This document shows, in pieces, positions 1-64,000 of a stretch of 64,000 nucleotides of DNA. The DNA comes from an uncultured Flavobacteriaceae bacterium (GTDB lineage: Bacteria; Bacteroidota; Bacteroidia; Flavobacteriales; Flavobacteriaceae): positions 1-64,000 of the forward strand of contig CALDYU010000018.1 of the NCBI GenBank assembly GCA_937944485.1, given 5' to 3'. The notes beneath the pieces were generated by a model that was not told the DNA's origin, ran no database searches, and saw only the letters and a program-made list of their open reading frames with translations. Every line of letters starts with the position of its first letter. The first letter of the stretch is position 1. The position numbers and the translations under genes were made by a program.

Positions 1-411
1 TTTAATTCAGAAAAGGATTCGGGTGATAAAACGTTTGTGATTCCTGATTGTTCAATTTCTTTTTTTTCGAATAAAATTGAACTAATGATTGTCATTACGG
101 ATAAAGAAAATATAATAAAATCGATAAGTACAGATTTTAATATGATTATGGATAAAGCTCTATTTGATGAAATTTCAAAAAAATACGGTGCTCCAAAAAA
201 TATGAATAAAATTAAAGAAATAAGCAGCGAACAGTCTGGTATATTGGAGTCGGATACTACTTTTAAATCTATTGGAGGTACTATGGAAGAATGTGAATTT
301 GACGAAAAGCCATTGTTTATTAAGTGGAGTAAAGCAAACTTTCAAATGATTTTCACATTAAATCACGAGGCGAACAAAACAGAGTTGACTATCAGAAAAC
401 TAACCGAATGA
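1..411 (+). CDS. Hypothetical protein, 5' end cut by window start
   Basis: The reading frame is open from base 1 to the stop at 411, so the gene almost certainly starts upstream of the window. A GTG at 37 is the first in-window alternative start, but the frame continues through it. About 136 residues are visible. They are rich in Lys, Ile and Glu, with no recognisable motif, signal peptide or membrane segment. The C-terminal part alternates short beta-like stretches (LFIKWSKANFQMIFTL). It converges on frr with only 26 bases between the stop codons and no clear terminator hairpin. I do not recognise the family. Confidence 0.6.
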   Translation, partial: FNSEKDSGDKTFVIPDCSISFFSNKIELMIVITDKENIIKSISTDFNMIMDKALFDEISKKYGAPKNMNKIKEISSEQSGILESDTTFKSIGGTMEECEFDEKPLFIKWSKANFQMIFTLNHEANKTELTIRKLTE

Positions 412-437
412 ACTTTTTAAATAAAAACGTTGAACGC

Positions 438-995
438 TTATACCTTCATAATCTCTACCTCTTTATTATCTAAGAAGGCATCAATTTTTTTGGTATAGCG
501 ATCTGTTAACTTTTGAACATCAGTCTCTGCGTTTTTCTTTAAATCATCAGAAGCATCATCAAGAACTCGAATCTCTTTATTAGCATCTTGTCGTGCTGTT
601 CTCACACTTACCTTTGCATCTTCGGCTTCGGCTTTGGCTTGTTTAACCAAATCACGTCTACGTTCTTCTGTAAGTGGGGGCACATTAATAATGACCATAT
701 CCCCATTATTCATAGGGTTAAAACCTAAATTGGCATTCATGATCGCTTTTTCAATTTCTTGTAGCATGGCTTTTTCCCAAGGTTGCACTGACAGCGTACG
801 AGCATCTGGCGTATTTACATTGGCAACTTGAGATAAAGGTGTTAAAGAGCCATAATAATCAACCTTTACATTCGATAACATTGAAGGATTCGCTTTTCCA
901 GCTCTTATTTTTACAAATTCTTTTTCAAGATGCGTAATAGCAGCATCCATACTTTCTTTTGCTGCATCGAGTATAAAATTTATTTCTTCATTCAT
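438..995 (-). CDS. frr: Ribosome recycling factor
   Basis: This 185-residue protein has the normal length of RRF, which works with EF-G to split the post-termination ribosome and release mRNA and tRNA. The N-terminus shows the family signature of a helix with KIRAGKANPSML followed by VDYYGSLTPLSQVANV. The C-terminal half is the long charged helical bundle, with EERRRDLVKQAK and NKEIRVLDDASDDLKK. It lies 59 bases downstream of pyrH on the same strand, the classic pyrH-frr pair. The start ATG (complement at 993-995) fits the family N-terminus. The call is secure. Confidence 0.97.
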   Translation of the reverse strand: MNEEINFILDAAKESMDAAITHLEKEFVKIRAGKANPSMLSNVKVDYYGSLTPLSQVANVNTPDARTLSVQPWEKAMLQEIEKAIMNANLGFNPMNNGDMVIINVPPLTEERRRDLVKQAKAEAEDAKVSVRTARQDANKEIRVLDDASDDLKKNAETDVQKLTDRYTKKIDAFLDNKEVEIMKV

Positions 996-1054
996 AATTC
1001 GAAATTATAATAACTATCCTATCAGTAATCATACCAAATCAAACTGTCGAAACA

Positions 1055-1762
1055 TTATACATTGACTACTGTTCCGATATTTTGTCCGTCAACAATTTTT
1101 AACAAATTTCCTTGCGTATTCATATCAAAAACTACAATGGGTAGTTCATTTTCTTGACTTAAGGTGAAAGCCGTAGTGTCCATTACTTTAAGTCCTTTTA
1201 AAAGAACATCAGCAAAAGAAATAGAATCAAATTTAGTGGCCGTTTTATCTTTTTCGGGGTCTGAGGTATATATGCCATCAACACGTGTGCCTTTTAGAAT
1301 AACATCAGCCTCTACTTCTATAGCTCTTAAAACGGCAGCAGAATCTGTAGTAAAATATGGATTACCAGTTCCGCCACCAAAAATCACTACGCGTCCTTTT
1401 TCTAAATGACGCATCGCACGTCTACGAATGAAGGGTTCGGCCACTTCATTAATTTCTATTGCAGTTTGAACTCTTGTTTGCACCTGAATATTTTCTAATG
1501 CGCTTTGCAGGGCAAGGGCATTGATTACTGTTGCAAGCATGCCCATATGATCTCCTTGAACACGATCCATTCCTGTTGCCGCACCAGCAAGCCCTCTAAA
1601 AATATTTCCACCTCCAATGACAATGGCTACCTGAATTCCTTTTTCTACTACTTCTTTAATTTCTTCAGCATATTCCGCAATTCTCTTAGGGTCAATTCCA
1701 TATTGTTTTTCACCCATCAGTGCCTCTCCGCTAAGCTTTAAAAGAATTCTTTTGTATTGCAT
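1055..1762 (-). CDS. pyrH: UMP kinase
   Basis: The 235-residue product matches bacterial UMP kinase, a hexameric amino-acid-kinase-fold enzyme that phosphorylates UMP to UDP for pyrimidine nucleotide synthesis. Visible motifs are the N-terminal [14 protein letters not shown] phosphate loop, [11 protein letters not shown] (uridylate site), [20 protein letters not shown] (nucleotide-binding segment) and [15 protein letters not shown]. It follows tsf on the same strand after a 168-base gap containing a strong terminator. It probably also has its own promoter; a TATTTTTG-like element lies just upstream. It is followed by frr. Confidence 0.97.
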
Positions 1763-1781
1763 TTTTTCAGTTTGTTTCGCA

Positions 1782-1789
1782 CAAAAATA
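1782..1789 (-). promoter_or_regulatory. Candidate -7 element for pyrH-frr
   Basis: On the minus strand this reads TATTTTTG, matching the Bacteroidota -7 consensus TAnnTTTG, 19 bases before the pyrH start. No clear TTG is found at the usual upstream distance, so the call is tentative. A separate promoter would make sense because a strong terminator separates tsf from pyrH. Confidence 0.35.
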
Positions 1790-1876
1790 ATCAAAAAAAT
1801 TATGGAGTGCTCGCTATAAAGTTATCCTTACGTATTATACGGGTTGAATGCTCGCTGTTATAGTTTCAAAATGCAA

Positions 1877-1907
1877 AAAGCGACCTCACATAATGTGAGG
1901 TCGCTTT
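1877..1907 (-). terminator. Intrinsic terminator after tsf
   Basis: A 14-bp perfect stem (AAAGCGACCTCACA paired with TGTGAGGTCGCTTT) encloses a 3-base loop and is followed on the minus strand by a short T-run (CTTTTTGCAT). It begins 23 bases past the tsf stop and separates the ribosomal rplM-rpsI-rpsB-tsf unit from pyrH-frr. Confidence 0.85.
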
Positions 1908-1930
1908 AGTTGAGTTAGCTTTAATTCTTA

Positions 1931-2896
1931 TTAACCTACTGTTGCACGTTTAAAATCAGTAACGGAAACGTCACCATGAGATTCAACATATTTCGCAACA
2001 TTGATTTTTTCATCTTTGATGAAATTCTGATCTAATAAACACTGCTCTTGATCTAAAGTAGTATTGTCAGAAATAAATCTTTCCATTTTACCAGGTAGAA
2101 TTTTATCCCAAATTTGTTCTGGTTTACCTTCTGCTTTCAATTGTGCTTTTGCATCTTCTTCCGCTTTCGCTATAACTTCGTCTGTTAATTGAGCCCTTGA
2201 AATGTATTGAGGCACATTCTTAAGTGTTTTTCCTAAACGACCTAATTCTTCATTATCTTTTTCAATAACAGCTATTCTAGCTTCAGTTTCTGCTGCTACA
2301 AAGGCAGGATCAAAATCTTTGTAAGACAAGGTTGTTGCACCCATTGATGCTATCTGCATTGAAAGATCTTTTCCTAATACCTCCGCAGTCGCTACTTTTG
2401 AAGATAAACCTACTAAGGCAGCAATCTTGTTAATGTGCACATAACTACCAACATAAGGAGCTTCAAGTTTTTCGAAAGCCGTAATGTCTAACTTTTCACC
2501 AATAACACCAGTTTGTTCAATTAATTTATCGGCTACTGTTATTCCTCCAAAATCAGCTGCTAAAAAGGCTTCCTTTGAATTATGGTTTAACGCGATTTCA
2601 GCGAGTTCATTGGCTAAAGCCACAAACTTTTCATTTTTACCAACAAAATCAGTTTCGCAACCTAATACAATTGCGACACCAGCTGTCTGATCTGCATTTA
2701 CTTTAGCAATTGCAGCACCCTCTGAAGATTCTCTATCAGCTCTTTTAGCGGCTACTTTTTGACCTTTTTTACGCAGTACTTCAATGGCTTTATCAAAATC
2801 TCCTTCGGCTTCTACCAAAGCATTTTTACAATCCATCATCCCAGCACCCGTCGCTTTTCTTAATTTATTTACTTCTGCGGCTGTAATTTTTGCCAT
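1931..2896 (-). CDS. tsf: Translation elongation factor Ts
   Basis: This 321-residue protein is EF-Ts, the guanine nucleotide exchange factor that recycles EF-Tu. The N-terminal UBA-like module is clear (AAEVNKLRKATGAGMMDCKNAL, about residues 5-26), followed by the family motif TDFVGKNEKF in the first core subdomain. The second core subdomain contains PQYISRAQLTDEVI, and the tail ends in KFISDNTTLDQEQCLLDQ-like family sequence and a final VTDFKRATVG. The length is normal for a two-subdomain bacterial EF-Ts with coiled-coil. It lies 90 bases downstream of rpsB with no intervening terminator, and a strong terminator follows it. Confidence 0.97.
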   Translation of the reverse strand: MAKITAAEVNKLRKATGAGMMDCKNALVEAEGDFDKAIEVLRKKGQKVAAKRADRESSEGAAIAKVNADQTAGVAIVLGCETDFVGKNEKFVALANELAEIALNHNSKEAFLAADFGGITVADKLIEQTGVIGEKLDITAFEKLEAPYVGSYVHINKIAALVGLSSKVATAEVLGKDLSMQIASMGATTLSYKDFDPAFVAAETEARIAVIEKDNEELGRLGKTLKNVPQYISRAQLTDEVIAKAEEDAKAQLKAEGKPEQIWDKILPGKMERFISDNTTLDQEQCLLDQNFIKDEKINVAKYVESHGDVSVTDFKRATVG

Positions 2897-2986
2897 AATA
2901 ATAATTTCTTTAATTTATTTCTCATCAAAATGAGAAACTACTAATTTGACTATATGTTATAAAATAGTGTGATTCTAGTGTCGCTG

Positions 2987-4171
2987 CTATTCAACGCCAC
3001 CTTTTACACTGTCTTGCCATTCCTTTAAAGCATCCCATTTACCATCAGCCGCCATTTTAGCTTGTTTTGGCCATGAGGTGGGATCAAGATGTGCCATTCT
3101 CGAACTAGCTTCAGTCAAAATTTCTTTCATTTTATCGGCCTTCGCTTTTGCAACTTTTGCAAAAGTATCTAAACCAGCATTTGATAACGCCTCAGCGGCC
3201 TTAGGACCAACACCTTCAATTTTAGTTAGGTCGTCATCACCTTTAGTACTTTTTGACTTTGCCGGAGCTTTTTTAGGTGCGGCTTCTTTTTTAGCCGGCT
3301 TTTTTTCCTTTTTAGCCTCAACTTTAACCTCTTCTTTTACAGGAGCAGGAGCTTCAGTCTTTACTTCTTTTTTGGCAGTATCTTTTTCTTCGGAAGCAGC
3401 TTCTTCCTTGGCTGCTACTTTAGGAGCTTCTTCTGCTTCTGCTTTCGTTTCTTGCTTCCCCTCATTACCAGCTTGCTTTTCTGATTTACGTTCAGTTAAA
3501 CCTTCAGCTATGGCATTGGTGACCTCAGTCATTATAATATTGATCGATTTTGAAGCATCGTCATTTGACGGGATTAAATAATCTACGTCACGTGGATCAG
3601 AATTTGTATCTACCATTGCGAAGATCGGAATATTCAATTTTTGAGCTTCCTTTACTGCAATATGCTCACGCATTGTGTCTACTACGAATAAAGCGCCTGG
3701 TAAGCGTGTCATTTCAGAGATTGAACCTAAGTTTTTTTCTAATTTTTGACGTAAACGATCAACTTGTAAACGCTCTTTTTTCGATAATGTTAAGAAAGTA
3801 CCGTCTTTTTTCATTCGATCAATCATGGCCATTTTTTTAACCGCCTTACGAATGGTTACGAAATTGGTTAACATTCCGCCAGGCCATCTTTCGGTAATAT
3901 ATGGCATGTTGACGTTAGCCACTTTTTCAGCAACAATGTCTTTTGCTTGTTTTTTAGTAGCTACAAAAAGTATTTTTCTACCTGATGCTGCGATTTTTTT
4001 TAGGGCTTCGTTAGCCTCATCTAATTTTGCAACCGTTTTGTACAAATTGATAACGTGAATTCCGTTACGCTCCATGTAGATATAGGGCGCCATGTTGGGA
4101 TTCCACTTTCTGGTGAGGTGTCCAAAATGCACACCTGCTTCTAATAAATCTTTTACTTCGACTTTCGCCAT
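2987..4171 (-). CDS. rpsB: 30S ribosomal protein S2 with C-terminal HhH extension
   Basis: Residues 1 to about 232 are a complete S2, the 30S protein near the mRNA exit side of the small subunit: AGVHFGHLTRKWNP, ITERWPGGMLTNF and ALFVVDTMREHIAVKEA are all present. Ordinary S2 is about 230-260 residues, but this protein is 394. Residues 233-310 form a Lys/Ala/Glu/Pro-rich low-complexity linker. Residues 312-392 form a compact helix-hairpin-helix-like module (DDLTKIEGVGPKAAEALSNA, then a conserved SWPKQAK). The same module type ends ActC at 33233-33433. The frame is uninterrupted and base use in the linker does not stand out, so this looks like a real extension and not a frameshift. The tail's function is unknown. 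Confidence 0.95.
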   Translation of the reverse strand: MAKVEVKDLLEAGVHFGHLTRKWNPNMAPYIYMERNGIHVINLYKTVAKLDEANEALKKIAASGRKILFVATKKQAKDIVAEKVANVNMPYITERWPGGMLTNFVTIRKAVKKMAMIDRMKKDGTFLTLSKKERLQVDRLRQKLEKNLGSISEMTRLPGALFVVDTMREHIAVKEAQKLNIPIFAMVDTNSDPRDVDYLIPSNDDASKSINIIMTEVTNAIAEGLTERKSEKQAGNEGKQETKAEAEEAPKVAAKEEAASEEKDTAKKEVKTEAPAPVKEEVKVEAKKEKKPAKKEAAPKKAPAKSKSTKGDDDLTKIEGVGPKAAEALSNAGLDTFAKVAKAKADKMKEILTEASSRMAHLDPTSWPKQAKMAADGKWDALKEWQDSVKGGVE

Positions 4172-4398
4172 TTTAAATTTAGTTTACGTTCTTTTGAATT
4201 AGCAATGATTGAGTGGTAATCGTCTTTACACGATAGCCTCTACCATTTAGATGCTAAACTAATTACCTCTTGCCTCTTAGAAAGAGTTGAAGGATTTTTT
4301 TAAGTGCTTTCTGAAATTCAGAAAACTTTCAATGAACTTTAGTTAGTAAATATAAATAAGGGGTACGCTTAAAAAAGACGCACCCATTAAATTTTGTA
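4172..4398 (-). other. Leader/intergenic region before rpsB
   Basis: This is 227 gene-free bases inside an otherwise tight ribosomal operon. They contain a 17-base palindrome (TTTCTGAA-A-TTCAGAAA at 4308-4324) and a weak hairpin next to the rpsI stop. No TAnnTTTG promoter element is visible on the minus strand. A 5' untranslated leader controlling S2-EF-Ts synthesis is plausible, as in other bacteria, but the sequence does not match a leader family I can name. Confidence 0.35.
4361..4385 (-). terminator. Weak hairpin after rpsI, possible partial terminator
   Basis: On the minus strand GGGTGCG can pair with CGTACCC (7 bp including one G-U) around a T-rich loop. It is followed by CTTATTTATATTT, not a pure T-run. 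It lies just after the rpsI stop and could give partial termination or serve as a processing site between rpsI and rpsB. Confidence 0.35.
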
Positions 4399-4785
4399 TT
4401 ATCGTTTAGAGAACTGGAATTTCTTACGAGCTTTCTTCTGACCGAACTTTTTACGTTCTACCATACGAGGATCTCTTGTCAATAAACCTTCTGGCTTCAA
4501 TGTCAATCTATTCTCAGCATCAATCTCACACATTGCTCTTGACAATGCCAAGCGAATTGCCTCAGCTTGACCAGTTATTCCACCACCATATACATTAACT
4601 TTAACATCGTAATTACCTACAGTGTCAGTCAAAGTAAAAGGCTGATTGACTTTATATTGTAAGGTAGCTGTTGTAAAATAATCTTTTAAATCTTTTGAAT
4701 TGATTGTTATTTTACCCTTTCCATCAGAAAGGTATACACGTGCAACAGCAGTTTTTCTTCTTCCTATTTTGTGAATTGTATCCAT
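4399..4785 (-). CDS. rpsI: 30S ribosomal protein S9
   Basis: The 128-residue protein has the hallmark S9 features: HKIGRRKTAVARVYLSDGKG at the start, GGGITGQAEAIRLALSRA in the middle and a basic C-terminal tail ending FQFSKR, which reaches the P-site tRNA anticodon in the decoding centre. The start codon shares one base with the rplM stop (TAATG), giving tight translational coupling in the universal rplM-rpsI pair. The length is normal. Confidence 0.98.
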   Translation of the reverse strand: MDTIHKIGRRKTAVARVYLSDGKGKITINSKDLKDYFTTATLQYKVNQPFTLTDTVGNYDVKVNVYGGGITGQAEAIRLALSRAMCEIDAENRLTLKPEGLLTRDPRMVERKKFGQKKARKKFQFSKR

Positions 4786-5240
4786 TATTTGAAATCGTTA
4801 ATGTTAAAGGCAGTTGGTTTTTGAGCAGCTTGATCGTGGTCAGGACCAACATAAACTTTTAAGTTTCTAAAAAGGTCTGCACCCAATCTATTTTTAGGAA
4901 GCATTCCTTTCACCGCTTTTTCAACAATACGACCTGGATTTTTATCCAATAATTCTTTGGCCGTAGTATATCGTTGCCCACCAGGGTAACCAGTGTAACG
5001 AGAATACGATTTATCATCCCACTTATTGCCAGAAAGTGTTATTTTCTCAGCATTAATTACAACAATATTGTCACCACAATCAACATGCGGCGTGTAATTT
5101 GGTTTGTGCTTTCCTCTTAGTAGTTTGGCTACTTTAGAAGCGAGACGACCTAGTGTTTGACCTTCTGCATCTACTAATAACCATTGCTTATCAACAGTTT
5201 TTCTATTAGCCGAAACAGTTTTGTAACTTAATGTATCCAC
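4785..5240 (-). CDS. rplM: 50S ribosomal protein L13 (GTG start)
   Basis: L13 binds 23S rRNA early in 50S assembly. I place the start at the GTG at 5240, giving 151 residues beginning MDTLSYKTVSANRKTVDKQW, which matches the usual length and N-terminus in Bacteroidota. The frame stays open upstream to a TTG at 5273, but that would add 11 unconserved residues and start closer to the promoter. Core motifs are VDAEGQTLGRLASKVAKLLR, HVDCGDNIVVINAEKI and KGMLPKNRLG. It is the first gene of the minus-strand ribosomal operon and overlaps rpsI by one base. Confidence 0.95.
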   Translation of the reverse strand: MDTLSYKTVSANRKTVDKQWLLVDAEGQTLGRLASKVAKLLRGKHKPNYTPHVDCGDNIVVINAEKITLSGNKWDDKSYSRYTGYPGGQRYTTAKELLDKNPGRIVEKAVKGMLPKNRLGADLFRNLKVYVGPDHDQAAQKPTAFNINDFK

Positions 5241-5290
5241 TACAACTTTATTTAAACGATTAAAATACTTCAATCCCTATAAACGGGGTG

Positions 5291-5320
5291 CAAATGTACA
5301 ACTATTAAGTTGATTTGCAA
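5291..5320 (-). promoter_or_regulatory. Promoter of the rplM-rpsI-rpsB-tsf operon
   Basis: On the minus strand there is TTG (5318-5320), a 19-base spacer and TACATTTG (5291-5298), an excellent fit to the Bacteroidota housekeeping promoter TTG-N19-TAnnTTTG. The -7 element ends 50 bases before the chosen rplM GTG. Confidence 0.75.
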
Positions 5321-5453
5321 ATGCAGTTTTAAATATTTCACGTTTTTTTTAAAGCGATTAAAAGGGGGGGTAAAGAACAGTTCCGTTTTCACAATTGACC
5401 TGCTTTAGCTGTTAAAAAAAAATTAAAAAGAGAGTGGATCGTTTTTCACAACT

Positions 5454-5461
5454 TACTTTTG
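5454..5461 (+). promoter_or_regulatory. Candidate -7 element for the DUF5916 gene
   Basis: TACTTTTG matches TAnnTTTG and lies 30 bases before the ATG at 5492. A possible upstream TTG start at 5459 falls inside this element, which supports the downstream ATG as the real start. No convincing TTG -33 box is seen. Confidence 0.5.
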
Positions 5462-5491
5462 AATCACAATTCAATTAGCTTATTTATTTTT

Positions 5492-8122
5492 ATGCGGTTA
5501 TTTCTAAGTATAGCTTTCTTTTTTGCTACTGTAGGCTCTTTAAAAGCACAAGATTCATTGCAGGTTGTTACGAAACGAGTCTATATCACTTCTCAGATTT
5601 CAAAACATACGAGTCCTAAAATCGATGGTATTCTTGACGATAAAGCTTGGAGCGAGGTTGAATGGAATAGCGACTTTATTGAATGGCTGCCAAATGAAAA
5701 CACGCAACCTGAGTTACAAACTAAATTCAAAATTACTTACGATCAGAAATTTTTGTACGTAGCCTATCGTTGTTTTGATAGCGAACCTAACAAAATTGAG
5801 AAGAGGCTTTCTCGGCGCGACGGTTTTGCTGGTGATCGAATAACGGTAATACTTGATAGTTATCACGATAAGCGAACGGCTTTTTCTTTTACTGTTACCG
5901 CAGCTGGGGTTAAAGGAGACGAATTTGTATCACAAAACGGGGAAAATTGGGATGAAAGTTGGAACCCCATTTGGTATGCAGCTTCTCAAATAGATAATGA
6001 AGGTTGGACGGCCGAGGCTAAAATACCATTTAGTCAATTGAAATTTGGTAAAGCCCAAGAACAAGTATGGGGTTTGCAGGTTTCTCGATTGAATTTTAGA
6101 GAAGATGAGCGCTCGGTTTGGCAGCGTATTCCGCAAGATGCGCCTGGGGTGATTAGCGAATTTGGAGAACTTAGGGGCTTGATAAATATTGAACCTCAGA
6201 AACAATTAGAAATTCAACCCTTTGTGGTGACCCAATACGACACTTATCCTAAGGAAAATGGGAATCCTTTTCGTGACGGAAATGATTTTGCCCTTAATGG
6301 TGGAATTGATGCGAAGATCGGAATTACCAATGACCTTACCCTTGATCTTACGGTCAATCCTGATTTCGGACAGGTAGAAGCTGACCCTGGGGCGATAGCT
6401 TTAGACGGATTTCAAATATTCTTTAGAGAACAGCGTCCCTTTTTCGTAGAAAACAAAAATATTTTTGATTACGAATTTGCAGACAGAAACGATAATGTTT
6501 TTTATAGCCGACGTATTGGGCGAAGTCCTCAAGGCTCTGTTAGTAATGAAAATGTAGCTTTTGTAGATCGGCCCAATAATTCAACCATTTTAGGAGCTGC
6601 TAAATTTTCTGGTAAAACAAAGAGCGGCTGGTCTTTAGGTCTTTTAGAAAGTGTTACTGGCAATATGTTTGCCGAAATAGAAGCTCCGGACGGAACTCGA
6701 AGAAAAGAGTTGGTAGAACCTTTGACCAATTATTTAGTGGGAAGAGTGCAAAAAGATTTTAATGAACGAAATTCTTTTATTGGAGGAATATTTACGGCAA
6801 CCAATAGAAAGTTACCTTCTACCTTGAATTTTTTACATCAGGCTGCTTATTCCGCGGGAATCGATTTTAAACATAATTGGAAAGAACGAAACTATTATGT
6901 GCAAGGAAACATTGTTGGTAGTCTTGTAAAAGGAGATGCCGAAGCGATTACTAGAACCCAACAAAGTCTTACCCACTTGTTCCAAAGAGTAGATGCTGAT
7001 CATGTTACGGTTGACCCAACAAGAACATCCTTAATAGGTACTGGAGGGAAATTTGAGGCTGGCAAAGCTGGTGGCGGCAATTGGCGCTATAATGGTGGTC
7101 TTATGTGGCGATCACCTGAATTAGAGTTAAATGATGTTGGCTTTTTGAGGCAAGCCGATGCCATTAAACAATATGCCGAAATACAACGCCTGTTTTTAAA
7201 ACCCACTGAATTATATAGAAGGGCTCAAATAGGTTTAGAGCAGTTCTCAACTTTTGATTTCGAAGGCAATTACAACCGCATTCAGTATGATTTGAGGGGA
7301 TTTATAAATTTCAAGAATAATTGGAGCATCGAATCGGGATTGTCACATAAGCCTAGAATATTTTCTAATACGGTATTAAGAGGTGGGCCTCGTTGGCGAT
7401 GGTCAAATGAGAATTTTGGATTTTTAGTAGTTCAGACTGATACGCGCAAAAAATTTAATGTACTAATGGGTTTTGTTCATAGTCAAGCGCAGCAGAATAA
7501 TTTTTCTTTTACTAATTATTTCTTAACCTTTAATTACCAGCCTTTTGATGCATTTAGCGTTTCTGTGTCCCCTGAATTTGAACGCAACCCGAATAAAACA
7601 CAATATGTAACGGAAACTAATTTTAACGGAGTACCAAGATATATTACAGCGAATATTGATCAAACCACTTTAAGCACATCGGTACGCTTTAATTATAGTT
7701 TAAACCCTAACCTATCGATTCAGTTTTATGGCCAGCCTTTTGTTGCAAAAGGAGTTTATAGCGATTTTAATTATGTCAATAATCCGCTTGCTAAAGACTT
7801 AAACGAACGTGTTAGTTTATTTACTTCTGATCAAATTTCAGTTCCAAATAATTCAGAGGCGTATCTTGTTGATGAAAATATAGACGGAACTACTGATTAT
7901 GAGATTGACAACCCCGATTTTGCTTTTGTGCAGTTTCGATCGAATCTTGTGTTGCGATGGGAGTATATTCCTGGTTCTGAAATTTTTCTGGTTTGGTCAC
8001 AAGGCGTTAACGGTTTTGGTGACCCCCAAGAGTCTTTAGGTAGTAATTTAGATGGGCAAATATTAAATCAAAAATTAGATAATACCTTTTTGTTAAAAGC
8101 GACCTATAGATTTGTGCGCTAG
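5492..8122 (+). CDS. Secreted/outer-membrane DUF5916 protein with CBM9-like N-terminal domain
   Basis: The 876-residue protein starts with a clear signal peptide (MRLFLSIAFFFATVGSLKAQ). Residues of roughly 40-210 resemble the carbohydrate-binding-9-like beta sandwich seen at the head of these proteins (PKIDGILDDKAWSEVEW, LYVAYRCFDSEP, WTAEAKIPFSQLKFG). The rest is the DUF5916 region: TNDLTLDLTVNPDFGQVEAD, FFREQRPFFVENKNIF, then many alternating hydrophobic beta strands with aromatic ends, finishing in a terminal Phe-Val-Arg strand typical of an outer-membrane barrel. The substrate is not known for the family. It stands alone, divergent from rplM, with its own promoter. The ATG at 5492 is preferred over a TTG at 5459. 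Confidence 0.88.
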   Translation: MRLFLSIAFFFATVGSLKAQDSLQVVTKRVYITSQISKHTSPKIDGILDDKAWSEVEWNSDFIEWLPNENTQPELQTKFKITYDQKFLYVAYRCFDSEPNKIEKRLSRRDGFAGDRITVILDSYHDKRTAFSFTVTAAGVKGDEFVSQNGENWDESWNPIWYAASQIDNEGWTAEAKIPFSQLKFGKAQEQVWGLQVSRLNFREDERSVWQRIPQDAPGVISEFGELRGLINIEPQKQLEIQPFVVTQYDTYPKENGNPFRDGNDFALNGGIDAKIGITNDLTLDLTVNPDFGQVEADPGAIALDGFQIFFREQRPFFVENKNIFDYEFADRNDNVFYSRRIGRSPQGSVSNENVAFVDRPNNSTILGAAKFSGKTKSGWSLGLLESVTGNMFAEIEAPDGTRRKELVEPLTNYLVGRVQKDFNERNSFIGGIFTATNRKLPSTLNFLHQAAYSAGIDFKHNWKERNYYVQGNIVGSLVKGDAEAITRTQQSLTHLFQRVDADHVTVDPTRTSLIGTGGKFEAGKAGGGNWRYNGGLMWRSPELELNDVGFLRQADAIKQYAEIQRLFLKPTELYRRAQIGLEQFSTFDFEGNYNRIQYDLRGFINFKNNWSIESGLSHKPRIFSNTVLRGGPRWRWSNENFGFLVVQTDTRKKFNVLMGFVHSQAQQNNFSFTNYFLTFNYQPFDAFSVSVSPEFERNPNKTQYVTETNFNGVPRYITANIDQTTLSTSVRFNYSLNPNLSIQFYGQPFVAKGVYSDFNYVNNPLAKDLNERVSLFTSDQISVPNNSEAYLVDENIDGTTDYEIDNPDFAFVQFRSNLVLRWEYIPGSEIFLVWSQGVNGFGDPQESLGSNLDGQILNQKLDNTFLLKATYRFVR

Positions 8123-8196
8123 TTAAAAGTAATTTTTGTTAAAATATTCACTAAGTTTTTGCGTTCAATGGTAGCATATTTTAACCATTAAGTCCC

Positions 8197-8697
8197 ATGA
8201 AACGTAATTTAATAGCTTGTTTTTTAATATCCGCGTTGTTATTTTCTTGTTCAACAGATCAAGAAAACAATACGGAAGATACATCAGAAACCAATGCAAT
8301 TATTGGCTCTTGGAGAGCTGTAGAATTTAAAGCCGCTGAAGGTAGTGGCTCAAATGTAAACCTGGGAGCAGATATTCTTCAAAATTTAACTAATGAAGGT
8401 TGTTACATTTTAACTTTCAACTTTAATGAAGACTTGACTCTTGTTGCTGAAAACGCCGTGAATTATTTAGAAATTAATGCGACACCTACAGGGTTGGAAG
8501 TTCCTTGCCCTACACAAAAAGATACAGATCAAGGAACCTATACTTACGACGGATCTATATTGACTATTGTTGATTCGAACTCTGAAACGGTTATGGTAAA
8601 TGTTATGGTTGAAGGAAGTATAATGAGCGCCAATGCTAGCGAGCTAGACATTCCCAATTTTGACGGAGAAGGATCATTGATTTTTGAAAAATTTTAG
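8197..8697 (+). CDS. Lipocalin-like lipoprotein
   Basis: The 166-residue product has a lipoprotein signal (ALLFSC, Cys at about residue 18) followed by an acidic, Asn/Glu/Thr-rich linker. The body resembles the small lipocalin-like domain common in Bacteroidota: IIGSWRAVEFKAAE at the first strand, then ILTFNFNEDLTLVAE, GTYTYDGSILTIVD and a C-terminal strand ending LIFEKF. It shares this plan, including a Cys before the TF strand and a Cys before the central Gln-Gly-Thr strand, with the lipoprotein at 9455. The ligand is unknown. The acidic residues after the lipid-bearing Cys could favour surface exposure. A strong bidirectional terminator follows. Confidence 0.75.
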   Translation: MKRNLIACFLISALLFSCSTDQENNTEDTSETNAIIGSWRAVEFKAAEGSGSNVNLGADILQNLTNEGCYILTFNFNEDLTLVAENAVNYLEINATPTGLEVPCPTQKDTDQGTYTYDGSILTIVDSNSETVMVNVMVEGSIMSANASELDIPNFDGEGSLIFEKF

Positions 8698-8712
8698 GAA
8701 GCTTAACATAAT

Positions 8713-8750
8713 TAAAAGAGCCCTATTGAATTTTCAATAGGGCTCTTTTA
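8713..8750. terminator. Bidirectional terminator between convergent genes
   Basis: A perfect 18-bp stem (TAAAAGAGCCCTATTGAA paired with TTCAATAGGGCTCTTTTA) with A- and T-tracts on its two arms lies between the lipocalin-like lipoprotein (+) and the T9SS-sorted miniprotein (-). It can terminate both. Confidence 0.9.
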
Positions 8751-8764
8751 GTTGGTAGTTATAT

Positions 8765-9115
8765 TTACTGTTTCAAAAATTTTTTTTGCACCTGCTGATT
8801 TTCTGATTCAATACGAATTAAATAAATGCCTGCATTTAAATTTGGAATAGGTATGCTGAGTGCATTTTTACGAATTGCCCATTGGTGATTTATTAGTACG
8901 TTACCCGAAAGGTCTGAAATTTTAATAGTAGCTTTTGGACTATTCTTTAGATTTAAAATATTGACCACATTCTTTGCGGGATTAGGAAATATTTTGATTT
9001 TTTGATGTACAGTAGTAGCTGTTTCAAAGCTATTTTCCACTACTCTTGTATTTTGAGTAAACACAAAGTGCAAGGAGCACAAAAGAAGTAAAAGAAGTAG
9101 TTTATATTTTCGCAT
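8765..9115 (-). CDS. Minimal secreted protein with T9SS type A sorting domain
   Basis: Only 116 residues. An N-terminal signal peptide (hydrophobic run LLLLLLLCSLHFVF, then TQ) is followed by about 20 residues of linker. Almost everything else is a T9SS type A C-terminal sorting domain: KIFPNPAKNVVNI, then ATIKISDLSGNVL, then LNAGIYLIRIE and a basic C-terminal QVQKKFLKQ. The domain normally sits at the end of a much larger cargo and directs it through the SprA translocon. Here there is no catalytic or adhesive passenger. It may be a small surface protein, a decoy or cargo remnant, or a decayed gene whose passenger was lost. The frame is intact. Confidence 0.8.
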   Translation of the reverse strand: MRKYKLLLLLLLCSLHFVFTQNTRVVENSFETATTVHQKIKIFPNPAKNVVNILNLKNSPKATIKISDLSGNVLINHQWAIRKNALSIPIPNLNAGIYLIRIESENQQVQKKFLKQ

Positions 9116-9454
9116 AACAGGTAAATCGTTAATTCATAACGAGATAAGAACAAGCTTATTCTTATTAAAATCATAAAATATTGTTATAAAAACTATTTAA
9201 ACTCAAGCTTCAAATTATTCATGACATAGTTTGATTCAAAGTGTATTTTCAATGCTCATTAAACTACACTTACTACGTAATAGCAGAAAAAGAGAACTTT
9301 TCGTCCGACACCTTCAAAACCAGAATTATATACTTTATCTATAAAATAAGCAGTAGTTATTCACTTGATCGTTGATTGTGCTCACATATCGATGATATTT
9401 TAAGTTTTCTGAGGCTCAAAATACCTTAGCAGAGAATTTTAAATTAAAAATATT
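9116..9454. other. 339-base intergenic region
   Basis: This AT-rich stretch lies between two divergently transcribed genes. I find no exact TAnnTTTG element on either strand and no convincing small ORF, tRNA or stable hairpin. It probably holds promoters for both neighbours that deviate from consensus. Confidence 0.4.
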
Positions 9455-9949
9455 ATGAAGTTCCCTAAAATTTTACTTCTTCTTGGCCTAGTGTTATTTG
9501 TTTCTTGCGAAAAAGACGAAAATGAAGAAGCTATTCAAGCATTAGTCGGTCACTGGCATATCTGGGATTATGAACCCAGTGCAGATAGTCCAGAAGAAGC
9601 ATCCTTACTGGCAAAAGAAGCTATTCTTGAATTGGTAAGAGTAGGTTGTGATCCTATCGAGTTTACCTTTAAAGCGGATCGAAAAGTGTCTTATAGAACA
9701 GGAATGCGTTTTTTAAATCCTTCTATGGTAGAGGGTAAAGTGAGTGTAAATTGTGCACCTACGTATGACGATCAAGAGGGTACATTTGATTATGATTTTG
9801 AGACCTTAACTTTAAATTTAGAATCGGAGACAATTAAGTTGAATGCTGCTATTGAAGGCAGGTATTTAACTACGATTGTAGATGATATGATAATCAATGG
9901 AGTTACAGTTTCTGGTAAATTATATTTTATTGTAGAAACAGGAGAATAA
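9455..9949 (+). CDS. Lipocalin-like lipoprotein, distant paralogue of the 8197 gene
   Basis: The 164-residue protein starts with a lipoprotein signal (LVLFVSC) followed at once by EKDENEE, an acidic stretch like the lipoprotein surface-export signals described in flavobacteria. The domain matches the plan of the lipoprotein at 8197: ALVGHWHIWDYEP for the first strand, GCDPIEFTFKADRKVSYR, a Cys-Ala-Pro before DDQEGTFDYDFETLTLNL, and a closing KLYFIVETGE strand. The two paralogues flank the T9SS miniprotein on opposite sides. A strong bidirectional terminator separates it from polA. The ligand is unknown. Confidence 0.72.
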   Translation: MKFPKILLLLGLVLFVSCEKDENEEAIQALVGHWHIWDYEPSADSPEEASLLAKEAILELVRVGCDPIEFTFKADRKVSYRTGMRFLNPSMVEGKVSVNCAPTYDDQEGTFDYDFETLTLNLESETIKLNAAIEGRYLTTIVDDMIINGVTVSGKLYFIVETGE

Positions 9950-9980
9950 CTGAGTTTCATATATTAGTTTATAGAAATAA

Positions 9981-10010
9981 AAAAAGACAGTCTATTTAGG
10001 CTGTCTTTTT
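9981..10010. terminator. Bidirectional terminator between lipoprotein gene and polA
   Basis: A 10-bp stem AAAAAGACAG/CTGTCTTTTT with a 10-base loop lies between the lipoprotein stop (9949) and the polA stop (10015). A- and T-tracts on the two arms suit both directions. Confidence 0.88.
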
Positions 10011-10014
10011 AGTT

Positions 10015-12852
10015 TTAATGCGCTTCTAACCAATTGGTTCCAACACCCAATTCGACATCTAGCGGAACCGCTAATTCGTATGCATTTTCCATCTCCGATT
10101 GCACCATCGCTTTTAGTTTTTCCATTTCAGGATTGTACACATCGAATACCAATTCATCGTGTACCTGTAAAAGCATTTTAGAGGTGTAGTTTTCTGCGGT
10201 TAGCTTAGTATGAATATTAATCATAGCAATTTTAATGATATCGGCGGCACTACCTTGAATAGGAGCGTTTACCGCATTTCTTTCTGCTGCCCCTCGAACG
10301 ATGGCATTATTTCCATTAATATCTTTCAAATACCTACGCCTTCCTAATATGGTTTCTACATAACCATTATCACGAGCAAAATTTACTTGCTCACTCATGT
10401 AATTTCGTAGTTTCGGGTAGGTCGCGTAATAAGTTTCAATCAGTTCTTTTGCTTCTGATCGAGAGAGTTCCGTTTGGTTGCTAAGGCCAAAGGCCGAAAC
10501 GCCATAAATAATTCCGAAGTTTACAGTTTTAGCATTGCTACGTTGTTCTCTGGTTACCTCTTCTAATGGCACATTGAAAACGCGAGCAGCGGTGGAGGCA
10601 TGAATATCTTCTCCATTTTTAAAAGCTTCTATCATTGTCGTTTCTTCACTCAACGCAGCAATTATGCGGAGTTCTATTTGCGAGTAATCCGCCGCTAAAA
10701 GGGTATAGTTTTCATTTCTGGGAACAAAAGCTTTTCTAACTTGTCTGCCACGTTCGGTTCGAATAGGAATATTCTGAAGATTCGGATTATTACTACTCAA
10801 CCTCCCTGTTGCTGCAACGGTTTGCATATAATCAGTATGCACGCGACCTGTAGTTTCATCAACTTGTAAAGGCAATGCGTCAACATAGGTGCTTTTCAGT
10901 TTAGATAATCCGCGATATTCTAGCACGTTTTGAATTATCTCATGGTCTTTAGCCAAATACGAGAGCACATCTTCCGCGGTAGAATACTGCCCTGTTTTCG
11001 TCTTTTTTGGCTTGTCAACCAATTTTAATTTATCAAATAAAACTTCGCCAAGCTGCTTTGGTGAACCAATATTAAATTCTTGATCTGCCTCGGTATATAT
11101 TTTTTGTTGCAGCGCTGCAATGTCATTGTTTAGGTCTTCGGAAAGGGAATTTAAAAATGCTTCGTCTAAGTTAATCCCTTCAGATTCCATGGCAGCCAAA
11201 ACTCGTAGTAACGGAATTTCAATGTTTTTAAACAAGTCTTCAGTATTCGCTTCTTTTAGCTCTGGACGAAAATGTTGCGCTAACTGAAAAGTAATATCAG
11301 CATCTTCAACCGCGTATTCTGTTTGTTTTTCTATGGGAACATCGCGCATCGAAAGTTGGTTCTTTCCTTTTTTACCTATTAACTCGGTAATAGAAATAGG
11401 GGTATAGTTGAGATAGGTTTCGGAAAGCACATCCATATTATGCCGCATATCGGGGTTGATTAAATAATGTGCTAACATCGTGTCAAAAAACTTCCCTTTT
11501 ACCTGTACATCATATTTTTGAAGCACTTTAATGTCATATTTTAAATTTTGACCGATCTTCTCAATGTTTTCTGATTCAAAAAAGGGTCGCAGTTCTTCCA
11601 TGCGCTCTTGCGCTTCTTTTTTATCCTCAGGAAAAGGAACATAAAATCCTTTGGTTGCTTCCCAAGAAAAAGCAATCCCCACTAATTCAGCCGTTAACGG
11701 ATTTAAGCCTGTGGTTTCAGTATCAAAACACACAGACGTTTGTTTCATTAAATTTTGAAGAAATAACTTTGTGGCCATACCCGGTAGAATACTTTGATAG
11801 GAGTGGGCAACGTCATTTATGGTTTTTCTTCCTGAATAATTTGGAGTAGTGCCCGCTGCTTTTGATGGGTCTTCACCGAATAATGAAAATTGCCCACCAC
11901 CAGCTTCTTTAGGTTTAGCCTTTGCAATAGGTACGTCTGGCGATTGTGTTTGGGTTGCTGGTTCATCTTCAGAGAAAATTTTAATAAACTGATCTTTTAG
12001 CCTTCTAAATTCTAACTCGTCAAAAATGGTCTGTACTTTTTCAGCATTCGGATCACACATCTCATAATCCTTTGCATCAAAAGTCACATCAACATCTAAA
12101 CTTATGGTTGCTAGTTTTTTTGAAAGTAAACCAAGTTCGCCATTGGCTTCAACTTTCTCTTTCATTTTTCCTTTAAGCTTATCGGTATTCTCTAAAAGCC
12201 CTTCAATGGAACCAAATTGCTCCAGAAATTTTTTAGCGGTTTTATCCCCAACGCCGGGTAAACCAGGTATATTATCACTTGCATCTCCCATCATACCCAA
12301 GTAGTCAATCACTTGTTCGGGTCTTTCAACTCCAAAACGTTTTTGAACTTCAGGAATACCCCAAATTTCAATACCATTACCCATTCGGGCCGGGCGGTAC
12401 ATGAAAATATTTTCAGAGACCAATTGTCCAAAGTCTTTATCAGGGGTTACCATAAAAACCTTATAATCTTCTTTTTCTGCTTGTTTGGCAAGCGTGCCAA
12501 TAATATCATCGGCTTCCCAACCTTCTTTAACCACTACAGGTATATGCATCGCTTTTAAAATATCTTGAATATAAGGTACAGCAATCCGAATGGCATCTGG
12601 TGTCTCATCACGATTCGCTTTATACTCAGGGAACATTTCCGTACGTTCGACACTTCCACCTTTATCAAAACAAACGGCTAGGTGGTCAGGTTTTTCACGT
12701 TTGATCACGTCAAAAAGAGAATTCATAAAACCCATGATGGCAGAAGTGTCCATCCCCTTAGAGTTGATTCGTGGGTTTTTGATTAAGGCATAATAGCCTC
12801 TAAAAATTAAGGCAAATGCATCGAGTAAAAAAAGTCGTTTTTGTTCAGCCAT
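10015..12852 (-). CDS. polA: DNA polymerase I
   Basis: The 945-residue protein has all three Pol I modules. Residues 1 to about 295 are the 5' nuclease (FLLDAFALIFRGYYAL, EADDIIGTLA, DKDFGQLV, then GLPGVGDKTA as the HhH DNA-binding turn). Residues of about 345-545 are the 3'-5' proofreading exonuclease; its DxE catalytic pair is intact (SVCFDTETTGLNP, D377 and E379), with EDADITFQL further on. Residues of about 560-945 are the family A polymerase, with DYSQIELRIIAALS (motif A), RSNAKTVNFGIIYG (motif B) and QVHDELVFDV (motif C). A 30-50 residue Pro/Lys-rich linker joins the first two. It fills Okazaki and repair gaps. Confidence 0.97.
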   Translation of the reverse strand: MAEQKRLFLLDAFALIFRGYYALIKNPRINSKGMDTSAIMGFMNSLFDVIKREKPDHLAVCFDKGGSVERTEMFPEYKANRDETPDAIRIAVPYIQDILKAMHIPVVVKEGWEADDIIGTLAKQAEKEDYKVFMVTPDKDFGQLVSENIFMYRPARMGNGIEIWGIPEVQKRFGVERPEQVIDYLGMMGDASDNIPGLPGVGDKTAKKFLEQFGSIEGLLENTDKLKGKMKEKVEANGELGLLSKKLATISLDVDVTFDAKDYEMCDPNAEKVQTIFDELEFRRLKDQFIKIFSEDEPATQTQSPDVPIAKAKPKEAGGGQFSLFGEDPSKAAGTTPNYSGRKTINDVAHSYQSILPGMATKLFLQNLMKQTSVCFDTETTGLNPLTAELVGIAFSWEATKGFYVPFPEDKKEAQERMEELRPFFESENIEKIGQNLKYDIKVLQKYDVQVKGKFFDTMLAHYLINPDMRHNMDVLSETYLNYTPISITELIGKKGKNQLSMRDVPIEKQTEYAVEDADITFQLAQHFRPELKEANTEDLFKNIEIPLLRVLAAMESEGINLDEAFLNSLSEDLNNDIAALQQKIYTEADQEFNIGSPKQLGEVLFDKLKLVDKPKKTKTGQYSTAEDVLSYLAKDHEIIQNVLEYRGLSKLKSTYVDALPLQVDETTGRVHTDYMQTVAATGRLSSNNPNLQNIPIRTERGRQVRKAFVPRNENYTLLAADYSQIELRIIAALSEETTMIEAFKNGEDIHASTAARVFNVPLEEVTREQRSNAKTVNFGIIYGVSAFGLSNQTELSRSEAKELIETYYATYPKLRNYMSEQVNFARDNGYVETILGRRRYLKDINGNNAIVRGAAERNAVNAPIQGSAADIIKIAMINIHTKLTAENYTSKMLLQVHDELVFDVYNPEMEKLKAMVQSEMENAYELAVPLDVELGVGTNWLEAH

Positions 12853-12870
12853 TATTGAAAATCAGAAATA

Positions 12871-12878
12871 CAAAATTA
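12871..12878 (-). promoter_or_regulatory. Candidate -7 element for polA
   Basis: The minus strand reads TAATTTTG, matching TAnnTTTG, 18 bases before the polA ATG. No clear TTG is seen further upstream. If used, the mRNA leader would be very short. Confidence 0.4.
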
Positions 12879-12958
12879 GAAGGACTAGGTTAAATAATTA
12901 GAATTTTTAAATGTACGAATTGGATGCAAAAAAGGAATTATAAATACACGAAATTCTA

Positions 12959-13954
12959 TTAGGTCTTTAAAAAACTCTCCGATGGCTTGTTCGAATGCCC
13001 TTCTTCAGAATATTCCCGATAGGTAAACCCAGGATGAATACAAAAACCTCCGGTTTCTCCTTTTTTATTTATAGCGATAAAGCCAATTTGAAAATCAGTA
13101 CGGTCTTTATTCTTAGCCATAATTCGTTTTACCCCTTCTTCACAGGCTTCTTGTGGCGATTTGCCTTGACGCATTAATTCTACGATCAAAAAACTACCAA
13201 CGGTTCGAACGACTTCTTCACCAACTCCAGTTGCCGTTGCAGCACCAATTTCATTGTCAACGAAAAGTCCCGCCCCAATTATCGGTGAGTCGCCAACGCG
13301 ACCTGCATATTTATAACCCATACCACTTGTGGTACAAGCACCTGAAATATCTCCATTTTTATCAATAGCCAAAATACCAATAGTATCGTGGTTCTCAATA
13401 TTGACAATGGGTTTGTATTCCGATGTTTTTTTCCATTCTAGCCATTCTTGTTTTGACTGTTCTGTGAGTAGGTTCGTTTTTTCGAATCCCTGCTCATAGG
13501 CGAATTTTTCTGCTCCTTTTCCTGCTAACATAACATGGGGTGTTTCTTCCATCACTTTGCGGGCTACCGATACAGGGCTGGCAATATTTTGCATTGCTAA
13601 TACCGCACCACAATTGCCATCTTTGTCCATAATACAGGCATCTAACGTAACATTGCCGTCACGATCAGGTCGGCCACCAACGCCAACTGTTTGATTATTG
13701 ACATCGGCTTCTTCAACCATGGCGCCTTGTTGTACCGCATCAAGAGAACTCCCACCTTCTTTTAATACTTCCCAAGCCTTAGCAGTTGCATTCTCAAAAT
13801 TCCAAGTACAAATTGCAATTGGCCTAATGGCTCTGCCAGTTTTTGACGGCGTATCTTTTGATGTTACGTTGTCTTGGCATGAAACTATTAACGGGGCTGA
13901 AATCAATCCCGCAGCAGCGGCACTAGAATTTTTTAGAAAATTTCTTCTTTGCAT
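12959..13954 (-). CDS. Glycosylasparaginase (N4-(beta-N-acetylglucosaminyl)-L-asparaginase), Tat-exported
   Basis: This 331-residue Ntn hydrolase removes Asn from N-linked glycan remnants (GlcNAc-Asn). The autocleavage and nucleophile site is clear: NIENHD-TIGILAID, with D190/T191, where cleavage exposes the catalytic Thr. Further family motifs are GGRPDRDGNVTLDA, AVLAMQNIASPVSVARKV, GRVGDSPIIGAGLFVDNE (substrate loop) and GAATATGVGEE. The N-terminus MQRRNFLKNSSAAAAGL is a twin-arginine signal, and a possible lipobox (LIVSC) follows, so a folded periplasmic enzyme, perhaps lipid-anchored, is likely. It reads towards polA and is divergent from cutC by 42 bases. The choice of substrate over isoaspartyl peptides rests on the HDTIG motif. 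Confidence 0.9.
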   Translation of the reverse strand: MQRRNFLKNSSAAAAGLISAPLIVSCQDNVTSKDTPSKTGRAIRPIAICTWNFENATAKAWEVLKEGGSSLDAVQQGAMVEEADVNNQTVGVGGRPDRDGNVTLDACIMDKDGNCGAVLAMQNIASPVSVARKVMEETPHVMLAGKGAEKFAYEQGFEKTNLLTEQSKQEWLEWKKTSEYKPIVNIENHDTIGILAIDKNGDISGACTTSGMGYKYAGRVGDSPIIGAGLFVDNEIGAATATGVGEEVVRTVGSFLIVELMRQGKSPQEACEEGVKRIMAKNKDRTDFQIGFIAINKKGETGGFCIHPGFTYREYSEEGHSNKPSESFLKT

Positions 13955-13996
13955 CGGTTTTGGATGTTTATTTTTAGAGAACTAAATATAAGTAAA

Positions 13997-14719
13997 ATGC
14001 TAGTAGAAGTTTGTGCTAATTCTTTAGAATCTGCTCTTAATGCAGAAAAGGCTGGGGCCGATAGAATTGAACTTTGTTCAGAGTTGGCTGTAGGAGGAAT
14101 CACGCCTTCTTACGGACTTTTAAAGGCAGTACGTGAACAAGTCAATATTCCCGTCAATGTTTTAATTCGACCGCGAAGTGGTGATTTTACATATTCGGAA
14201 GATGAGTTTGCAATAATGAAACGAAATATTAAACTGTGTGCGGATTTAGGTTTTAACGGAATTGTTTCTGGCGTTTTACATCAGGATTTTTCTATTGATG
14301 TGAAACGAACAGAAATACTAAAGCAGATGGCAGATGCGTTGACTTTTACTTTTCACCGCGCCTTTGATTGGGTAAATGAGCCTCAGTTGGCTTTGAAAGA
14401 TTTAGAAAGTTTGAATGTTGATACTGTCTTAACGTCAGGGCAGCAAAAATCGGCTTTTACTGGGATGGAATTGTTAACGAAATTGCATCAAGAGCACCAT
14501 AGCATAACCATTATGCCAGGTGGCGGAATTAATGCTGAAAACGCACATCACTTTGCAAAAAAAAACTTCAAAGCAGTACATTTATCGGGAGTGCAATTTC
14601 ACAAAACTTTAAATCATTTGCCTTCGGTTTCAATGCATTCAGAATCTTTTTTAAAAGATGACGCTATAGCTATTTCTAATGTCGATATAATACGTAAAGT
14701 AGTTGAAATCGTTAAATAA
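13997..14719 (+). CDS. cutC: CutC family protein
   Basis: The 240-residue TIM-barrel protein starts MLVEVCANSLESALNAEKAG, the conserved CutC N-terminus, so I use the ATG at 13997 although the frame is open 48 bases further up. Other motifs are GADRIELCSELAVGGITPSYG, NVLIRPRSGDFTYS, FHRAFDW, VLTSGQQ and IMPGGGINAENA. CutC was named for copper tolerance in Escherichia coli, but a direct role in copper handling is disputed and its reaction is not established. The upstream gene is divergent, and the downstream metallophosphoesterase, 55 bases on, has its own candidate promoter. Confidence 0.92.
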   Translation: MLVEVCANSLESALNAEKAGADRIELCSELAVGGITPSYGLLKAVREQVNIPVNVLIRPRSGDFTYSEDEFAIMKRNIKLCADLGFNGIVSGVLHQDFSIDVKRTEILKQMADALTFTFHRAFDWVNEPQLALKDLESLNVDTVLTSGQQKSAFTGMELLTKLHQEHHSITIMPGGGINAENAHHFAKKNFKAVHLSGVQFHKTLNHLPSVSMHSESFLKDDAIAISNVDIIRKVVEIVK

Positions 14720-14753
14720 ATCCAAATTCAATCGTGTACGTTTTTATAAAAGA

Positions 14754-14761
14754 TAACTTTG
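14754..14761 (+). promoter_or_regulatory. Candidate -7 element for the metallophosphoesterase gene
   Basis: TAACTTTG matches TAnnTTTG and ends 13 bases before the ATG at 14775. No good -33 TTG is visible. The predicted leader would be very short. Confidence 0.4.
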
Positions 14762-14774
14762 CAAAAAAATAAAT

Positions 14775-16013
14775 ATGCTTCGTTTTGCCCTGATACTTTC
14801 TGTATTGTATGTCCTCTTTTCTATTTATGGTTTTCAGGCCTTTAAAACCTTGTTCAAATCTCCGATTGTTCATTGGGCCTATTTGGGAATATTTTCTTTG
14901 GTATGGTTTTACTTTTTATACAAGCTATATATTTTTAAACCTGGATCGCCTTTGCAGCCAGGAACGGCAATAGCTGGAGGAGTCTTTTTTTCATTTATGG
15001 TTTTGGCATTCGTACTTAGCTGTTTTATGTTGCTTGAAGATGTCTTTCGTCTTTCGGTTTTGGGAATAGGAAAATTGTACGACCCTACGGCTGCCATATC
15101 TTCACGACGCAAATTTATTAGTACTATAGGCTTGGGTCTAGCAGTCTTGCCTTTCGGTGCCTTACTCTACGGAATGTACAAAGGCAAGTATAATTACAAG
15201 GTACTTCAATATACCATGGAGTTTGAAGATTTACCTGATGCCTTTGACGGGTATCAAATTACACAAATATCAGATGTGCATAGTGGCAGTTTTGATGATC
15301 GTGATAAGATTGCTTATGGTATAGATTTGATTAATAAACAAGAAAGTGATGTTTTATTATTTACAGGAGATATGGTAAATAATGAGACCAGTGAAATGGA
15401 ACCTTGGAAAGACTTGTTCGGAAAACTCAAAGCCAAAGACGGAAAATTTGCAGTTTTAGGAAATCATGACTATGGTGATTACAAACGATGGCATGAAAAT
15501 GAACAGCAGAATGAGCTATTAAAAAAGAATAATCTCGAAGCTTTGAAGCAATTGCAAAAAGAAATGGGTTTTGATTTATTGCTTAATGAAAGCCGTTATC
15601 TTGAAAAAAACGGATCGCGTATTGCTTTAATAGGTGTCGAAAATTGGGGTAAGGGTGGTTTTAAAAAAGCTGGAGATTTACAAAAAGCTAAAGCAGGGAT
15701 TCATAAAAATGATTTCAAAATATTGATGAGTCATGACCCTAGTCATTGGGAAGCAGAGGTAATTCCAGATGACTATCATTATCACTTGACTTTGAGTGGT
15801 CATACCCACGGCATGCAGTTTGGTATTGAAATTCCAGGATGGTTTAAGTGGAGTCCTGTAAAATGGCGCTATAAGCAATGGGCGGGTATTTATGAAGAAC
15901 TAGGGCAGTACATTAATGTGAATCGTGGATTTGGTTTTATCGGTTACCCTGGGCGGTTCGGTATTTGGCCAGAAATTACAGTTATTACCCTTAAAAAGAA
16001 ATCCTTAACATGA
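14775..16013 (+). CDS. Membrane-anchored metallophosphoesterase
   Basis: The 412-residue protein has three or four hydrophobic N-terminal segments (about residues 1-20, 32-55, 66-92 and a weaker one near 115-130). A cytosolic or periplasmic calcineurin-like phosphoesterase domain follows. All metal-binding blocks are intact: QISDVHSGS (D-x-H), FTGDMVNN (GD), VLGNHDYGDY (GNHD), MSHDP and LSGHTHGMQFG (GHTH). The substrate cannot be told from sequence; relatives act on lipids, nucleotides or phosphoproteins. It follows cutC on the same strand and is followed by a hairpin and the thioredoxin-like gene. Confidence 0.9.
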   Translation: MLRFALILSVLYVLFSIYGFQAFKTLFKSPIVHWAYLGIFSLVWFYFLYKLYIFKPGSPLQPGTAIAGGVFFSFMVLAFVLSCFMLLEDVFRLSVLGIGKLYDPTAAISSRRKFISTIGLGLAVLPFGALLYGMYKGKYNYKVLQYTMEFEDLPDAFDGYQITQISDVHSGSFDDRDKIAYGIDLINKQESDVLLFTGDMVNNETSEMEPWKDLFGKLKAKDGKFAVLGNHDYGDYKRWHENEQQNELLKKNNLEALKQLQKEMGFDLLLNESRYLEKNGSRIALIGVENWGKGGFKKAGDLQKAKAGIHKNDFKILMSHDPSHWEAEVIPDDYHYHLTLSGHTHGMQFGIEIPGWFKWSPVKWRYKQWAGIYEELGQYINVNRGFGFIGYPGRFGIWPEITVITLKKKSLT

Positions 16014-16038
16014 ATTTAACTTCAAAAAGCTCCAAAAA

Positions 16039-16066
16039 CCCTATATTTCTGTAGGGATTTAACATT
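16039..16066 (+). terminator. Probable terminator after the metallophosphoesterase gene
   Basis: CCCTATA pairs with TGTAGGG (7 bp, one G-U) around TTTC, flanked by A- and T-rich sequence (ATTTAACATTTTT). It lies 26 bases after the stop and just upstream of the next gene's -7 element. Confidence 0.5.
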
Positions 16067-16072
16067 TTTCAC

Positions 16073-16080
16073 TACTTTTG
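16073..16080 (+). promoter_or_regulatory. Candidate -7 element for the thioredoxin-like gene
   Basis: TACTTTTG matches TAnnTTTG, 23 bases before the ATG at 16104. There is no clear TTG at the -33 distance; the hairpin of the preceding terminator occupies that space. Confidence 0.45.
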
Positions 16081-16103
16081 AGGTGTAAAACAATGCTTTA
16101 TAT

Positions 16104-16400
16104 ATGTCGAAATTTGGAGAACTTATAGATTTAAAGGTTCCTGTGTTGTTAGACTTTTACGCAGACTGGAATGATCAGTCTACTGCAATGCATCCTGTAC
16201 TTCGTGATGTAGCCGCTGCTTTAGGCGATAAAGGAAAAGTTATTAAAATTGATGTAGACAAAAACAAAGAACTTTCACAAGCATTACGTGTAAAGGGCTT
16301 ACCTACTTTAATGATCTACAAAAAAGGCGAAATGGTTTGGCGTCAAAGCGGCGAACAAGATGCTAATACGCTTATTGGCATTCTAAACGAATACGTATAG
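16104..16400 (+). CDS. Thioredoxin-fold protein lacking the active-site cysteines
   Basis: The 98-residue protein is a single thioredoxin domain without a signal peptide, so cytoplasmic. The fold landmarks are all there: PVLLDFYADW at strand 1 and its active-site turn, KVIKIDVDKNKELSQALRVKG, cis-Pro in GLPTLMIYKKGEMVWR, and a final helix. The CGPC motif is replaced: after Trp22 the sequence is N-D-Q-S, so both redox Cys positions hold Asn and Ser, and the whole protein has no Cys. It cannot act as a disulfide reductase. A binding or scaffold role is inferred. It stands alone between a metallophosphoesterase and a convergent DUF2723 gene. Confidence 0.88.
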   Translation: MSKFGELIDLKVPVLLDFYADWNDQSTAMHPVLRDVAAALGDKGKVIKIDVDKNKELSQALRVKGLPTLMIYKKGEMVWRQSGEQDANTLIGILNEYV

Positions 16401-16467
16401 GTACGTACGGTTCAAGAAACTGAGGCAGTCACAATCTCAATTTCCCCCCCCAACAAGACTAGACTAC

Positions 16468-19400
16468 TTATTGAATTTCTGACCGTGAACTATCTGTTTC
16501 CGTTTGCACAGAATCGTTAGTGATAGAATCTGTAACCGGTATGGTTTCTTCCATATCAGGGTCTAAGGGCTGTAGCTGTTCATCTTGCTTTTCAAACTGA
16601 TCTTCATAGAATTTATCAAAATACTCATTGAAAATGAGCGTTTCAGATTCCCCTTGCTCACGATCTTTATTAATTACCAAAATATCAATAATGCGTCGAT
16701 AGGCGGTCATGTCATCTAAAATGTTTTCGCCACGGGCTATTCGCTCTTCTAAGGGCAAGTCATAATAGTAATCTAACCGTTCAATGTATTTGGTTTTTAA
16801 TCGTTCAAACAGGTCTCGTGCTTTATTTGTTTCCCCTACCTTATAATAACCATCAATAAAAGGTTCAATGAGTGTATAATACCCAAATTGATCTAAAGGC
16901 ATATTGTTCATGCTAATTTCAATGACTTCTTTTGCCTTATCTATTTTTCCTTCATTAACCAAAGCCTCCATGAGTCGAGCAAGATTACTTCGAAAAGTAA
17001 CGCTTTGAATTCGCGTTTGTGTATCATGATAAATATCAGGGTCACCAGAATTGCCCCAATCCCATTTAGTAACAATATCATACATGAGGTCAGTATCTAT
17101 ACGTCCCATTTCAAATCCATTAGGTCTTTCGGTACGTATGGGCACAAGTTTATAGGCTAATCCATCTAACTGAAGGTAATCTTTCATCCATATAAATTCG
17201 GCATCATCAAAACTTCCACCTGAAAAATAAATAGGGCGTTTCCAATCATTATTGGCTAGAATATCAAGCATCATCATACTTTTTTTAGTAATAACACCAG
17301 GCAGGCTGATATCGATATAATCAACAATTAAAGCCGAGTCTTTTTCTTTAACCAAGCCACTTTCTAAGACATTCTTTTTATTGACTGGAACTCGGATTTT
17401 TTTGGTAGGGTAATAGACTAAGTTCAAAACATCTTCAGAATACTGACTTAGATCAGCACCTTTTTGTTGAAAAAAGTATTTTAGTTTGGTCTCAGGTCGA
17501 TCACCATCAATCCAATCAATAAATGCTTGAACACTCCAGCGACTTGCCGTAACCTCTTTATTGAAAATAGAATTCGCATCTTGATGATATAATACATCTC
17601 TTGAGCCTGTTCTATACCTTTCATGCGCTATTTGAGAGGGAATAGGATCACTTGTATAAGCCTTACGCTTCATTTGATCTACATACCAATCCGTTTCAAA
17701 AAGACTGGTGCAAATAACACGTACATCAGTACGATAATTTTCAATTTCTTGGGTGTACCACACCGGAAAAGTATCATTATCACCAATGGTAAATAGCATG
17801 GCGCCAGCATCTTTCTGGCACGAATCAAGATAAGCCTTTGCCGTTGATTGAGCTGTAAAACGATTTGATCGATCATGGTCATCCCAATTTTGATAGGCCA
17901 TTAATGAAGGCACCGCGAGTAGACAAATAGCAGTAATCACAGGTGCTGCAATTTTCGGGGTCAAGAATTTTCTAAACTCATCGAACAAGCCATAAACGCC
18001 AATGCCGATCCAAAGGGCAAAAATGTAAAAGGAGCCAACAAGGGAATAGTCGCGCTCACGGGGTTGAAATATATACGGATTCGTGTAAAATTGAATCGCG
18101 AGCCCTGTAAAGAGAAAGAAGACCAGCAATACCCAAAATTGTTTCGCGTTTTTCGAAATTTGAAACACCAAGCCAATAATACCAAGTAATAGGGGTAAGA
18201 AGAAATACGTATTTCTACCTTTATTATTTTCCACATCAGAAGGTAAATTATTTTGACTGCCTAAGGCTGGGCGCATACTATCTATAAAATCAATGCCACT
18301 TAACCAGTTACCATTGTCGTTGTATCTGCCCTGAACATCGTTCTGTTTTCCTGTGAAATTCCACATAAAATAGCGCCAATACATGTAGCTAAATTGAAAT
18401 TCAAACATGTATTGTATGTTCTGCCATAAGGTTGGTGGTTGTACGTCTAAATAATCTTTTTCTCTATTTATACTTCTTATGAAATCAATATATTGCCCTG
18501 CATCTATTTCACCTTCGGAATAAGCTGCATTCATTTTCTGAACTGTAGTTTTCAATTCTTTACTTGACACAGTCATTTCTACATCTAGAAGACCAAAATA
18601 TTTCATGTAATTTTCAGCATGCTGCGCACTCCACATTCTGGGGAGCAAGCCAACATGGTCCTTATCATCCGTAGGTATTGACTTTTCCCAATAATTGACA
18701 ATGACATATTTGCCTAGCTTATCATCACGCTCGTATTTAGGCACACCATCTTTGTTTTCTCCGTTGGGCGCAAAAGTTGTCGAATAATATGCTCCGTAAA
18801 TCGGACTATCAACACCAGGGTATTGTTCTCGGTTATAGTAAGCTAAGAGAGAACGTGCATCAGCAGGGTCATTTTCATTAATTACAACATTAGCATTAGC
18901 GCGTATGGGTAACATAATCCATGATGAAAAACCTAAAAACAAAAACATGAGGCATAACACAATGGTATTGGCTGTTTTGAAATTGTTTTTTCGCGTATAA
19001 TTCAATCCGAAATAGAATAATGCTATAAAAAGAAGACCTATGATGATAGAACCTGAATTGAATGGTAACCCGATTTCATTGATAAAGAAAACTTCACCCC
19101 ATCCGAATAATTTTAACACATAAGTAAGGGAGAATTTATAAACCAACATTAATATGGCTATTACCACTACATTGGCAATTAAAAAGTTTTTTACGGTTGT
19201 TGTTTTGTACTTCTTAAAGTAATATAATAGGCCTATTGAAGGAATCGCCAGAAACCCCATAAACTGTATGCCGAAGGTAAGCCCTACCACAAAAGAAATG
19301 AGCACTAACCATTTATTCCCTCTTGGGTTGGCAAGGTTATCAGTCCATTTAAGACCCATCCACAACAAAAGCGACATGATTAAACTCGCCATGGCATATA

Positions 19401-19842
19401 CTTCTGTTTCGACGGCATTGAACCAAAAACTATCGGAGAACGTAAAAGCTAAACTGCCAACTAAACCACTACCTAAAACCGCAATGGCTTTGCTATTGGT
19501 TAAAACATCAGCCTTATTAATCAGCTTACGCACAAGGTTGGTAATGGTCCAAAACATAAAGAGAATGGTAAAGGCACTTGAAGCACCTGATACGAAATTT
19601 ACCATACGCGCAACCAGTTGGTCATCACCAAAAGCGAACATGGCAAAGAAAGCACCAATCATTTGCATAAGCGGGGCTCCAGGGGGGTGACCTACCTGTA
19701 ATTTTGCTGAAGTTGAGATATATTCTCCGGCATCCCAAAAACTGCTTGTTGGTTCAACCGTAATAAAATAGGTGATAAATGCGATAAAAAAGACTGCCCA
19801 TCCTAAGAGGGTATCCCATTTTTCGAAGTTCTTTGAAAACAT
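16468..19842 (-). CDS. DUF2723 GT-C family membrane glycosyltransferase
   Basis: I start this 1124-residue protein at the ATG at 19842 (MFSKNFEKWDTLLGWAVFFI); a further ATG 51 bases upstream would add an atypical N-terminus. About the first 640 residues hold a dozen or more membrane helices. The first periplasmic loop has SSFWDAGEY (D37, E40), the acidic motif of GT-C glycosyltransferases, followed by GHPPGAPLMQ. The C-terminal 480 residues are soluble, with IGDNDTFPVWYTQE, an alpha-helical repeat region and a Ser/Thr/Glu/Asp-rich tail. The eukaryotic relative TMEM260 is a protein O-mannosyltransferase, so a role in protein O-glycosylation in the cell envelope is reasonable but inferred. Confidence 0.88.
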   Translation of the reverse strand: MFSKNFEKWDTLLGWAVFFIAFITYFITVEPTSSFWDAGEYISTSAKLQVGHPPGAPLMQMIGAFFAMFAFGDDQLVARMVNFVSGASSAFTILFMFWTITNLVRKLINKADVLTNSKAIAVLGSGLVGSLAFTFSDSFWFNAVETEVYAMASLIMSLLLWMGLKWTDNLANPRGNKWLVLISFVVGLTFGIQFMGFLAIPSIGLLYYFKKYKTTTVKNFLIANVVVIAILMLVYKFSLTYVLKLFGWGEVFFINEIGLPFNSGSIIIGLLFIALFYFGLNYTRKNNFKTANTIVLCLMFLFLGFSSWIMLPIRANANVVINENDPADARSLLAYYNREQYPGVDSPIYGAYYSTTFAPNGENKDGVPKYERDDKLGKYVIVNYWEKSIPTDDKDHVGLLPRMWSAQHAENYMKYFGLLDVEMTVSSKELKTTVQKMNAAYSEGEIDAGQYIDFIRSINREKDYLDVQPPTLWQNIQYMFEFQFSYMYWRYFMWNFTGKQNDVQGRYNDNGNWLSGIDFIDSMRPALGSQNNLPSDVENNKGRNTYFFLPLLLGIIGLVFQISKNAKQFWVLLVFFLFTGLAIQFYTNPYIFQPRERDYSLVGSFYIFALWIGIGVYGLFDEFRKFLTPKIAAPVITAICLLAVPSLMAYQNWDDHDRSNRFTAQSTAKAYLDSCQKDAGAMLFTIGDNDTFPVWYTQEIENYRTDVRVICTSLFETDWYVDQMKRKAYTSDPIPSQIAHERYRTGSRDVLYHQDANSIFNKEVTASRWSVQAFIDWIDGDRPETKLKYFFQQKGADLSQYSEDVLNLVYYPTKKIRVPVNKKNVLESGLVKEKDSALIVDYIDISLPGVITKKSMMMLDILANNDWKRPIYFSGGSFDDAEFIWMKDYLQLDGLAYKLVPIRTERPNGFEMGRIDTDLMYDIVTKWDWGNSGDPDIYHDTQTRIQSVTFRSNLARLMEALVNEGKIDKAKEVIEISMNNMPLDQFGYYTLIEPFIDGYYKVGETNKARDLFERLKTKYIERLDYYYDLPLEERIARGENILDDMTAYRRIIDILVINKDREQGESETLIFNEYFDKFYEDQFEKQDEQLQPLDPDMEETIPVTDSITNDSVQTETDSSRSEIQ

Positions 19843-20070
19843 GTACAGATGAATTAACGAATGGGGCGAATTTAGGAATAAATATAGATACATAGCTAGG
19901 TTTTTGATAAACCTTTAACATGGTAAAGTCTTCCGTTTAGCCCCTTCCGAAGCCGGGCATGTATCTTAATCTAAAATGAGTTTCAATTGGTGACTGCTCC
20001 TTCTACTTAGGGAAGGGCAGAAATGGGGTCATCAATGGGTTGTTTTTTAAATAATTGTAATAGAAAATAT

Positions 20071-20100
20071 TTGTGCAAACCAAACATTGTTTTAAATTTG
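20071..20100 (+). promoter_or_regulatory. Promoter of tRNA-Gln
   Basis: TTG (20071-20073), a 19-base spacer and TAAATTTG (20093-20100) form a near-perfect Bacteroidota housekeeping promoter ending 38 bases before the tRNA. The rest of the roughly 300 bases upstream, back to the DUF2723 gene, holds nothing else I can recognise. Confidence 0.75.
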
Positions 20101-20138
20101 CACGCTCGAAAGCTGAATTGGTTTCAGTTTCTAGAGAT

Positions 20139-20210
20139 TGGCCCATGGTGTAATTGGCAACACTCCGGTTTTTGGTACCGTCATTCAAGGTTCGAGTCCT
20201 TGTGGGCCAA
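20139..20210 (+). tRNA. tRNA-Gln (anticodon TTG)
   Basis: A complete 72-base cloverleaf. The acceptor stem is TGGCCCA with TGGGCCA and discriminator A at 20210. The D arm is GGTGTAATTGGCAACAC-like, the anticodon stem is CGGT/ACCG around TTTTGGT, giving anticodon TTG for Gln CAA, and the T arm contains GGTTCGAGTCC. The CCA end is not encoded (ACA follows). A terminator hairpin comes 13 bases later. Confidence 0.95.
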
Positions 20211-20211
20211 C
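20194..20211 (+). repeat. 18-base direct repeat, copy 1 (tRNA-Gln 3' end)
   Basis: GAGTCCTTGTGGGCCAAC covers the T-arm to acceptor end of tRNA-Gln plus one base. It recurs exactly at 20326-20343. Confidence 0.85.
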
Positions 20212-20222
20212 AAAGATTAATT

Positions 20223-20262
20223 AAACCCTAATGTCTTTTGATGTTAGGGTTTCTTTTTTTTT
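20223..20262 (+). terminator. Terminator of tRNA-Gln
   Basis: AAACCCTAA pairs with TTAGGGTTT (9 bp, 12-base loop), followed by CTTTTTTTTT. It is a standard intrinsic terminator directly after the tRNA. Confidence 0.88.
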
Positions 20263-20283
20263 GATAGGGTTAGTACGAGAAGT

Positions 20284-20326
20284 TTATCCTGAGCCTGCCT
20301 GTCGGCAGACAAGCGTAGTCGAAGGG
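20284..20326. repeat. REP-like interspersed repeat with nested palindrome
   Basis: The core TTATCCTGAGC ... AGCGTAGTCGAAGGG resembles the short palindromic-type intergenic repeat common in flavobacterial genomes (TCCTGAGCGTAGTCGAAGGG form). Here it is split by a second small hairpin, CTGCC-TGTC-GGCAG (20295-20308). It abuts the second copy of the tRNA-Gln tail. Copy number elsewhere in the genome cannot be seen from this window. Confidence 0.6.
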
Positions 20327-20343
20327 AGTCCTTGTGGGCCAAC
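20326..20343 (+). repeat. 18-base direct repeat, copy 2 (orphan tRNA-Gln 3' end)
   Basis: This is identical to 20194-20211 but without the rest of a tRNA; the REP-like sequence lies where the anticodon and D arms would be. A second terminator hairpin follows at 20346. It may be the stub of a former tandem tRNA-Gln or an attachment-site repeat. Confidence 0.8.
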
Positions 20344-20345
20344 TT

Positions 20346-20380
20346 AAATCCCATAATCATTTGATTGCGGGATTTTTATT
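20346..20380. terminator. Hairpin terminator after the orphan tRNA tail
   Basis: AAATCCC pairs with GGGATTT (7 bp), and an internal AATCA/TGATT arm extends it, followed by TTATTT on the plus strand. It lies 9 bases beyond the stop of the minus-strand antiporter and may serve both directions. Confidence 0.65.
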
Positions 20381-20388
20381 TCATCAAA

Positions 20389-21750
20389 CTATTCTTGCGA
20401 TAACTCCCCCTCAATATCTGGGTTTTCCATTGAAATGCCCTGGTCTGAATCGGGTTGAGTTAATGTCTCTGGGTTTTCATTAGGGTCATTCAAAGCGTCT
20501 TCAGCTTCGTTGCGCAGCAAAACTTCTTCATCGATTTCATCTAATGGCGTACCCATTTTGCGTTTGTCTTTAATCATTGCCCAAGTCATAATTAAGCTGG
20601 TGGCGATAATAACAAATAACAAAATACCAGATTCAAACTCCGCAACCTTAGCTTGGGCTGGAATGGCGTAGAATAATAAAACGGTTATCAACCCTCGAGG
20701 TGCAATAAATAATTGCGGCTGAATATCAGCACCAACGAATACACGTAAAATCACCCAGCGAATAATATATATTGATGCTATAATTAGAATACTTACAATT
20801 GCTACGTTTAAGCTTAGGAGTGATGATAGAACAATAGTAATTCCGAAGATTACGAAGAAAAAAGTACGCACCACAAAGGCGGTTTCTAGAGTAATAATAT
20901 GCAGTTCATGATACATCTGTTGCATGCGTTCTTCTTCTAAAAATATTTTAGTTTTCCCTGGAAAGAAGAGATTGATATTTTTAATAATCAACCCGAAAAT
21001 GAGAATAATAATAAGCGAAGAGAGATGCATTTGTTTTCCAATGGCATAGAGCAGTAAAAGCACGGCGATTAATAAAAAAAGTTTCGCCTGACTTTTAATA
21101 CGCTGAAAAACTAAAATAATGGCATAACTGGCAACCACCGCAATGACTATAGTCAACACTAGATTTATCGAGAAACCTGCAACGCCACTATCTTCGGCAG
21201 GGTTTAAACCTCCTGCTAAAAAATAGAACATCATAATTCCGAAAATATCAGAAAAGGTACTTTCATAAATATGAAATTCCTTTTTGGCGGCAACGAGTCC
21301 TCCAACACTCGGAATAATGATGGCGCTTGATAAAATTGATAAGGGCGTTGCATAGAGCCAGGCCGATTGCATGCTCATTCCTTCAATAAAATAGTTTAAA
21401 ATTAGAGCCGCTACCCAAGTAGAACCCACTAAGCCTATTAGTGCAATAGCCATTGATTTTAGAATAGGAATAATTTTGTCTTTTCTAAGTTCTAATTCTA
21501 AGGCTGCCTCAAGCACGATCATGATCAAACCAACAGTGCCTAAAATTTCAAGCGTACCACCGAGGGAATCCCCATAATTAATGTCGCTTGAAACAAAAAA
21601 TCCGAGTCCAATATTAATGAGAACCCCTAACACAATGAGCATTAACACCGAAGGAATATTCGTCTTTTTAGAGATGCCATTAAACCAGAAAGAGAGTACC
21701 ACAATAATTGAAGCACCTATGATAAGATTATAAGAAGACAGAATTTCCAT
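20389..21750 (-). CDS. CPA1-type cation:proton antiporter
   Basis: The 453-residue protein has about 12 membrane helices and matches the Na+/H+ exchanger fold of the CPA superfamily. Visible blocks include PSVLMLIVLGVLIN in an early helix, GLIMIVLEAALELELR, ATPLSILSSAIIIPSVGGL in the unwound transport helix region, ESTFSDIFGIMMFYFLAGG and APRGLITVLLFYAIP. The last 55 residues form an acidic, Asn/Pro/Gln-rich cytoplasmic tail with no known domain. It probably exports Na+ or K+ in exchange for protons in a marine setting; ion choice cannot be read from sequence. It is monocistronic. Confidence 0.85.
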   Translation of the reverse strand: MEILSSYNLIIGASIIVVLSFWFNGISKKTNIPSVLMLIVLGVLINIGLGFFVSSDINYGDSLGGTLEILGTVGLIMIVLEAALELELRKDKIIPILKSMAIALIGLVGSTWVAALILNYFIEGMSMQSAWLYATPLSILSSAIIIPSVGGLVAAKKEFHIYESTFSDIFGIMMFYFLAGGLNPAEDSGVAGFSINLVLTIVIAVVASYAIILVFQRIKSQAKLFLLIAVLLLLYAIGKQMHLSSLIIILIFGLIIKNINLFFPGKTKIFLEEERMQQMYHELHIITLETAFVVRTFFFVIFGITIVLSSLLSLNVAIVSILIIASIYIIRWVILRVFVGADIQPQLFIAPRGLITVLLFYAIPAQAKVAEFESGILLFVIIATSLIMTWAMIKDKRKMGTPLDEIDEEVLLRNEAEDALNDPNENPETLTQPDSDQGISMENPDIEGELSQE

Positions 21751-21900
21751 ACGGCAAGTATTTAGTGTTTTGTTAGTGGGCGTCTTGAAAATTAAAAATA
21801 GTATTTAATGCTGAGCTTTATGTTTAAAAAACGAATAATCTGGCTAATAGCGTATTTATAGAAGCGGGCATTTTATTTTTTTTAGCATTAAAATCGACTA

Positions 21901-21931
21901 TTGCAAAAAAATAAAATTAAGTGTATATTTG
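21901..21931 (+). promoter_or_regulatory. Promoter of the rimP-nusA-infB operon
   Basis: TTG (21901-21903), a 20-base spacer and TATATTTG (21924-21931) fit the Bacteroidota consensus very well. The rimP ATG is 69 bases downstream, leaving a leader that contains a terminator-like hairpin. Confidence 0.75.
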
Positions 21932-21961
21932 CACGACTGAAAGGATAGAAGTTTTATTCAT

Positions 21962-21990
21962 GAGGGGACATATAGTCCTCTTTTTTATTT
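21962..21990 (+). promoter_or_regulatory. Attenuator-like hairpin in the rimP-nusA-infB leader
   Basis: GAGGGGAC pairs with GTCCTCTT around ATATA (8-bp stem with G-U pairs at its base), and the right arm runs directly into TTTTATTT. It has the structure of an intrinsic terminator but lies between a strong promoter and the rimP start 9 bases later. Since the operon encodes the termination and antitermination factor NusA, attenuation sensitive to NusA is a reasonable inference. Confidence 0.6.
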
Positions 21991-21999
21991 CTTGAGATT

Positions 22000-22461
22000 A
22001 TGTTCGCAACTAAAGTCACGAGGCTTTTGAATGATGCACTTGAAGAAGATGAGCGCCTTTTTTTGATTGATTTATCGATCACAGGAGAAAATTCGATTAA
22101 AGTGATTTTAGATGGTGATGCTGGTGTAACCGTGCAAGATTGCATGAAAGTTAGTAGGGCAATTGAACACAATTTAGATCGAGAAGAAGAAGATTTTTCC
22201 TTAGAAGTGGCTTCAGCTGGTGCCGCTTCTCCTTTAGTTTTACCTAGACAGTATAAAAAAAATGTAGGTAGAAAGTTGGCGGTTCGAACAGCGGAGGAAT
22301 CGTATGAGGGAAATTTAACATCAGCGACCGATGAAACTATTGTTTTAGAGTGGAAGGCTCGAGAACCTAAGCCTATCGGAAAAGGAAAACATACCGTTCA
22401 AAAGAGCGCGGAAATAAATTTTTCAGATATAATGGAAGCAAAAGTTATTTTAAAATTTTAA
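22000..22461 (+). CDS. rimP: Ribosome maturation factor RimP
   Basis: RimP assists late 30S subunit maturation. The 153-residue protein has the N-terminal alpha/beta domain (LFLIDLSITGENSIKVILDGD, then VTVQDCMKVSRAIEHNLDRE) with the family motif SLEVASAGAASPL, in which the usual Gly-Leu/Ser-Pro segment is slightly altered. The C-terminal SH3-like domain follows (KKNVGRKLAVRT ... ADETIVLEWKA region). It is the first gene of rimP-nusA-infB, with a 10-base gap to nusA. Confidence 0.93.
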   Translation: MFATKVTRLLNDALEEDERLFLIDLSITGENSIKVILDGDAGVTVQDCMKVSRAIEHNLDREEEDFSLEVASAGAASPLVLPRQYKKNVGRKLAVRTAEESYEGNLTSATDETIVLEWKAREPKPIGKGKHTVQKSAEINFSDIMEAKVILKF

Positions 22462-22471
22462 TAGCATAAGA

Positions 22472-23704
22472 ATGGAGAATATTGCATTAATTGAATCTTT
22501 TTCAGAGTTCAAAGACGACAAGTTCATTGATAGAGTGACCTTGATGGCAATTTTAGAAGATGTATTTAGAAATGCCCTAAAAAAGAAGTTTGGTTCTGAT
22601 GATAACTTTGATATTATTATCAACCCTGATAAAGGGGATTTAGAAATTTGGAGAAATAGAATTGTTGTTGAAGATGGTGAAGTAGAAGAGCCGAATGAAG
22701 AGATATCTCTTTCAGAAGCGCAAAAAATTGAACCTGATTTTGAAGTAGGTGAAGATGTATCTGAAGAGGTGAAGTTAATGGATTTGGGAAGAAGGGCTAT
22801 TTTGGCATTGCGTCAAAATTTGATTTCTAAAATTCATGAGCATGATAATACGACCATTTATAAGCAGTTTAAAGATTTAGAAGGCGAAATTTATACCGCT
22901 GAGGTGCACCATATTCGCCATAAGGCAATCATTTTATTAGACGATGAGGGGAATGAAATTATTCTACCAAAAGATCGTCAGATTCCTTCAGATTTCTTTA
23001 GAAAAGGAGATAACGTACGTGGCATTATTGAAAGTGTTGAATTGAAGGGAAACAAGCCGGCAATAATTATGTCAAGAAGTTCTCCTAAATTTTTAGAACA
23101 ATTATTCTTTCAAGAAATTCCTGAGGTTTTCGACGGCTTGATTTCAATTAAAAAAGCCGTTAGAATTCCAGGAGAAAAAGCGAAAGTTGCGGTTGATTCT
23201 TATGATGATCGTATTGACCCTGTTGGAGCCTGTGTAGGTATGAAAGGATCTCGAATTCACGGTATCGTTCGTGAATTGGGGAATGAAAATATTGATGTAA
23301 TAAACTGGACGAGCAATCCACAATTGTTAGTGACAAGAGCATTGAGTCCCGCTAGAGTGTCTTCTGTTAAATTGAATGATGAGAAAATGACGGCGCAGGT
23401 GTATCTGAAGCCTGAAGAAGTTTCTAAAGCCATTGGTAGAGGAGGTCATAATATTCGGTTGGCGGGTCAGTTGACGGGATATGAAATTGATGTTTTCCGT
23501 GAAGGAGTTGAAGAAGATGTAGAGCTAACTGAATTTTCAGATGAGATTGATGCTTGGATCATCGAAGAATTTAAGAAAATAGGTATGGATACCGCTAGAA
23601 GTGTTCTTGAGCAAGATGTTGATGATCTTGTAAAAAGAACTGATCTTGAAGAAGAGACGATAACAGAGGTTGTACGCATACTCAAAACAGAATTAGAAGA
23701 ATAG
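22472..23704 (+). CDS. nusA: Transcription termination/antitermination factor NusA
   Basis: The 410-residue protein has the NusA order: an N-terminal RNA polymerase-binding domain (residues 1 to about 125, LIESFSEFKDDKFIDRVTLM), an S1 domain (about 130-200, GEIYTAEVHHIRHKAIIL) and two KH domains (about 205-345, with VGACVGMKGSRIHGIVRELG and KAIGRGGHNIRLAGQLTG). A single helical C-terminal segment (EEFKKIGMDTARSVLEQDVDDLVKRT) stands where enterobacterial NusA has two acidic repeats. It modulates pausing, termination and antitermination. It lies 10 bases after rimP and 53 before infB. Confidence 0.97.
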   Translation: MENIALIESFSEFKDDKFIDRVTLMAILEDVFRNALKKKFGSDDNFDIIINPDKGDLEIWRNRIVVEDGEVEEPNEEISLSEAQKIEPDFEVGEDVSEEVKLMDLGRRAILALRQNLISKIHEHDNTTIYKQFKDLEGEIYTAEVHHIRHKAIILLDDEGNEIILPKDRQIPSDFFRKGDNVRGIIESVELKGNKPAIIMSRSSPKFLEQLFFQEIPEVFDGLISIKKAVRIPGEKAKVAVDSYDDRIDPVGACVGMKGSRIHGIVRELGNENIDVINWTSNPQLLVTRALSPARVSSVKLNDEKMTAQVYLKPEEVSKAIGRGGHNIRLAGQLTGYEIDVFREGVEEDVELTEFSDEIDAWIIEEFKKIGMDTARSVLEQDVDDLVKRTDLEEETITEVVRILKTELEE

Positions 23705-23757
23705 CTATATATTAGCATTATTATTGGGTAAATTAATTAGAATAGGATTTCGTATTT

Positions 23758-26448
23758 ATGGCAGAAAATGCAACAATAAGGCTTAATAAGGTTCTCAGAG
23801 AACTTAATATCTCTTTAGATCGAGCGGTAGATTTTCTATCGTCTAAAGGACATGAGATAGAAGCCCGCCCAACTACCAAAATTTCTGAAGAGATTCACCA
23901 AGTTTTATTGGATGAGTTTCAGACCGACATGAGTAAAAAGGTCGCGTCGAAAGAAGTTGGTGAGGAAAAGCGAAAAGAGAAAGAAGCCATACGAATTCAA
24001 TTAGAACAAGAGCAAGAAGATAGAAGGATTGCCAGAGAAAAAAGAGCTGCTGCTTCTGAAGTTATAAAAGCGAAAGCAGAATTGAGTGGCCCGAAAACCG
24101 TTGGTAAAATTGATTTAGAAACTAAGAAAAAAGCAGCGCCTGTTGAAAAGAAAGAGGTCGCTGAAGAAGAAAAATCTAAAGAGCCTGTTGAAAAACCGAC
24201 GGCTAAAAAGACAGATGAGGTAAAAGAGAGTGTTGATGAAAATAATGCTGCGGTAGAACAACCTGCTGAAGACCTGAAATTACAGACACAATATAAGAAG
24301 TTATCTGGCCCTAAAATTACAGGAGATAAAATTGATTTAGCGCAGTTTAAAAAACCTGCTAAGAAGAAAAAAGAAGAGGTTAAAAAGGTTGAGAATACAG
24401 ATCGTAAGAAAAAGCGTAAACGTATAATTAGTTCTAAGCCTGGTAATAATAATGGTGGTAGAGGTGCTGGAAGAGGAGCTGCATCTGGCGGTGGACGAAA
24501 AGGTGGGCAACGTTACGGTGCTCCTAAAGTAGAGCCTTCTGAAGAAGATGTACAAAAGCAGGTGCGTGAAACCTTAGAAAAACTTCAAGGGAAATCAAAG
24601 AAAGGTAAAGGCGCTAAGCACAGAAGAGATAAAAGAGATCAGCATCGATTGCAGACAGAGGCTAATATTGAGTTAGAAGCAATTGAAAGCAAAACCCTTA
24701 AGGTTACTGAATTTGTTACGGCAAATGAGGTGGCAACCATGATGGATGTTTCTACAACAGAGATTATTTCTGCTTGTATGTCATTGGGTATGATGGTTAC
24801 TATGAATCAGCGTTTAGATGCTGAAACACTATCCATCGTTGCTGAAGAATTTGGCTATAATGTGGAGTTTGTAGCTGCTGAAATAGAAGAAAATATTGTT
24901 GAAGAAGTAGATGCTCCTGAAGATTTGAAGCCAAGAGCTCCGATTGTTACAGTAATGGGGCATGTTGATCACGGTAAAACATCACTATTGGACCATATTC
25001 GAGAAGAAAATGTAATTGCTGGTGAGAGTGGTGGAATTACACAACATATTGGTGCCTATGGAGTGACTTTGCCTAACGGACAAAGTATTGCCTTCTTAGA
25101 TACGCCGGGTCACGAAGCATTTACAGCGATGCGTGCACGTGGAGCTCAAGTAACTGATATTGCAATTATTGTTATAGCAGCTGATGATGATATTATGCCA
25201 CAAACGAAAGAAGCTATTAGCCATGCTCAGGCAGCAGGTGTTCCTATCGTTTTTGCAATTAATAAAATAGATCGACCGACTGCGAATCCTGATAAAATTA
25301 AAGAAGGACTTTCAGCCATGAATCTTTTAGTTGAAGATTGGGGTGGTAAGATACAATCACATGATATCTCTGCAAAAACTGGAGATGGTGTAAGTGATTT
25401 GCTAGAAAAAGTGCTCTTAGAAGCAGAACTATTAGAGTTGAAAGCAAACCCTAATAGATTAGCATCCGGTACGGTAGTAGAAGCTTTCTTAGATAAAGGT
25501 AAAGGGTATGTGTCAACTATTTTAGTGCAAGCAGGTACCTTGAAAATTGGAGACTACGTTTTAGCGGGTACCACGAGTGGTAAGGTAAAGGCGATGCAAG
25601 ATGAGCGCGGTAATATTGTAAAAGAAGCCGGACCGTCACAACCTATTTCTATTTTAGGATTAGATGGTGCGCCTCAAGCGGGTGATAAGTTTAATGTTTT
25701 AGAAGATGAACGTGAGGCTAAGCAAATTGCTACAAGACGTTCGCAATTACAACGTGAGCAGTCCGTTCGAACGCAACGTCATATTACTTTAGATGAAATC
25801 GGAAGACGTATTGCCTTAGGTGATTTCAAAGAATTAAATATTATTCTTAAAGGTGATGTGGATGGTTCCGTTGAGGCTTTAACCGATTCTTTCCAAAAAT
25901 TATCAACTGATGAGATACAAGTAAATATTATTCATAAAGCGGTAGGTCCGATTACGGAATCTGATGTGCTTTTAGCTTCGGCTTCTGATGCGGTTATTAT
26001 TGGTTTTAATGTAAGACCAATGGGTAATGCAAGGCAGGTAGCAGAGAAAGAAGAAATAGATATCCGTATGTATTCTATTATTTATGATGCTATAAATGAT
26101 TTGAAAGATGCTATGGAAGGAATGCTGTCGCCTGAAATGAAAGAAGAAATTACAGGTACTGCAGAAATACGGGAAACGTTTAAAATCTCTAAAGTCGGAA
26201 CCATTGCAGGTTGTATGGTTACCACAGGAAAAATATATAGAAATTCTGGCATTCGTTTAATCCGTGACGGGGTAGTAATCTTTACAGGAGAGTTATCTTC
26301 TTTAAAACGATTTAAAGATGATGTTAAGGAGGTTGCTAAAGGCTATGATTGTGGACTTCAAGTTAAGAACTATAATGACATTAAAGAATTAGATGTTGTA
26401 GAATGTTTCCAAGAAGTGGCAGTGGCCAAAAAGCTAAAATCAAAATAA
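23758..26448 (+). CDS. infB: Translation initiation factor IF-2
   Basis: The 896-residue protein delivers initiator fMet-tRNA to the ribosome. The N-terminus (residues 1-60) is the small IF2_N helix domain ([22 protein letters not shown]). Residues of about 60-300 are a long charged linker with Lys/Glu/Arg runs and a Gly/Arg patch ([20 protein letters not shown]). The GTPase core follows, with [14 protein letters not shown] (G1), [25 protein letters not shown] (G3) and NKIDRP (G4). Domains II, III and the tRNA-binding C2 domain complete the protein. The linker coding region is compositionally biased but in frame. A bidirectional terminator follows at 26471. Confidence 0.97.
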
Positions 26449-26470
26449 GAATTATTCAATACAGTGACAT

Positions 26471-26501
26471 AAAAAAATCGAGCTATTTGCTCGATTTTTT
26501 T
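26471..26501. terminator. Bidirectional terminator between infB and the SPOR-like gene
   Basis: AAAAAAATCGAGC pairs perfectly with GCTCGATTTTTTT (13 bp) around a 5-base loop. The minus-strand gene's TAG stop lies at the edge of the loop (26483-26485), so the terminator overlaps its last codon. Confidence 0.9.
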
Positions 26502-26854
26502 GGTTTTAATAACATCGCTTGAGGGTATTTTCGCCTGACTTCTTTAAGCTTTCTTTCGCCCTCTAATTTCGTTTTGAACTTCCCTACTTTGACTCTAAAT
26601 GTAGGCGAATCAAACTCTACTCTTGATGATAAATTGGGGAAGTCGATATTCACTAAAGCTTCTAAATCATAAGCCTTCTGATCTACACTAACAAACCCTA
26701 CTTGAATGGTGTAGTATGCTGTTTGACTAGCTGATTTATAAATTTCTAAAAGCGCTTCTATTTTTTCGTCTTGCTCAATGTTGACAGTGCCCTGCTGCCC
26801 ATTCACAAAATAAGTAGCGCAAATAAAGGCGAGGGTAAAGATGGTGGTTTTCAT
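26483..26854 (-). CDS. Small secreted SPOR-like domain protein
   Basis: The 123-residue protein begins with a signal peptide (TIFTLAFICATYFVNGQQ). The C-terminal 80 residues fit a SPOR-type fold, the peptidoglycan-binding module of cell-division and envelope proteins: YYTIQVGFVSVDQKAYDLEA for strand 1 and helix 1, then SRVEFDSPTFRVKVGKFKTK and GERKLKEVRRKYPQAMLLKP for the second half. A short helical linker separates the signal from the domain. It is likely periplasmic. The actual ligand is inferred from the fold. It has its own candidate promoter and no operon partner. Confidence 0.8.
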   Translation of the reverse strand: MKTTIFTLAFICATYFVNGQQGTVNIEQDEKIEALLEIYKSASQTAYYTIQVGFVSVDQKAYDLEALVNIDFPNLSSRVEFDSPTFRVKVGKFKTKLEGERKLKEVRRKYPQAMLLKPKKSSK

Positions 26855-26885
26855 GATGTGTTATAGGTGTTTATATAGCTACGTA

Positions 26886-26918
26886 CAAAAGTAATTTTTT
26901 ATCTATCGCAGTAAACAA
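26886..26918 (-). promoter_or_regulatory. Candidate promoter of the SPOR-like gene
   Basis: On the minus strand TTG (26916-26918) is followed after 22 bases by TACTTTTG (26886-26893), within the accepted spacing range for TTG-N17-23-TAnnTTTG. It lies 31 bases before the ATG. Confidence 0.5.
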
Positions 26919-26993
26919 ATTAAGTATTATTTAGAATAATTATAAATTATAAATTATCGATACGTTAAGATTTTCTAAATAAAGTCTGTGTCG

Positions 26994-27001
26994 TATTTTT
27001 G
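26994..27001 (+). promoter_or_regulatory. Candidate -7 element of the act-cox operon
   Basis: TATTTTTG matches TAnnTTTG, 84 bases before the actA ATG. No TTG is found at the -33 spacing. No other upstream element is as good, and the genes after actA are tightly packed, so this is the best candidate for the whole respiratory operon. Confidence 0.45.
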
Positions 27002-27085
27002 CATCCAAATTTAAGGAGGTAATATTCGACGGTATTTTTGAGGTTGAAATTATCGTGCCAAAATTCAGATTGAAACATTCTGTAT

Positions 27086-28426
27086 ATGAAAAAGGTGACA
27101 TACCGCAATCGAATTTCTAAAGTTTTAGGGTTCAGTTTATTAGCTTTTCTTCTCACTACAATTTCACTTTTCGCTCAAGTTGAGGTCGCTGCATCGACTA
27201 CAGAAAGTGCTGCAGACACCGCTGGAGGAGACCCGGTTCAGGGGAAGGCAATCTTTAATCAAAATTGTGCTACTTGCCATAAATTGGTTGGTCCGCATAC
27301 AGGGCCAGAATTGGCAAATGTTGAGGATAGATTAGCTAAAGAAGGTTTAGATAGAGAATGGATATACGCTTGGGTAAAAAATAGTGCTAAGGTCATAAAG
27401 TCAGGTGATGTTTATGCCAACAAAATATTCAATGAATACAAGCAGACGGCAATGACTGCTTTTCCTACGCTTTCAAATACTGATATTGATAATATTTTGG
27501 CCTATACGGCTGCTCCGCCTCCAGCACCTCCAACTCTAAGGACAGAAGGTCCTAATGGTGAGCCAGTAGCGTCATCGGGGATATCAAATGAAATTATACT
27601 TTGGGCATTAGCCTTTGTTTTTGCTATGCTGGTGTTTATGTTGATGTCTGTCAATAAAACACTACGCAGTGTGTTGCAAGAAAATGGTGTTGATGTAGAA
27701 AAAGAAAGTCCGAAAGGCTTGCCGCTTTGGAAGGCTTTCGCAAAAAATCATTTTCTAGTTTTAGTGTCGGTAATTTTCTTGTTGCTCGGCAGTGCCTATT
27801 TTGCCTATGGGTGGATGATGCAAGTGGGAGTAGATCAAGGTTATGAACCTGTTCAACCAATTCATTATTCGCATAGAATACACGCAGGGGATAATGAGAT
27901 AGAATGTAAATACTGCCATTCTTCAGCACGTAAATCAAAACATTCTGGTATTCCTTCCCTGAATGTTTGTATGAATTGTCACAAAACAATTTCTGAAGTC
28001 GGCCCTGCTACTTTAGCAGAAGGAAAACAATACGGAGTTGATTACAATAAAGAAATCGCGAAATTATATGAAGCTGTAGGCTGGGAAGTAGAGACGCAAT
28101 CATATACTGGTGAAACGCAACCCATAGAATGGATACGCATTCATAACTTGCCTGATTTTGCATATTTCAATCATTCACAGCACGTTGAAGTGGGTAAAGT
28201 AGAATGTCAGACCTGTCATGGTCCTGTTGAGGAAATGGAGATAATGTCGCAGTTCTCTTCATTGACAATGGGCTGGTGTGTGAATTGCCACAGAGAAACG
28301 AATGTGCAAACCGAGGGTAACCCGTATTATGCTAAAATTCACGAAGAGCTTTCAAAGAAATATAAAGTCAAAACTTTAACTGCTGCACAAATGGGTGGCT
28401 TAGAGTGCGGTAAGTGTCACTATTAA
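27086..28426 (+). CDS. actA: Alternative complex III subunit ActA, multiheme cytochrome c with extra monoheme domain
   Basis: The 446-residue protein carries six CxxCH heme sites. After a signal-type helix (about residues 11-30), a monoheme cytochrome c domain occupies 48-145 (CATCH at 61-65; Met in TAMTAFP as likely axial ligand). Two membrane helices follow (about 168-190 and 221-246), then the pentaheme domain with CKYCH 274, CMNCH 295, CQTCH 374, CVNCH 398 and CGKCH 441. In alternative complex III, ActA carries electrons from the ActB/ActC quinol site to cytochrome c or oxidase on the periplasmic side. The pentaheme part is standard; whether the N-terminal domain is common in relatives I cannot check. 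It starts the act-cox operon. Confidence 0.93.
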   Translation: MKKVTYRNRISKVLGFSLLAFLLTTISLFAQVEVAASTTESAADTAGGDPVQGKAIFNQNCATCHKLVGPHTGPELANVEDRLAKEGLDREWIYAWVKNSAKVIKSGDVYANKIFNEYKQTAMTAFPTLSNTDIDNILAYTAAPPPAPPTLRTEGPNGEPVASSGISNEIILWALAFVFAMLVFMLMSVNKTLRSVLQENGVDVEKESPKGLPLWKAFAKNHFLVLVSVIFLLLGSAYFAYGWMMQVGVDQGYEPVQPIHYSHRIHAGDNEIECKYCHSSARKSKHSGIPSLNVCMNCHKTISEVGPATLAEGKQYGVDYNKEIAKLYEAVGWEVETQSYTGETQPIEWIRIHNLPDFAYFNHSQHVEVGKVECQTCHGPVEEMEIMSQFSSLTMGWCVNCHRETNVQTEGNPYYAKIHEELSKKYKVKTLTAAQMGGLECGKCHY

Positions 28427-28458
28427 TAAAAGAGCAGTAGCTAATTACAGATATACGT

Positions 28459-31400
28459 ATGGCATCAAACAAAAAATATTGGAAAAGCGAGGCGGAGTTA
28501 AATCCTAACGATTCCATTGTTGAGACGCTAAGGCAGAATGAATTTGTTGAAGAAATTCCTGTTGATGAGTTTTTGGGTGATAAAGAAAATTTATCTACTA
28601 CAAATACGAATAGGAGAGATTTTCTGAAATATGTTGGTTTTAGTACTGCAGCTGCCTCTTTAGCTGCCTGTGAAGGGCCAGTTATAAAGTCTATTCCTTA
28701 TGTAGTAGCTCCGGAAAATATTGTTCCTGGGGTAGCAAATTATTATGCAACCACTATCGCTAACGGTTTTGATTTTGCAAGTATCTTGATCAAAACACGT
28801 GAAGGGCGACCAATTAAAGTTGAGAATAATAAAGAAGCTAAAGTTGCTGGTGGAGCAAATGCTCGTGTACAGGCTTCAGTTTTATCCTTATATGATAGTA
28901 CAAGACTGCAAGGGCCAAAATCTGGAGCAGGTGAAGATGTATCTTGGGATGCTATCGATGCCGCAGTAAAAGGAAAATTAAATAGCGGAAAACAAGTTGC
29001 TATTTTAACGCAAACCTATGCAAGTCCGTCTACTTCAAGATTAATTTCAGAATTAAAAGCGGCCAATGAAAATGTACAGCATGTAACCTATGATGCTATT
29101 TCTGAGGAAGCTGCGCTTACGGCTTTTGAAAACCGTTACGGTGAAAGAGCATTGGCAAATTATAATTTTGAAAAAGCAGACGTAATCGTTTCTTTCGGTG
29201 CTGATTTCTTAGGAGATTGGCAAGGTGGTGGTTACGATAGTGGCTACTCTAAAGGTCGTGTGCCACAGCATGGAAAAATGTCTAGGCACGTACAGTTTGA
29301 GGCAAATATGTCATTAACTGGTGCGAATGCGGATAAACGTGTGCCAATCACAGCACAATTTCAAAAAGTAGCATTGGCAAAATTGTATGCCATGTTGAAT
29401 GGTAGCTCTGTAGGTGGTGAATTGCCTTCAGAATCGCAATCTGATGTTCAAAAAGTACTAAACGGAGTAGTTGCGCAAATCAGAAAGAACAAAAGTAAGG
29501 CTGTTGTAGTTTCTGGTATTGATGATGTGAATGTTCAATCGGTTGTTTTAGCGATTAATGAAATGTTGGGCAGTGAAGCTTTTAATGCTTCAACACCCAG
29601 ATATACAAGGCAAGGAAATGTTAAAGCTGTTGAAGGGCTTATAACAGATATGAAAGCAGGTAAGGTTGGGGTATTAATTGTTGATGGCGTTAACCCAATG
29701 TATTCCTTACCCAATGCAGCTGATTTTAAAGAGGGTATTGAAAAGGTAGACCTTTCGGTGACTTTTTCAACCAACTGGAATGAAACAACGGCTGTTTCGA
29801 CATACGCAGCTGCATCAAACCATTATTTAGAATCTTGGGGTGATGCGCAAATAATGAAAGGGCATTTTACTATTATGCAGCCTACTATCAAAGAATTGTT
29901 TGATACCAGACAATTTCAATCCGCTATGTTAAAGTGGATGGGTAGTAATCAAAGCTATTACGAGTATATCAAAGAAACATGGAATACTTCTATTTTAAAT
30001 GGAAGTGATTTTAATAAAGCCGTGCATGACGGAGTTTTTGTTACCAGTATTGAAACTATAACAGAAACTAATGAAAATGCTGATCCTGTGATCGTGATGG
30101 TTGCTTCAGATAAAGAAGATGCTGCGATTGCTATGGTGTCAGAAACAGAAGGTGTTGATGTAACTGCAGCGGTTCGAAGCTTATCAAATACTACAGGTAC
30201 TGAAGGTATGGAACTTACCTTGTACTCTAAAGTTGGAATGGGTGATGGGCAGCAAGCAAATAATCCTTGGTTGCAAGAATTTCCAGACCCTATTACGCGA
30301 GTTTCTTGGGATAATTATGTGACCGTTTCAAAAGCAGATGCAGCTCGTTTAGGCTTAATTAACGAGAATGTAGCCAATGGAGGCTTAGACGGTAGTTACG
30401 TTAATCTGACCGTGAATGGTACAACAGTAAAAAATGTTCCAGTTATTATACAGCCGGGTCAAGCTATAGGCACTGTTGGTCTAGCCTTTGGTTATGGTAA
30501 AAAAGCGGGAATGAAAGCAGAAATGCAAACAGGCGTAAATGCTTTCGCTTTGTATCAAAATTTTAATTCCATTCAATCGGTTACAATAGAAAAGGCAAGC
30601 GGAATGCATGAATTCGCATGTGTTCAGTTGCATAAAACCATGATGGGGAGAGGAGATATTATTAAGGAAACAACCTTAGAAATCTTCAATACGAAAGACC
30701 ATGCAGAATGGAATCATGTACCTCAAGTTTCATTAAACCACCAAGAAGTTCCTGCAAACTCAGTTGATCTTTGGGATAGTTTTGATCGTTCTATCGGGCA
30801 TCATTTCAATATGTCTATTGATCTTAATGCTTGTACAGGTTGTGGTGCATGTGTGATTGCTTGTCATGCAGAAAATAATGTACCGGTGGTTGGTAAAGAA
30901 GAAGTACGTAAATCACGAGATATGCACTGGTTGCGTATCGATCGTTACTATTCTTCTGAAGATACATTTGAAGATGATAATATAGAAAAAGATAAGGCAG
31001 ACGGAGTAGGCTTGGGTAATTACATGTTTGGAGATCGTGAAGGCGATGGTTCGCTTTCCACATTTGATAGATTAGAAGACCCATCTGCGAATCCGCAAGT
31101 TGCCTTTCAGCCTGTAATGTGTCAACATTGTAATCACGCGCCTTGTGAAACGGTATGTCCAGTAGCGGCTACCTCACACGGTCGTCAAGGTCAAAATCAA
31201 ATGGCATATAACCGTTGTGTTGGTACACGATATTGCGCTAATAACTGTCCTTATAAAGTACGTCGTTTCAACTGGTTCTTGTACAATAACAATGACGAGT
31301 TTGATTTTCATATGAATAATGATTTGGGTAAAATGGTAGTCAACCCTGATGTTAATGTACGTTCACGTGGTGTTATTGAAAAATGCTCTATGTGTATTCA

Positions 31401-31644
31401 GAAAACGCAAAAAACTATTTTAGATGCGAAGCGTGATGGTCGTATGATTGAAGATGGAGAGTTCCAAACGGCTTGTTCATCAGCTTGTAATAACGGAGCT
31501 ATTGTTTTTGGAGACGTCAATGATAAAGAAAGTAAAGTCGCTGAATTAAAAGATAATGACCGTATGTATCATTTATTGGAGCATGTCGGTACAAAACCAA
31601 ACGTATTCTATCAGGTAAAAGTTAGAAATACAACAGAAGCATAA
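28459..31644 (+). CDS. actB: Alternative complex III subunit ActB (molybdopterin-oxidoreductase-like, Fe-S)
   Basis: The 1061-residue protein fuses a molybdopterin-oxidoreductase-like part (about residues 80-740) to a ferredoxin-like Fe-S part (about 780-1060). The twin-Arg signal NRRDFLKYVGFSTAAASLAAC (residues 51-71, lipobox-like end) marks Tat export. Cys clusters for four Fe-S centres are visible: CTGCGACVIACH, CQHCNHAPCETVCP, CVGTRYCANNCPYKVRRFNW and CSMCIQ with CSSACNNGAIVFGD. In characterised complexes ActB holds Fe-S clusters but no Mo cofactor. It forms the peripheral arm next to the quinol-oxidising ActC. It lies 32 bases after actA. Confidence 0.95.
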   Translation: MASNKKYWKSEAELNPNDSIVETLRQNEFVEEIPVDEFLGDKENLSTTNTNRRDFLKYVGFSTAAASLAACEGPVIKSIPYVVAPENIVPGVANYYATTIANGFDFASILIKTREGRPIKVENNKEAKVAGGANARVQASVLSLYDSTRLQGPKSGAGEDVSWDAIDAAVKGKLNSGKQVAILTQTYASPSTSRLISELKAANENVQHVTYDAISEEAALTAFENRYGERALANYNFEKADVIVSFGADFLGDWQGGGYDSGYSKGRVPQHGKMSRHVQFEANMSLTGANADKRVPITAQFQKVALAKLYAMLNGSSVGGELPSESQSDVQKVLNGVVAQIRKNKSKAVVVSGIDDVNVQSVVLAINEMLGSEAFNASTPRYTRQGNVKAVEGLITDMKAGKVGVLIVDGVNPMYSLPNAADFKEGIEKVDLSVTFSTNWNETTAVSTYAAASNHYLESWGDAQIMKGHFTIMQPTIKELFDTRQFQSAMLKWMGSNQSYYEYIKETWNTSILNGSDFNKAVHDGVFVTSIETITETNENADPVIVMVASDKEDAAIAMVSETEGVDVTAAVRSLSNTTGTEGMELTLYSKVGMGDGQQANNPWLQEFPDPITRVSWDNYVTVSKADAARLGLINENVANGGLDGSYVNLTVNGTTVKNVPVIIQPGQAIGTVGLAFGYGKKAGMKAEMQTGVNAFALYQNFNSIQSVTIEKASGMHEFACVQLHKTMMGRGDIIKETTLEIFNTKDHAEWNHVPQVSLNHQEVPANSVDLWDSFDRSIGHHFNMSIDLNACTGCGACVIACHAENNVPVVGKEEVRKSRDMHWLRIDRYYSSEDTFEDDNIEKDKADGVGLGNYMFGDREGDGSLSTFDRLEDPSANPQVAFQPVMCQHCNHAPCETVCPVAATSHGRQGQNQMAYNRCVGTRYCANNCPYKVRRFNWFLYNNNDEFDFHMNNDLGKMVVNPDVNVRSRGVIEKCSMCIQKTQKTILDAKRDGRMIEDGEFQTACSSACNNGAIVFGDVNDKESKVAELKDNDRMYHLLEHVGTKPNVFYQVKVRNTTEA

Positions 31645-31678
31645 TAACGTATACAGTAAGTAATTATAATTTAAATCT

Positions 31679-33433
31679 ATGGCGTCGCATTACGAAGCAC
31701 CTATTAGAAAACCCTTAGTGACTGGAGACAAAGGTTACCATGATGTAACGGTTGATATTGCTGCTCCTATTGAGGGTCGTGCCAACAAGCATTGGTGGAT
31801 TGTTTTTTCCATTGCTTTGGCTGCTTTTTTATGGGGAGTTGGATGTATCATTTATACGATTTCTACGGGAATTGGTACTTGGGGTCTAAACAAAACAGTA
31901 AACTGGGCTTGGGATATTACCAACTTTGTTTGGTGGGTAGGTATTGGACATGCTGGTACATTGATTTCAGCAGTACTATTGCTTTTTCGACAAAAATGGA
32001 GAATGGCAATTAACCGTTCTGCCGAGGCAATGACTATTTTTTCGGTGATACAAGCTGGACTGTTTCCTATTATTCATATGGGTCGTCCGTGGTTGGCGTA
32101 TTGGGTATTGCCAATTCCGAATCAATTTGGGTCTTTATGGGTGAACTTTAATTCACCATTACTCTGGGATGTATTCGCGATTTCAACCTATTTGTCCGTT
32201 TCACTGGTTTTTTGGTGGACTGGATTATTGCCCGATTTTGCGATGTTACGTGATCGAGCGATTTTACCATTTCAAAAGAAAATTTATAGTTTATTAAGTT
32301 TCGGATGGAGTGGTCGTGCTAAAGATTGGCAGCGATTTGAAGAAGTATCTCTGGTATTAGCTGGGTTAGCTACGCCATTAGTACTTTCTGTACACACCAT
32401 TGTATCGTTTGACTTTGCTACTTCAGTAATTCCGGGATGGCATACAACTATCTTCCCGCCGTATTTTGTAGCTGGTGCTATTTTCTCCGGATTTGCCATG
32501 GTGAATACGCTATTGATTATCATGCGTAAAGTATGTCATTTAGAAGATTATATTACAGTACAGCATATAGAGTTGATGAACATTGTCATCATGATTACAG
32601 GTTCAATAGTGGGCTGTGCCTATATTACAGAGCTATTCATGGCTTGGTATTCTGGAGTTGAATATGAACAATATGCATTCTTAAACAGAGCAACTGGTCC
32701 TTACTGGTGGGCTTATTGGGCAATGATGACCTGTAATGTATTCTCACCACAGTTTATGTGGTCGAAAAAATTACGAACAAGCATTATGTTTTCTTTCTTT
32801 ATTTCGATTGTCGTAAACATAGGAATGTGGTTCGAACGATTTGTAATTATTGTAACTTCATTACATAGAGATTACCTTCCATCTTCGTGGACCATGTTCT
32901 CGCCAACTTTTGTTGATATCGGAATATTTATCGGTACCATCGGATTTTTCTTTGTGTTGTTCTTATTATACGCAAGAACCTTCCCAGTAATTGCTCAAGC
33001 AGAAGTAAAATCGATTTTAAAATCATCAGGTTCGAAGTATAAAAAGTTAAGAGACGCTGGTAAACCTTTGTACGCGGTGAGCGCTGCAGCACCGAAAGTA
33101 AAAAAAGCCACTAACACAAAGGCAGCGGCTGTTGAAGAGATAGTGAAAGAGAAGGCTCCAAAGCCGAAACAAAATAAAAAGGCGTCAAGTTTATTAAGTG
33201 CTATCGGTACTTTTGATCCGAAAACGCAAAAAGCCGATGACTTGAAAAAAGTAAAAGGAATTGGTCCAAAAATGGAGCAAACTTTAAACGATATTGGTAT
33301 TTATACTTTTGCTCAGGTGGGTAAAATGAAAAAGAAAGAATATGATTTGTTAGATTCTTTAACGCAAGCTTTTCCTGGAAGAGCGCAGCGTGATGATTGG
33401 GCAGGTCAAGCAAAAAAATTGAATAAGAATTAA
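31679..33433 (+). CDS. actC: Alternative complex III subunit ActC (NrfD-like) with C-terminal HhH extension
   Basis: Residues 1 to about 455 form the NrfD/PsrC-type membrane subunit with about ten helices that holds the menaquinol site: KHWWIVFSIALAAFLWGVG, NFVWWVGIGHAGTLISAVL, IHMGRPWLAYWVLP and SLHRDYLPSSW. The family usually ends soon after the last helix. Here a basic Lys/Ala/Pro-rich linker (about 461-518) leads to a 66-residue helix-hairpin-helix-like module (519-584: ADDLKKVKGIGPKMEQTLND, TFAQVGK, then DDWAGQAKKL). The module closely resembles the S2 tail at the other end of the window. It should be cytoplasmic if the helix count is right. Its role is unknown. Confidence 0.94.
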   Translation: MASHYEAPIRKPLVTGDKGYHDVTVDIAAPIEGRANKHWWIVFSIALAAFLWGVGCIIYTISTGIGTWGLNKTVNWAWDITNFVWWVGIGHAGTLISAVLLLFRQKWRMAINRSAEAMTIFSVIQAGLFPIIHMGRPWLAYWVLPIPNQFGSLWVNFNSPLLWDVFAISTYLSVSLVFWWTGLLPDFAMLRDRAILPFQKKIYSLLSFGWSGRAKDWQRFEEVSLVLAGLATPLVLSVHTIVSFDFATSVIPGWHTTIFPPYFVAGAIFSGFAMVNTLLIIMRKVCHLEDYITVQHIELMNIVIMITGSIVGCAYITELFMAWYSGVEYEQYAFLNRATGPYWWAYWAMMTCNVFSPQFMWSKKLRTSIMFSFFISIVVNIGMWFERFVIIVTSLHRDYLPSSWTMFSPTFVDIGIFIGTIGFFFVLFLLYARTFPVIAQAEVKSILKSSGSKYKKLRDAGKPLYAVSAAAPKVKKATNTKAAAVEEIVKEKAPKPKQNKKASSLLSAIGTFDPKTQKADDLKKVKGIGPKMEQTLNDIGIYTFAQVGKMKKKEYDLLDSLTQAFPGRAQRDDWAGQAKKLNKN

Positions 33434-33467
33434 GTAAATAGTAATTAGTAAAAGGACAAGTTTCTTT

Positions 33468-33497
33468 TTGAACTTGTGCTTGAACTTGAACTTGAAA
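33468..33497 (+). repeat. Hexanucleotide repeat TTGAAC (5 imperfect units) just before actD
   Basis: The units run ttgaac-ttgtgc-ttgaac-ttgaac-ttgaaa and stop 2 bases before the actD ATG. A small inverted repeat (ACAAGTT/AACTTGT, 33456-33477) overlaps the first two units. Unit-number changes would alter the actD translation-initiation region. Confidence 0.7.
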
Positions 33498-33499
33498 AT

Positions 33500-34030
33500 A
33501 TGGCATCTAAAGTTTTACAAGCCTTTTATAATGATGATGACGTGCTCATGCATGCCGTTAAGAAGGTAAAAGCAGCGAAACATCATATTGAAGAAGTGTA
33601 TTGTCCATTTCCTGTGCACGGATTAGACAAAGCGATGGGCTTAGAACCTACGCGAATTGCGATTACATCTTTCATGTATGGTTTGGTTGGTTTGACAGTA
33701 GCTATTGTAATGATGAATTTTATTATGATTAAAGATTGGCCTCAAGATATTGGAGGTAAACCAAGTTTCTCCTACATTCAAAACATGCCGGCTTTTGTAC
33801 CTATTATGTTTGAGCTTACCGTATTTTTCGCAGCTCATTTAATGGTAATTACCTTTTACCTTCGTAGCAGACTATGGCCATTTAAAAAAGCAGAAAACCC
33901 TGATGTACGAACAACAGATGATCATTTTGTAATGGAAATAGAAGTGCATGACAATGAGAAAGAATTACGCAATTTATTGTCTGATACAGGGGCTGTAGAG
34001 ATTAATATATCAGAAAAAGACCTTCATTAG
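33500..34030 (+). CDS. actD: Alternative complex III subunit ActD (DUF3341)
   Basis: The 176-residue protein starts at the ATG at 33500 (MASKVLQAFYNDDDVLMHAV). The frame is open 24 bases upstream, but only through the hexamer repeat. A soluble N-terminal part (HIEEVYCPFPVHGLDKAMGL) precedes two membrane helices (about residues 52-75 and 96-120), with a soluble acidic C-terminus. This is the DUF3341 plan of ActD. It sits in the membrane core of the complex next to ActC and ActF and has no cofactor. It lies 66 bases after actC and one base before actE. Confidence 0.93.
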   Translation: MASKVLQAFYNDDDVLMHAVKKVKAAKHHIEEVYCPFPVHGLDKAMGLEPTRIAITSFMYGLVGLTVAIVMMNFIMIKDWPQDIGGKPSFSYIQNMPAFVPIMFELTVFFAAHLMVITFYLRSRLWPFKKAENPDVRTTDDHFVMEIEVHDNEKELRNLLSDTGAVEINISEKDLH

Positions 34031-34031
34031 T

Positions 34032-34592
34032 ATGAACAGTATTAAGAAAATAGGAGTTGTATTTGGTTTGCTTTCGGTTCTGGTTTCTTGCCATGATAAG
34101 AGTAAGCCAAACTATCAGTATATGCCTAACATGTATGAACCTGTAGGCTATGAGACCTATCAAGAGGTTGGTATTTCTCCAACTGGTTCGGAAGCCATGC
34201 TTCCACCTGAAAATGCAATACCAAGAGGTTGGATGCCCTATGGTTTTGAGAATACCATAGAAGGAAAAGAACTTGCTAGTTTGCAAGTCAGTCCTTTAGA
34301 TTCTTTGCAGAGAGATGCTAATTTGAAGAAGGGAGCCGAGCTGTACGGTATTTATTGTGCAATTTGCCATGGTCCAAAAGGAAAGGGGCAGGGAACTTTA
34401 GTGAAAAGAGAGAAGATTTTAGGGGTGCCGAGTTATGATGATGCCGGTAGAAATATTACCCTCGGAACCACGTTTCACACCATGCAGTATGGTTTAAACT
34501 CTATGGGTTCTTATGCTTCGCAGATGAACACTGAAGAAATGTGGCAAGTATCAGAATATGTCATGCAATTGAAACAAGATTTAACTAAATAA
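34032..34592 (+). CDS. actE: Alternative complex III subunit ActE, monoheme cytochrome c lipoprotein
   Basis: The 186-residue protein has a lipoprotein signal (FGLLSVLVSC, Cys at about 17), so it is anchored at the periplasmic face. A region with PNMYEPVGYETYQEV and PRGWMPYGF precedes the cytochrome c domain: GAELYGIYCAICHGPKGKGQG holds the single CxxCH site, and TFHTMQYGLNSMGSYASQM supplies the likely Met axial ligand. It continues the heme wire of ActA towards the oxidase. The start lies one base after the actD stop. Confidence 0.94.
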   Translation: MNSIKKIGVVFGLLSVLVSCHDKSKPNYQYMPNMYEPVGYETYQEVGISPTGSEAMLPPENAIPRGWMPYGFENTIEGKELASLQVSPLDSLQRDANLKKGAELYGIYCAICHGPKGKGQGTLVKREKILGVPSYDDAGRNITLGTTFHTMQYGLNSMGSYASQMNTEEMWQVSEYVMQLKQDLTK

Positions 34593-34609
34593 TACATAGC
34601 GAATATAAT

Positions 34610-35947
34610 ATGTACACGGTTTCAAACAGATTAAAAATTGGTGCTATCATTTTAATGATTGCCGGGTTTGCCCTGACGTTTTATGGCTTTTATGCTGCAC
34701 CCAAAACGGTAGCACAATCTAAGGAAATGCTCAAAAGCCATGGCGATGGTCACGGTGAATCGCATGGAGCGGAAGTAACGGTTGTTGATGAAGGGCATGG
34801 TTCGTATTCAGAAAAAGCTGGTGGTCATACGATGACTGAGGCGGAGCATGATGAACATGTATTTCACCAATTAAGTAATAAACCTTGGGCAGCAGTCTAC
34901 GTGGCGGCTTTCTTTTTCTTTATGATAGCTCTAGGGGTATTGGCTTTTTACGCCATTCAAAGGGCAGCCCAAGCTGGCTGGTCTCCGCTACTCTTTAGAG
35001 TCATGGAAGGGATTACATCGTATATTGTACCCGGTGGTATTATCGTATTTGTCATTTTGGTATTATCGGTAATGCATCAAAATCATTTATTCGTATGGAT
35101 GGATAAAACTGTCGTTGCAAAAGATGCTTTATTACAAGGCAAAGCAGGCTACTTAAACCCAACCTTCTTCTTGATTCGTGCCGCGATCTTTTTAGCAGGA
35201 TGGATTGGTTATAGAGAGTATTCAAGAAAATTATCATTGGCCCAAGATGAATCAGATGACAATTCAAATTTTAAATTGAACTTTAGAATTTCGGCAGCAT
35301 TTTTAGTCTTTTATTTAATTTCGGAATCAATCATGTCTTGGGACTGGATTATGAGTGTTGATCCACACTGGTTTAGTACCCTCTTTGGCTGGTACATTTT
35401 TGCGAGTATGTTCGTTTCTGGTATAACAGTAATCGCTATGGTTACTATTTATCTGAAGTCTAAAGGATATCTAGAAGAAGTAAATGATAGCCATATTCAT
35501 GACTTGGCTAAATTTATGTTTGGCATCAGTATTTTCTGGACCTACCTATGGTTTTCACAATTTATGTTGATTTGGTATGCCAATATTCCAGAAGAAGTAA
35601 CTTACTATATCACACGAATAGAAGATTATAATCTGCCATTTTTTGGTATGGTAGCAATGAACTTTTTGTTTCCAGTTTTATTATTAATGAATAGTGATTA
35701 CAAACGATTAAATTGGTTTGTGGTAATGGCAGGTATTGTCATTCTTGCTGGTCATTATATGGATATATTCAACGCCATTATGCCGGCTACCGTTGGCGAC
35801 CAATGGTATATTGGTATTCCTGAGATTGGAGCAATATTATTTTTTGCAGGCTTGTTTATTTTCTGGATTTTTAGGGCTTTGGCCGCTGCGCCTTTACAGC
35901 CTAAACGAAATCCATTTATTGAAGAAAGCAGACATTTTCATTATTAA
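34610..35947 (+). CDS. actF: Alternative complex III subunit ActF (NrfD-like)
   Basis: The 445-residue membrane protein is the second NrfD-like subunit and has about ten helices. After the first helix (KIGAIILMIAGFALTFYGFY) comes a His/Gly/Glu-rich periplasmic loop (about residues 44-86, with eleven His in forms such as HGDGHGESHGAE). Core segments include ESIMSWDWIMSVDPHWFSTL, FWTYLWFSQFMLIWYANIPEE and FNAIMPATVGDQW. ActF resembles ActC but is not thought to be the main quinol site. It lies 17 bases after actE and 30 before coxB. Confidence 0.94.
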   Translation: MYTVSNRLKIGAIILMIAGFALTFYGFYAAPKTVAQSKEMLKSHGDGHGESHGAEVTVVDEGHGSYSEKAGGHTMTEAEHDEHVFHQLSNKPWAAVYVAAFFFFMIALGVLAFYAIQRAAQAGWSPLLFRVMEGITSYIVPGGIIVFVILVLSVMHQNHLFVWMDKTVVAKDALLQGKAGYLNPTFFLIRAAIFLAGWIGYREYSRKLSLAQDESDDNSNFKLNFRISAAFLVFYLISESIMSWDWIMSVDPHWFSTLFGWYIFASMFVSGITVIAMVTIYLKSKGYLEEVNDSHIHDLAKFMFGISIFWTYLWFSQFMLIWYANIPEEVTYYITRIEDYNLPFFGMVAMNFLFPVLLLMNSDYKRLNWFVVMAGIVILAGHYMDIFNAIMPATVGDQWYIGIPEIGAILFFAGLFIFWIFRALAAAPLQPKRNPFIEESRHFHY

Positions 35948-35977
35948 TACAATTAAGGTATAATAGAAATACATACG

Positions 35978-37039
35978 ATGACTACAGTATTAACTTTAGC
36001 TGTTTTAGCACTAGTAGCAATTGCGATCTGGCAAATGACCAAGATTTTCGAATTGTCTCAACTAAAAGCCGAACGCGCCCAAATTGCGAATGATAATGAT
36101 AATAGAAAAAATGGGTATATGCTGTTTGCCTTTATGGTATTTACCTATCTAATTACTATTTTCTGCTTCTGGAAGTATACAAAATTCTTGCTACCCGAAG
36201 CTTCTTCTGCGCATGGTGAGGAATATGATTTTTTAATGTTGGTGTCTTTTATCATCATTTTTATTGTGCAGTTTATTACACAGTTTTTGCTGCATTATTT
36301 TGGTTATAAATACAGAGGAAAAAAAGGCAATAAAGCATTGTTTTATGCGGATAATGATCGTTTAGAATTAATATGGACAATTATACCTGTTATCGTTTTA
36401 GCGGGTTTAATTCTTTGGGGTTTATATACATGGACAAACATCATGGAGGTTAATGATGAAGATGATCCTTTAATCGTAGAATTGTACGCGCAACAATTTC
36501 AATGGACAGCAAGATACGGCGGAACTGATAATGTGCTTGGAGAAGCAAATGTTCGTATGATCGATATTGATAAAGCAAACGTTCTTGGTTTAGATGAATC
36601 AGATTCGTATTCTGCTGATGACGTGATTGTACGTGAATTACATTTGCCGGTAGGTAGAAAAGTTAATTTCTATATGCGTTCGCAAGATGTATTGCATTCA
36701 GCATATATGCCGCACTTTAGGGCACAAATGAATTGTGTGCCAGGTATGACAACAGAATTTTCGTTTACGCCAACCAAAACAACAGCTGAGTTTAGAAAAG
36801 AACCCGATGTTATTGATAAGGTGGTGCGTACGAATAAAATTCGAGCGGAAAGAGCTGCTAAAGGAGAAGAGAATTCAGAGCCTTGGGAGTATGATTATAT
36901 TTTACTGTGTAATAAAATATGTGGTAAATCGCATTACAATATGCAGATGAAAATTATTGTAGAAACTCAAGAAGAATATGATGCTTGGATGAAGGAACAA
37001 AAAACCTTTAGTCAAACGATGAATCCCGCAGAACAATAG
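35978..37039 (+). CDS. coxB: Cytochrome c oxidase subunit II (CuA)
   Basis: The 353-residue protein contributes the CuA centre that takes electrons from cytochrome c or ActE/ActA. Four hydrophobic N-terminal segments are visible (about residues 1-20, 45-65, 82-110, 132-155); the canonical subunit has two. The cupredoxin domain follows, with the CuA ligands: His in DVLHSAYMPHFRAQ, then CNKICGKSHYNM, which gives C-x3-C-x3-H-x2-M. The position usually occupied by Glu between the two Cys is Lys. It is followed by coxA after 41 bases. Subunit III and assembly factors are not in this window. Confidence 0.95.
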   Translation: MTTVLTLAVLALVAIAIWQMTKIFELSQLKAERAQIANDNDNRKNGYMLFAFMVFTYLITIFCFWKYTKFLLPEASSAHGEEYDFLMLVSFIIIFIVQFITQFLLHYFGYKYRGKKGNKALFYADNDRLELIWTIIPVIVLAGLILWGLYTWTNIMEVNDEDDPLIVELYAQQFQWTARYGGTDNVLGEANVRMIDIDKANVLGLDESDSYSADDVIVRELHLPVGRKVNFYMRSQDVLHSAYMPHFRAQMNCVPGMTTEFSFTPTKTTAEFRKEPDVIDKVVRTNKIRAERAAKGEENSEPWEYDYILLCNKICGKSHYNMQMKIIVETQEEYDAWMKEQKTFSQTMNPAEQ

Positions 37040-37080
37040 ATTTTACAAAATTTGATTAATAAAATAAAGAATATTTGATT

Positions 37081-38907
37081 ATGTCAGCAGAAGGACACGA
37101 ACACGGGGATGACCACGGCCATGATGATGGACATCACCACCACAAAGAAACCTTTGTAACCAAATATATTTTTAGCCAAGATCATAAAATGATCTCAAAG
37201 CAATATTTGATTACGGGTTTGATAATGGGGTTCATTGGTATTGCCATGTCCTTATTATTCAGAATGCAAATTGCATGGCCAGGACAAGAGTTTCCTATTT
37301 TTGAGGCAATCCTTGGTAAATGGGCGCCAGGAGGTGTCATGGATGCTGATATGTATTTGGCATTGGTAACTATTCACGGTACCATTATGGTATTTTTTGT
37401 TTTGACCGCAGGCCTTTCAGGAACCTTTAGTAACCTATTGATTCCGCTACAAATTGGAGCACGGGATATGGCATCTGGTTTCTTGAATATGTTGTCTTAT
37501 TGGATGTTCTTCTTGTCTAGTGTGATTATGGTGATATCACTCTTTGTAGAAGCAGGACCTGCCGCCGCTGGCTGGACAATTTACCCGCCCCTAAGTGCGT
37601 TGCCTATGGCGCAACCAGGTTCAGGTATGGGTATGACCTTATGGCTCGTTTCAATGGCTATATTCATTGCTTCCTCATTATTAGGTTCCTTGAATTATAT
37701 TGTAACCGTAATAAACTTGAGAACAAAGGGAATGTCAATGACAAGATTGCCATTGACAATTTGGGCCTTTTTTGTTACAGCGATTATTGGTGTAATTTCT
37801 TTCCCAGTTTTACTTTCTGCGGCCTTGTTGTTGATCATGGATAGAAGTTTCGGAACTTCTTTTTTCCTTTCAGATATCTTTATTCAAGGTGAAGTTTTAC
37901 ATTATCAAGGAGGATCACCCGTTTTGTACGAACATTTATTTTGGTTTTTAGGACATCCTGAGGTATATATTGTTTTGCTTCCGGCTTTGGGTATTACTTC
38001 TGAAGTCATGTCTACGAATGCACGTAAGCCCATTTTTGGATATCGGGCTATGGTTGCCTCAATATTGGCGATTGCGTTCTTATCAACGATTGTATGGGGT
38101 CACCATATGTTTATTTCAGGTATGAATCCGTTTCTTGGTTCCGTCTTTACATTTACAACCCTTTTAATCGCTATTCCATCGGCGGTAAAAGCCTTTAATT
38201 ATATCACAACCCTTTGGAAAGGTAATTTGCAGCTCAATCCTGCTATGTTGTTTTCTATAGGTTTGGTATCTACTTTTATCACAGGTGGTTTAACAGGAAT
38301 TATTCTTGGTGATAGCACCTTAGATATTAACGTACATGACACCTATTTCGTAGTGGCTCACTTTCACTTAGTAATGGGTATTTCCGCACTTTACGGTTTG
38401 TTTGCAGGGGTTTATCATTGGTTCCCGAAAATGTTTGAAGGGCGAATGATGAATAAAAATATGGGTTATGTGCATTTTTGGGTAACTGCCGTCTGTGCCT
38501 ATGGCGTATTCTTTCCCATGCACTTTGTAGGTATGGCAGGTGTGCCAAGGCGGTATTATGAAAATACAGCCTTCCCAATGTTTGATGAATTGACCGACGT
38601 TCAAGTGCTAATGACAGTCTTTGCATTGGTTGCTGGTGCTGCACAGTTGTTATTTGCATATAACTTTATTGCTAGTATTTTCACAGGTAAAAAGGGCCCT
38701 AAGAATCCATGGGATTCTAATACATTGGAATGGACAGCAGAAGTAAAGCATATACATGGCAATTGGGATGGACCAATACCTCATGTACATCGTTGGGCAT
38801 ATGATTATAGCAAAGTTGATGAAAATGGAGAGTATATCATACCTGGGCAAGATTTTGTACCGCAAACAGTTCCTTTACAGAAAGATGAAGAAGAACTACA
38901 GCATTAG
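37081..38907 (+). CDS. coxA: Cytochrome c oxidase subunit I (heme-copper)
   Basis: The 608-residue protein starts at the ATG at 37081; a TTG two codons upstream is an unlikely start. The first 25 residues are very His/Asp-rich (EGHEHGDDHGHDDGHHHHKE). Twelve helices follow. Heme and copper ligands are present: LVTIHGTIMVFF, WFLGHPEVYIVLLPALG (with the His-Tyr crosslink pair and the A-family Glu), WGHHMFISGM, and HDTYFVVAHFHLVMG (two hemes' His). The enzyme reduces O2 to water and pumps protons as partner of alternative complex III. A strong terminator after it closes the operon. Confidence 0.97.
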   Translation: MSAEGHEHGDDHGHDDGHHHHKETFVTKYIFSQDHKMISKQYLITGLIMGFIGIAMSLLFRMQIAWPGQEFPIFEAILGKWAPGGVMDADMYLALVTIHGTIMVFFVLTAGLSGTFSNLLIPLQIGARDMASGFLNMLSYWMFFLSSVIMVISLFVEAGPAAAGWTIYPPLSALPMAQPGSGMGMTLWLVSMAIFIASSLLGSLNYIVTVINLRTKGMSMTRLPLTIWAFFVTAIIGVISFPVLLSAALLLIMDRSFGTSFFLSDIFIQGEVLHYQGGSPVLYEHLFWFLGHPEVYIVLLPALGITSEVMSTNARKPIFGYRAMVASILAIAFLSTIVWGHHMFISGMNPFLGSVFTFTTLLIAIPSAVKAFNYITTLWKGNLQLNPAMLFSIGLVSTFITGGLTGIILGDSTLDINVHDTYFVVAHFHLVMGISALYGLFAGVYHWFPKMFEGRMMNKNMGYVHFWVTAVCAYGVFFPMHFVGMAGVPRRYYENTAFPMFDELTDVQVLMTVFALVAGAAQLLFAYNFIASIFTGKKGPKNPWDSNTLEWTAEVKHIHGNWDGPIPHVHRWAYDYSKVDENGEYIIPGQDFVPQTVPLQKDEEELQH

Positions 38908-38927
38908 TGTAAACACAAATAAATTTT

Positions 38928-38966
38928 AAAAAAAATGCCCAGCGATATTAGTTGGGCATTTTTTTT
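38928..38966 (+). terminator. Terminator of the act-cox operon
   Basis: AAAAAATGCCCA pairs with TGGGCATTTTTT (12 bp, 11-base loop), followed by more T, 20 bases after the coxA stop. Confidence 0.92.
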
Positions 38967-39043
38967 GCTAGTACTAGAGAAAAGGGTATTTAAGTAATAT
39001 GTACTATATTGTAATACACTATCTATTAACTAAGAAGAACAGT

Positions 39044-39865
39044 ATGAAACATTATGCAATTTTATGCGCTCTTTTGTTTTGTTTTCAGGGTTTAGCCCAG
39101 CGAAAACCGAAAATAAAGGGAAACAAGAGTGTTATTGAAGTCAATGAAAATCTAGAAGCTTTCAATGCCATTGAGTTAAATGATAATCTTACTATTAATT
39201 TACAACAATCAAACAAAGAAGGGTACAAGTTAACTATTGATGACAACCTAGTAGATGTGCTAAAATTTAAAGTAGAAGACAGTACTTTGGTGATTAGTTC
39301 ATTCTATAGAATTACAAGTAAAAAGAAGTTAGAAATTACCATAAAGTATTACGAGTTATCGCAGATTACGATGCGAGGTGGCCGAATAAAAATGTCTGAT
39401 GTTGTTGAAACTGATGAATTGACTATTAATACTTCTGGTTCTGCAAAACTTCAATTGAATGCAAACACAGCGATTTCTAATATTAAAATGGAAGGTAATA
39501 GTTCTGGAGATTTTAATATAGAAAGTGATACTATAAATACTACCTTAAAAGATCGTGTTGACCTCCGCCTTTATGCGGTTTCAGAATCACATATTGTTAC
39601 AATGAATGACACTTCTGGAGCCAATATAGATGGTACTACTATCGCTTTAAGTGCTAACTTATTTGGCAAAGCAAATTTAAAGGCTAGAAAATTACAAGCA
39701 GAAGGAGTTGAAGTGATTTCAGAAGGCTCGCCTTCGGCCAGAGTATATGCAAGTGAAGATTTCGAATTAACCTCTAGAGGGTCTTCGAAAACCTATCTCA
39801 GCGGTGAAGCTGAAATTGATATTATAGAGTTTTTGGATACTTCTGAGTTACACAAAGAAAAATAA
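39044..39865 (+). CDS. Secreted GIN-domain (DUF2807) protein
   Basis: The 273-residue protein starts at the ATG at 39044, giving a proper signal peptide (MKHYAILCALLFCFQGLAQ); the frame is open 45 bases upstream, but that would bury the signal. The body is the DUF2807 or putative auto-transporter adhesin head GIN domain: FNAIELNDNLTINLQQ, then regular beta-helix-like strands (TINTSGSAKLQLNANTAISN, GNSSGDFNIES, LTSRGSSKTYLSGEAEIDI). The family is abundant in Bacteroidota and has no proven activity. It probably faces the periplasm or the surface. It is monocistronic, without an obvious consensus promoter. Confidence 0.82.
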   Translation: MKHYAILCALLFCFQGLAQRKPKIKGNKSVIEVNENLEAFNAIELNDNLTINLQQSNKEGYKLTIDDNLVDVLKFKVEDSTLVISSFYRITSKKKLEITIKYYELSQITMRGGRIKMSDVVETDELTINTSGSAKLQLNANTAISNIKMEGNSSGDFNIESDTINTTLKDRVDLRLYAVSESHIVTMNDTSGANIDGTTIALSANLFGKANLKARKLQAEGVEVISEGSPSARVYASEDFELTSRGSSKTYLSGEAEIDIIEFLDTSELHKEK

Positions 39866-39944
39866 TTTTCTACAAGCAATAACCTAGAAACGATAATACA
39901 AGTTATTGAAGAGCGGACCTGAATTTAGCAAGGTATATTCCTGC

Positions 39945-42209
39945 TTATTTAGCTATCGGTGCACTCAAACAATGTTCTGGAATGCCCCATCCGTCTACCA
40001 ATACCCCAATATGAGGGCGGAGCTCTGAAGATAACCGCTCAACACGTTGTCGGATTGCTTTTGATTTCGTACTTCCAATATAGCCTTGTTCTAAATACCA
40101 CTCCGCATCTTTTCTTATTGCTGATAGCGCATGAAGGGTTCCTAGTTTTTCAAATAAATCTTTATTTCGACCATCGGGCATTTTCGTTACAAAATTGGCA
40201 AAGGTTTGATAGGCCAATTCATTAGCATAGGCCTTACCCAAGGCAATCAAATGGGTTTGTACTTTCATAAAGGCCTGATACGAAGGCATACCCTTTTTGA
40301 TATATGCACGAATACGCATGGCTAAGGTATACGTTAATCTTCGTGTTCGATAGTCAAGTGCATGTTTGTGAAATTTCATATTATATAAATGAGCCTTATC
40401 TACTTTGTTCGAATACAACGGATTTATTGTAGAAAGCTTATCGCTTAGTTGTGTACTCAATAATTTTAATACAGCTGAGAATCCAGCACTATTAAATTCT
40501 GCTTTGAAATTAGAAAGAACGCCTTTCGCTGCCAATAATAACAAGACCGTATTATCACCTTCAAAAGTCGTAAAGATATCAACATCTCCCTTTAAATCCG
40601 CAATTCTATTTTCAATAAGATACCCCTTGCCACCACAAGCCTCTCGGCATTCTTGTATCGTATTATTAGCATACCACGTTATTATTGATTTTAAACCCGC
40701 CACTTGAGTTTCTATGATGCGTTTATCAGGTTGGGTCTCATCACAATAGTCATGCATCATTTGATCTAATGTAATGCCATACACATAGGCACTTGCTACT
40801 GCAGGGGTCAAACGCAGTTGATGTGTCGGGTAATCCATCAAAAGATCTTCCTGCACTTTAATACTGTCATTAAATTGTCTTCTTTGAAGCGCATGCTTAA
40901 TGGCGATCGCAAGGGCCATTTTAGCACCGCCTAAACCAGCTCGGGCAACACAAATACGACCTCCCACTAAAGTACCTAACATGGTAAAAAATCGTTTATT
41001 CGGGTTTTTGATGTCCGAGTGGTAAGAACCGTCGTCTTTTATTTCACCGTATTTGTTCAATAGATTTGCTCTAGGTACCGCAACTTGATCGAACCAAATC
41101 TTACCATTATCTACACCATTGAGACCTAATTTGTAACCATTATCTTCGATAGTTACTCCTGATAATAATTCATGCTTTTCATCGCGAACAGGCACTAAAA
41201 TGGCATGAACACCTTCATTTTTACCATCGACAATTAACTGCGCAAAAACTGAAGCCATTTTTGAATGTAAGGCATTGCCAATATATTCTTTGTTATCATT
41301 TTTGCCGGGCGTATGTATGATAATCTGATCGGTACTTTTGTCGTAAGTCGCTGTAGTCTTTACACCGCGAACGTTTGAACCATGCCCCGTCTCAGTCATT
41401 GCAAAGCATCCTAATAAGTTAGCTTTTCCGGTTTCGGTTAAATAGTTGTCATGATGCTTCTTCGTACCCAGTTTTTCAATACTACCTCCGAAAAGACCAA
41501 ATTGTACGCCAAATTTTATAGATAAACTACCATCCACATACATCATATTTTCAAAGATATGAGCATAACCTTCCATATCTCCTTTTCCGCCGTAATCTTC
41601 TGGGTAAGCTAGTGCTCCGTAACCTTTGTCTGCTAAGAATTTAACTTGCTTAAGCACAATTTCTCTAAAATCTTCTTTATTACGATGAACATTCCATTTA
41701 AAAATAGGGTCAGCAACCGTATTCCTGAAAGCATCAATGACGGAGGCATGTTTGCCCTTTAAAATAACATCGATTTCTTCAGCACTATAGTAGTTTGAAG
41801 TTATTTCATGAACAACTTCTACATCAAACAAATGGTTGTAGTGATTCGGTTGAATACCAAGATTTATTTCAATGTCTTTTAAAGAATCATTAAAAGGGCA
41901 TTTCTCAAAGTAGTTGCAGACCACATTTTGGCTAAAAGTACTGAGCGGATAGGTATTACTTTCAACCAGTTTAACTCCTGAATTTGCTACAATGTGTTTC
42001 CAATTTTTAAGCACTCCATTAGCTGGGGGTTTTTGGGTATTTAACCAAGACCTTAAAATTCGCGATTCTTCCTTCAATAAACTGTCATCTTTGTCTATTG
42101 CTTTTTCAACCACATTGATTTCAGAGGCAGATAGTAAGTCATCTGACCAAATAACATAGAAAAAAGGGATGTATTGTAAAACTCCTGGGGAATATTGGTT
42201 CTTTTCCAT
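39945..42209 (-). CDS. Acyl-CoA oxidase/dehydrogenase, peroxisomal-ACOX-like
   Basis: The 754-residue flavoprotein catalyses the first step of fatty acyl-CoA beta-oxidation, making the trans-2-enoyl-CoA. It is longer than ordinary acyl-CoA dehydrogenases (about 380) because it has an N-terminal helical extension and a second C-terminal helical domain, as in peroxisomal acyl-CoA oxidases. Motifs are LLGCFAMTETGHGSNVRG (FAD/substrate region), GKIWFDQVAVPRANLLNKYG, TMLGTLVGGRICVAR and TIQECREACGGKGYLIENRI, DIFTTFEGDNTVLL holding the catalytic Glu region. Whether it passes electrons to oxygen or to ETF cannot be told from sequence. It is divergent from ruvB. Confidence 0.88.
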   Translation of the reverse strand: MEKNQYSPGVLQYIPFFYVIWSDDLLSASEINVVEKAIDKDDSLLKEESRILRSWLNTQKPPANGVLKNWKHIVANSGVKLVESNTYPLSTFSQNVVCNYFEKCPFNDSLKDIEINLGIQPNHYNHLFDVEVVHEITSNYYSAEEIDVILKGKHASVIDAFRNTVADPIFKWNVHRNKEDFREIVLKQVKFLADKGYGALAYPEDYGGKGDMEGYAHIFENMMYVDGSLSIKFGVQFGLFGGSIEKLGTKKHHDNYLTETGKANLLGCFAMTETGHGSNVRGVKTTATYDKSTDQIIIHTPGKNDNKEYIGNALHSKMASVFAQLIVDGKNEGVHAILVPVRDEKHELLSGVTIEDNGYKLGLNGVDNGKIWFDQVAVPRANLLNKYGEIKDDGSYHSDIKNPNKRFFTMLGTLVGGRICVARAGLGGAKMALAIAIKHALQRRQFNDSIKVQEDLLMDYPTHQLRLTPAVASAYVYGITLDQMMHDYCDETQPDKRIIETQVAGLKSIITWYANNTIQECREACGGKGYLIENRIADLKGDVDIFTTFEGDNTVLLLLAAKGVLSNFKAEFNSAGFSAVLKLLSTQLSDKLSTINPLYSNKVDKAHLYNMKFHKHALDYRTRRLTYTLAMRIRAYIKKGMPSYQAFMKVQTHLIALGKAYANELAYQTFANFVTKMPDGRNKDLFEKLGTLHALSAIRKDAEWYLEQGYIGSTKSKAIRQRVERLSSELRPHIGVLVDGWGIPEHCLSAPIAK

Positions 42210-42304
42210 AAGCTGAAATTACGAATTTATTTTATTTAAAGATTTTTGAAGAACAGGTCTTTAATTCACTGTAATGAACATCGTGGTCTTCTCTCTTTTT
42301 CCCC

Positions 42305-42312
42305 TATCTTTG
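42305..42312 (+). promoter_or_regulatory. Candidate -7 element for ruvB, implying a leaderless mRNA
   Basis: TATCTTTG matches TAnnTTTG and ends only 7 bases before the ruvB ATG at 42320. With the usual start 4-8 bases beyond the -7 box, the mRNA would have almost no leader. No TTG -33 box is seen. Confidence 0.5.
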
Positions 42313-42319
42313 TTAGGAT

Positions 42320-43342
42320 ATGAATGAGTATTTAGACCCTTCTACAGAGGGATTTTCAAATGAAGAACTCGATATCGAGAGAGCTCTAAGACCTGTAAGT
42401 TTTGATGATTTTACGGGGCAAGAGCAGGTTTTGGAAAACTTAAAGGTGTTTGTAGAAGCCGCAAATCAAAGAGGAGAGGCATTAGATCACACCTTGTTTC
42501 ATGGACCTCCGGGATTAGGAAAAACAACCCTTGCTCATATACTTGCAAATGAATTAGGTGTCGGAATCAAAATTACCTCAGGACCGGTTTTAGACAAACC
42601 TGGGGATTTAGCAGGTTTACTTACCAATCTCGATGAACGTGATGTCTTGTTTATTGATGAGATTCATCGGTTAAGTCCTATTGTTGAGGAATATTTGTAC
42701 TCGGCTATGGAAGATTATCGCATTGATATTATGATTGAGACAGGTCCGAATGCAAGATCTGTTCAGATCAATTTGAGTCCGTTTACCTTGATTGGTGCTA
42801 CCACACGATCTGGATTATTAACAGCACCAATGCGGGCGCGATTTGGCATTCAAAGCAGGCTGCAGTATTACGATACCGAATTGCTTTCAACAATTGTTCA
42901 GCGTAGTGCAGAAATATTAAAAGTACCTATCACTAATGACGCTTCTATTGAGATAGCTGGTAGAAGTAGAGGTACACCGCGAATTTGCAATGCCCTTCTT
43001 CGTAGGGTTAGAGATTTCGCTCAAATAAAGGGTGACGGTAACATTGATATGGAGATTTCCAAATTTGGTTTAAAAGCTTTGAATGTCGATGCTCACGGTT
43101 TAGATGAAATGGACAATAAAATTTTAACGACTATTATTGATAAATTTAAAGGGGGCCCTGTGGGCATTACAACTTTGGCTACTGCAGTTTCCGAAAGCGC
43201 TGAAACCATTGAAGAAGTGTATGAACCATTTTTGATTCAACAGGGTTTTATTATGCGCACCCCAAGAGGGCGTGAGGTCACCGAATTGGCCTATAAGCAT
43301 TTGGGGAAAATCAAGGGTGGTTCTCAGCCTGGTTTGTTTTAA
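42320..43342 (+). CDS. ruvB: Holliday junction branch migration helicase RuvB
   Basis: The 340-residue AAA+ motor drives branch migration of Holliday junctions with RuvA. The N-terminus [22 protein letters not shown] is followed by Walker [17 protein letters not shown], the RuvB motif [18 protein letters not shown], Walker [31 protein letters not shown] (sensor 1 and arginine finger) and [17 protein letters not shown]. The winged-helix domain ends [19 protein letters not shown]. The length is standard. RuvA lies separately at 55025. Confidence 0.98.
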
Positions 43343-43366
43343 AATAAGTTTAGCTTAAATTATAGT

Positions 43367-43396
43367 AAAAAAACCGAAGCCTAAACTTCGGTTTTT
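43367..43396. terminator. Bidirectional terminator between ruvB and the ABC permease
   Basis: AAAAACCGAAG pairs with CTTCGGTTTTT (11 bp, 6-base loop) between two convergent genes, with A- and T-tracts at the two ends. Confidence 0.9.
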
Positions 43397-43404
43397 AAGC
43401 TATT

Positions 43405-44583
43405 CTAATTTAATATGGCATTCTCGTCAGCGAATTTTTTGTAGCTAAAATAAATGGCAGCTACGGCAATTGCTATTAAAGAGGCAAGCATTGCAACATA
43501 CATACCCATATCAATAGTGCCAGCTACAATTTCCTTAACACCTAGGCCAATATTCAATATCGGAATAAAAACGGTGGCCCAGGTAAATTCAACACCTGGC
43601 ATTAGAGCCAACACCAATGGAATAATTAATAAAAACATCAGTGGCGCAGCTTTGCTTTGAGCTTCTTTAAAGGTGGAGGCTCCTGCAACTAAAGCGATTA
43701 TTACTCCTGCTAAGAATAAAGAAAGCGGAAGCAATAGTAATAGTATCATGGTAATTGATTGAAAACTTAACATTTCAGTAAGGGTCTCCTTAAAAGTGTC
43801 TGGTATATCATCAATAAACTTTAAGCCTATAATAAGCCCTACCAAATTTAATAGCGCCGGAATAAAACCTAATAGCGAAGCCACAATAGTTTTTCCGAAT
43901 AATACTTTGAACTTAGAAATTGGCAATGATAAAGTTGTTTCAATAGTCTTACGTTCTTTTTCACCTGTGACCAAGTCAATTCCAGCTAGCAAACAACCAC
44001 CCCACATCGTGAGTATGAAAATATATGGAATGAATCCACCAACACTTTTACCAATAATTTCTTTTTGCTCGCCAACTTCAACATAATTCGTATGAAATGG
44101 GGTCAGCTTTTCTGTTGAAATTTGAAGTTGTTCCATTCGAGTATTTTTCAAGCTATTGCCATATACATCCAGCATTCTTGAAAACCTACGATTGATACTT
44201 TCTTTTGATCCATTGCGAATTACTTGAACGCTACTACTTTCTAAACTATCCATTTGCATTTCGAATTTCTTCGGAAATACAATAGCGGTTTGAATCGTTT
44301 CGTCATCAATCAAGGTTTTGAAATCGATCGATTCGTCATAGTTAGTTAGTTTATTTAAGGTGTCACTTTTGAGAATTTGAACAAATTCTTGAGGAGCATT
44401 AACCAGCCCAATTTTGAGAGATTTCGCCCGATTGTTCTTTTCAATCATGTCCATCACTTTGATACCCCCAAACATCAATATTGGAAGCAAAAGCATGGGT
44501 AATACAATAGAGTTAATCAGTGTTTTTTTATCTCTAAGAAGCTCGGTAAGCTCTTTCTTTATAATTATTATTAGTTCTTTCAT
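43405..44583 (-). CDS. ABC-2 type exporter permease, NatB-like
   Basis: The 392-residue protein has one N-terminal membrane helix (INSIVLPMLLLPILMFGG, about residues 24-41), a large extracytoplasmic domain (about 50-175) and about five C-terminal helices, with a conserved cytoplasmic segment GEKERKTIETTLSLPISKFK. This is the NatB/ABC-2 layout. The ATP-binding partner lies directly upstream with one base between genes. The Bacillus NatAB pair exports Na+, but homologues also export drugs or peptides, so the substrate is unknown. Confidence 0.85.
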   Translation of the reverse strand: MKELIIIIKKELTELLRDKKTLINSIVLPMLLLPILMFGGIKVMDMIEKNNRAKSLKIGLVNAPQEFVQILKSDTLNKLTNYDESIDFKTLIDDETIQTAIVFPKKFEMQMDSLESSSVQVIRNGSKESINRRFSRMLDVYGNSLKNTRMEQLQISTEKLTPFHTNYVEVGEQKEIIGKSVGGFIPYIFILTMWGGCLLAGIDLVTGEKERKTIETTLSLPISKFKVLFGKTIVASLLGFIPALLNLVGLIIGLKFIDDIPDTFKETLTEMLSFQSITMILLLLLPLSLFLAGVIIALVAGASTFKEAQSKAAPLMFLLIIPLVLALMPGVEFTWATVFIPILNIGLGVKEIVAGTIDMGMYVAMLASLIAIAVAAIYFSYKKFADENAILN

Positions 44584-44584
44584 T

Positions 44585-45340
44585 TTAAGCTTCTTTTACG
44601 CGGTTGATAAATTCTTGAGTTAAGTTAGGTGCCTTCATATCTCTTTTGAAATTCTCAAAAGAATCATTGTAAATAATTGATCCCTTGTTGATAATCGCAA
44701 GATCATCACAAAGCAAATCAACTTCACTCATGATGTGCGAAGAGAAAATAACCGTTTTATTATCCGTTTTTGACTCTCTAATCAATTCGATAATACTTTC
44801 TGCTGTAATAACATCAAGACCTGATGTAGGTTCGTCAAAAATGAGCACTTCCGGATCGTGAATTAAGGTGCGAGCAATACTAACTTTTTGTTTCATTCCC
44901 GTACTCATCTGACCCATACGCTTTTTTCGAAATTCATTGATACCTAATTTTTCGAAAAGATATTCTTTGCGTTCTTTCAATGCGGCATCTGACAATTGAT
45001 ATAATTTTCCAAAAAAATCAATTGTCTCATCGGGGTTTAAGCGTTCGTAAAGTCCGGTAGAACCCGTTAAAAATCCAATGCGCTTTTTTACTTGATCGCT
45101 ACCTTCAGAAATATTAATACCGTCAACAATAGCGGTGCCAGAAGTCGGATTTATAATACCTGCGATCATACGAAGGGTTGTTGTTTTTCCTGCACCATTC
45201 GCTCCTAAAAGAGAAAATATTCTACCCGGCTTGCACTCAAAAGAAACATCGTTCACCGCATTCACTGTTTTCGTTTCTTTCTTAAAACCTTTACCAGTTT
45301 TTGTAGTAAATGATTTTGTAAGGTTGTTCAGTTGTATCAT
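44585..45340 (-). CDS. ABC transporter ATP-binding protein, NatA-like
   Basis: The 251-residue ATPase has Walker A LLGANGAGKTTTLRMIAG, a Q-loop near RKRIGFLTGSTGLYERLNPDET, a signature QMSTGMKQKVSIARTL (LSGGQ replaced by MSTGM), Walker B VLIFDEPTSGLD and the switch His in VIFSSHIMSE. It pairs with the permease gene one base downstream. The first 25 residues include a Lys-rich stretch (TTKTGKGFKKETKTV). Substrate and direction beyond export are not determined. Confidence 0.9.
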   Translation of the reverse strand: MIQLNNLTKSFTTKTGKGFKKETKTVNAVNDVSFECKPGRIFSLLGANGAGKTTTLRMIAGIINPTSGTAIVDGINISEGSDQVKKRIGFLTGSTGLYERLNPDETIDFFGKLYQLSDAALKERKEYLFEKLGINEFRKKRMGQMSTGMKQKVSIARTLIHDPEVLIFDEPTSGLDVITAESIIELIRESKTDNKTVIFSSHIMSEVDLLCDDLAIINKGSIIYNDSFENFKRDMKAPNLTQEFINRVKEA

Positions 45341-45501
45341 ATAGTTTAATTATTGAAATACCACTAGTTAGTTCCAAAATTTTGAGAATGTTACAAATTT
45401 TCAATCTTTTTTTATCATTAAGACACAATGATTGGCGATTGAACTGCTTGAATCTAAGTTAAGGCGTATAATTGTATTTTAGTAGTCTTGCATATTATAA
45501 A

Positions 45502-46425
45502 ATGAGCCATAAAGAAAAGTACGCAGATTTAATTAAAGTAGAAGCCAAACGTTTGGGCTTTTTATCATGCGGTATTTCAAAAGCTGATTTTTTAGAAGAA
45601 GAGGCTCCTCGGTTAGAGACCTGGCTTAATAATAATAGCCATGGAGAAATGAAGTACATGGAAAACCATTTCGATAAACGTTTAGATCCTCGCCTTTTAG
45701 TTGATGGTGCAAAATCGGTTATTTCGCTCTTAATGAATTATTACCCTCAAGACACTCAAAAAGAAGACACCTATAAGATTTCAAAATATGCGTATGGTGC
45801 TGATTATCATCATGTTATTAAATCAAAATTACGACAATTACGAAATTTTATTTCTGAGGAAATTGGTGAAGTAAATGGTCGCGCTTTTGTTGATTCTGCT
45901 CCAGTCTTAGACAAGGCATGGGCCGCCAAAAGTGGTTTAGGTTGGATTGGCAAGCATAGTAATCTATTAACTCAGCAGGTTGGTTCTTTTTATTTTATAG
46001 CAGAATTAATTGTGGATTTAGACTTGGCATATGATGCGCCGGTTACTGATCATTGTGGCACTTGCACAGCATGTATAGACGCTTGTCCGACAGAGGCAAT
46101 TGCCGCACCTTATGTCGTTGATGGCAGCAAGTGTATTTCGTACTTCACGATAGAATTAAAAAATGAGATTCCGAACGAGTATCACGGTAAGTTTGATGAT
46201 TGGGCTTTTGGTTGTGATGTATGTCAAGATGTTTGCCCATGGAATAAATTTTCTAAACCCCACCGAGAACCTTTGTTCAATCCACATCCTGATTTGTTGT
46301 CAATGACAAAAAAAGATTGGCAAGAAATTACAGAAGATGTGTTTCGTAAGGTGTTTCAAAAATCGGCGGTTAAACGGACCAAGTTTGCTGGTTTTAAGCG
46401 CAATATTAAATTTTTAAAAGAATAA
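45502..46425 (+). CDS. queG: Epoxyqueuosine reductase
   Basis: QueG is the cobalamin- and Fe-S-dependent enzyme that converts epoxyqueuosine to queuosine in tRNA. I use the ATG at 45502 ([20 protein letters not shown]; 307 residues). A TTG 30 bases earlier is unlikely. Features: [20 protein letters not shown] near the start, [28 protein letters not shown], then two 4Fe-4S clusters with [17 protein letters not shown] and [16 protein letters not shown]. The C-terminal HEAT-like repeat domain found in longer QueG proteins is absent, which is common in Bacteroidota. It is monocistronic. Confidence 0.94.
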
Positions 46426-46466
46426 TCCCCCCTCCTTTGCAGAAGCTAAGAGTGAACTTTTCAAAA

Positions 46467-46480
46467 CGCAAACGTTTTAG
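46467..46480. promoter_or_regulatory. Candidate LacI/GalR-type operator upstream of the sucrose phosphorylase gene
   Basis: CGCAAACGTTTTAG contains the palindrome AAACGTTT with a central CG, the shape of LacI/GalR family operators. It lies 81 bases before the ATG of the sugar cassette. No regulator gene is next to the cassette, so a trans-acting regulator would have to be elsewhere. Confidence 0.35.
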
Positions 46481-46560
46481 TTTAACAACACATCTTTTTC
46501 TGCAGTGATTTTCAATAATTCATACATTTTTAATTATATCTTGAGCCATTATAAAAATGA

Positions 46561-48021
46561 ATGAAGAATAAAATTCAATTAATTACCTACGTAGATCGGT
46601 TCGGAAAAGGGAAAATAGCTGATCTGAATAATTTAATTTCAAATGAGTTAAAGGGGCTCGTAGGGGGTGTTCATATCTTACCTTTCTTTTATCCATATGA
46701 TGGTGCAGATGCAGGTTTTGATCCAATAGATCACAATCAGATCGACACCCGTTTGGGTGAATGGAATGATATACGAGAATTGACTAGAAAAGTAGACGTG
46801 ATGTCTGATGTCATCGTGAATCATATTTCTGCAGACTCTCCTCAGTTTATTGATTTTTTAGAACATGGAAGTTCGTCGCAATATGCCGATTTAATCCTAA
46901 CTAAAGAGAAGGTATTTCCAGAAGGAGCCACTAAAGATGAATTAGCAAAAATATATAGACCACGACCTGGAAGCCCATTTACTAGTTTTCAATTAAAAGA
47001 TGGTTCTACCCAATTAGTTTGGACAACCTTTACTTCAAACCAAATTGATATTGATGTTTATTCAGATGCTGGTGAGGCTTATTTAGAGAATATTCTTGAT
47101 GTTTTTCAGAAATCAGGTATAAATATGATTCGCTTAGATGCGGCAGGATATGCTATAAAAAAAGCGGGCACTACTTGTTTTATGATTGAAGAAACCTTTG
47201 ATTTTATCAGTCAGTTAACTCAAAAGGCCAAAACACGAGGGATTAAGGTTTTAGTTGAAATACACTCCTTTTATAAAACACAAATTGAAATAGCAAAGCG
47301 AGTAGATTATGTTTATGATTTCGCTCTTCCTGTTTTGGTTTTAGATTGTCTTTTCAATCGCAATGCAACCAACTTAAAAAATTGGCTAAAAGTAGCACCA
47401 AGAAATGTAGTTACGGTTTTAGATACTCATGACGGAATAGGTATTGTAGATGTTGCTGGGGAAAATGGAGAAGTGGGCTTGATTGCTGATGATGTATTGA
47501 ATGAAATTGTCGAGAAAATACATTTAAATAGTAAAGATACCAGTCGTAAGGCGACAGGTACTGCTGCTAGTAATCTTGATTTGTATCAAGTAAATTGCAC
47601 CTATTTTGACGCTTTAGGCCAAGATGAAAATGCCTATTTGATAGCTCGCGCAATTCAATTTTTTGTACCAGGAATTCCGCAAGTATACTACGTAGGATTA
47701 CTTGCTGGAAAAAATGATATGAACTTGCTCGCAAAGACGGGTGTGGGTAGAGATATCAATCGTCATTATTTTACTTACGAAGAAATATTAGAAACCACTC
47801 AAAAATCTTGGTTTGTCAATTTGAAAAAATTAATGCAGTTTAGAAACTCACATGCTTCTTTTGATGGGGGTTTTGAATTACAAGTATCAGAATCACATAT
47901 TTTAAATATGAAATGGGTTAATGGTCAAAATAGTTCTGAGCTTATAGTAGATCTGAAAAAAATGGAATTATCAATTAGTTATTCTACGGTTGACAATACT
48001 ATTTTACGGTTGAATTTGTAG
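46561..48021 (+). CDS. Sucrose phosphorylase (GH13 subfamily 18)
   Basis: The 486-residue cytoplasmic enzyme splits sucrose with phosphate into glucose 1-phosphate and fructose. All three GH13 catalytic residues line up with one residue offset to the Bifidobacterium adolescentis enzyme: nucleophile D193 in MIRLDAAGYA, acid/base E233 in VLVEIHSF, stabiliser D291 in LDTHDGIG. Sucrose-phosphorylase loops are conserved: RPRPGSPFTSF (phosphate loop Arg), LDLYQVNCTYF and PQVYYVGLLAGKNDMNLL. These make sucrose the best guess over glucosylglycerol or sucrose 6-phosphate. There is no signal peptide. It is the first gene of a four-gene sugar cassette. Confidence 0.88.
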   Translation: MKNKIQLITYVDRFGKGKIADLNNLISNELKGLVGGVHILPFFYPYDGADAGFDPIDHNQIDTRLGEWNDIRELTRKVDVMSDVIVNHISADSPQFIDFLEHGSSSQYADLILTKEKVFPEGATKDELAKIYRPRPGSPFTSFQLKDGSTQLVWTTFTSNQIDIDVYSDAGEAYLENILDVFQKSGINMIRLDAAGYAIKKAGTTCFMIEETFDFISQLTQKAKTRGIKVLVEIHSFYKTQIEIAKRVDYVYDFALPVLVLDCLFNRNATNLKNWLKVAPRNVVTVLDTHDGIGIVDVAGENGEVGLIADDVLNEIVEKIHLNSKDTSRKATGTAASNLDLYQVNCTYFDALGQDENAYLIARAIQFFVPGIPQVYYVGLLAGKNDMNLLAKTGVGRDINRHYFTYEEILETTQKSWFVNLKKLMQFRNSHASFDGGFELQVSESHILNMKWVNGQNSSELIVDLKKMELSISYSTVDNTILRLNL

Positions 48022-48140
48022 TTAGAATTCAACTACATCGTTTTCGTTTTCTTTTCTCAGGTTTTTACTGTTAAGTTTCATTTAACCAAGCATTTAATAT
48101 GCTATATTGTTGTGCGTAACCACTACCAAACTTCTTTAAA

Positions 48141-49445
48141 ATGAATAGCATCAAAAAGCCCTCATTAAGTTTTTGGCAAATTTTTAATATGAATGTTGGC
48201 TTCTTGGGCATTCAATATAGTTTCGGATTACAACAAACCGCTATTAATCCCATTTTTTTATACTTAGGTGCGCCTGAAGATATGCTGCCTATATTAAATA
48301 TTGCAGGACCAGTTACAGGTTTAATTGTGCAGCCTATTATTGGAGCAATGTCAGATAAGACATGGTCTCTTAAGTGGGGTAGGCGTAAACCTTATTTTTT
48401 AATAGGGGCTATCATCGGAAGTCTATGTCTATTTGCTTTCCCTTCTAGTCCAGTATTATGGTTTGCAGTAGGACTCTTATGGATTCTTGATGTTGGTAAT
48501 AATATGGCTATGGAGCCCTATCGTGCATTTGTTGGGGATAAATTACCTGAGAAGCAGTTGAGTCTTGGTTATCAAATGCAAAGTCTATTTGTAGGAGCAG
48601 GAATTTTATTAGCTAACGGGTCAATAGTACTTTTTCAATATTTATTTGGTGGCGATTCTGTTGAGGTTGCTGGGGAGATTCCACAATGGTTGTACTATTC
48701 ATTCTATATCGGCGGCATTCTATCAGTAACTACGATATTATGGTCTGTTTTTAAAACTCCGGAGATTCCTCCTTCTGATGAAGAATTGGCTGAAATAAAT
48801 CATAGTAAAAGTTTGCGTTTTAACCAGCGCATTGCTGAACCTTTTAATGAAATTGGTAAGGCCATAAGAGACATGCCTTCTTTTATGTGGAAAATAGGTG
48901 CTGTTTATCTTTTTCAATGGTACGCATTATTTGTATACTGGCAATATATAACGCCATTGTTCAAACTCACTCTAGGATACTCTACTTCTGAAGCTGCCTC
49001 GCAGTCTGCTCAAATGAGTTTGACCTATAATATTGTTACCATGGTTGTTGCTCTTGCATTGGTGCCGCTCACGCTGAAATATGGCGGAAAAAAAGTATAT
49101 GCTCTTAGTCTTGTCGGTACGGGTCTGGCATTATTTGCGATTCCATATATTGATGATTCTCTTATGGTTTTGGCACCTATGGTTCTTTTTGGTATCGGAT
49201 GGGCTGCTATGATGGGAATACCCTATACAATGGTTTCAAAAGTGGTTCCTCAAGACCGACGTGGTGTTTACATGGGTATATTGAATATGATGATTGTTAT
49301 TCCTATGGGAATTGAAACAATAACTTTTGGGCCTATTTTTAAATATCTGTTAGGGGGTAGTGCAGTTAATGCTATTCTTTTTGCAGGAGCATTTTTCATT
49401 ATATCCGCATTTTTAGCAATGCGATTGCACATACATAAGAAGTAA
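48141..49445 (+). CDS. MFS disaccharide transporter, SLC45/sucrose-proton symporter-like
   Basis: The 434-residue protein has 12 predicted helices and fits the SLC45/GPH-like group of sugar-proton symporters. Motifs are GLQQTAINPIFLYLGAPED in helix 1 and its loop, GPVTGLIVQPIIGAMSD, WGRRKPYFLIGAI (the MFS loop 2-3 motif) and LPEKQLSLGYQMQSLF. The family includes sucrose and maltose symporters, and the neighbouring sucrose phosphorylase and trehalase suggest sucrose or trehalose uptake. It follows the phosphorylase by 119 bases and is one base before the next gene. Confidence 0.85.
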   Translation: MNSIKKPSLSFWQIFNMNVGFLGIQYSFGLQQTAINPIFLYLGAPEDMLPILNIAGPVTGLIVQPIIGAMSDKTWSLKWGRRKPYFLIGAIIGSLCLFAFPSSPVLWFAVGLLWILDVGNNMAMEPYRAFVGDKLPEKQLSLGYQMQSLFVGAGILLANGSIVLFQYLFGGDSVEVAGEIPQWLYYSFYIGGILSVTTILWSVFKTPEIPPSDEELAEINHSKSLRFNQRIAEPFNEIGKAIRDMPSFMWKIGAVYLFQWYALFVYWQYITPLFKLTLGYSTSEAASQSAQMSLTYNIVTMVVALALVPLTLKYGGKKVYALSLVGTGLALFAIPYIDDSLMVLAPMVLFGIGWAAMMGIPYTMVSKVVPQDRRGVYMGILNMMIVIPMGIETITFGPIFKYLLGGSAVNAILFAGAFFIISAFLAMRLHIHKK

Positions 49446-49446
49446 T

Positions 49447-50676
49447 ATGATGAAAAACACAGGAATCAAGCTTTCGCTCTTTCTTATTTACTTTGTATTC
49501 GCCGCCTTACTCAATAGTGTTGGTATTCTGGTAGAACGATCTCAAGAAATTTATGGTGTGGCAAAACCTGATGCTGCCTTTTTAGAGCTATTCAAAGATA
49601 TGTCGATTGCAATAATGGCCTTTTTGGTAGGATCTTTTTTGCCAAGACTAGGTTTTAAAAAAGCGATGCTTATAAGCCTTGGTGTCGTATTTTTTGCTTG
49701 TTTAGGCATGTATTTTGGTAATACCTTTTGGAGCGTGAAACTGTTGTTTTTAGCCACAGGATTGTCTTTCGCAGTTGTTAAAGTAGCCGTATTCGCTTTG
49801 ATTGGTTATATCTCCAATTCAAAAAAAGATCACAGTTCTTTAATGAATCTGATTGAAACCGTATTTATGCTGGGTATCATTTTTATGTACGTGGTATTTC
49901 CATTGTTTTTTGATGATGAAAATAATCGTGATGCTTGGCTTCGCGGTTATTTACTAATGGCAGCTTTAATTGCTGTTGCATTCGTAATTATAGCCAATTC
50001 TAAATTTGATATAGTATCAGAACCATCGAAAGGAATAGCTAACGATTTTAGGGCAATGTTCCAATTATTCAGATTGCCCTTAACATGGATTTTTGTAGTG
50101 TTTGCTTTTTTATATGTGATGACAGAACAAGGGATTATGACATGGTTGCCCACTTTCAATAAAGATACACTGCAACTAAGTCCAGCATTAAGCTCTCAGA
50201 TGGCAGTTCTGTTAATGATAAGTATAGCCTTAGGAAGGTTTATTACGGGAATTATTGCGAAAAAAGTAAAGTGGATTTATATCTCAGCAGTATGTGTTAT
50301 TTTAGCAATTGTATTAGTGCTTTTAGTCTTACCCTTGGCAGAAAATGTAAAAGCAGTAGCCGTGAATACGATAAGTGATTTACCTGCAGTATCTTATCTT
50401 TTTCCATTAATAGGTTTGTTTTTGGCACCGTTGTATCCCTTGGTAAATTCTACTATTCTTACCAGTGTTGATAAAAGTAAGCACAGTTCACTAGCCGGAA
50501 TTTTAACTTTTTTCTCTGCCATAGGGGGAACTTTTGGATCCTTAATTATTGGTAACCTTTTTGATTCTTTAGGCGGCGATAAGGTTTTCTATCTGTCTTT
50601 AATTCCATTCGGAGTGATGTTCATTTCATTTTTTATTATTAATAAACTTACTACTACTTCGGTTGCAGAAGCATGA
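49447..50676 (+). CDS. MFS sugar transporter
   Basis: The 409-residue protein has 12 predicted helices in the MFS fold. Segments include LSLFLIYFVFAALLNSVGIL, SFLPRLGFKKAMLISLG (the loop 2-3 region), VYVVFPLFFDD and a C-terminal half beginning WIFVVFAFLYVMTEQGIMTW. It is not closely similar to its 5' neighbour, so it is a second transporter type, not a tandem duplicate. Translation is coupled, with one base from the preceding stop and three bases to the trehalase ATG. The substrate is inferred from context. Confidence 0.78.
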   Translation: MMKNTGIKLSLFLIYFVFAALLNSVGILVERSQEIYGVAKPDAAFLELFKDMSIAIMAFLVGSFLPRLGFKKAMLISLGVVFFACLGMYFGNTFWSVKLLFLATGLSFAVVKVAVFALIGYISNSKKDHSSLMNLIETVFMLGIIFMYVVFPLFFDDENNRDAWLRGYLLMAALIAVAFVIIANSKFDIVSEPSKGIANDFRAMFQLFRLPLTWIFVVFAFLYVMTEQGIMTWLPTFNKDTLQLSPALSSQMAVLLMISIALGRFITGIIAKKVKWIYISAVCVILAIVLVLLVLPLAENVKAVAVNTISDLPAVSYLFPLIGLFLAPLYPLVNSTILTSVDKSKHSSLAGILTFFSAIGGTFGSLIIGNLFDSLGGDKVFYLSLIPFGVMFISFFIINKLTTTSVAEA

Positions 50677-50679
50677 TTT

Positions 50680-52533
50680 ATGAAATTTGAATTTAATGTA
50701 GCTGAAACGCTTGAAAAACTACTTTCGCAAGAAGACACCGATGGCGATAAAAAAATCACGAAAGAAGATAAAGGCCCTAAAAACTTTAAGCTTATTGCGA
50801 TTAGTGGAGAAACACTTATAATAAAAGGCACTTATTTTTTGTCCAATTTATTGCAAGAACTCGCCTTAGCGCAAAATGCTGGTTTAGAAGAAATAGAAAT
50901 TCTTTTAACTAAAATTGAGGAAGCTCCTACTCATAGAATTTCCAGAATGATTAAAGATGTTTTCTGGAATGATTTAACCAGAACGATTGACGAGGATGGC
51001 ATTTCAAAAATCGTTGGGGATGATAAGACAGTAAGCGGCGTAAAAAGAATTTATGTTCCTTATACTGATGTTTCTGCGCAAGAATATTATATACAAATTG
51101 CACCTAAATATGGTTTAGAAGTGATTGTACTTCCTAAAAAGATAACACCCGAATACGTAAAATCGATTAATACGCAGCCAGGTATTTTGAGTTTAAAACT
51201 CGAAAATGAAAAAGGCGTCCCTTTTGTAGTGCCAGGTGGACGGTTCAATGAAATGTATGGTTGGGATAGCTATTTTGAAAGTGTCGGACTTCTGCTAGAT
51301 GGAAGAGTTGATCTAGCAAAGGCTATGGTTGATAATTTCTGCTATCAAATTGAACATTATGGTAAAATTTTAAATGCCAACCGCTCGTACTATTTGACAA
51401 GAACGCAGCCTCCTTTTTTAAGTTCTCTTATTCGAGAAGTTTATCAAACCGATGAGTTCATAGAAAAAAAGTGGCTTGAGCATGTTTTAATTACAGCGAT
51501 CAAAGAATATGAAACCGTTTGGATGGTGAAAGGCAAGCGGTTGACCGATAACGGACTTAATAGATATTTGGCTGAAGGCATTGGCATTCCTCCTGAAACT
51601 GAATCGGGTCATTTTGATGAGGTATTTTCAGAATACGCTGAGAAGTATAACTTGTCCGTCTTGGATTTCGTGTCAAAATATCAAAGCGGTAAAATTATTG
51701 ACAAAGATTTAGATGCCTATTTTGTTCATGACCGAAGCTTACGCGAAAGTGGCCACGATACTTCATGGCGCTTAGATAATGTATGTGCTGATTTGAATAC
51801 GGTTGATTTGAATTCCCTCTTATATAAATATGAAATTGATTTTGCCTATCTCATTGAAACCTATTTTTGTGATAAATTTAAAATAGGTTCTAAAATATAT
51901 ACTGCTGACTATTGGTTGCGCAAGGCTGAAGAGCGTAAATCGAAAATGAATACCATATTATGGTCAGCAACGAATAAAGGTTATTTTGATTTTAATATAA
52001 AAAGTAAATCTTTGACTGATTTTGGGTCAGCAACTAATTTTTATCCGCTTTGGGCAAAGTGTTGTAATCAAGAACAAGCTGAGCAAATGGTGATCGTTTT
52101 GATGCGTGATTTTAAAGTGAAAGGTGGCATTGTTTCGACTGCAAAAAAGGCTATCGAAACAATAGCAAAAGGAAATGTACAACGCCAATGGGATTACCCT
52201 AACGGATGGGCACCGCATCAAATGCTAATCTGGAAAGGGTTACTTAACTACGGCTTTAAAGAAGAAGCCCAAGAATTAGCTTATCGTTGGCTTTGGATGA
52301 TTACCAGAAATGCCGTTGATTATAACGGTACTATTCCCGAAAAATACAATGTTGTTTCTTGCACACATAAAGTGTATGCCGAATATGGCAATGTGGGCAC
52401 CGAATTTCATTATATTACAACTTCTGGTTTTGGTTGGATGAATGCTTCCTATCAATATGGGTTGCGTTTACTTCCTAAAAATAGAATTACTGATCTTGAT
52501 AAACTTGTTGATCCTGACATTATTTTTAGTTGA
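50680..52533 (+). CDS. Cytoplasmic GH37 trehalase with EF-hand-like calcium loop, fungal neutral-trehalase type
   Basis: The 617-residue enzyme hydrolyses trehalose to two glucose. GH37 signatures are PGGRFNEMYGWDSY (185-198) and RQWDYPNGWAP (about 501-511). Catalytic residues: D360 in RESGHDTSWR, which is the form found in fungal neutral trehalases, and E554 in TIPEKYNV. Near the N-terminus an EF-hand-like loop, DTDGDKKITKED (19-30) followed by GPK, matches the calcium-binding element DTD...ITIED of yeast Nth1. There is no signal peptide, so the enzyme is cytoplasmic. In yeast the element takes part in Ca2+/14-3-3 activation; here any calcium effect is inferred. It is the last gene of the sugar cassette. 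Confidence 0.87.
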   Translation: MKFEFNVAETLEKLLSQEDTDGDKKITKEDKGPKNFKLIAISGETLIIKGTYFLSNLLQELALAQNAGLEEIEILLTKIEEAPTHRISRMIKDVFWNDLTRTIDEDGISKIVGDDKTVSGVKRIYVPYTDVSAQEYYIQIAPKYGLEVIVLPKKITPEYVKSINTQPGILSLKLENEKGVPFVVPGGRFNEMYGWDSYFESVGLLLDGRVDLAKAMVDNFCYQIEHYGKILNANRSYYLTRTQPPFLSSLIREVYQTDEFIEKKWLEHVLITAIKEYETVWMVKGKRLTDNGLNRYLAEGIGIPPETESGHFDEVFSEYAEKYNLSVLDFVSKYQSGKIIDKDLDAYFVHDRSLRESGHDTSWRLDNVCADLNTVDLNSLLYKYEIDFAYLIETYFCDKFKIGSKIYTADYWLRKAEERKSKMNTILWSATNKGYFDFNIKSKSLTDFGSATNFYPLWAKCCNQEQAEQMVIVLMRDFKVKGGIVSTAKKAIETIAKGNVQRQWDYPNGWAPHQMLIWKGLLNYGFKEEAQELAYRWLWMITRNAVDYNGTIPEKYNVVSCTHKVYAEYGNVGTEFHYITTSGFGWMNASYQYGLRLLPKNRITDLDKLVDPDIIFS

Positions 52534-52584
52534 ATGTGTTGTTTTACAAACTAGCTTAGATGTGAAATCAAAGAAGATTAGAAC

Positions 52585-52592
52585 TATATTTG
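52585..52592 (+). promoter_or_regulatory. Candidate -7 element for the malic enzyme gene
   Basis: TATATTTG matches TAnnTTTG, 20 bases before the ATG at 52613. A clear TTG at the -33 distance is missing. Confidence 0.5.
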
Positions 52593-52612
52593 TGTCTTAA
52601 ATTTTTTAGAAT

Positions 52613-54907
52613 ATGAGTGAAGAGAAGAACAGGCGCGAAGCATTACTCTATCATGCAAAACCGCAACCAGGTAAGATAAAAATTGTTCCGACGAAACCAT
52701 ATTCTACACAGCGTGATTTGGCACTTGCTTATTCGCCTGGAGTTGCAGAGCCTTGTTTAGAAATAGCCAAAGACAAAGAAAACGCATATAAATACACTTC
52801 TAAAGGTAATTTAGTAGCCATTATTTCAAACGGAACGGCTGTTTTAGGCTTGGGCAATATTGGTCCAGAAGCCTCAAAACCTGTTATGGAAGGAAAAGGA
52901 TTGCTTTTTAAAATTTTTGCTGATATTGATGGTATTGATATTGAAGTTGATACTGAAGATGTAGATAAATTTATTGAGACTGTAAAAATGATTGCGCCTA
53001 CTTTTGGAGGTATCAATTTAGAAGATATTAAGGCTCCAGAGGCTTTTGAGATTGAACGTAGATTAAAAGAAGAATTAGACATCCCTGTTATGCATGATGA
53101 TCAGCATGGTACAGCTATTATCTCTGCGGCAGCCCTCTTAAATGCACTTGAACTTACGGGGAAGAAAATAGCAAATGTAAAAATTGTGGTAAGTGGTGCT
53201 GGTGCGGCAGCAGTGTCTTGCACAAGGTTATATAAAGCATTCGGAGCCCAAAGTGAAAATATCGTGATGCTTGATAGTAAAGGTGTAATCCGTAAGGATC
53301 GAGAAAATCTGACAAAAGAAAAACTCGAATTTGCATCCGATCGAAAAATTGACACTCTTGATGATGCCATGAAAGATGCTGATGTTTTTATCGGATTATC
53401 TATCAAAGATATTGTGTCGCCTGAAATGTTACTTTCAATGGCTAAAGACCCTATTGTTTTTGCCATGGCCAATCCAGATCCTGAGATCAAATATGATTTG
53501 GCTTGTAAAACAAGAAAAGACATTATTATGGCGACCGGTCGGTCAGATCATCCTAATCAGGTCAATAATGTTTTAGGTTTTCCTTTTATATTTAGAGGTG
53601 CTTTAGATGTGCGGGCTACTGGAATCAATGAGGCTATGAAAATGGCAGCTGTAAAGGCTTTGGCCGACCTCACTAGAGCACCTGTACCTGAGCAAGTCAA
53701 CATTGCCTACGGAGAAACTCGATTAACTTTTGGTAAAGATTATATTATACCGAAACCATTCGATCCGAGGTTGATTTCTGAAATTCCTCCTGCCATAGCT
53801 AAAGCTGCTATGGAGAGTGGAATTGCTAAAGAGCCTATCGAAGATTGGGAGGCGTATAAAGAAGAATTGCGCCAGCGATCAGGTGAAGATAATAAAGTTG
53901 TTCGCTTGCTTCACAATAGAGCGAAGATGAACCTTAAAAAAATTGTATTTGCTGAGGCCGATCAGTTAGATGTTCTTAAGGCTGCGCAAATTGTCTACGA
54001 TGAGGGTATAGCAATTCCTATTTTATTGGGAAACAAAGAAATTATTGTTGAGCTAATGCAAGAATTGGAATTTGATGCTGATATTCTCATTATCAATCCG
54101 CAATCTAAAGAAGCATCTGCAAAAAGAAATCAATATGCTGAAAAATATTGGCTGAACAGAAGAAGAACAGGAAGCACCTTGTATTATGCTAAAACCCAAA
54201 TGAAAAAACGAAATTCCTTTGGTTCTATGATGGTATTAGAAGGAGATGCTGATGGTATGATTTCAGGGCATTCAAGAGCTTATCCGATGGTGGTGAAACC
54301 GGTATTTGAAATTATCGGTAGAGCCTCTGGGGTTAGCAGGGCAGGAACGGTGCATATAATGATGACAAAAAGAGGACCTCTATTTTTGGCAGATACTTCG
54401 ATTAATATTAACCCGTCAGCTGAAGAATTAGCAGAGATAGCACAGAACACAGCGAATGTGGCGGCTACTTTTGGTTTTAATCCGGTAATTGCTTTATTGT
54501 CTTATGCTAATTATGGGTCGTCAACGCATCCAAATTCTAGAAAGGTGAAAGAAGCAGTACGCTTAATTCATGAGAAAAACCCAGATCTCGTTGTTGACGG
54601 CGAATTGCAAGTTGATTTCGCATTAAATAAAGAGTTGTTGCAAAGTCAGTTTCCCTTTTCAAAGTTGGCTGGTAAGAAAGTGAATACGCTAATATTTCCG
54701 AATTTAGAATCTGCAAATATTACTTATAAATTATTGAAAGAACTGAATCAGGCGGACTCTATTGGCCCAATTATGGTAGGTCTGCGTAGATCGGTTCATA
54801 TTTTGCAATTAGGAGCAAGCGTTGACGAGATGGTAAATATGACAGCAGTCGCAGCTATTGATGCTCAAGAACGTGAGAAAAGAAAGAAGGCTAAAATTGG
54901 TATTTAG
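52613..54907 (+). CDS. maeB: NADP-dependent malic enzyme with phosphotransacetylase-like C-terminal domain
   Basis: The 764-residue protein decarboxylates malate to pyruvate and reduces NADP. Residues 1 to about 430 are the malic enzyme: DLALAYSPGVAEPC, GNIGPEASKPVMEGKG, MHDDQHGTAIISAAALLNAL (metal-binding Asp) and IVVSGAGAAAVSC (nucleotide-binding). Residues of about 435-764 are the phosphotransacetylase-like domain (KIVFAEADQLDVLKAAQIV, GSMMVLEGDADGMISGHS), which in Escherichia coli MaeB is thought to be regulatory. The length matches MaeB. It supplies NADPH and pyruvate for biosynthesis. Confidence 0.95.
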   Translation: MSEEKNRREALLYHAKPQPGKIKIVPTKPYSTQRDLALAYSPGVAEPCLEIAKDKENAYKYTSKGNLVAIISNGTAVLGLGNIGPEASKPVMEGKGLLFKIFADIDGIDIEVDTEDVDKFIETVKMIAPTFGGINLEDIKAPEAFEIERRLKEELDIPVMHDDQHGTAIISAAALLNALELTGKKIANVKIVVSGAGAAAVSCTRLYKAFGAQSENIVMLDSKGVIRKDRENLTKEKLEFASDRKIDTLDDAMKDADVFIGLSIKDIVSPEMLLSMAKDPIVFAMANPDPEIKYDLACKTRKDIIMATGRSDHPNQVNNVLGFPFIFRGALDVRATGINEAMKMAAVKALADLTRAPVPEQVNIAYGETRLTFGKDYIIPKPFDPRLISEIPPAIAKAAMESGIAKEPIEDWEAYKEELRQRSGEDNKVVRLLHNRAKMNLKKIVFAEADQLDVLKAAQIVYDEGIAIPILLGNKEIIVELMQELEFDADILIINPQSKEASAKRNQYAEKYWLNRRRTGSTLYYAKTQMKKRNSFGSMMVLEGDADGMISGHSRAYPMVVKPVFEIIGRASGVSRAGTVHIMMTKRGPLFLADTSININPSAEELAEIAQNTANVAATFGFNPVIALLSYANYGSSTHPNSRKVKEAVRLIHEKNPDLVVDGELQVDFALNKELLQSQFPFSKLAGKKVNTLIFPNLESANITYKLLKELNQADSIGPIMVGLRRSVHILQLGASVDEMVNMTAVAAIDAQEREKRKKAKIGI

Positions 54908-54934
54908 TAGTTGGCAGGTTTCATTTGATGGTTG

Positions 54935-54984
54935 TCAGTATTAAGAACGAAGTAATACATATTCAGTATACAGTAATCAGTATT
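54935..54984 (+). repeat. Degenerate TCAGTAT repeats before ruvA
   Basis: TCAGTAT occurs at 54935, 54963 and 54977, with a related ACAGTAAT between the last two. This short simple-repeat patch in the 117-base gap between the malic enzyme gene and ruvA has no clear function. Confidence 0.5.
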
Positions 54985-55024
54985 CAATAATTTATAACCA
55001 TATTACTTAACCCTTAACTAACCC

Positions 55025-55606
55025 ATGATACATCACCTCAAAGGAAAATTAGTTGAAAAACATCCAACCCATGTGATTATTGAGTGTGATGGTGTTGGTT
55101 ATTTCGTAAACATATCACTGCATACTTTTTCAAAATTGCCTAGTGGCGAATTAATTACTTTATTTACTCACTTGCAAGTTAAAGAAGACTCGCACACGCT
55201 ATTTGGTTTTTCAGAAAAATCTGAACGTGAAATTTTTCGTTTGCTACTATCTGTTTCTGGCATTGGCGCAAGTACTTCGAGAACAATGTTATCTTCTTTA
55301 TCGCCTGCACAAATTAGAGATGCCATTGCTAACGGTGATGTACCTACAATACAGTCTATCAAGGGTATAGGTGCGAAAACAGCACAAAGAGTAATTTTAG
55401 ACCTTAGAGACAAGGTTTTAAAAGTCTACGATATTGATGAAGTTTCGCCAAGTTCAAACAATACAAATAAAGATGAAGCGTTATCTGCTTTAGAGGTTCT
55501 TGGGTTCCCCCAAAGGCAAGCTGTAAAAGCAGTGGATAAGGTGTTACTTCAAGACCCCTCGTTAAGTGTGGAGGATATCATAAAACTCGCACTCAAAAAT
55601 TTGTAA
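55025..55606 (+). CDS. ruvA: Holliday junction DNA-binding protein RuvA
   Basis: The 193-residue protein binds four-way junctions as a tetramer and loads RuvB. The N-terminal OB fold begins MIHHLKGKLVEKHPTHVIIE with FTHLQVKEDSHTLFGF. Two HhH motifs follow (LLLSVSGIGASTSRTML and IQSIKGIGAKTAQRVILDLRDK). The flexible linker (SPSSNNTNKDE) leads to the C-terminal RuvB-binding domain (ALSALEVLGFPQRQAVKAVDKVL). It is not next to ruvB, which is at 42320. It ends 5 bases before sprA. Confidence 0.97.
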   Translation: MIHHLKGKLVEKHPTHVIIECDGVGYFVNISLHTFSKLPSGELITLFTHLQVKEDSHTLFGFSEKSEREIFRLLLSVSGIGASTSRTMLSSLSPAQIRDAIANGDVPTIQSIKGIGAKTAQRVILDLRDKVLKVYDIDEVSPSSNNTNKDEALSALEVLGFPQRQAVKAVDKVLLQDPSLSVEDIIKLALKNL

Positions 55607-55611
55607 TAAGT

Positions 55612-58600
55612 TTGAAAAAAGGGGCAAATAATATACTTAAATCTTCATTTAAGTTTATCTTTCTATTCATTCTATTTTTTGGCGCAGCCGAAACGTCGTA
55701 TGCGCAAGAGACTGAAGAAAGTAACACGAATGAAGAGCAGAAAGATTCGGTACAAACAGGGTTTTCTTTAGGAAGGCTAGTGTTGAAGAACCCGGAGAGC
55801 ATCGTTTCTAAATATATCTATGATGCCGATCTTGATCGCTATATCTACAATGAAAAATTAGGAGATTTTAATATAGGCTATCCTATCATTCTTACCCCAG
55901 CCCAATATTTTGATTTAATAAAAAAGGAGGGTATCAAAAGCTATTTTAAAGAAAAAGCAGATGCCTTATCTGGTAGAAAAGAAGGTAGCGAGGAAGCGCG
56001 AAAAAATTTAAATCCTAAATTTTATGTCAATAATGATTTTTTCGAATCTGTTTTCGGAGGGTCTACTGTTGAAGTAATTCCTCAGGGTTCTGTGGCAATG
56101 GATTTAGGTGTTATTTGGCAGAAAAATGACAACCCTTCCTTATCACCCAGAAACAGAACCAATTTGTCTTTTGATTTTGATCAGCGTATTAGTCTTAGTT
56201 TGTTGGGTAAAATTGGAGAACGATTAGCAGTTAATTTTAACTATGATACTGAAGCGACCTTTGATTTTCAGAATATTGTTAAAATGGATTATACGCCAAC
56301 GGAAGATGATATATTACAGAGTATAGAAGCGGGTAATGTAAGTATGCCATTGAATAGTTCGCTAATTCAAGGAGCACAAAGTTTATTTGGAATAAAAACG
56401 GAGTTTCAATTTGGTAAAACCAAAGTAACTGCCGTTTTATCGAAGCAAGAGTCTCAGAACAATACTGTAGTCGCTCAAGGCGGTGGTACACTTAACGATT
56501 TTACAATTACCGCTCTAGATTATGATGAAGATCGACACTTTTTCTTATCGCAGTATTTTAGAGATAACTATGATGTTGCCTTAGAAAACTATCCGTATAT
56601 ACGAAGTCAAGTACAGATTACACGTCTCGAGGTATGGGTGACCAACCGTGGTCAACTAACCACGAATGTGAGAAATGTGGTGGCGATTCAAGATTTAGGA
56701 GAATCTGACCCTAATAATACCCGTTATGGGCAAACAACGACGCCAGCCGTTGGGTTTTTCCCAGACCCCATGAATCAGTTTCCGAGAAATGATGCCAATA
56801 ATTTTAACCCTAATACGATAGGATCTGGTGCTCTAACGGAGTCGATTCGAGATATTGCCACCGTGGAAAACGGATTTAACGTACCCGGTTATCAGGTAAA
56901 TCAAGGTTTTGATTATGCGATTTTAGAGAATGCTCGAAAATTAGACCCAGGTAGAGATTATGATTTCAATACCCAATTAGGGTATATATCATTGAATCAG
57001 CGTTTGAGTAATGATGAAGTTTTAGGAGTTGCTTTTCAGTATACGGTCAATGGTGAAGTATTTCAGGTTGGTGAGTTTGCGAATGGTGGTATTGATGCTA
57101 CAAGCTTGGCACCAGGAGCAACGCCAATCATTGAGAATAACACATTAATATTAAAACTACTAAAGAGTAACGTAACCAATATTACTGATCCTATTTGGGA
57201 TTTGATGATGAAAAACATTTATGCAACCGGGGCATTTCGTTTGAGTCAAGAAGATTTTAAGATGAATATTTTATATTCTGATCCTACACCTAGAAATTAT
57301 ATCACTCCAGTAGAGGAAGGGCCCGGTTCTGAATGGCCTGATGGCTTGCAAGAACGAATTTTGTTAGATGTATTTAATTTAGACCGATTAAATGCTTACA
57401 ATGATGTACAGCCCGGGGGAGACGGTTTTTTTGATTTTGTACCCGGACTTACGGTGAATACCCAAAACGGATTGATAATTTTCACCAAAACGGAACCTTT
57501 TGGAGAGTTTCTTTTCGATCGATTAGGATCACTTGGTGATTATAATGATGAGTCTACATACAACGCGAATCAAGAACAATATGTGTTTCGTGATATGTAT
57601 GAATTGACAAAAGCGGCGTCATTACAAAATCCAGAAAAGAATAAGTTTTTATTAAAAGGGCGTTACAAGTCTGAAGGAAGCAATGGTATACCTATTGGGG
57701 CATTTAATGTGCCTAGAGGTTCAGTACGTGTTACTGCTGGCGGACGCCAATTACAAGAGGGTATTGATTATACGGTTAATTATGCCGCTGGTACGGTGCA
57801 AATTTTAGATCCAAGTTTAGAAGCTTCAAATATTCCTATTAATATATCGGTAGAAAATAATGCTGTTTTTGGTCAACAGCAAAGAGGTTTTACAGGAATT
57901 AATGTAGAGCATCAAGTGAATAAAAATTTTGTTTTAGGAGGTACCTTCTTAAATTTAAATGAAAGACCATTGACTCAAAAATCTAATTTTGGGGTTGAAC
58001 CTGTAAGCAATACAATTTATGGCTTGAATGGAAATTTTTCAACAGAAGTACCATTCTTAACGCGATTAGCTAATAAATTACCCAATATAGATACTGATGT
58101 GGCTTCGAATCTATCCGTGCGTGCTGAGGTAGCTTGGCTTAAACCGAATTCTCCTAATAACGCTGATTTTCGTGGTGAAACGACCACCTATTTAGATGAT
58201 TTTGAAGGAGCTCAGGCTTTGATTGATATCCGTTCTTCATTGGGTTGGACATTGGCCAGTGTACCTCTAGAGTTTGCTGAAGGTAAGAACGGTCTTGAAA
58301 CTGGTTATGAAAGAGCTAAAATGTCATGGTATACTATTGACCCCATTTTTTATACGAATCAGAGACCAGCTGGTATTTCTGATAGTGACATGTCTAAAAA
58401 TGAAACGCGGCGTATTTTCATAAATCGTCTATTTCAGCAAGACGTCGCTCAAGGACAAACTCAGGTGCAGAATACTTTGAATATCAATTATTTTCCGAAT
58501 GAAAAGGGCCCATATAATAACAATCCAAGTTTCGAAACGGAACAACCAGAAGATAAATGGGCGGGTATTATGCGCCCTCTTAGCAGCACCAATTTTGAAC

Positions 58601-61600
58601 AAGCCAATGTAGAATTTATACAATTCTGGATTCTCGATCCGTATGTAGACGGAATTACGAAGTCGCCAGGAGAATTAGTATTAAACTTCGGAAACATATC
58701 TGAAGACGTGTTAAAAGATGGTAGAAAACAATATGAGAATGGTTTGCCTGGCCTAGAAAGCACTGAATTAGTTCGTGATACGGAGTGGGGTCAAGTACCT
58801 CAAACACAGGCTTTGGTATATGCTTTTGATGCTATTGAAGCGAATAGAGCCCTGCAAGATATTGGTTTTGATGGCTTGAATGATGCCGATGAAAGTGCGA
58901 TTTATGATAATAATGGCGGAGATGATCCGGCCTTAGATAACTACCAATATTACTTAAATCGAGAAGGAACTATATTAGAGCGATATAAAGATTTTAATAA
59001 CCCTGATGGTAATTCACCTGTTCAAGTAACCAATACCAATCGTGGTTCAACCACCTTGCCAGATGTAGAGGATATTGATCGTGATTTAACGATGAATACC
59101 GTGAATAGTTATTTTGAGTACCGCATACCTATCATGCCTAATACAACTACTGATGACCAGTATGTAACTGATATTTTGGAAACAGCACCCGTTCCAGCAA
59201 CTGAAGTGCCTGATGGAAGTTCTGTGAATCGTCGTTGGATTCAATATAAGGTCCCTCTTAGTGATTTCACCGAAGCAGTTGGAGGTATTACAGACTTTCG
59301 CTCTATTAGTTTTTTAAGAATGTATATGACAGGTTTTGGTAGCCCTGCGGTGCTTCGTTTTGCAACGCTTGATTTAGTTCGCGGAGATTGGAGAACCTAC
59401 ACCAGAAACTTGCAAGATGAAGCTGTAGATATAGATCCTACAGATGATGGTACTACCCTTGATGTAAATGCCGTAAATATTGAAGAGAATGAAAACCGTA
59501 TACCCATAAATTATGTGCTGCCTCCTGGTGTTGTTCGCGAACGTCTTAATAATAACAATACGGTAATTCGCCAAAACGAGCAATCACTTTCGTTAGTTGT
59601 TGGTAATTTAGAACCTCAAGATTCACGAGGCGTTTTCAAAAGCTTGAATATAGATATTCGTCAGTATAAAAAATTACAGATGTTTTTACATGCTGAAGAA
59701 ATAGCTGAAAGCGACTATTTAGATGATGAAACACCACTCGTAGGATTTTTGCGTATTGGTACTGACTTTTCAGAAAATTTCTATCAAATTGAAATACCCT
59801 TGCAATTCACGGCACATGGAGCTACCTCTCCTGATGAAATCTGGCCAGTCGTAAATGAAATGGAAGTGCTTTTATCTGACCTTAACAAGATAAAATCAAC
59901 TTGGATTGATGGCGGTGATTTGAGTGAAGTTCAATTTTTCGAAATTGAAAATGGTGAAGTGGTACCTGTAGGCGAATTTGCTCCCCGAACTTTGGGTCGA
60001 AACCGAATTGGAATTCGAGGTAATCCGTCATTAGGAAGTATTCGTACCATGATGGTGGGGATTAAAAATATTGACGATACTCCTGCAAGAGGTGAAGTTT
60101 GGTTTAACGAATTGCGCTTGGCAGGTTTAGATAATAATGGAGGCTGGGCTGCCGTAGCTGCAATTGATGCGAATATGGCAGACTTTGCTAATATCACAGC
60201 TACTGGAGCAACGAGCACCTCAGGTTTTGGAGCTATTGACCAAATGCCGAATGAACGAGCCCGAGAAGATGCAATATCGTATGATTTAGTTACTAATGTG
60301 AATGTAGGGCAATTGCTTCCTAAAAAATGGGGTATTCAAATTCCTTTTAATTATGGAATATCCGAAGAAATTATTACTCCAGAATTTGATCCGGTTTATG
60401 ACGATTTAAAATTACAAGATCGAATCGATGCTGCTGATACCCAAGAGCGTAAGGATAATATTTTAGAACAGGCCGAAGACTATACGAAGCGAACGAGTAT
60501 AAATGTTATTGGTTTGCGAAAAGAAAGAGGTGATGAAGCGGATGCCAATTTTTATGATATTGAAAATTTCACTTTTAATTACTCGTATAATCAAACGAAG
60601 CATCGCGATTTTGAAGTAGCGAGTCTACGCGATCAGAATTTGAATACTGGTTTTGTGTATAATCATGCGTTTAAACCTCTAGAGATTGCTCCTTTTGCAA
60701 AGAATGACTCTATATTTACGGGTAAGTATTGGAAGTGGCTTAAAGAATTAAATGTAAATCTTTTGCCGACGACAATATCAATAAACTCAAACATTAATCG
60801 ACAATTCAATCAACAGCGTTTTAGAGATGTTATCGAAGAGGGTGTTGATGCTTTAGAATTGCCTTTATTGCAACAACGTAACTACCAGTTTAATTGGCAG
60901 TATGCGATTAACTACAGTTTGACTAAATCATTGCGCCTGAATTTAACAGGTTCAAATAACAATATCGTTAGAAATTATTTCGGACAAGAATTCGATGAAC
61001 GTGGTCGGCGCGTTATCGATCAAGATCAAATTTTATGGGATGGCTTTTTTGATATTGGAGAGCCCAATCGCCATGCACAAAAAATGGAACTTAATTACGA
61101 GCTTCCTTTTGATAAACTACCCGCTTTAGATTTTATAAATGCGCAGTATACGTATACCAGTAATTTTGACTGGCAACGAGGTGGTGATGCCCTTAATGAA
61201 GCGGTGGCATTAGTGGGCAACCCTAACCCTGATGTAAATAATCCATTACAAATTACCTCCATTAACACGGTGCAAAATTCAAATACGCATAACCTAACGG
61301 CTTCCATGACCATGCAAAAATTTTATGACCTTATTGGTCTAAAAAAGAAAGATGGTAAGAGCAAAGCCAAGGCAGCACCCGTTCGAAAAGATAAAGCTGG
61401 GAATACCCCTAAAGAGGCTAAAGGGCCAAGAAAAACGAGTAAACTTTTTAATACGGTAGTAGATGCGATAACTATGGTGAAGCGATTGAATTTGAATTAC
61501 AATGAAAGCAACGGTACCGTATTGCCGGGATATACCCAATCTATCGGTTTTGTAGGCACGGCGCGTCCTAGCCTTGGCTTTGTTTTCGGTAGTCAATCTG

Positions 61601-62799
61601 ACGTGCGTTTTGAGGCTGCACGTAATGGTTGGTTGACTTCGTTTAATGAATTTAATGAGCAATACATACGTCGAACGAATAAGCAATTAAATATTAATGC
61701 AACAGCGCAACCCATTAAAGATTTAACCATTGACATAATAGCTGATCGACAATTTTCAAATAGTAGTCAAGAAACCTATGATGTTGAGGCGTGGCGAAAT
61801 GGTACATCAGCACTAACCAATAGTTTTGGAAGTTTTAGTATTTCTACGATGATGTTAGGTACGGCTTTTAGTAAAAGTGATGAGTTTGATTCTAAAAACT
61901 TCGAGCAATTCAAACAAAATAGAATTACGATAGCGAATCGATTAGAAAGCGATCGCGGTAATCAATCTGGAGGTGTTGTTGATGCTGAGGGCTTTCCTGA
62001 TCGTTATAGTAAAACACAGCAAGATGTATTGCTGCCAGCTTTTTTTGCCGCTTATACAGGGCAAGATGAAAATCGCGTGAATTTAGATGCTTTTAGAGGT
62101 ATTCCTATTCCGAATTGGAATATTAAGTATACAGGTTTAATGAAGAATAAATGGTTTAAAAAACGATTTAAGCGTTTTTCTTTGAGTCATGGGTATAGAG
62201 CTGCTTATACTATAAATTCTTTTCAATCTAATTTAGAAAAAGAAAATGGGGCGTTTAGGTCTGACCCTGGCGAGGTGACAGACAATGACCTGTTATCTGA
62301 TTTGATTCTCAATAATGTGACCTTGGTCGATGGTTTTAATCCTCTAGTTCGTGTTGATTTTGAAATGAAGAATTCGGTGAGTGTCGTGGCAGAAGTTCGA
62401 AGAGATCGAATGTTGTCATTAAGTTTAGATAATAATTTATTGACTGAAAACAACGGTAAAGAATATACTGTTGGGTTGGGGTACCGTATCAAAGATGTCA
62501 CTTTTGTAACAAATATTGGGGGTAATAAAACCCGATTGAAAGGCGACTTAAATTTAAAAGCTGATATCACACTGCGCGATAATTTAACTATAATTAGAAA
62601 CCTAGATATTGATAATAATCAAATTACCTCAGGGCAAAATTTATTATCTATTAAGTTTGGGGCAGATTACGCCTTAAATAAGAATCTTAACGTACTCTTC
62701 TTTTACGATCATTCTTTCTCGCAATTTGCCGTTTCAACAGCCTTTCCACAAACAACAATTAATAGCGGATTTACCTTGCGCTACAACTTTGGAAACTAA
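55612..62799 (+). CDS. sprA: T9SS outer-membrane translocon SprA (TTG start)
   Basis: The 2395-residue protein forms the very large barrel channel through which T9SS cargo crosses the outer membrane; in Flavobacterium johnsoniae SprA is needed for gliding and chitinase secretion. The first in-frame codon that yields a signal peptide (MKKGANNILKSSFKFIFLFI, ending SYAQ) is a TTG at 55612; no ATG lies between it and the mature region. Family features are APSP-like FYVNNDFFESVFGGSTVEVI, GSVAMDLGVIWQKNDNPSLS, RTNLSFDFDQRISLSL and barrel strands throughout to the terminal RYNFGN. A Lys/Ala-rich insertion sits near residues 1910-1945. The TTG start could limit expression. Confidence 0.96.
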   Translation: MKKGANNILKSSFKFIFLFILFFGAAETSYAQETEESNTNEEQKDSVQTGFSLGRLVLKNPESIVSKYIYDADLDRYIYNEKLGDFNIGYPIILTPAQYFDLIKKEGIKSYFKEKADALSGRKEGSEEARKNLNPKFYVNNDFFESVFGGSTVEVIPQGSVAMDLGVIWQKNDNPSLSPRNRTNLSFDFDQRISLSLLGKIGERLAVNFNYDTEATFDFQNIVKMDYTPTEDDILQSIEAGNVSMPLNSSLIQGAQSLFGIKTEFQFGKTKVTAVLSKQESQNNTVVAQGGGTLNDFTITALDYDEDRHFFLSQYFRDNYDVALENYPYIRSQVQITRLEVWVTNRGQLTTNVRNVVAIQDLGESDPNNTRYGQTTTPAVGFFPDPMNQFPRNDANNFNPNTIGSGALTESIRDIATVENGFNVPGYQVNQGFDYAILENARKLDPGRDYDFNTQLGYISLNQRLSNDEVLGVAFQYTVNGEVFQVGEFANGGIDATSLAPGATPIIENNTLILKLLKSNVTNITDPIWDLMMKNIYATGAFRLSQEDFKMNILYSDPTPRNYITPVEEGPGSEWPDGLQERILLDVFNLDRLNAYNDVQPGGDGFFDFVPGLTVNTQNGLIIFTKTEPFGEFLFDRLGSLGDYNDESTYNANQEQYVFRDMYELTKAASLQNPEKNKFLLKGRYKSEGSNGIPIGAFNVPRGSVRVTAGGRQLQEGIDYTVNYAAGTVQILDPSLEASNIPINISVENNAVFGQQQRGFTGINVEHQVNKNFVLGGTFLNLNERPLTQKSNFGVEPVSNTIYGLNGNFSTEVPFLTRLANKLPNIDTDVASNLSVRAEVAWLKPNSPNNADFRGETTTYLDDFEGAQALIDIRSSLGWTLASVPLEFAEGKNGLETGYERAKMSWYTIDPIFYTNQRPAGISDSDMSKNETRRIFINRLFQQDVAQGQTQVQNTLNINYFPNEKGPYNNNPSFETEQPEDKWAGIMRPLSSTNFEQANVEFIQFWILDPYVDGITKSPGELVLNFGNISEDVLKDGRKQYENGLPGLESTELVRDTEWGQVPQTQALVYAFDAIEANRALQDIGFDGLNDADESAIYDNNGGDDPALDNYQYYLNREGTILERYKDFNNPDGNSPVQVTNTNRGSTTLPDVEDIDRDLTMNTVNSYFEYRIPIMPNTTTDDQYVTDILETAPVPATEVPDGSSVNRRWIQYKVPLSDFTEAVGGITDFRSISFLRMYMTGFGSPAVLRFATLDLVRGDWRTYTRNLQDEAVDIDPTDDGTTLDVNAVNIEENENRIPINYVLPPGVVRERLNNNNTVIRQNEQSLSLVVGNLEPQDSRGVFKSLNIDIRQYKKLQMFLHAEEIAESDYLDDETPLVGFLRIGTDFSENFYQIEIPLQFTAHGATSPDEIWPVVNEMEVLLSDLNKIKSTWIDGGDLSEVQFFEIENGEVVPVGEFAPRTLGRNRIGIRGNPSLGSIRTMMVGIKNIDDTPARGEVWFNELRLAGLDNNGGWAAVAAIDANMADFANITATGATSTSGFGAIDQMPNERAREDAISYDLVTNVNVGQLLPKKWGIQIPFNYGISEEIITPEFDPVYDDLKLQDRIDAADTQERKDNILEQAEDYTKRTSINVIGLRKERGDEADANFYDIENFTFNYSYNQTKHRDFEVASLRDQNLNTGFVYNHAFKPLEIAPFAKNDSIFTGKYWKWLKELNVNLLPTTISINSNINRQFNQQRFRDVIEEGVDALELPLLQQRNYQFNWQYAINYSLTKSLRLNLTGSNNNIVRNYFGQEFDERGRRVIDQDQILWDGFFDIGEPNRHAQKMELNYELPFDKLPALDFINAQYTYTSNFDWQRGGDALNEAVALVGNPNPDVNNPLQITSINTVQNSNTHNLTASMTMQKFYDLIGLKKKDGKSKAKAAPVRKDKAGNTPKEAKGPRKTSKLFNTVVDAITMVKRLNLNYNESNGTVLPGYTQSIGFVGTARPSLGFVFGSQSDVRFEAARNGWLTSFNEFNEQYIRRTNKQLNINATAQPIKDLTIDIIADRQFSNSSQETYDVEAWRNGTSALTNSFGSFSISTMMLGTAFSKSDEFDSKNFEQFKQNRITIANRLESDRGNQSGGVVDAEGFPDRYSKTQQDVLLPAFFAAYTGQDENRVNLDAFRGIPIPNWNIKYTGLMKNKWFKKRFKRFSLSHGYRAAYTINSFQSNLEKENGAFRSDPGEVTDNDLLSDLILNNVTLVDGFNPLVRVDFEMKNSVSVVAEVRRDRMLSLSLDNNLLTENNGKEYTVGLGYRIKDVTFVTNIGGNKTRLKGDLNLKADITLRDNLTIIRNLDIDNNQITSGQNLLSIKFGADYALNKNLNVLFFYDHSFSQFAVSTAFPQTTINSGFTLRYNFGN

Positions 62800-62858
62800 C
62801 AACCGTTTTTAAAGACGAACTATATCTTTTCTACTGGCAATTGAATTTGATTTTGTAT

Positions 62859-62888
62859 TTGAGATTCTGTAGGAATCTGTTACATTTG
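62859..62888 (+). promoter_or_regulatory. Promoter of gcvH
   Basis: TTG (62859-62861), a 19-base spacer and TACATTTG (62881-62888) form a full consensus promoter 22 bases before the gcvH ATG. gcvH is therefore not dependent on sprA transcription. Confidence 0.75.
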
Positions 62889-62910
62889 TTTGACTAATAA
62901 AAATAGAACA

Positions 62911-63291
62911 ATGAATATACCATCAGAATTAAAGTATACAAAAGATCATGAATGGGTTAGTATAGAAGGTGATGTAGCAACCGTAGGAATTACCGATTTT
63001 GCGCAAAGCGAGTTAGGCGATATCGTTTATGTTGAGGTTGAAACGGTCGATGAAACACTAGATCAAGATGAGGTTTTTGGTACCGTTGAAGCTGTAAAAA
63101 CAGTGTCTGATCTATTTCTTCCATTAAGTGGAGAAATTATTGCCTTTAATGAGGCTTTAGAAGATGAACCTGAAAAGGTAAATACAGACCCTTATGGAGA
63201 CGGGTGGATGATTAAAATAAAAATGAGCGATACCTCTCAATTTGATAGTCTGTTAACTGATGCTGATTACAAAGCGTTAATTGGTGCTTAA
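62911..63291 (+). CDS. gcvH: Glycine cleavage system H protein
   Basis: The 126-residue protein carries the lipoyl group that shuttles methylamine between the glycine cleavage enzymes. The start is ATG 62911 ([20 protein letters not shown]). The lipoylation motif is [19 protein letters not shown], with the Lys in [27 protein letters not shown] and [11 protein letters not shown] complete the family pattern. It has its own promoter and overlaps the VanZ-like gene at the 3' end. The other gcv genes are not in this window. Confidence 0.97.
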
Positions 63292-63685
63292 AAAAAAAGG
63301 ATACACCATAGCATTTATAAGCTGGATGATGTTTGTGACATTTTTCAGCTTATTTTCTTTTGAAAATACTGAACCTCCAAAAATTGATATTCCTCATTTA
63401 GATAAGGCGGTTCATTTTACCTTTTACTTTGTTGCCTGTATTTTGGGAGTATTGTTTCTTAGAGAGTTTTCTAAGGGAAATATGAAATTGATCAGAGCAC
63501 TTGTGCTTATGGCTGTAGGCACCATATTTTTTGGAGCTGTTATGGAGATGATGCAGCATACTTTAACAGAAAATAGAGCCGGAGATTATGTGGATGCATT
63601 TGCTAATGCTTTTGGGAGTTTAAGTGGCGCCTTTGTGATGAATTGGTTTTTTTCAGCTAAAAGGGGGTTAAAATGGAAGTATTAG
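63284..63685 (+). CDS. VanZ-like membrane protein (GTG start)
   Basis: The 133-residue protein has about four membrane helices (near residues 6-24, 45-60, 72-92 and 108-125) and the VanZ pattern: a [20 protein letters not shown] segment and GAVMEMMQH followed by [13 protein letters not shown] choose the GTG at 63284; a TTG at 63281 is also possible. It overlaps gcvH by 8 bases. VanZ homologues are linked to glycopeptide resistance in enterococci, but most have unknown roles in the envelope. The sprA-gcvH-vanZ-tonB neighbourhood is shared by other flavobacteria as far as I know. Confidence 0.85.
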
Positions 63686-63738
63686 TTGTTTTTTTAATAT
63701 ATAATTAGTTAAATTAGCGAACATTAAAATTTGATACT

Positions 63739-64000
63739 ATGGAACCGAAAAAGAATCCAAAAGCAGATATAAGTAGAAATACTGGTTTATATTTTGCTAT
63801 AGGTTTATTTGCTGTAATGGCCTTGACGTATAATGTCTTGGAATGGAAGGATTACGCAGACGATAATGAGTATGATATTTCTCAAAATATTGATGATGAT
63901 TTAGATGAAGAAGTTCCGATGACTGAACAAATAAAAACTCCGCCACCTCCGCCACCACCAGCTGCACCGGAGATTATTGAGGTTGTAGAGGATGAAGAAG
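63739..64000 (+). CDS. TonB-like energy transducer, 3' end cut by window end
   Basis: The gene starts at the ATG at 63739 and runs in frame off the window (about 87 codons visible). It shows one N-terminal membrane helix (TGLYFAIGLFAVMALTYNVL, residues about 15-34), an acidic stretch (YDISQNIDDDLDEEVP) and a Pro-rich run (KTPPPPPPPAAPEII), the layout of a TonB protein, which passes proton-motive force to outer-membrane receptors. The conserved C-terminal TonB domain lies beyond the window. It follows the VanZ-like gene by 53 bases. Confidence 0.78.
   Translation, partial: MEPKKNPKADISRNTGLYFAIGLFAVMALTYNVLEWKDYADDNEYDISQNIDDDLDEEVPMTEQIKTPPPPPPPAAPEIIEVVEDEE

Follow-up and report, generated by a model that had tools for sequence, protein, structure and literature searches.

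ActC, the quinol-oxidising membrane subunit of alternative complex III (ACIII), ends in this Flavobacteriaceae genome in a helix-hairpin-helix (HhH) module that is homologous to the C-terminal tail of the ribosomal protein uS2. The module on ActC is under purifying selection, and homologous modules end further ribosomal and energy-complex proteins in two phyla. We tentatively propose, as the reading we favour while rating it somewhat short of probable, that the ActC tail is a portable nucleic-acid tether for large assemblies.

The ActC tail and its homologue on uS2

The window, i.e. the whole stretch of DNA that was analysed, comprises bases 1-64000 of contig C18 from a genome of 3.4 Mb, and contains the following features.

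2987..4171, minus strand: uS2 (rpsB) with a C-terminal tail, 394 aa (TIGR01011 E 1e-89; PF00318 E 7e-90)
2990..3238, minus strand: HhH module of uS2, KW subtype, aa 312-394 (HHH_5 29.2 bits against a cut-off of 27)
27086..28426, plus strand: ActA-like multihaem cytochrome c (PF14522, PF14537)
28459..31644, plus strand: ActB, Fe-S subunit (4Fe-4S Pfam models)
31679..33433, plus strand: ActC, NrfD-type quinol-oxidising membrane subunit of ACIII, 584 aa (PF03916 E 7e-20; 6btm_C E 1e-290; 6f0k_C 1e-180)
31679..33010, plus strand: membrane core of ActC, aa 1-444, last residues AEVK (6btm_C alignment over aa 1-458; dN/dS 0.02-0.04)
33011..33184, plus strand: variable linker of ActC, aa 445-502, Lys-rich here (identity 0.43, dN/dS 0.22-0.31, charge)
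33185..33208, plus strand: conserved helix with LLxxIG that opens the folded ActC tail, aa 503-510 (conserved in A4; helix 2-8 of the model)
33233..33430, plus strand: HhH module of ActC, GR subtype, aa 519-584
33257..33271, plus strand: first hairpin GIGPK (hGhG type) of the ActC module (pattern kept in 46 of 52 family-sample tails)
33371..33412, plus strand: second conserved motif FPGRAQRDDWAGQA of the ActC module (F-x-G-R in 45 and RDDW in 46 of the 52 family-sample tails)
33500..34030, plus strand: ActD (PF11821 E 4e-62)
34032..34592, plus strand: ActE-like cytochrome c (PF13442 E 3e-10; name by position)
34610..35947, plus strand: probably ActF (position alone)
35978..37039, plus strand: cytochrome oxidase subunit II (PF02790, PF00116)
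37075..38907, plus strand: cytochrome oxidase subunit I (PF00115 E 3e-136)

ActC was identified as an NrfD-type membrane protein encoded within the act-cox operon, and its closest named relatives, among the best 80 of 558, are ActC proteins of Flavobacteriaceae. The names ActA, ActB, ActE and ActF lean on position and on what we take to be the ACIII gene order; the putative ActF gave no Pfam match at 0.01 and no NCBIfam match at 0.001. A reading of the window made from its letters before this analysis (the sequence-only reading) had placed the module at 33233..33433, and both ends were correct, as ADDLKK (aa 519) starts at base 33233 and the open reading frame closes at 33433. The module does begin at aa 519, but the folded tail begins slightly earlier, with the LLxxIG helix at 33185-33208 preceding it.

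Alignment of the ActC and uS2 tails by the Smith-Waterman method gave a score of 104, against a mean of 25.2 (s.d. 4.7) and a maximum of 55 for 5000 shuffles (z 16.7), i.e. none of the 5000 shuffles scored equally high. Against RuvA, an HhH protein of the window, z was 2.1 for the ActC tail and 1.6 for the uS2 tail, and against PolA of the window it was -0.3 and 0.9 respectively. When the ActC tail was used to search its own genome, it matched the tails of bL21 (E 5.7e-9), uS2 (E 1.7e-7) and a fourth protein (E 4.7e-5), with weaker matches at E 0.2 (inside a large transporter-like frame) and E 8, and the uS2 tail as query returned the same four carriers. A BLASTP comparison of the ActC tail with an S2 tail starting 6 residues late aligned just 20 residues (E 1e-5). 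Because the genome-search and shuffle scores are high and the scores against RuvA and PolA are low, the two tails are, by sequence comparison, specific homologues that have more in common than two HhH motifs would, and the genome search and shuffle test rule out a chance HhH likeness. The idea that a ribosomal protein and ActC share a module is therefore borne out, and the objection that the tails might be no more alike than random HhH motifs falls, z against RuvA and PolA being at most 2.1.

Some details of the original comparison needed correction. The alignment had been said to span the whole length of the tails; it holds over about the first 62 residues but not beyond, where uS2 adds about 20 residues that ActC is without. 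The S2 tail is a homologue but not the closest partner, as the best match of the ActC tail within the genome is the bL21 tail, and outside ActC it is most closely related to the NuoE and protein-O type of tail. Both tails had also been described as following basic Lys/Ala/Pro linkers. This is true of ActC in this genome (net charge +13) but not of ActC tails generally, and with a mean net charge of -1.0 over 92 sequences a basic linker was rejected as part of the conserved module. The search for all carriers in the genome, which had been suggested as a check, gave four copies, on ActC, uS2, bL21 and a one-helix membrane protein, the last of 188 aa with a single N-terminal hydrophobic segment and encoded by a gene that adjoins an OmpA-like gene.

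The ActC tail has an hGhG-type hairpin between two helices, the predicted model having a helix after the hairpin and showing the fold of packed HhH units. Against Pfam HHH_5 (PF14520) it scores 17.6 bits, below the curated cut-off of 27, and the uS2 tail scores 29.2 bits, above it; the assignment of the ActC tail to the HhH fold therefore rests on the hairpin and the packed units and not on HHH_5. The predicted structure, which is that of the ActC tail (GR subtype), was compared with 70 chains, among which the best match was NusA AR2 at about 20% identity (the title of 6ib8 is that of a SuhB-NusA AR2 complex). The HhH domains of nucleic-acid enzymes are likewise about 20% identical to the ActC tail. 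We know of no case in which NusA AR2 or these enzyme domains serve as a C-terminal add-on to unrelated assemblies.

Carriers of the module and its fusion to ActC

In NCBIfam, the ActC tail matched the C-terminal parts of NuoE (1e-22), bL21 (2e-14), uS2 (5e-14) and the phasin PhaH (NF045508; E 1.4e-12, positions 167-232 of 234), with further HhH-bearing families at 0.0016 or worse. The uS2 tail matched bL21 (1.6e-8), PhaH (6e-7), NuoE (7e-7), eL32 (2e-5) and RadA (6e-5), and its link to the PhaH/NuoE group is less sharp than that of the ActC tail. The models of NuoE, bL21 and uS2 with a C-terminal extension (NF009040, NF008915/NF008916 and NF008966) resemble the present case in that a respiratory subunit and the same pair of ribosomal proteins bear the module, although NuoE is a subunit of complex I whereas ActC is an integral subunit of ACIII. 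NCBI has named these models after the host protein rather than the module.

Among PDB chains, the ActC tail matched protein-O of the Dinoroseobacter shibae RC-LH1 (8yy9_O; E 6e-16) and a '41 kd complex I subunit' (1e-15); the uS2 tail matched protein-O at 0.0026, with RadA at 0.007 alongside. Protein-O is like ActC in being a membrane subunit of an energy complex with a flexible linker and a C-terminal module, but it is an accessory two-helix subunit and not a quinol-oxidising core, and it belongs to a photosynthetic complex of Alphaproteobacteria. According to PMC12079452, its domain also occurs in Rhodobacterales on NuoE, on subunit E of ATP synthase and on an endonuclease, and was untraced in the map, the authors there calling its function obscure. 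A tblastn search found the module in eight plasmid records, all alphaproteobacterial. In the three records that were read, it ends NuoE and a neighbouring protein in a Shinella record, a protein encoded between nuoF and nuoG in an S. meliloti record, and uS2 in a Methylobacterium bullatum record.

In the phylum of the window, 51 of 395 genomes have at least one copy of the module (E 1e-6), 26 of these 51 having one copy only (E 1e-6), and in its family the module is present in at least 161 of 199 genomes (E 1e-5). Classed by motif, the 98 distinct carrier frames in the phylum comprise 15 bL21, 12 ActC, 6 uS2, 4 bL17, 3 bL27, 2 bS1, 1 uL16 and 55 others, so that six kinds of ribosomal protein bear the module. 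Among the 55 other carriers, the part upstream of the module shows a single hydrophobic segment in 43, two such segments in 2 and none in 10. Pfam matches on ten carriers identified bS1 (1), bL17 (4), uL16 (1), bL27 (2), a glycogen-recognition domain (1) and HHH_5 alone (1), and the bL21 and uS2 identities were confirmed on one protein each. The scan for named relatives took the best 80 of 558, fetched by the hairpin or F-x-G-R patterns; all 80 were ActC, and the scan is therefore uninformative on other carriers.

The S2 'sunset' model of NCBIfam (NF051451) matches the uS2 of the window no further than position 348 of its 382, and at E 1 it does not match the S2 tail taken by itself. The tail and the 'sunset' domain are therefore kept apart here; a search of open-licence PubMed Central for 'sunset domain' found nothing related.

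A tree of 100 modules separates a GR from a KW subtype at a starred split (96-97), although it is built on few columns and 47 of its 97 forks are open. The GR subtype is short, with F-x-G-R-x-x-R-D-D-W, and the KW subtype is longer, with G-K-W-D-E-L-K. The ActC tail of the window is GR and falls in a starred group with four alphaproteobacterial modules, and its uS2, bL21 and membrane-anchored counterparts are KW; the GR subtype is common to alphaproteobacterial NuoE, photosystem protein-O, a uS2 and ActC. Two genomes of family f5, which belong to one genus, have a KW rather than a GR tail on ActC, and on the ActC-core tree they form a starred pair within a starred f5 group. A single origin for all ActC tails was rejected on account of these two genomes. 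The starred branches of the module tree force two origins, i.e. fusion of the module to ActC happened at least twice.

The ActC tails of the same two f5 genomes group with their own bL27 tails (support 83, not starred), which suggests that gene ends can be copied within one genome. Gene-end shuffling, one of the origins that the sequence-only reading had offered for the tail, gains support from this grouping, from the six ribosomal carriers and from the two fusions to ActC. Within Flavobacteriaceae, the ActC tail changes state six times on the ActC-core tree, at least three of the changes being forced by starred branches, and its history may have been either one early gain followed by several losses or several gains. 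The tail-less ActC L020 looks like a loss because it retains the characteristic start of the linker. A profile scan of the 54 loci of tail-less ActC genes found no decayed module remnants (E 0.27 or worse).

Selection on the module and co-occurrence of the tails

Across 57 pairs of GR-type ActC, dN/dS was 0.03 in the core, 0.25 from AEVK to the module and 0.08 in the module, and mean pairwise identity over 88 ActC sequences was 0.93 in the core, 0.43 in the linker and 0.77 in the module. For both linker measures the stretch starts at AEVK and stops at the DDL that opens the module, so that the short LLxxIG helix is included. The 88 tails were picked by patterns that included the hairpin or F-x-G-R, and their '100% conserved' columns are therefore partly built in, the hairpin GIGPK, which is invariant in the 88, having been part of the picking pattern. 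The analysis was therefore repeated on 52 family-sample ActC tails chosen without patterns, giving 0.02-0.04 for the core, 0.22-0.31 for the linker and 0.10 for the module, with the hairpin in 46 of the 52, F-x-G-R in 45 and RDDW in 46. The ActC module is under purifying selection.

This result bears on whether gene-end shuffling has simply left behind tails that do little and are tolerated, i.e. a sequence that lands at the C-termini of genes with high expression. The large number of unrelated carriers, the six ribosomal proteins, the grouping of ActC and bL27 tails in the two f5 genomes and the 24 changes of ActC-tail state on the best tree (105 genomes, with many unsupported forks) would all be in keeping with such by-products, but a module dN/dS of 0.08-0.10 against 0.22-0.31 in the linker is not, nor is the retention of the tail on ActC in 85 of 139 family genomes (among the matches listed). 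We consider this explanation very unlikely.

The linker measures bear on another explanation, in which the tail is a local element of ACIII assembly or stability that touches the cytoplasmic ActD domain or neighbouring complexes, and the likeness to ribosomal proteins is historical. The authors of the protein-O study do speculate on an assembly role for protein-O (PMC12079452). However, ActC of Flavobacterium johnsoniae (6btm_C), to which aa 1-458 align (E 1e-290), has 466 aa and is without the module, so that an ACIII of known structure does without the tail; the linker ranges from 59 to 90 residues (92 ActC sequences) and evolves fast, which fits poorly with a fixed contact; and the module on unrelated carriers would need a separate reason. 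A role confined to ACIII therefore seems quite improbable.

Co-occurrence was followed in a family sample of 139 genomes from 138 genera, in which a tail was scored as present or absent by where the matches listed end and how long the open frames are. On this basis the ActC tail is present in 85 genomes and absent from 54, which indicates that it is dispensable, and a uS2 or bL21 tail is present in 88; both tails occur in 73 genomes, the ActC tail alone in 12, the ribosomal tail alone in 15 and neither in 39.

These counts speak to the suggestion that the module is a docking domain that links ribosomes to the membrane, the tails docking either mutually or on a receptor that they share, which would hold ribosomes with the module at membrane proteins with the module. 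As docking would predict, the ribosomal tail was found in 73 of the 85 genomes with an ActC tail as against 15 of the 54 without (among the matches listed; Fisher p 4e-12, which ignores descent). The association weakens once descent is considered, because supported independent pairs are few: the well-supported branches give 4 pairs for the ActC tail, of which 2.8 agree in direction and 0.3 disagree, and 6 pairs for the ribosomal tail, of which 2.5 agree and 0.1 disagree, neither being significant. A Pagel-type test (custom script) gave a likelihood ratio of 41 (p 2e-8), on a weakly resolved full tree and with some fitted rates implausibly extreme. The co-occurrence trees are poorly resolved and cover 105 of the 139 genomes, 34 (both tails, or too little sequence) having been left out.

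The module of ActC scores 72-114 bits in 6 of the 12 ActC-only genomes, compared with 118-147 bits in 40 two-tail genomes (Mann-Whitney p 0.02), which would again favour docking; the six low-scoring genomes fall in two parts of the tree. Against docking, module dN/dS is not raised in the 12 ActC-only genomes (0.07-0.09, from just 3-6 pairs), and ActC is the sole copy at E 0.001 in 10 of them (among the matches listed), with the module intact in four of these ten (G396, G405, G445 and G500). In addition, 26 of the 51 carrier genomes in the phylum have a single copy, and the ActC and uS2 tails of the window's genome differ in subtype. Tail-to-tail docking of ribosomes at the membrane is therefore unsupported, and we strongly doubt docking of either kind.

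A candidate function for the ActC tail

In the ACIII structure of R. marinus, both the N- and the C-terminus of ActC are reported to be cytoplasmic (passages of PMC5928083 and PMC8076601). By homology, the ActC tail of the window would also be cytoplasmic and would therefore share its compartment with ribosomes and DNA. A periplasmic ActC tail opposed to a cytoplasmic S2 tail, which the sequence-only reading had named as the arrangement that would undo its proposal, is contradicted by the R. marinus termini, again by homology.

The closest functional precedent is PhaH of Caulobacter. A review reports that its N-terminal end binds PHB granules and its C-terminal HhH binds DNA nonspecifically, and that the protein distributes granules along the nucleoid (passages of PMC13052382); passages of PMC12028471 agree on this and also give an HhH on haloarchaeal PhaC. 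Like that of ActC, the PhaH module belongs to a large assembly. The two proteins differ in that the N-terminus of PhaH binds PHB granules and PhaH is not a membrane respiratory subunit, and in that DNA binding has been reported for PhaH whereas ActC is known here from its sequence. The N-terminal part of ActC is NrfD and not a phasin domain; ActC is therefore no phasin, and only the module is common to both. The primary study on PhaH is reportedly that of Salinas et al. 2023 in Caulobacter crescentus. The statement that the module has no described function was too strong, because a function has been reported for PhaH.

As PhaH is the only relative with a reported function, a portable tether with nucleic acid as its likeliest ligand is the reading we prefer. 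On this reading the ActC tail is one copy of an (HhH)2 module that is portable, C-terminal and flexibly linked, and that in two or more phyla has repeatedly been added to subunits of large cytoplasm-facing assemblies: ribosomal, respiratory and photosynthetic complexes as well as storage granules and membrane anchors. The homology, the predicted fold, the repeated fusion, the purifying selection and the recurrent absence or loss of the tail come from the computations described above, whereas ligand and role are inferred. The module on ActC would keep the inner-membrane ACIII against the nucleoid or another nucleic acid, those on uS2 and bL21 may do likewise for ribosomes, and different assemblies could thereby be spread over one scaffold, each independently. 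The earlier suggestion that the module links nucleic acid to the inner membrane would be compatible with PhaH as a DNA-binding relative. A bolder form of the proposal is that one plug-in module fastens ribosomes, ACIII, complex I, photosystems and granules to a common scaffold, most likely the nucleoid, so that in Flavobacteriaceae a respiratory complex would sit on the chromosome beside tagged ribosomes; this we regard as possible but rather unlikely.

The main counter-evidence comes from charge. The ActC modules are near-neutral (mean net -0.2, pI 6.6, n = 88; +4 in the copy of the window) and the ribosomal copies are acidic (mean -4.2 for uS2, n = 6, and -2.9 for bL21, n = 15), both of which count against nonspecific DNA binding. 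NusA AR2 binds proteins, and its place as best structural match of the predicted model would also count against a nucleic-acid tether. The strongest rival, in view of the charge evidence, therefore remains a protein ligand, as for NusA AR2: the module would bind one common protein, e.g. a part of the transcription machinery, and so attach ribosomes and membrane complexes to it in place of nucleic acid, which we think unlikely.

Searches of open-licence PubMed Central found no paper joining 'alternative complex III' and 'helix-hairpin-helix', and nothing relevant on the module, its COG name or its ribosomal carriers. Databases and one paper already contain or imply the module, its fold and its alphaproteobacterial carriers; new, within the reach of these searches, are the fusion to ActC with its double origin, the six ribosomal carriers and the recruitment of the module in parallel by ribosomal and respiratory proteins of two phyla. 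Scattered and unnoticed 'C-terminal extensions' of ribosomal and energy-complex proteins can thereby be tested as a single family, for which a candidate function is at hand. A tether, if real, would be a general means of positioning large assemblies with respect to the chromosome, with consequences for the layout of ribosomes and respiratory chains in Bacteroidota and Alphaproteobacteria; should the idea fail, one module on both ribosomal and respiratory subunits in two phyla still demands an explanation. The family also has a bearing on annotation, as the S. meliloti protein encoded between nuoF and nuoG is named 'NADH:ubiquinone oxidoreductase' while sharing little with NuoE beyond the tail.

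Subtype exchange and loss of the tail

In three Flavobacteriaceae (loci L114, L117 and L118) the C-terminal helix-hairpin-helix tail of bL21 is of the short GR subtype (F-x-G-R-x-x-R-D-D-W) and not of the longer KW subtype (with G-K-W-D-E-L-K); the tail subtypes are therefore exchanged on a single host protein. At L020, the ActC end in genome G103, the module has probably been lost by truncation: the start of the linker is retained as in tail-bearing relatives and the protein ends before the module.

Ribosomal carriers

In further families of this phylum, ribosomal proteins have the KW module as their C-terminal end: bL27 (L060, L078, L084), bL17 (L075, L100, L106, L116), bS1 (L082, L086) and uL16 (L112). 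The Pfam check covered 8 of these 10 proteins. S2 seems to have a further, different C-terminal add-on: NCBIfam model NF051451 is named '30S ribosomal protein S2, sunset domain variant', and the match of the window's uS2 to it reaches only model position 348 of 382.

Membrane-anchored and glycogen-recognition-like carriers

Proteins resembling the following one, whose gene is adjoined by an OmpA-like gene, are frequent carriers in the window's family.

1198-1764 (G000:C5:230832-231089, contig C5 of the window's own genome): L004, 188 aa, with a single hydrophobic segment and, like the tails above, a module of the KW subtype

Three membrane-anchored proteins (L098, L102 and L104) have a tandem pair of modules, which in L104 is made up of one GR and one KW module. 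The KW module is also C-terminal in L085, L094, L105 and L072, all without a hydrophobic segment and similar to glycogen-recognition domains; of these four, L094 and L085 were submitted to Pfam, and AMPK1_CBM was borne out for L094 and not confirmed in L085.

Other genes of the window

55025-55606: RuvA (PF01330, PF14520, PF07499)
55612-62799: 2395-aa ORF, following RuvA

Judging by its size and place, this ORF may encode the type IX secretion protein SprA.
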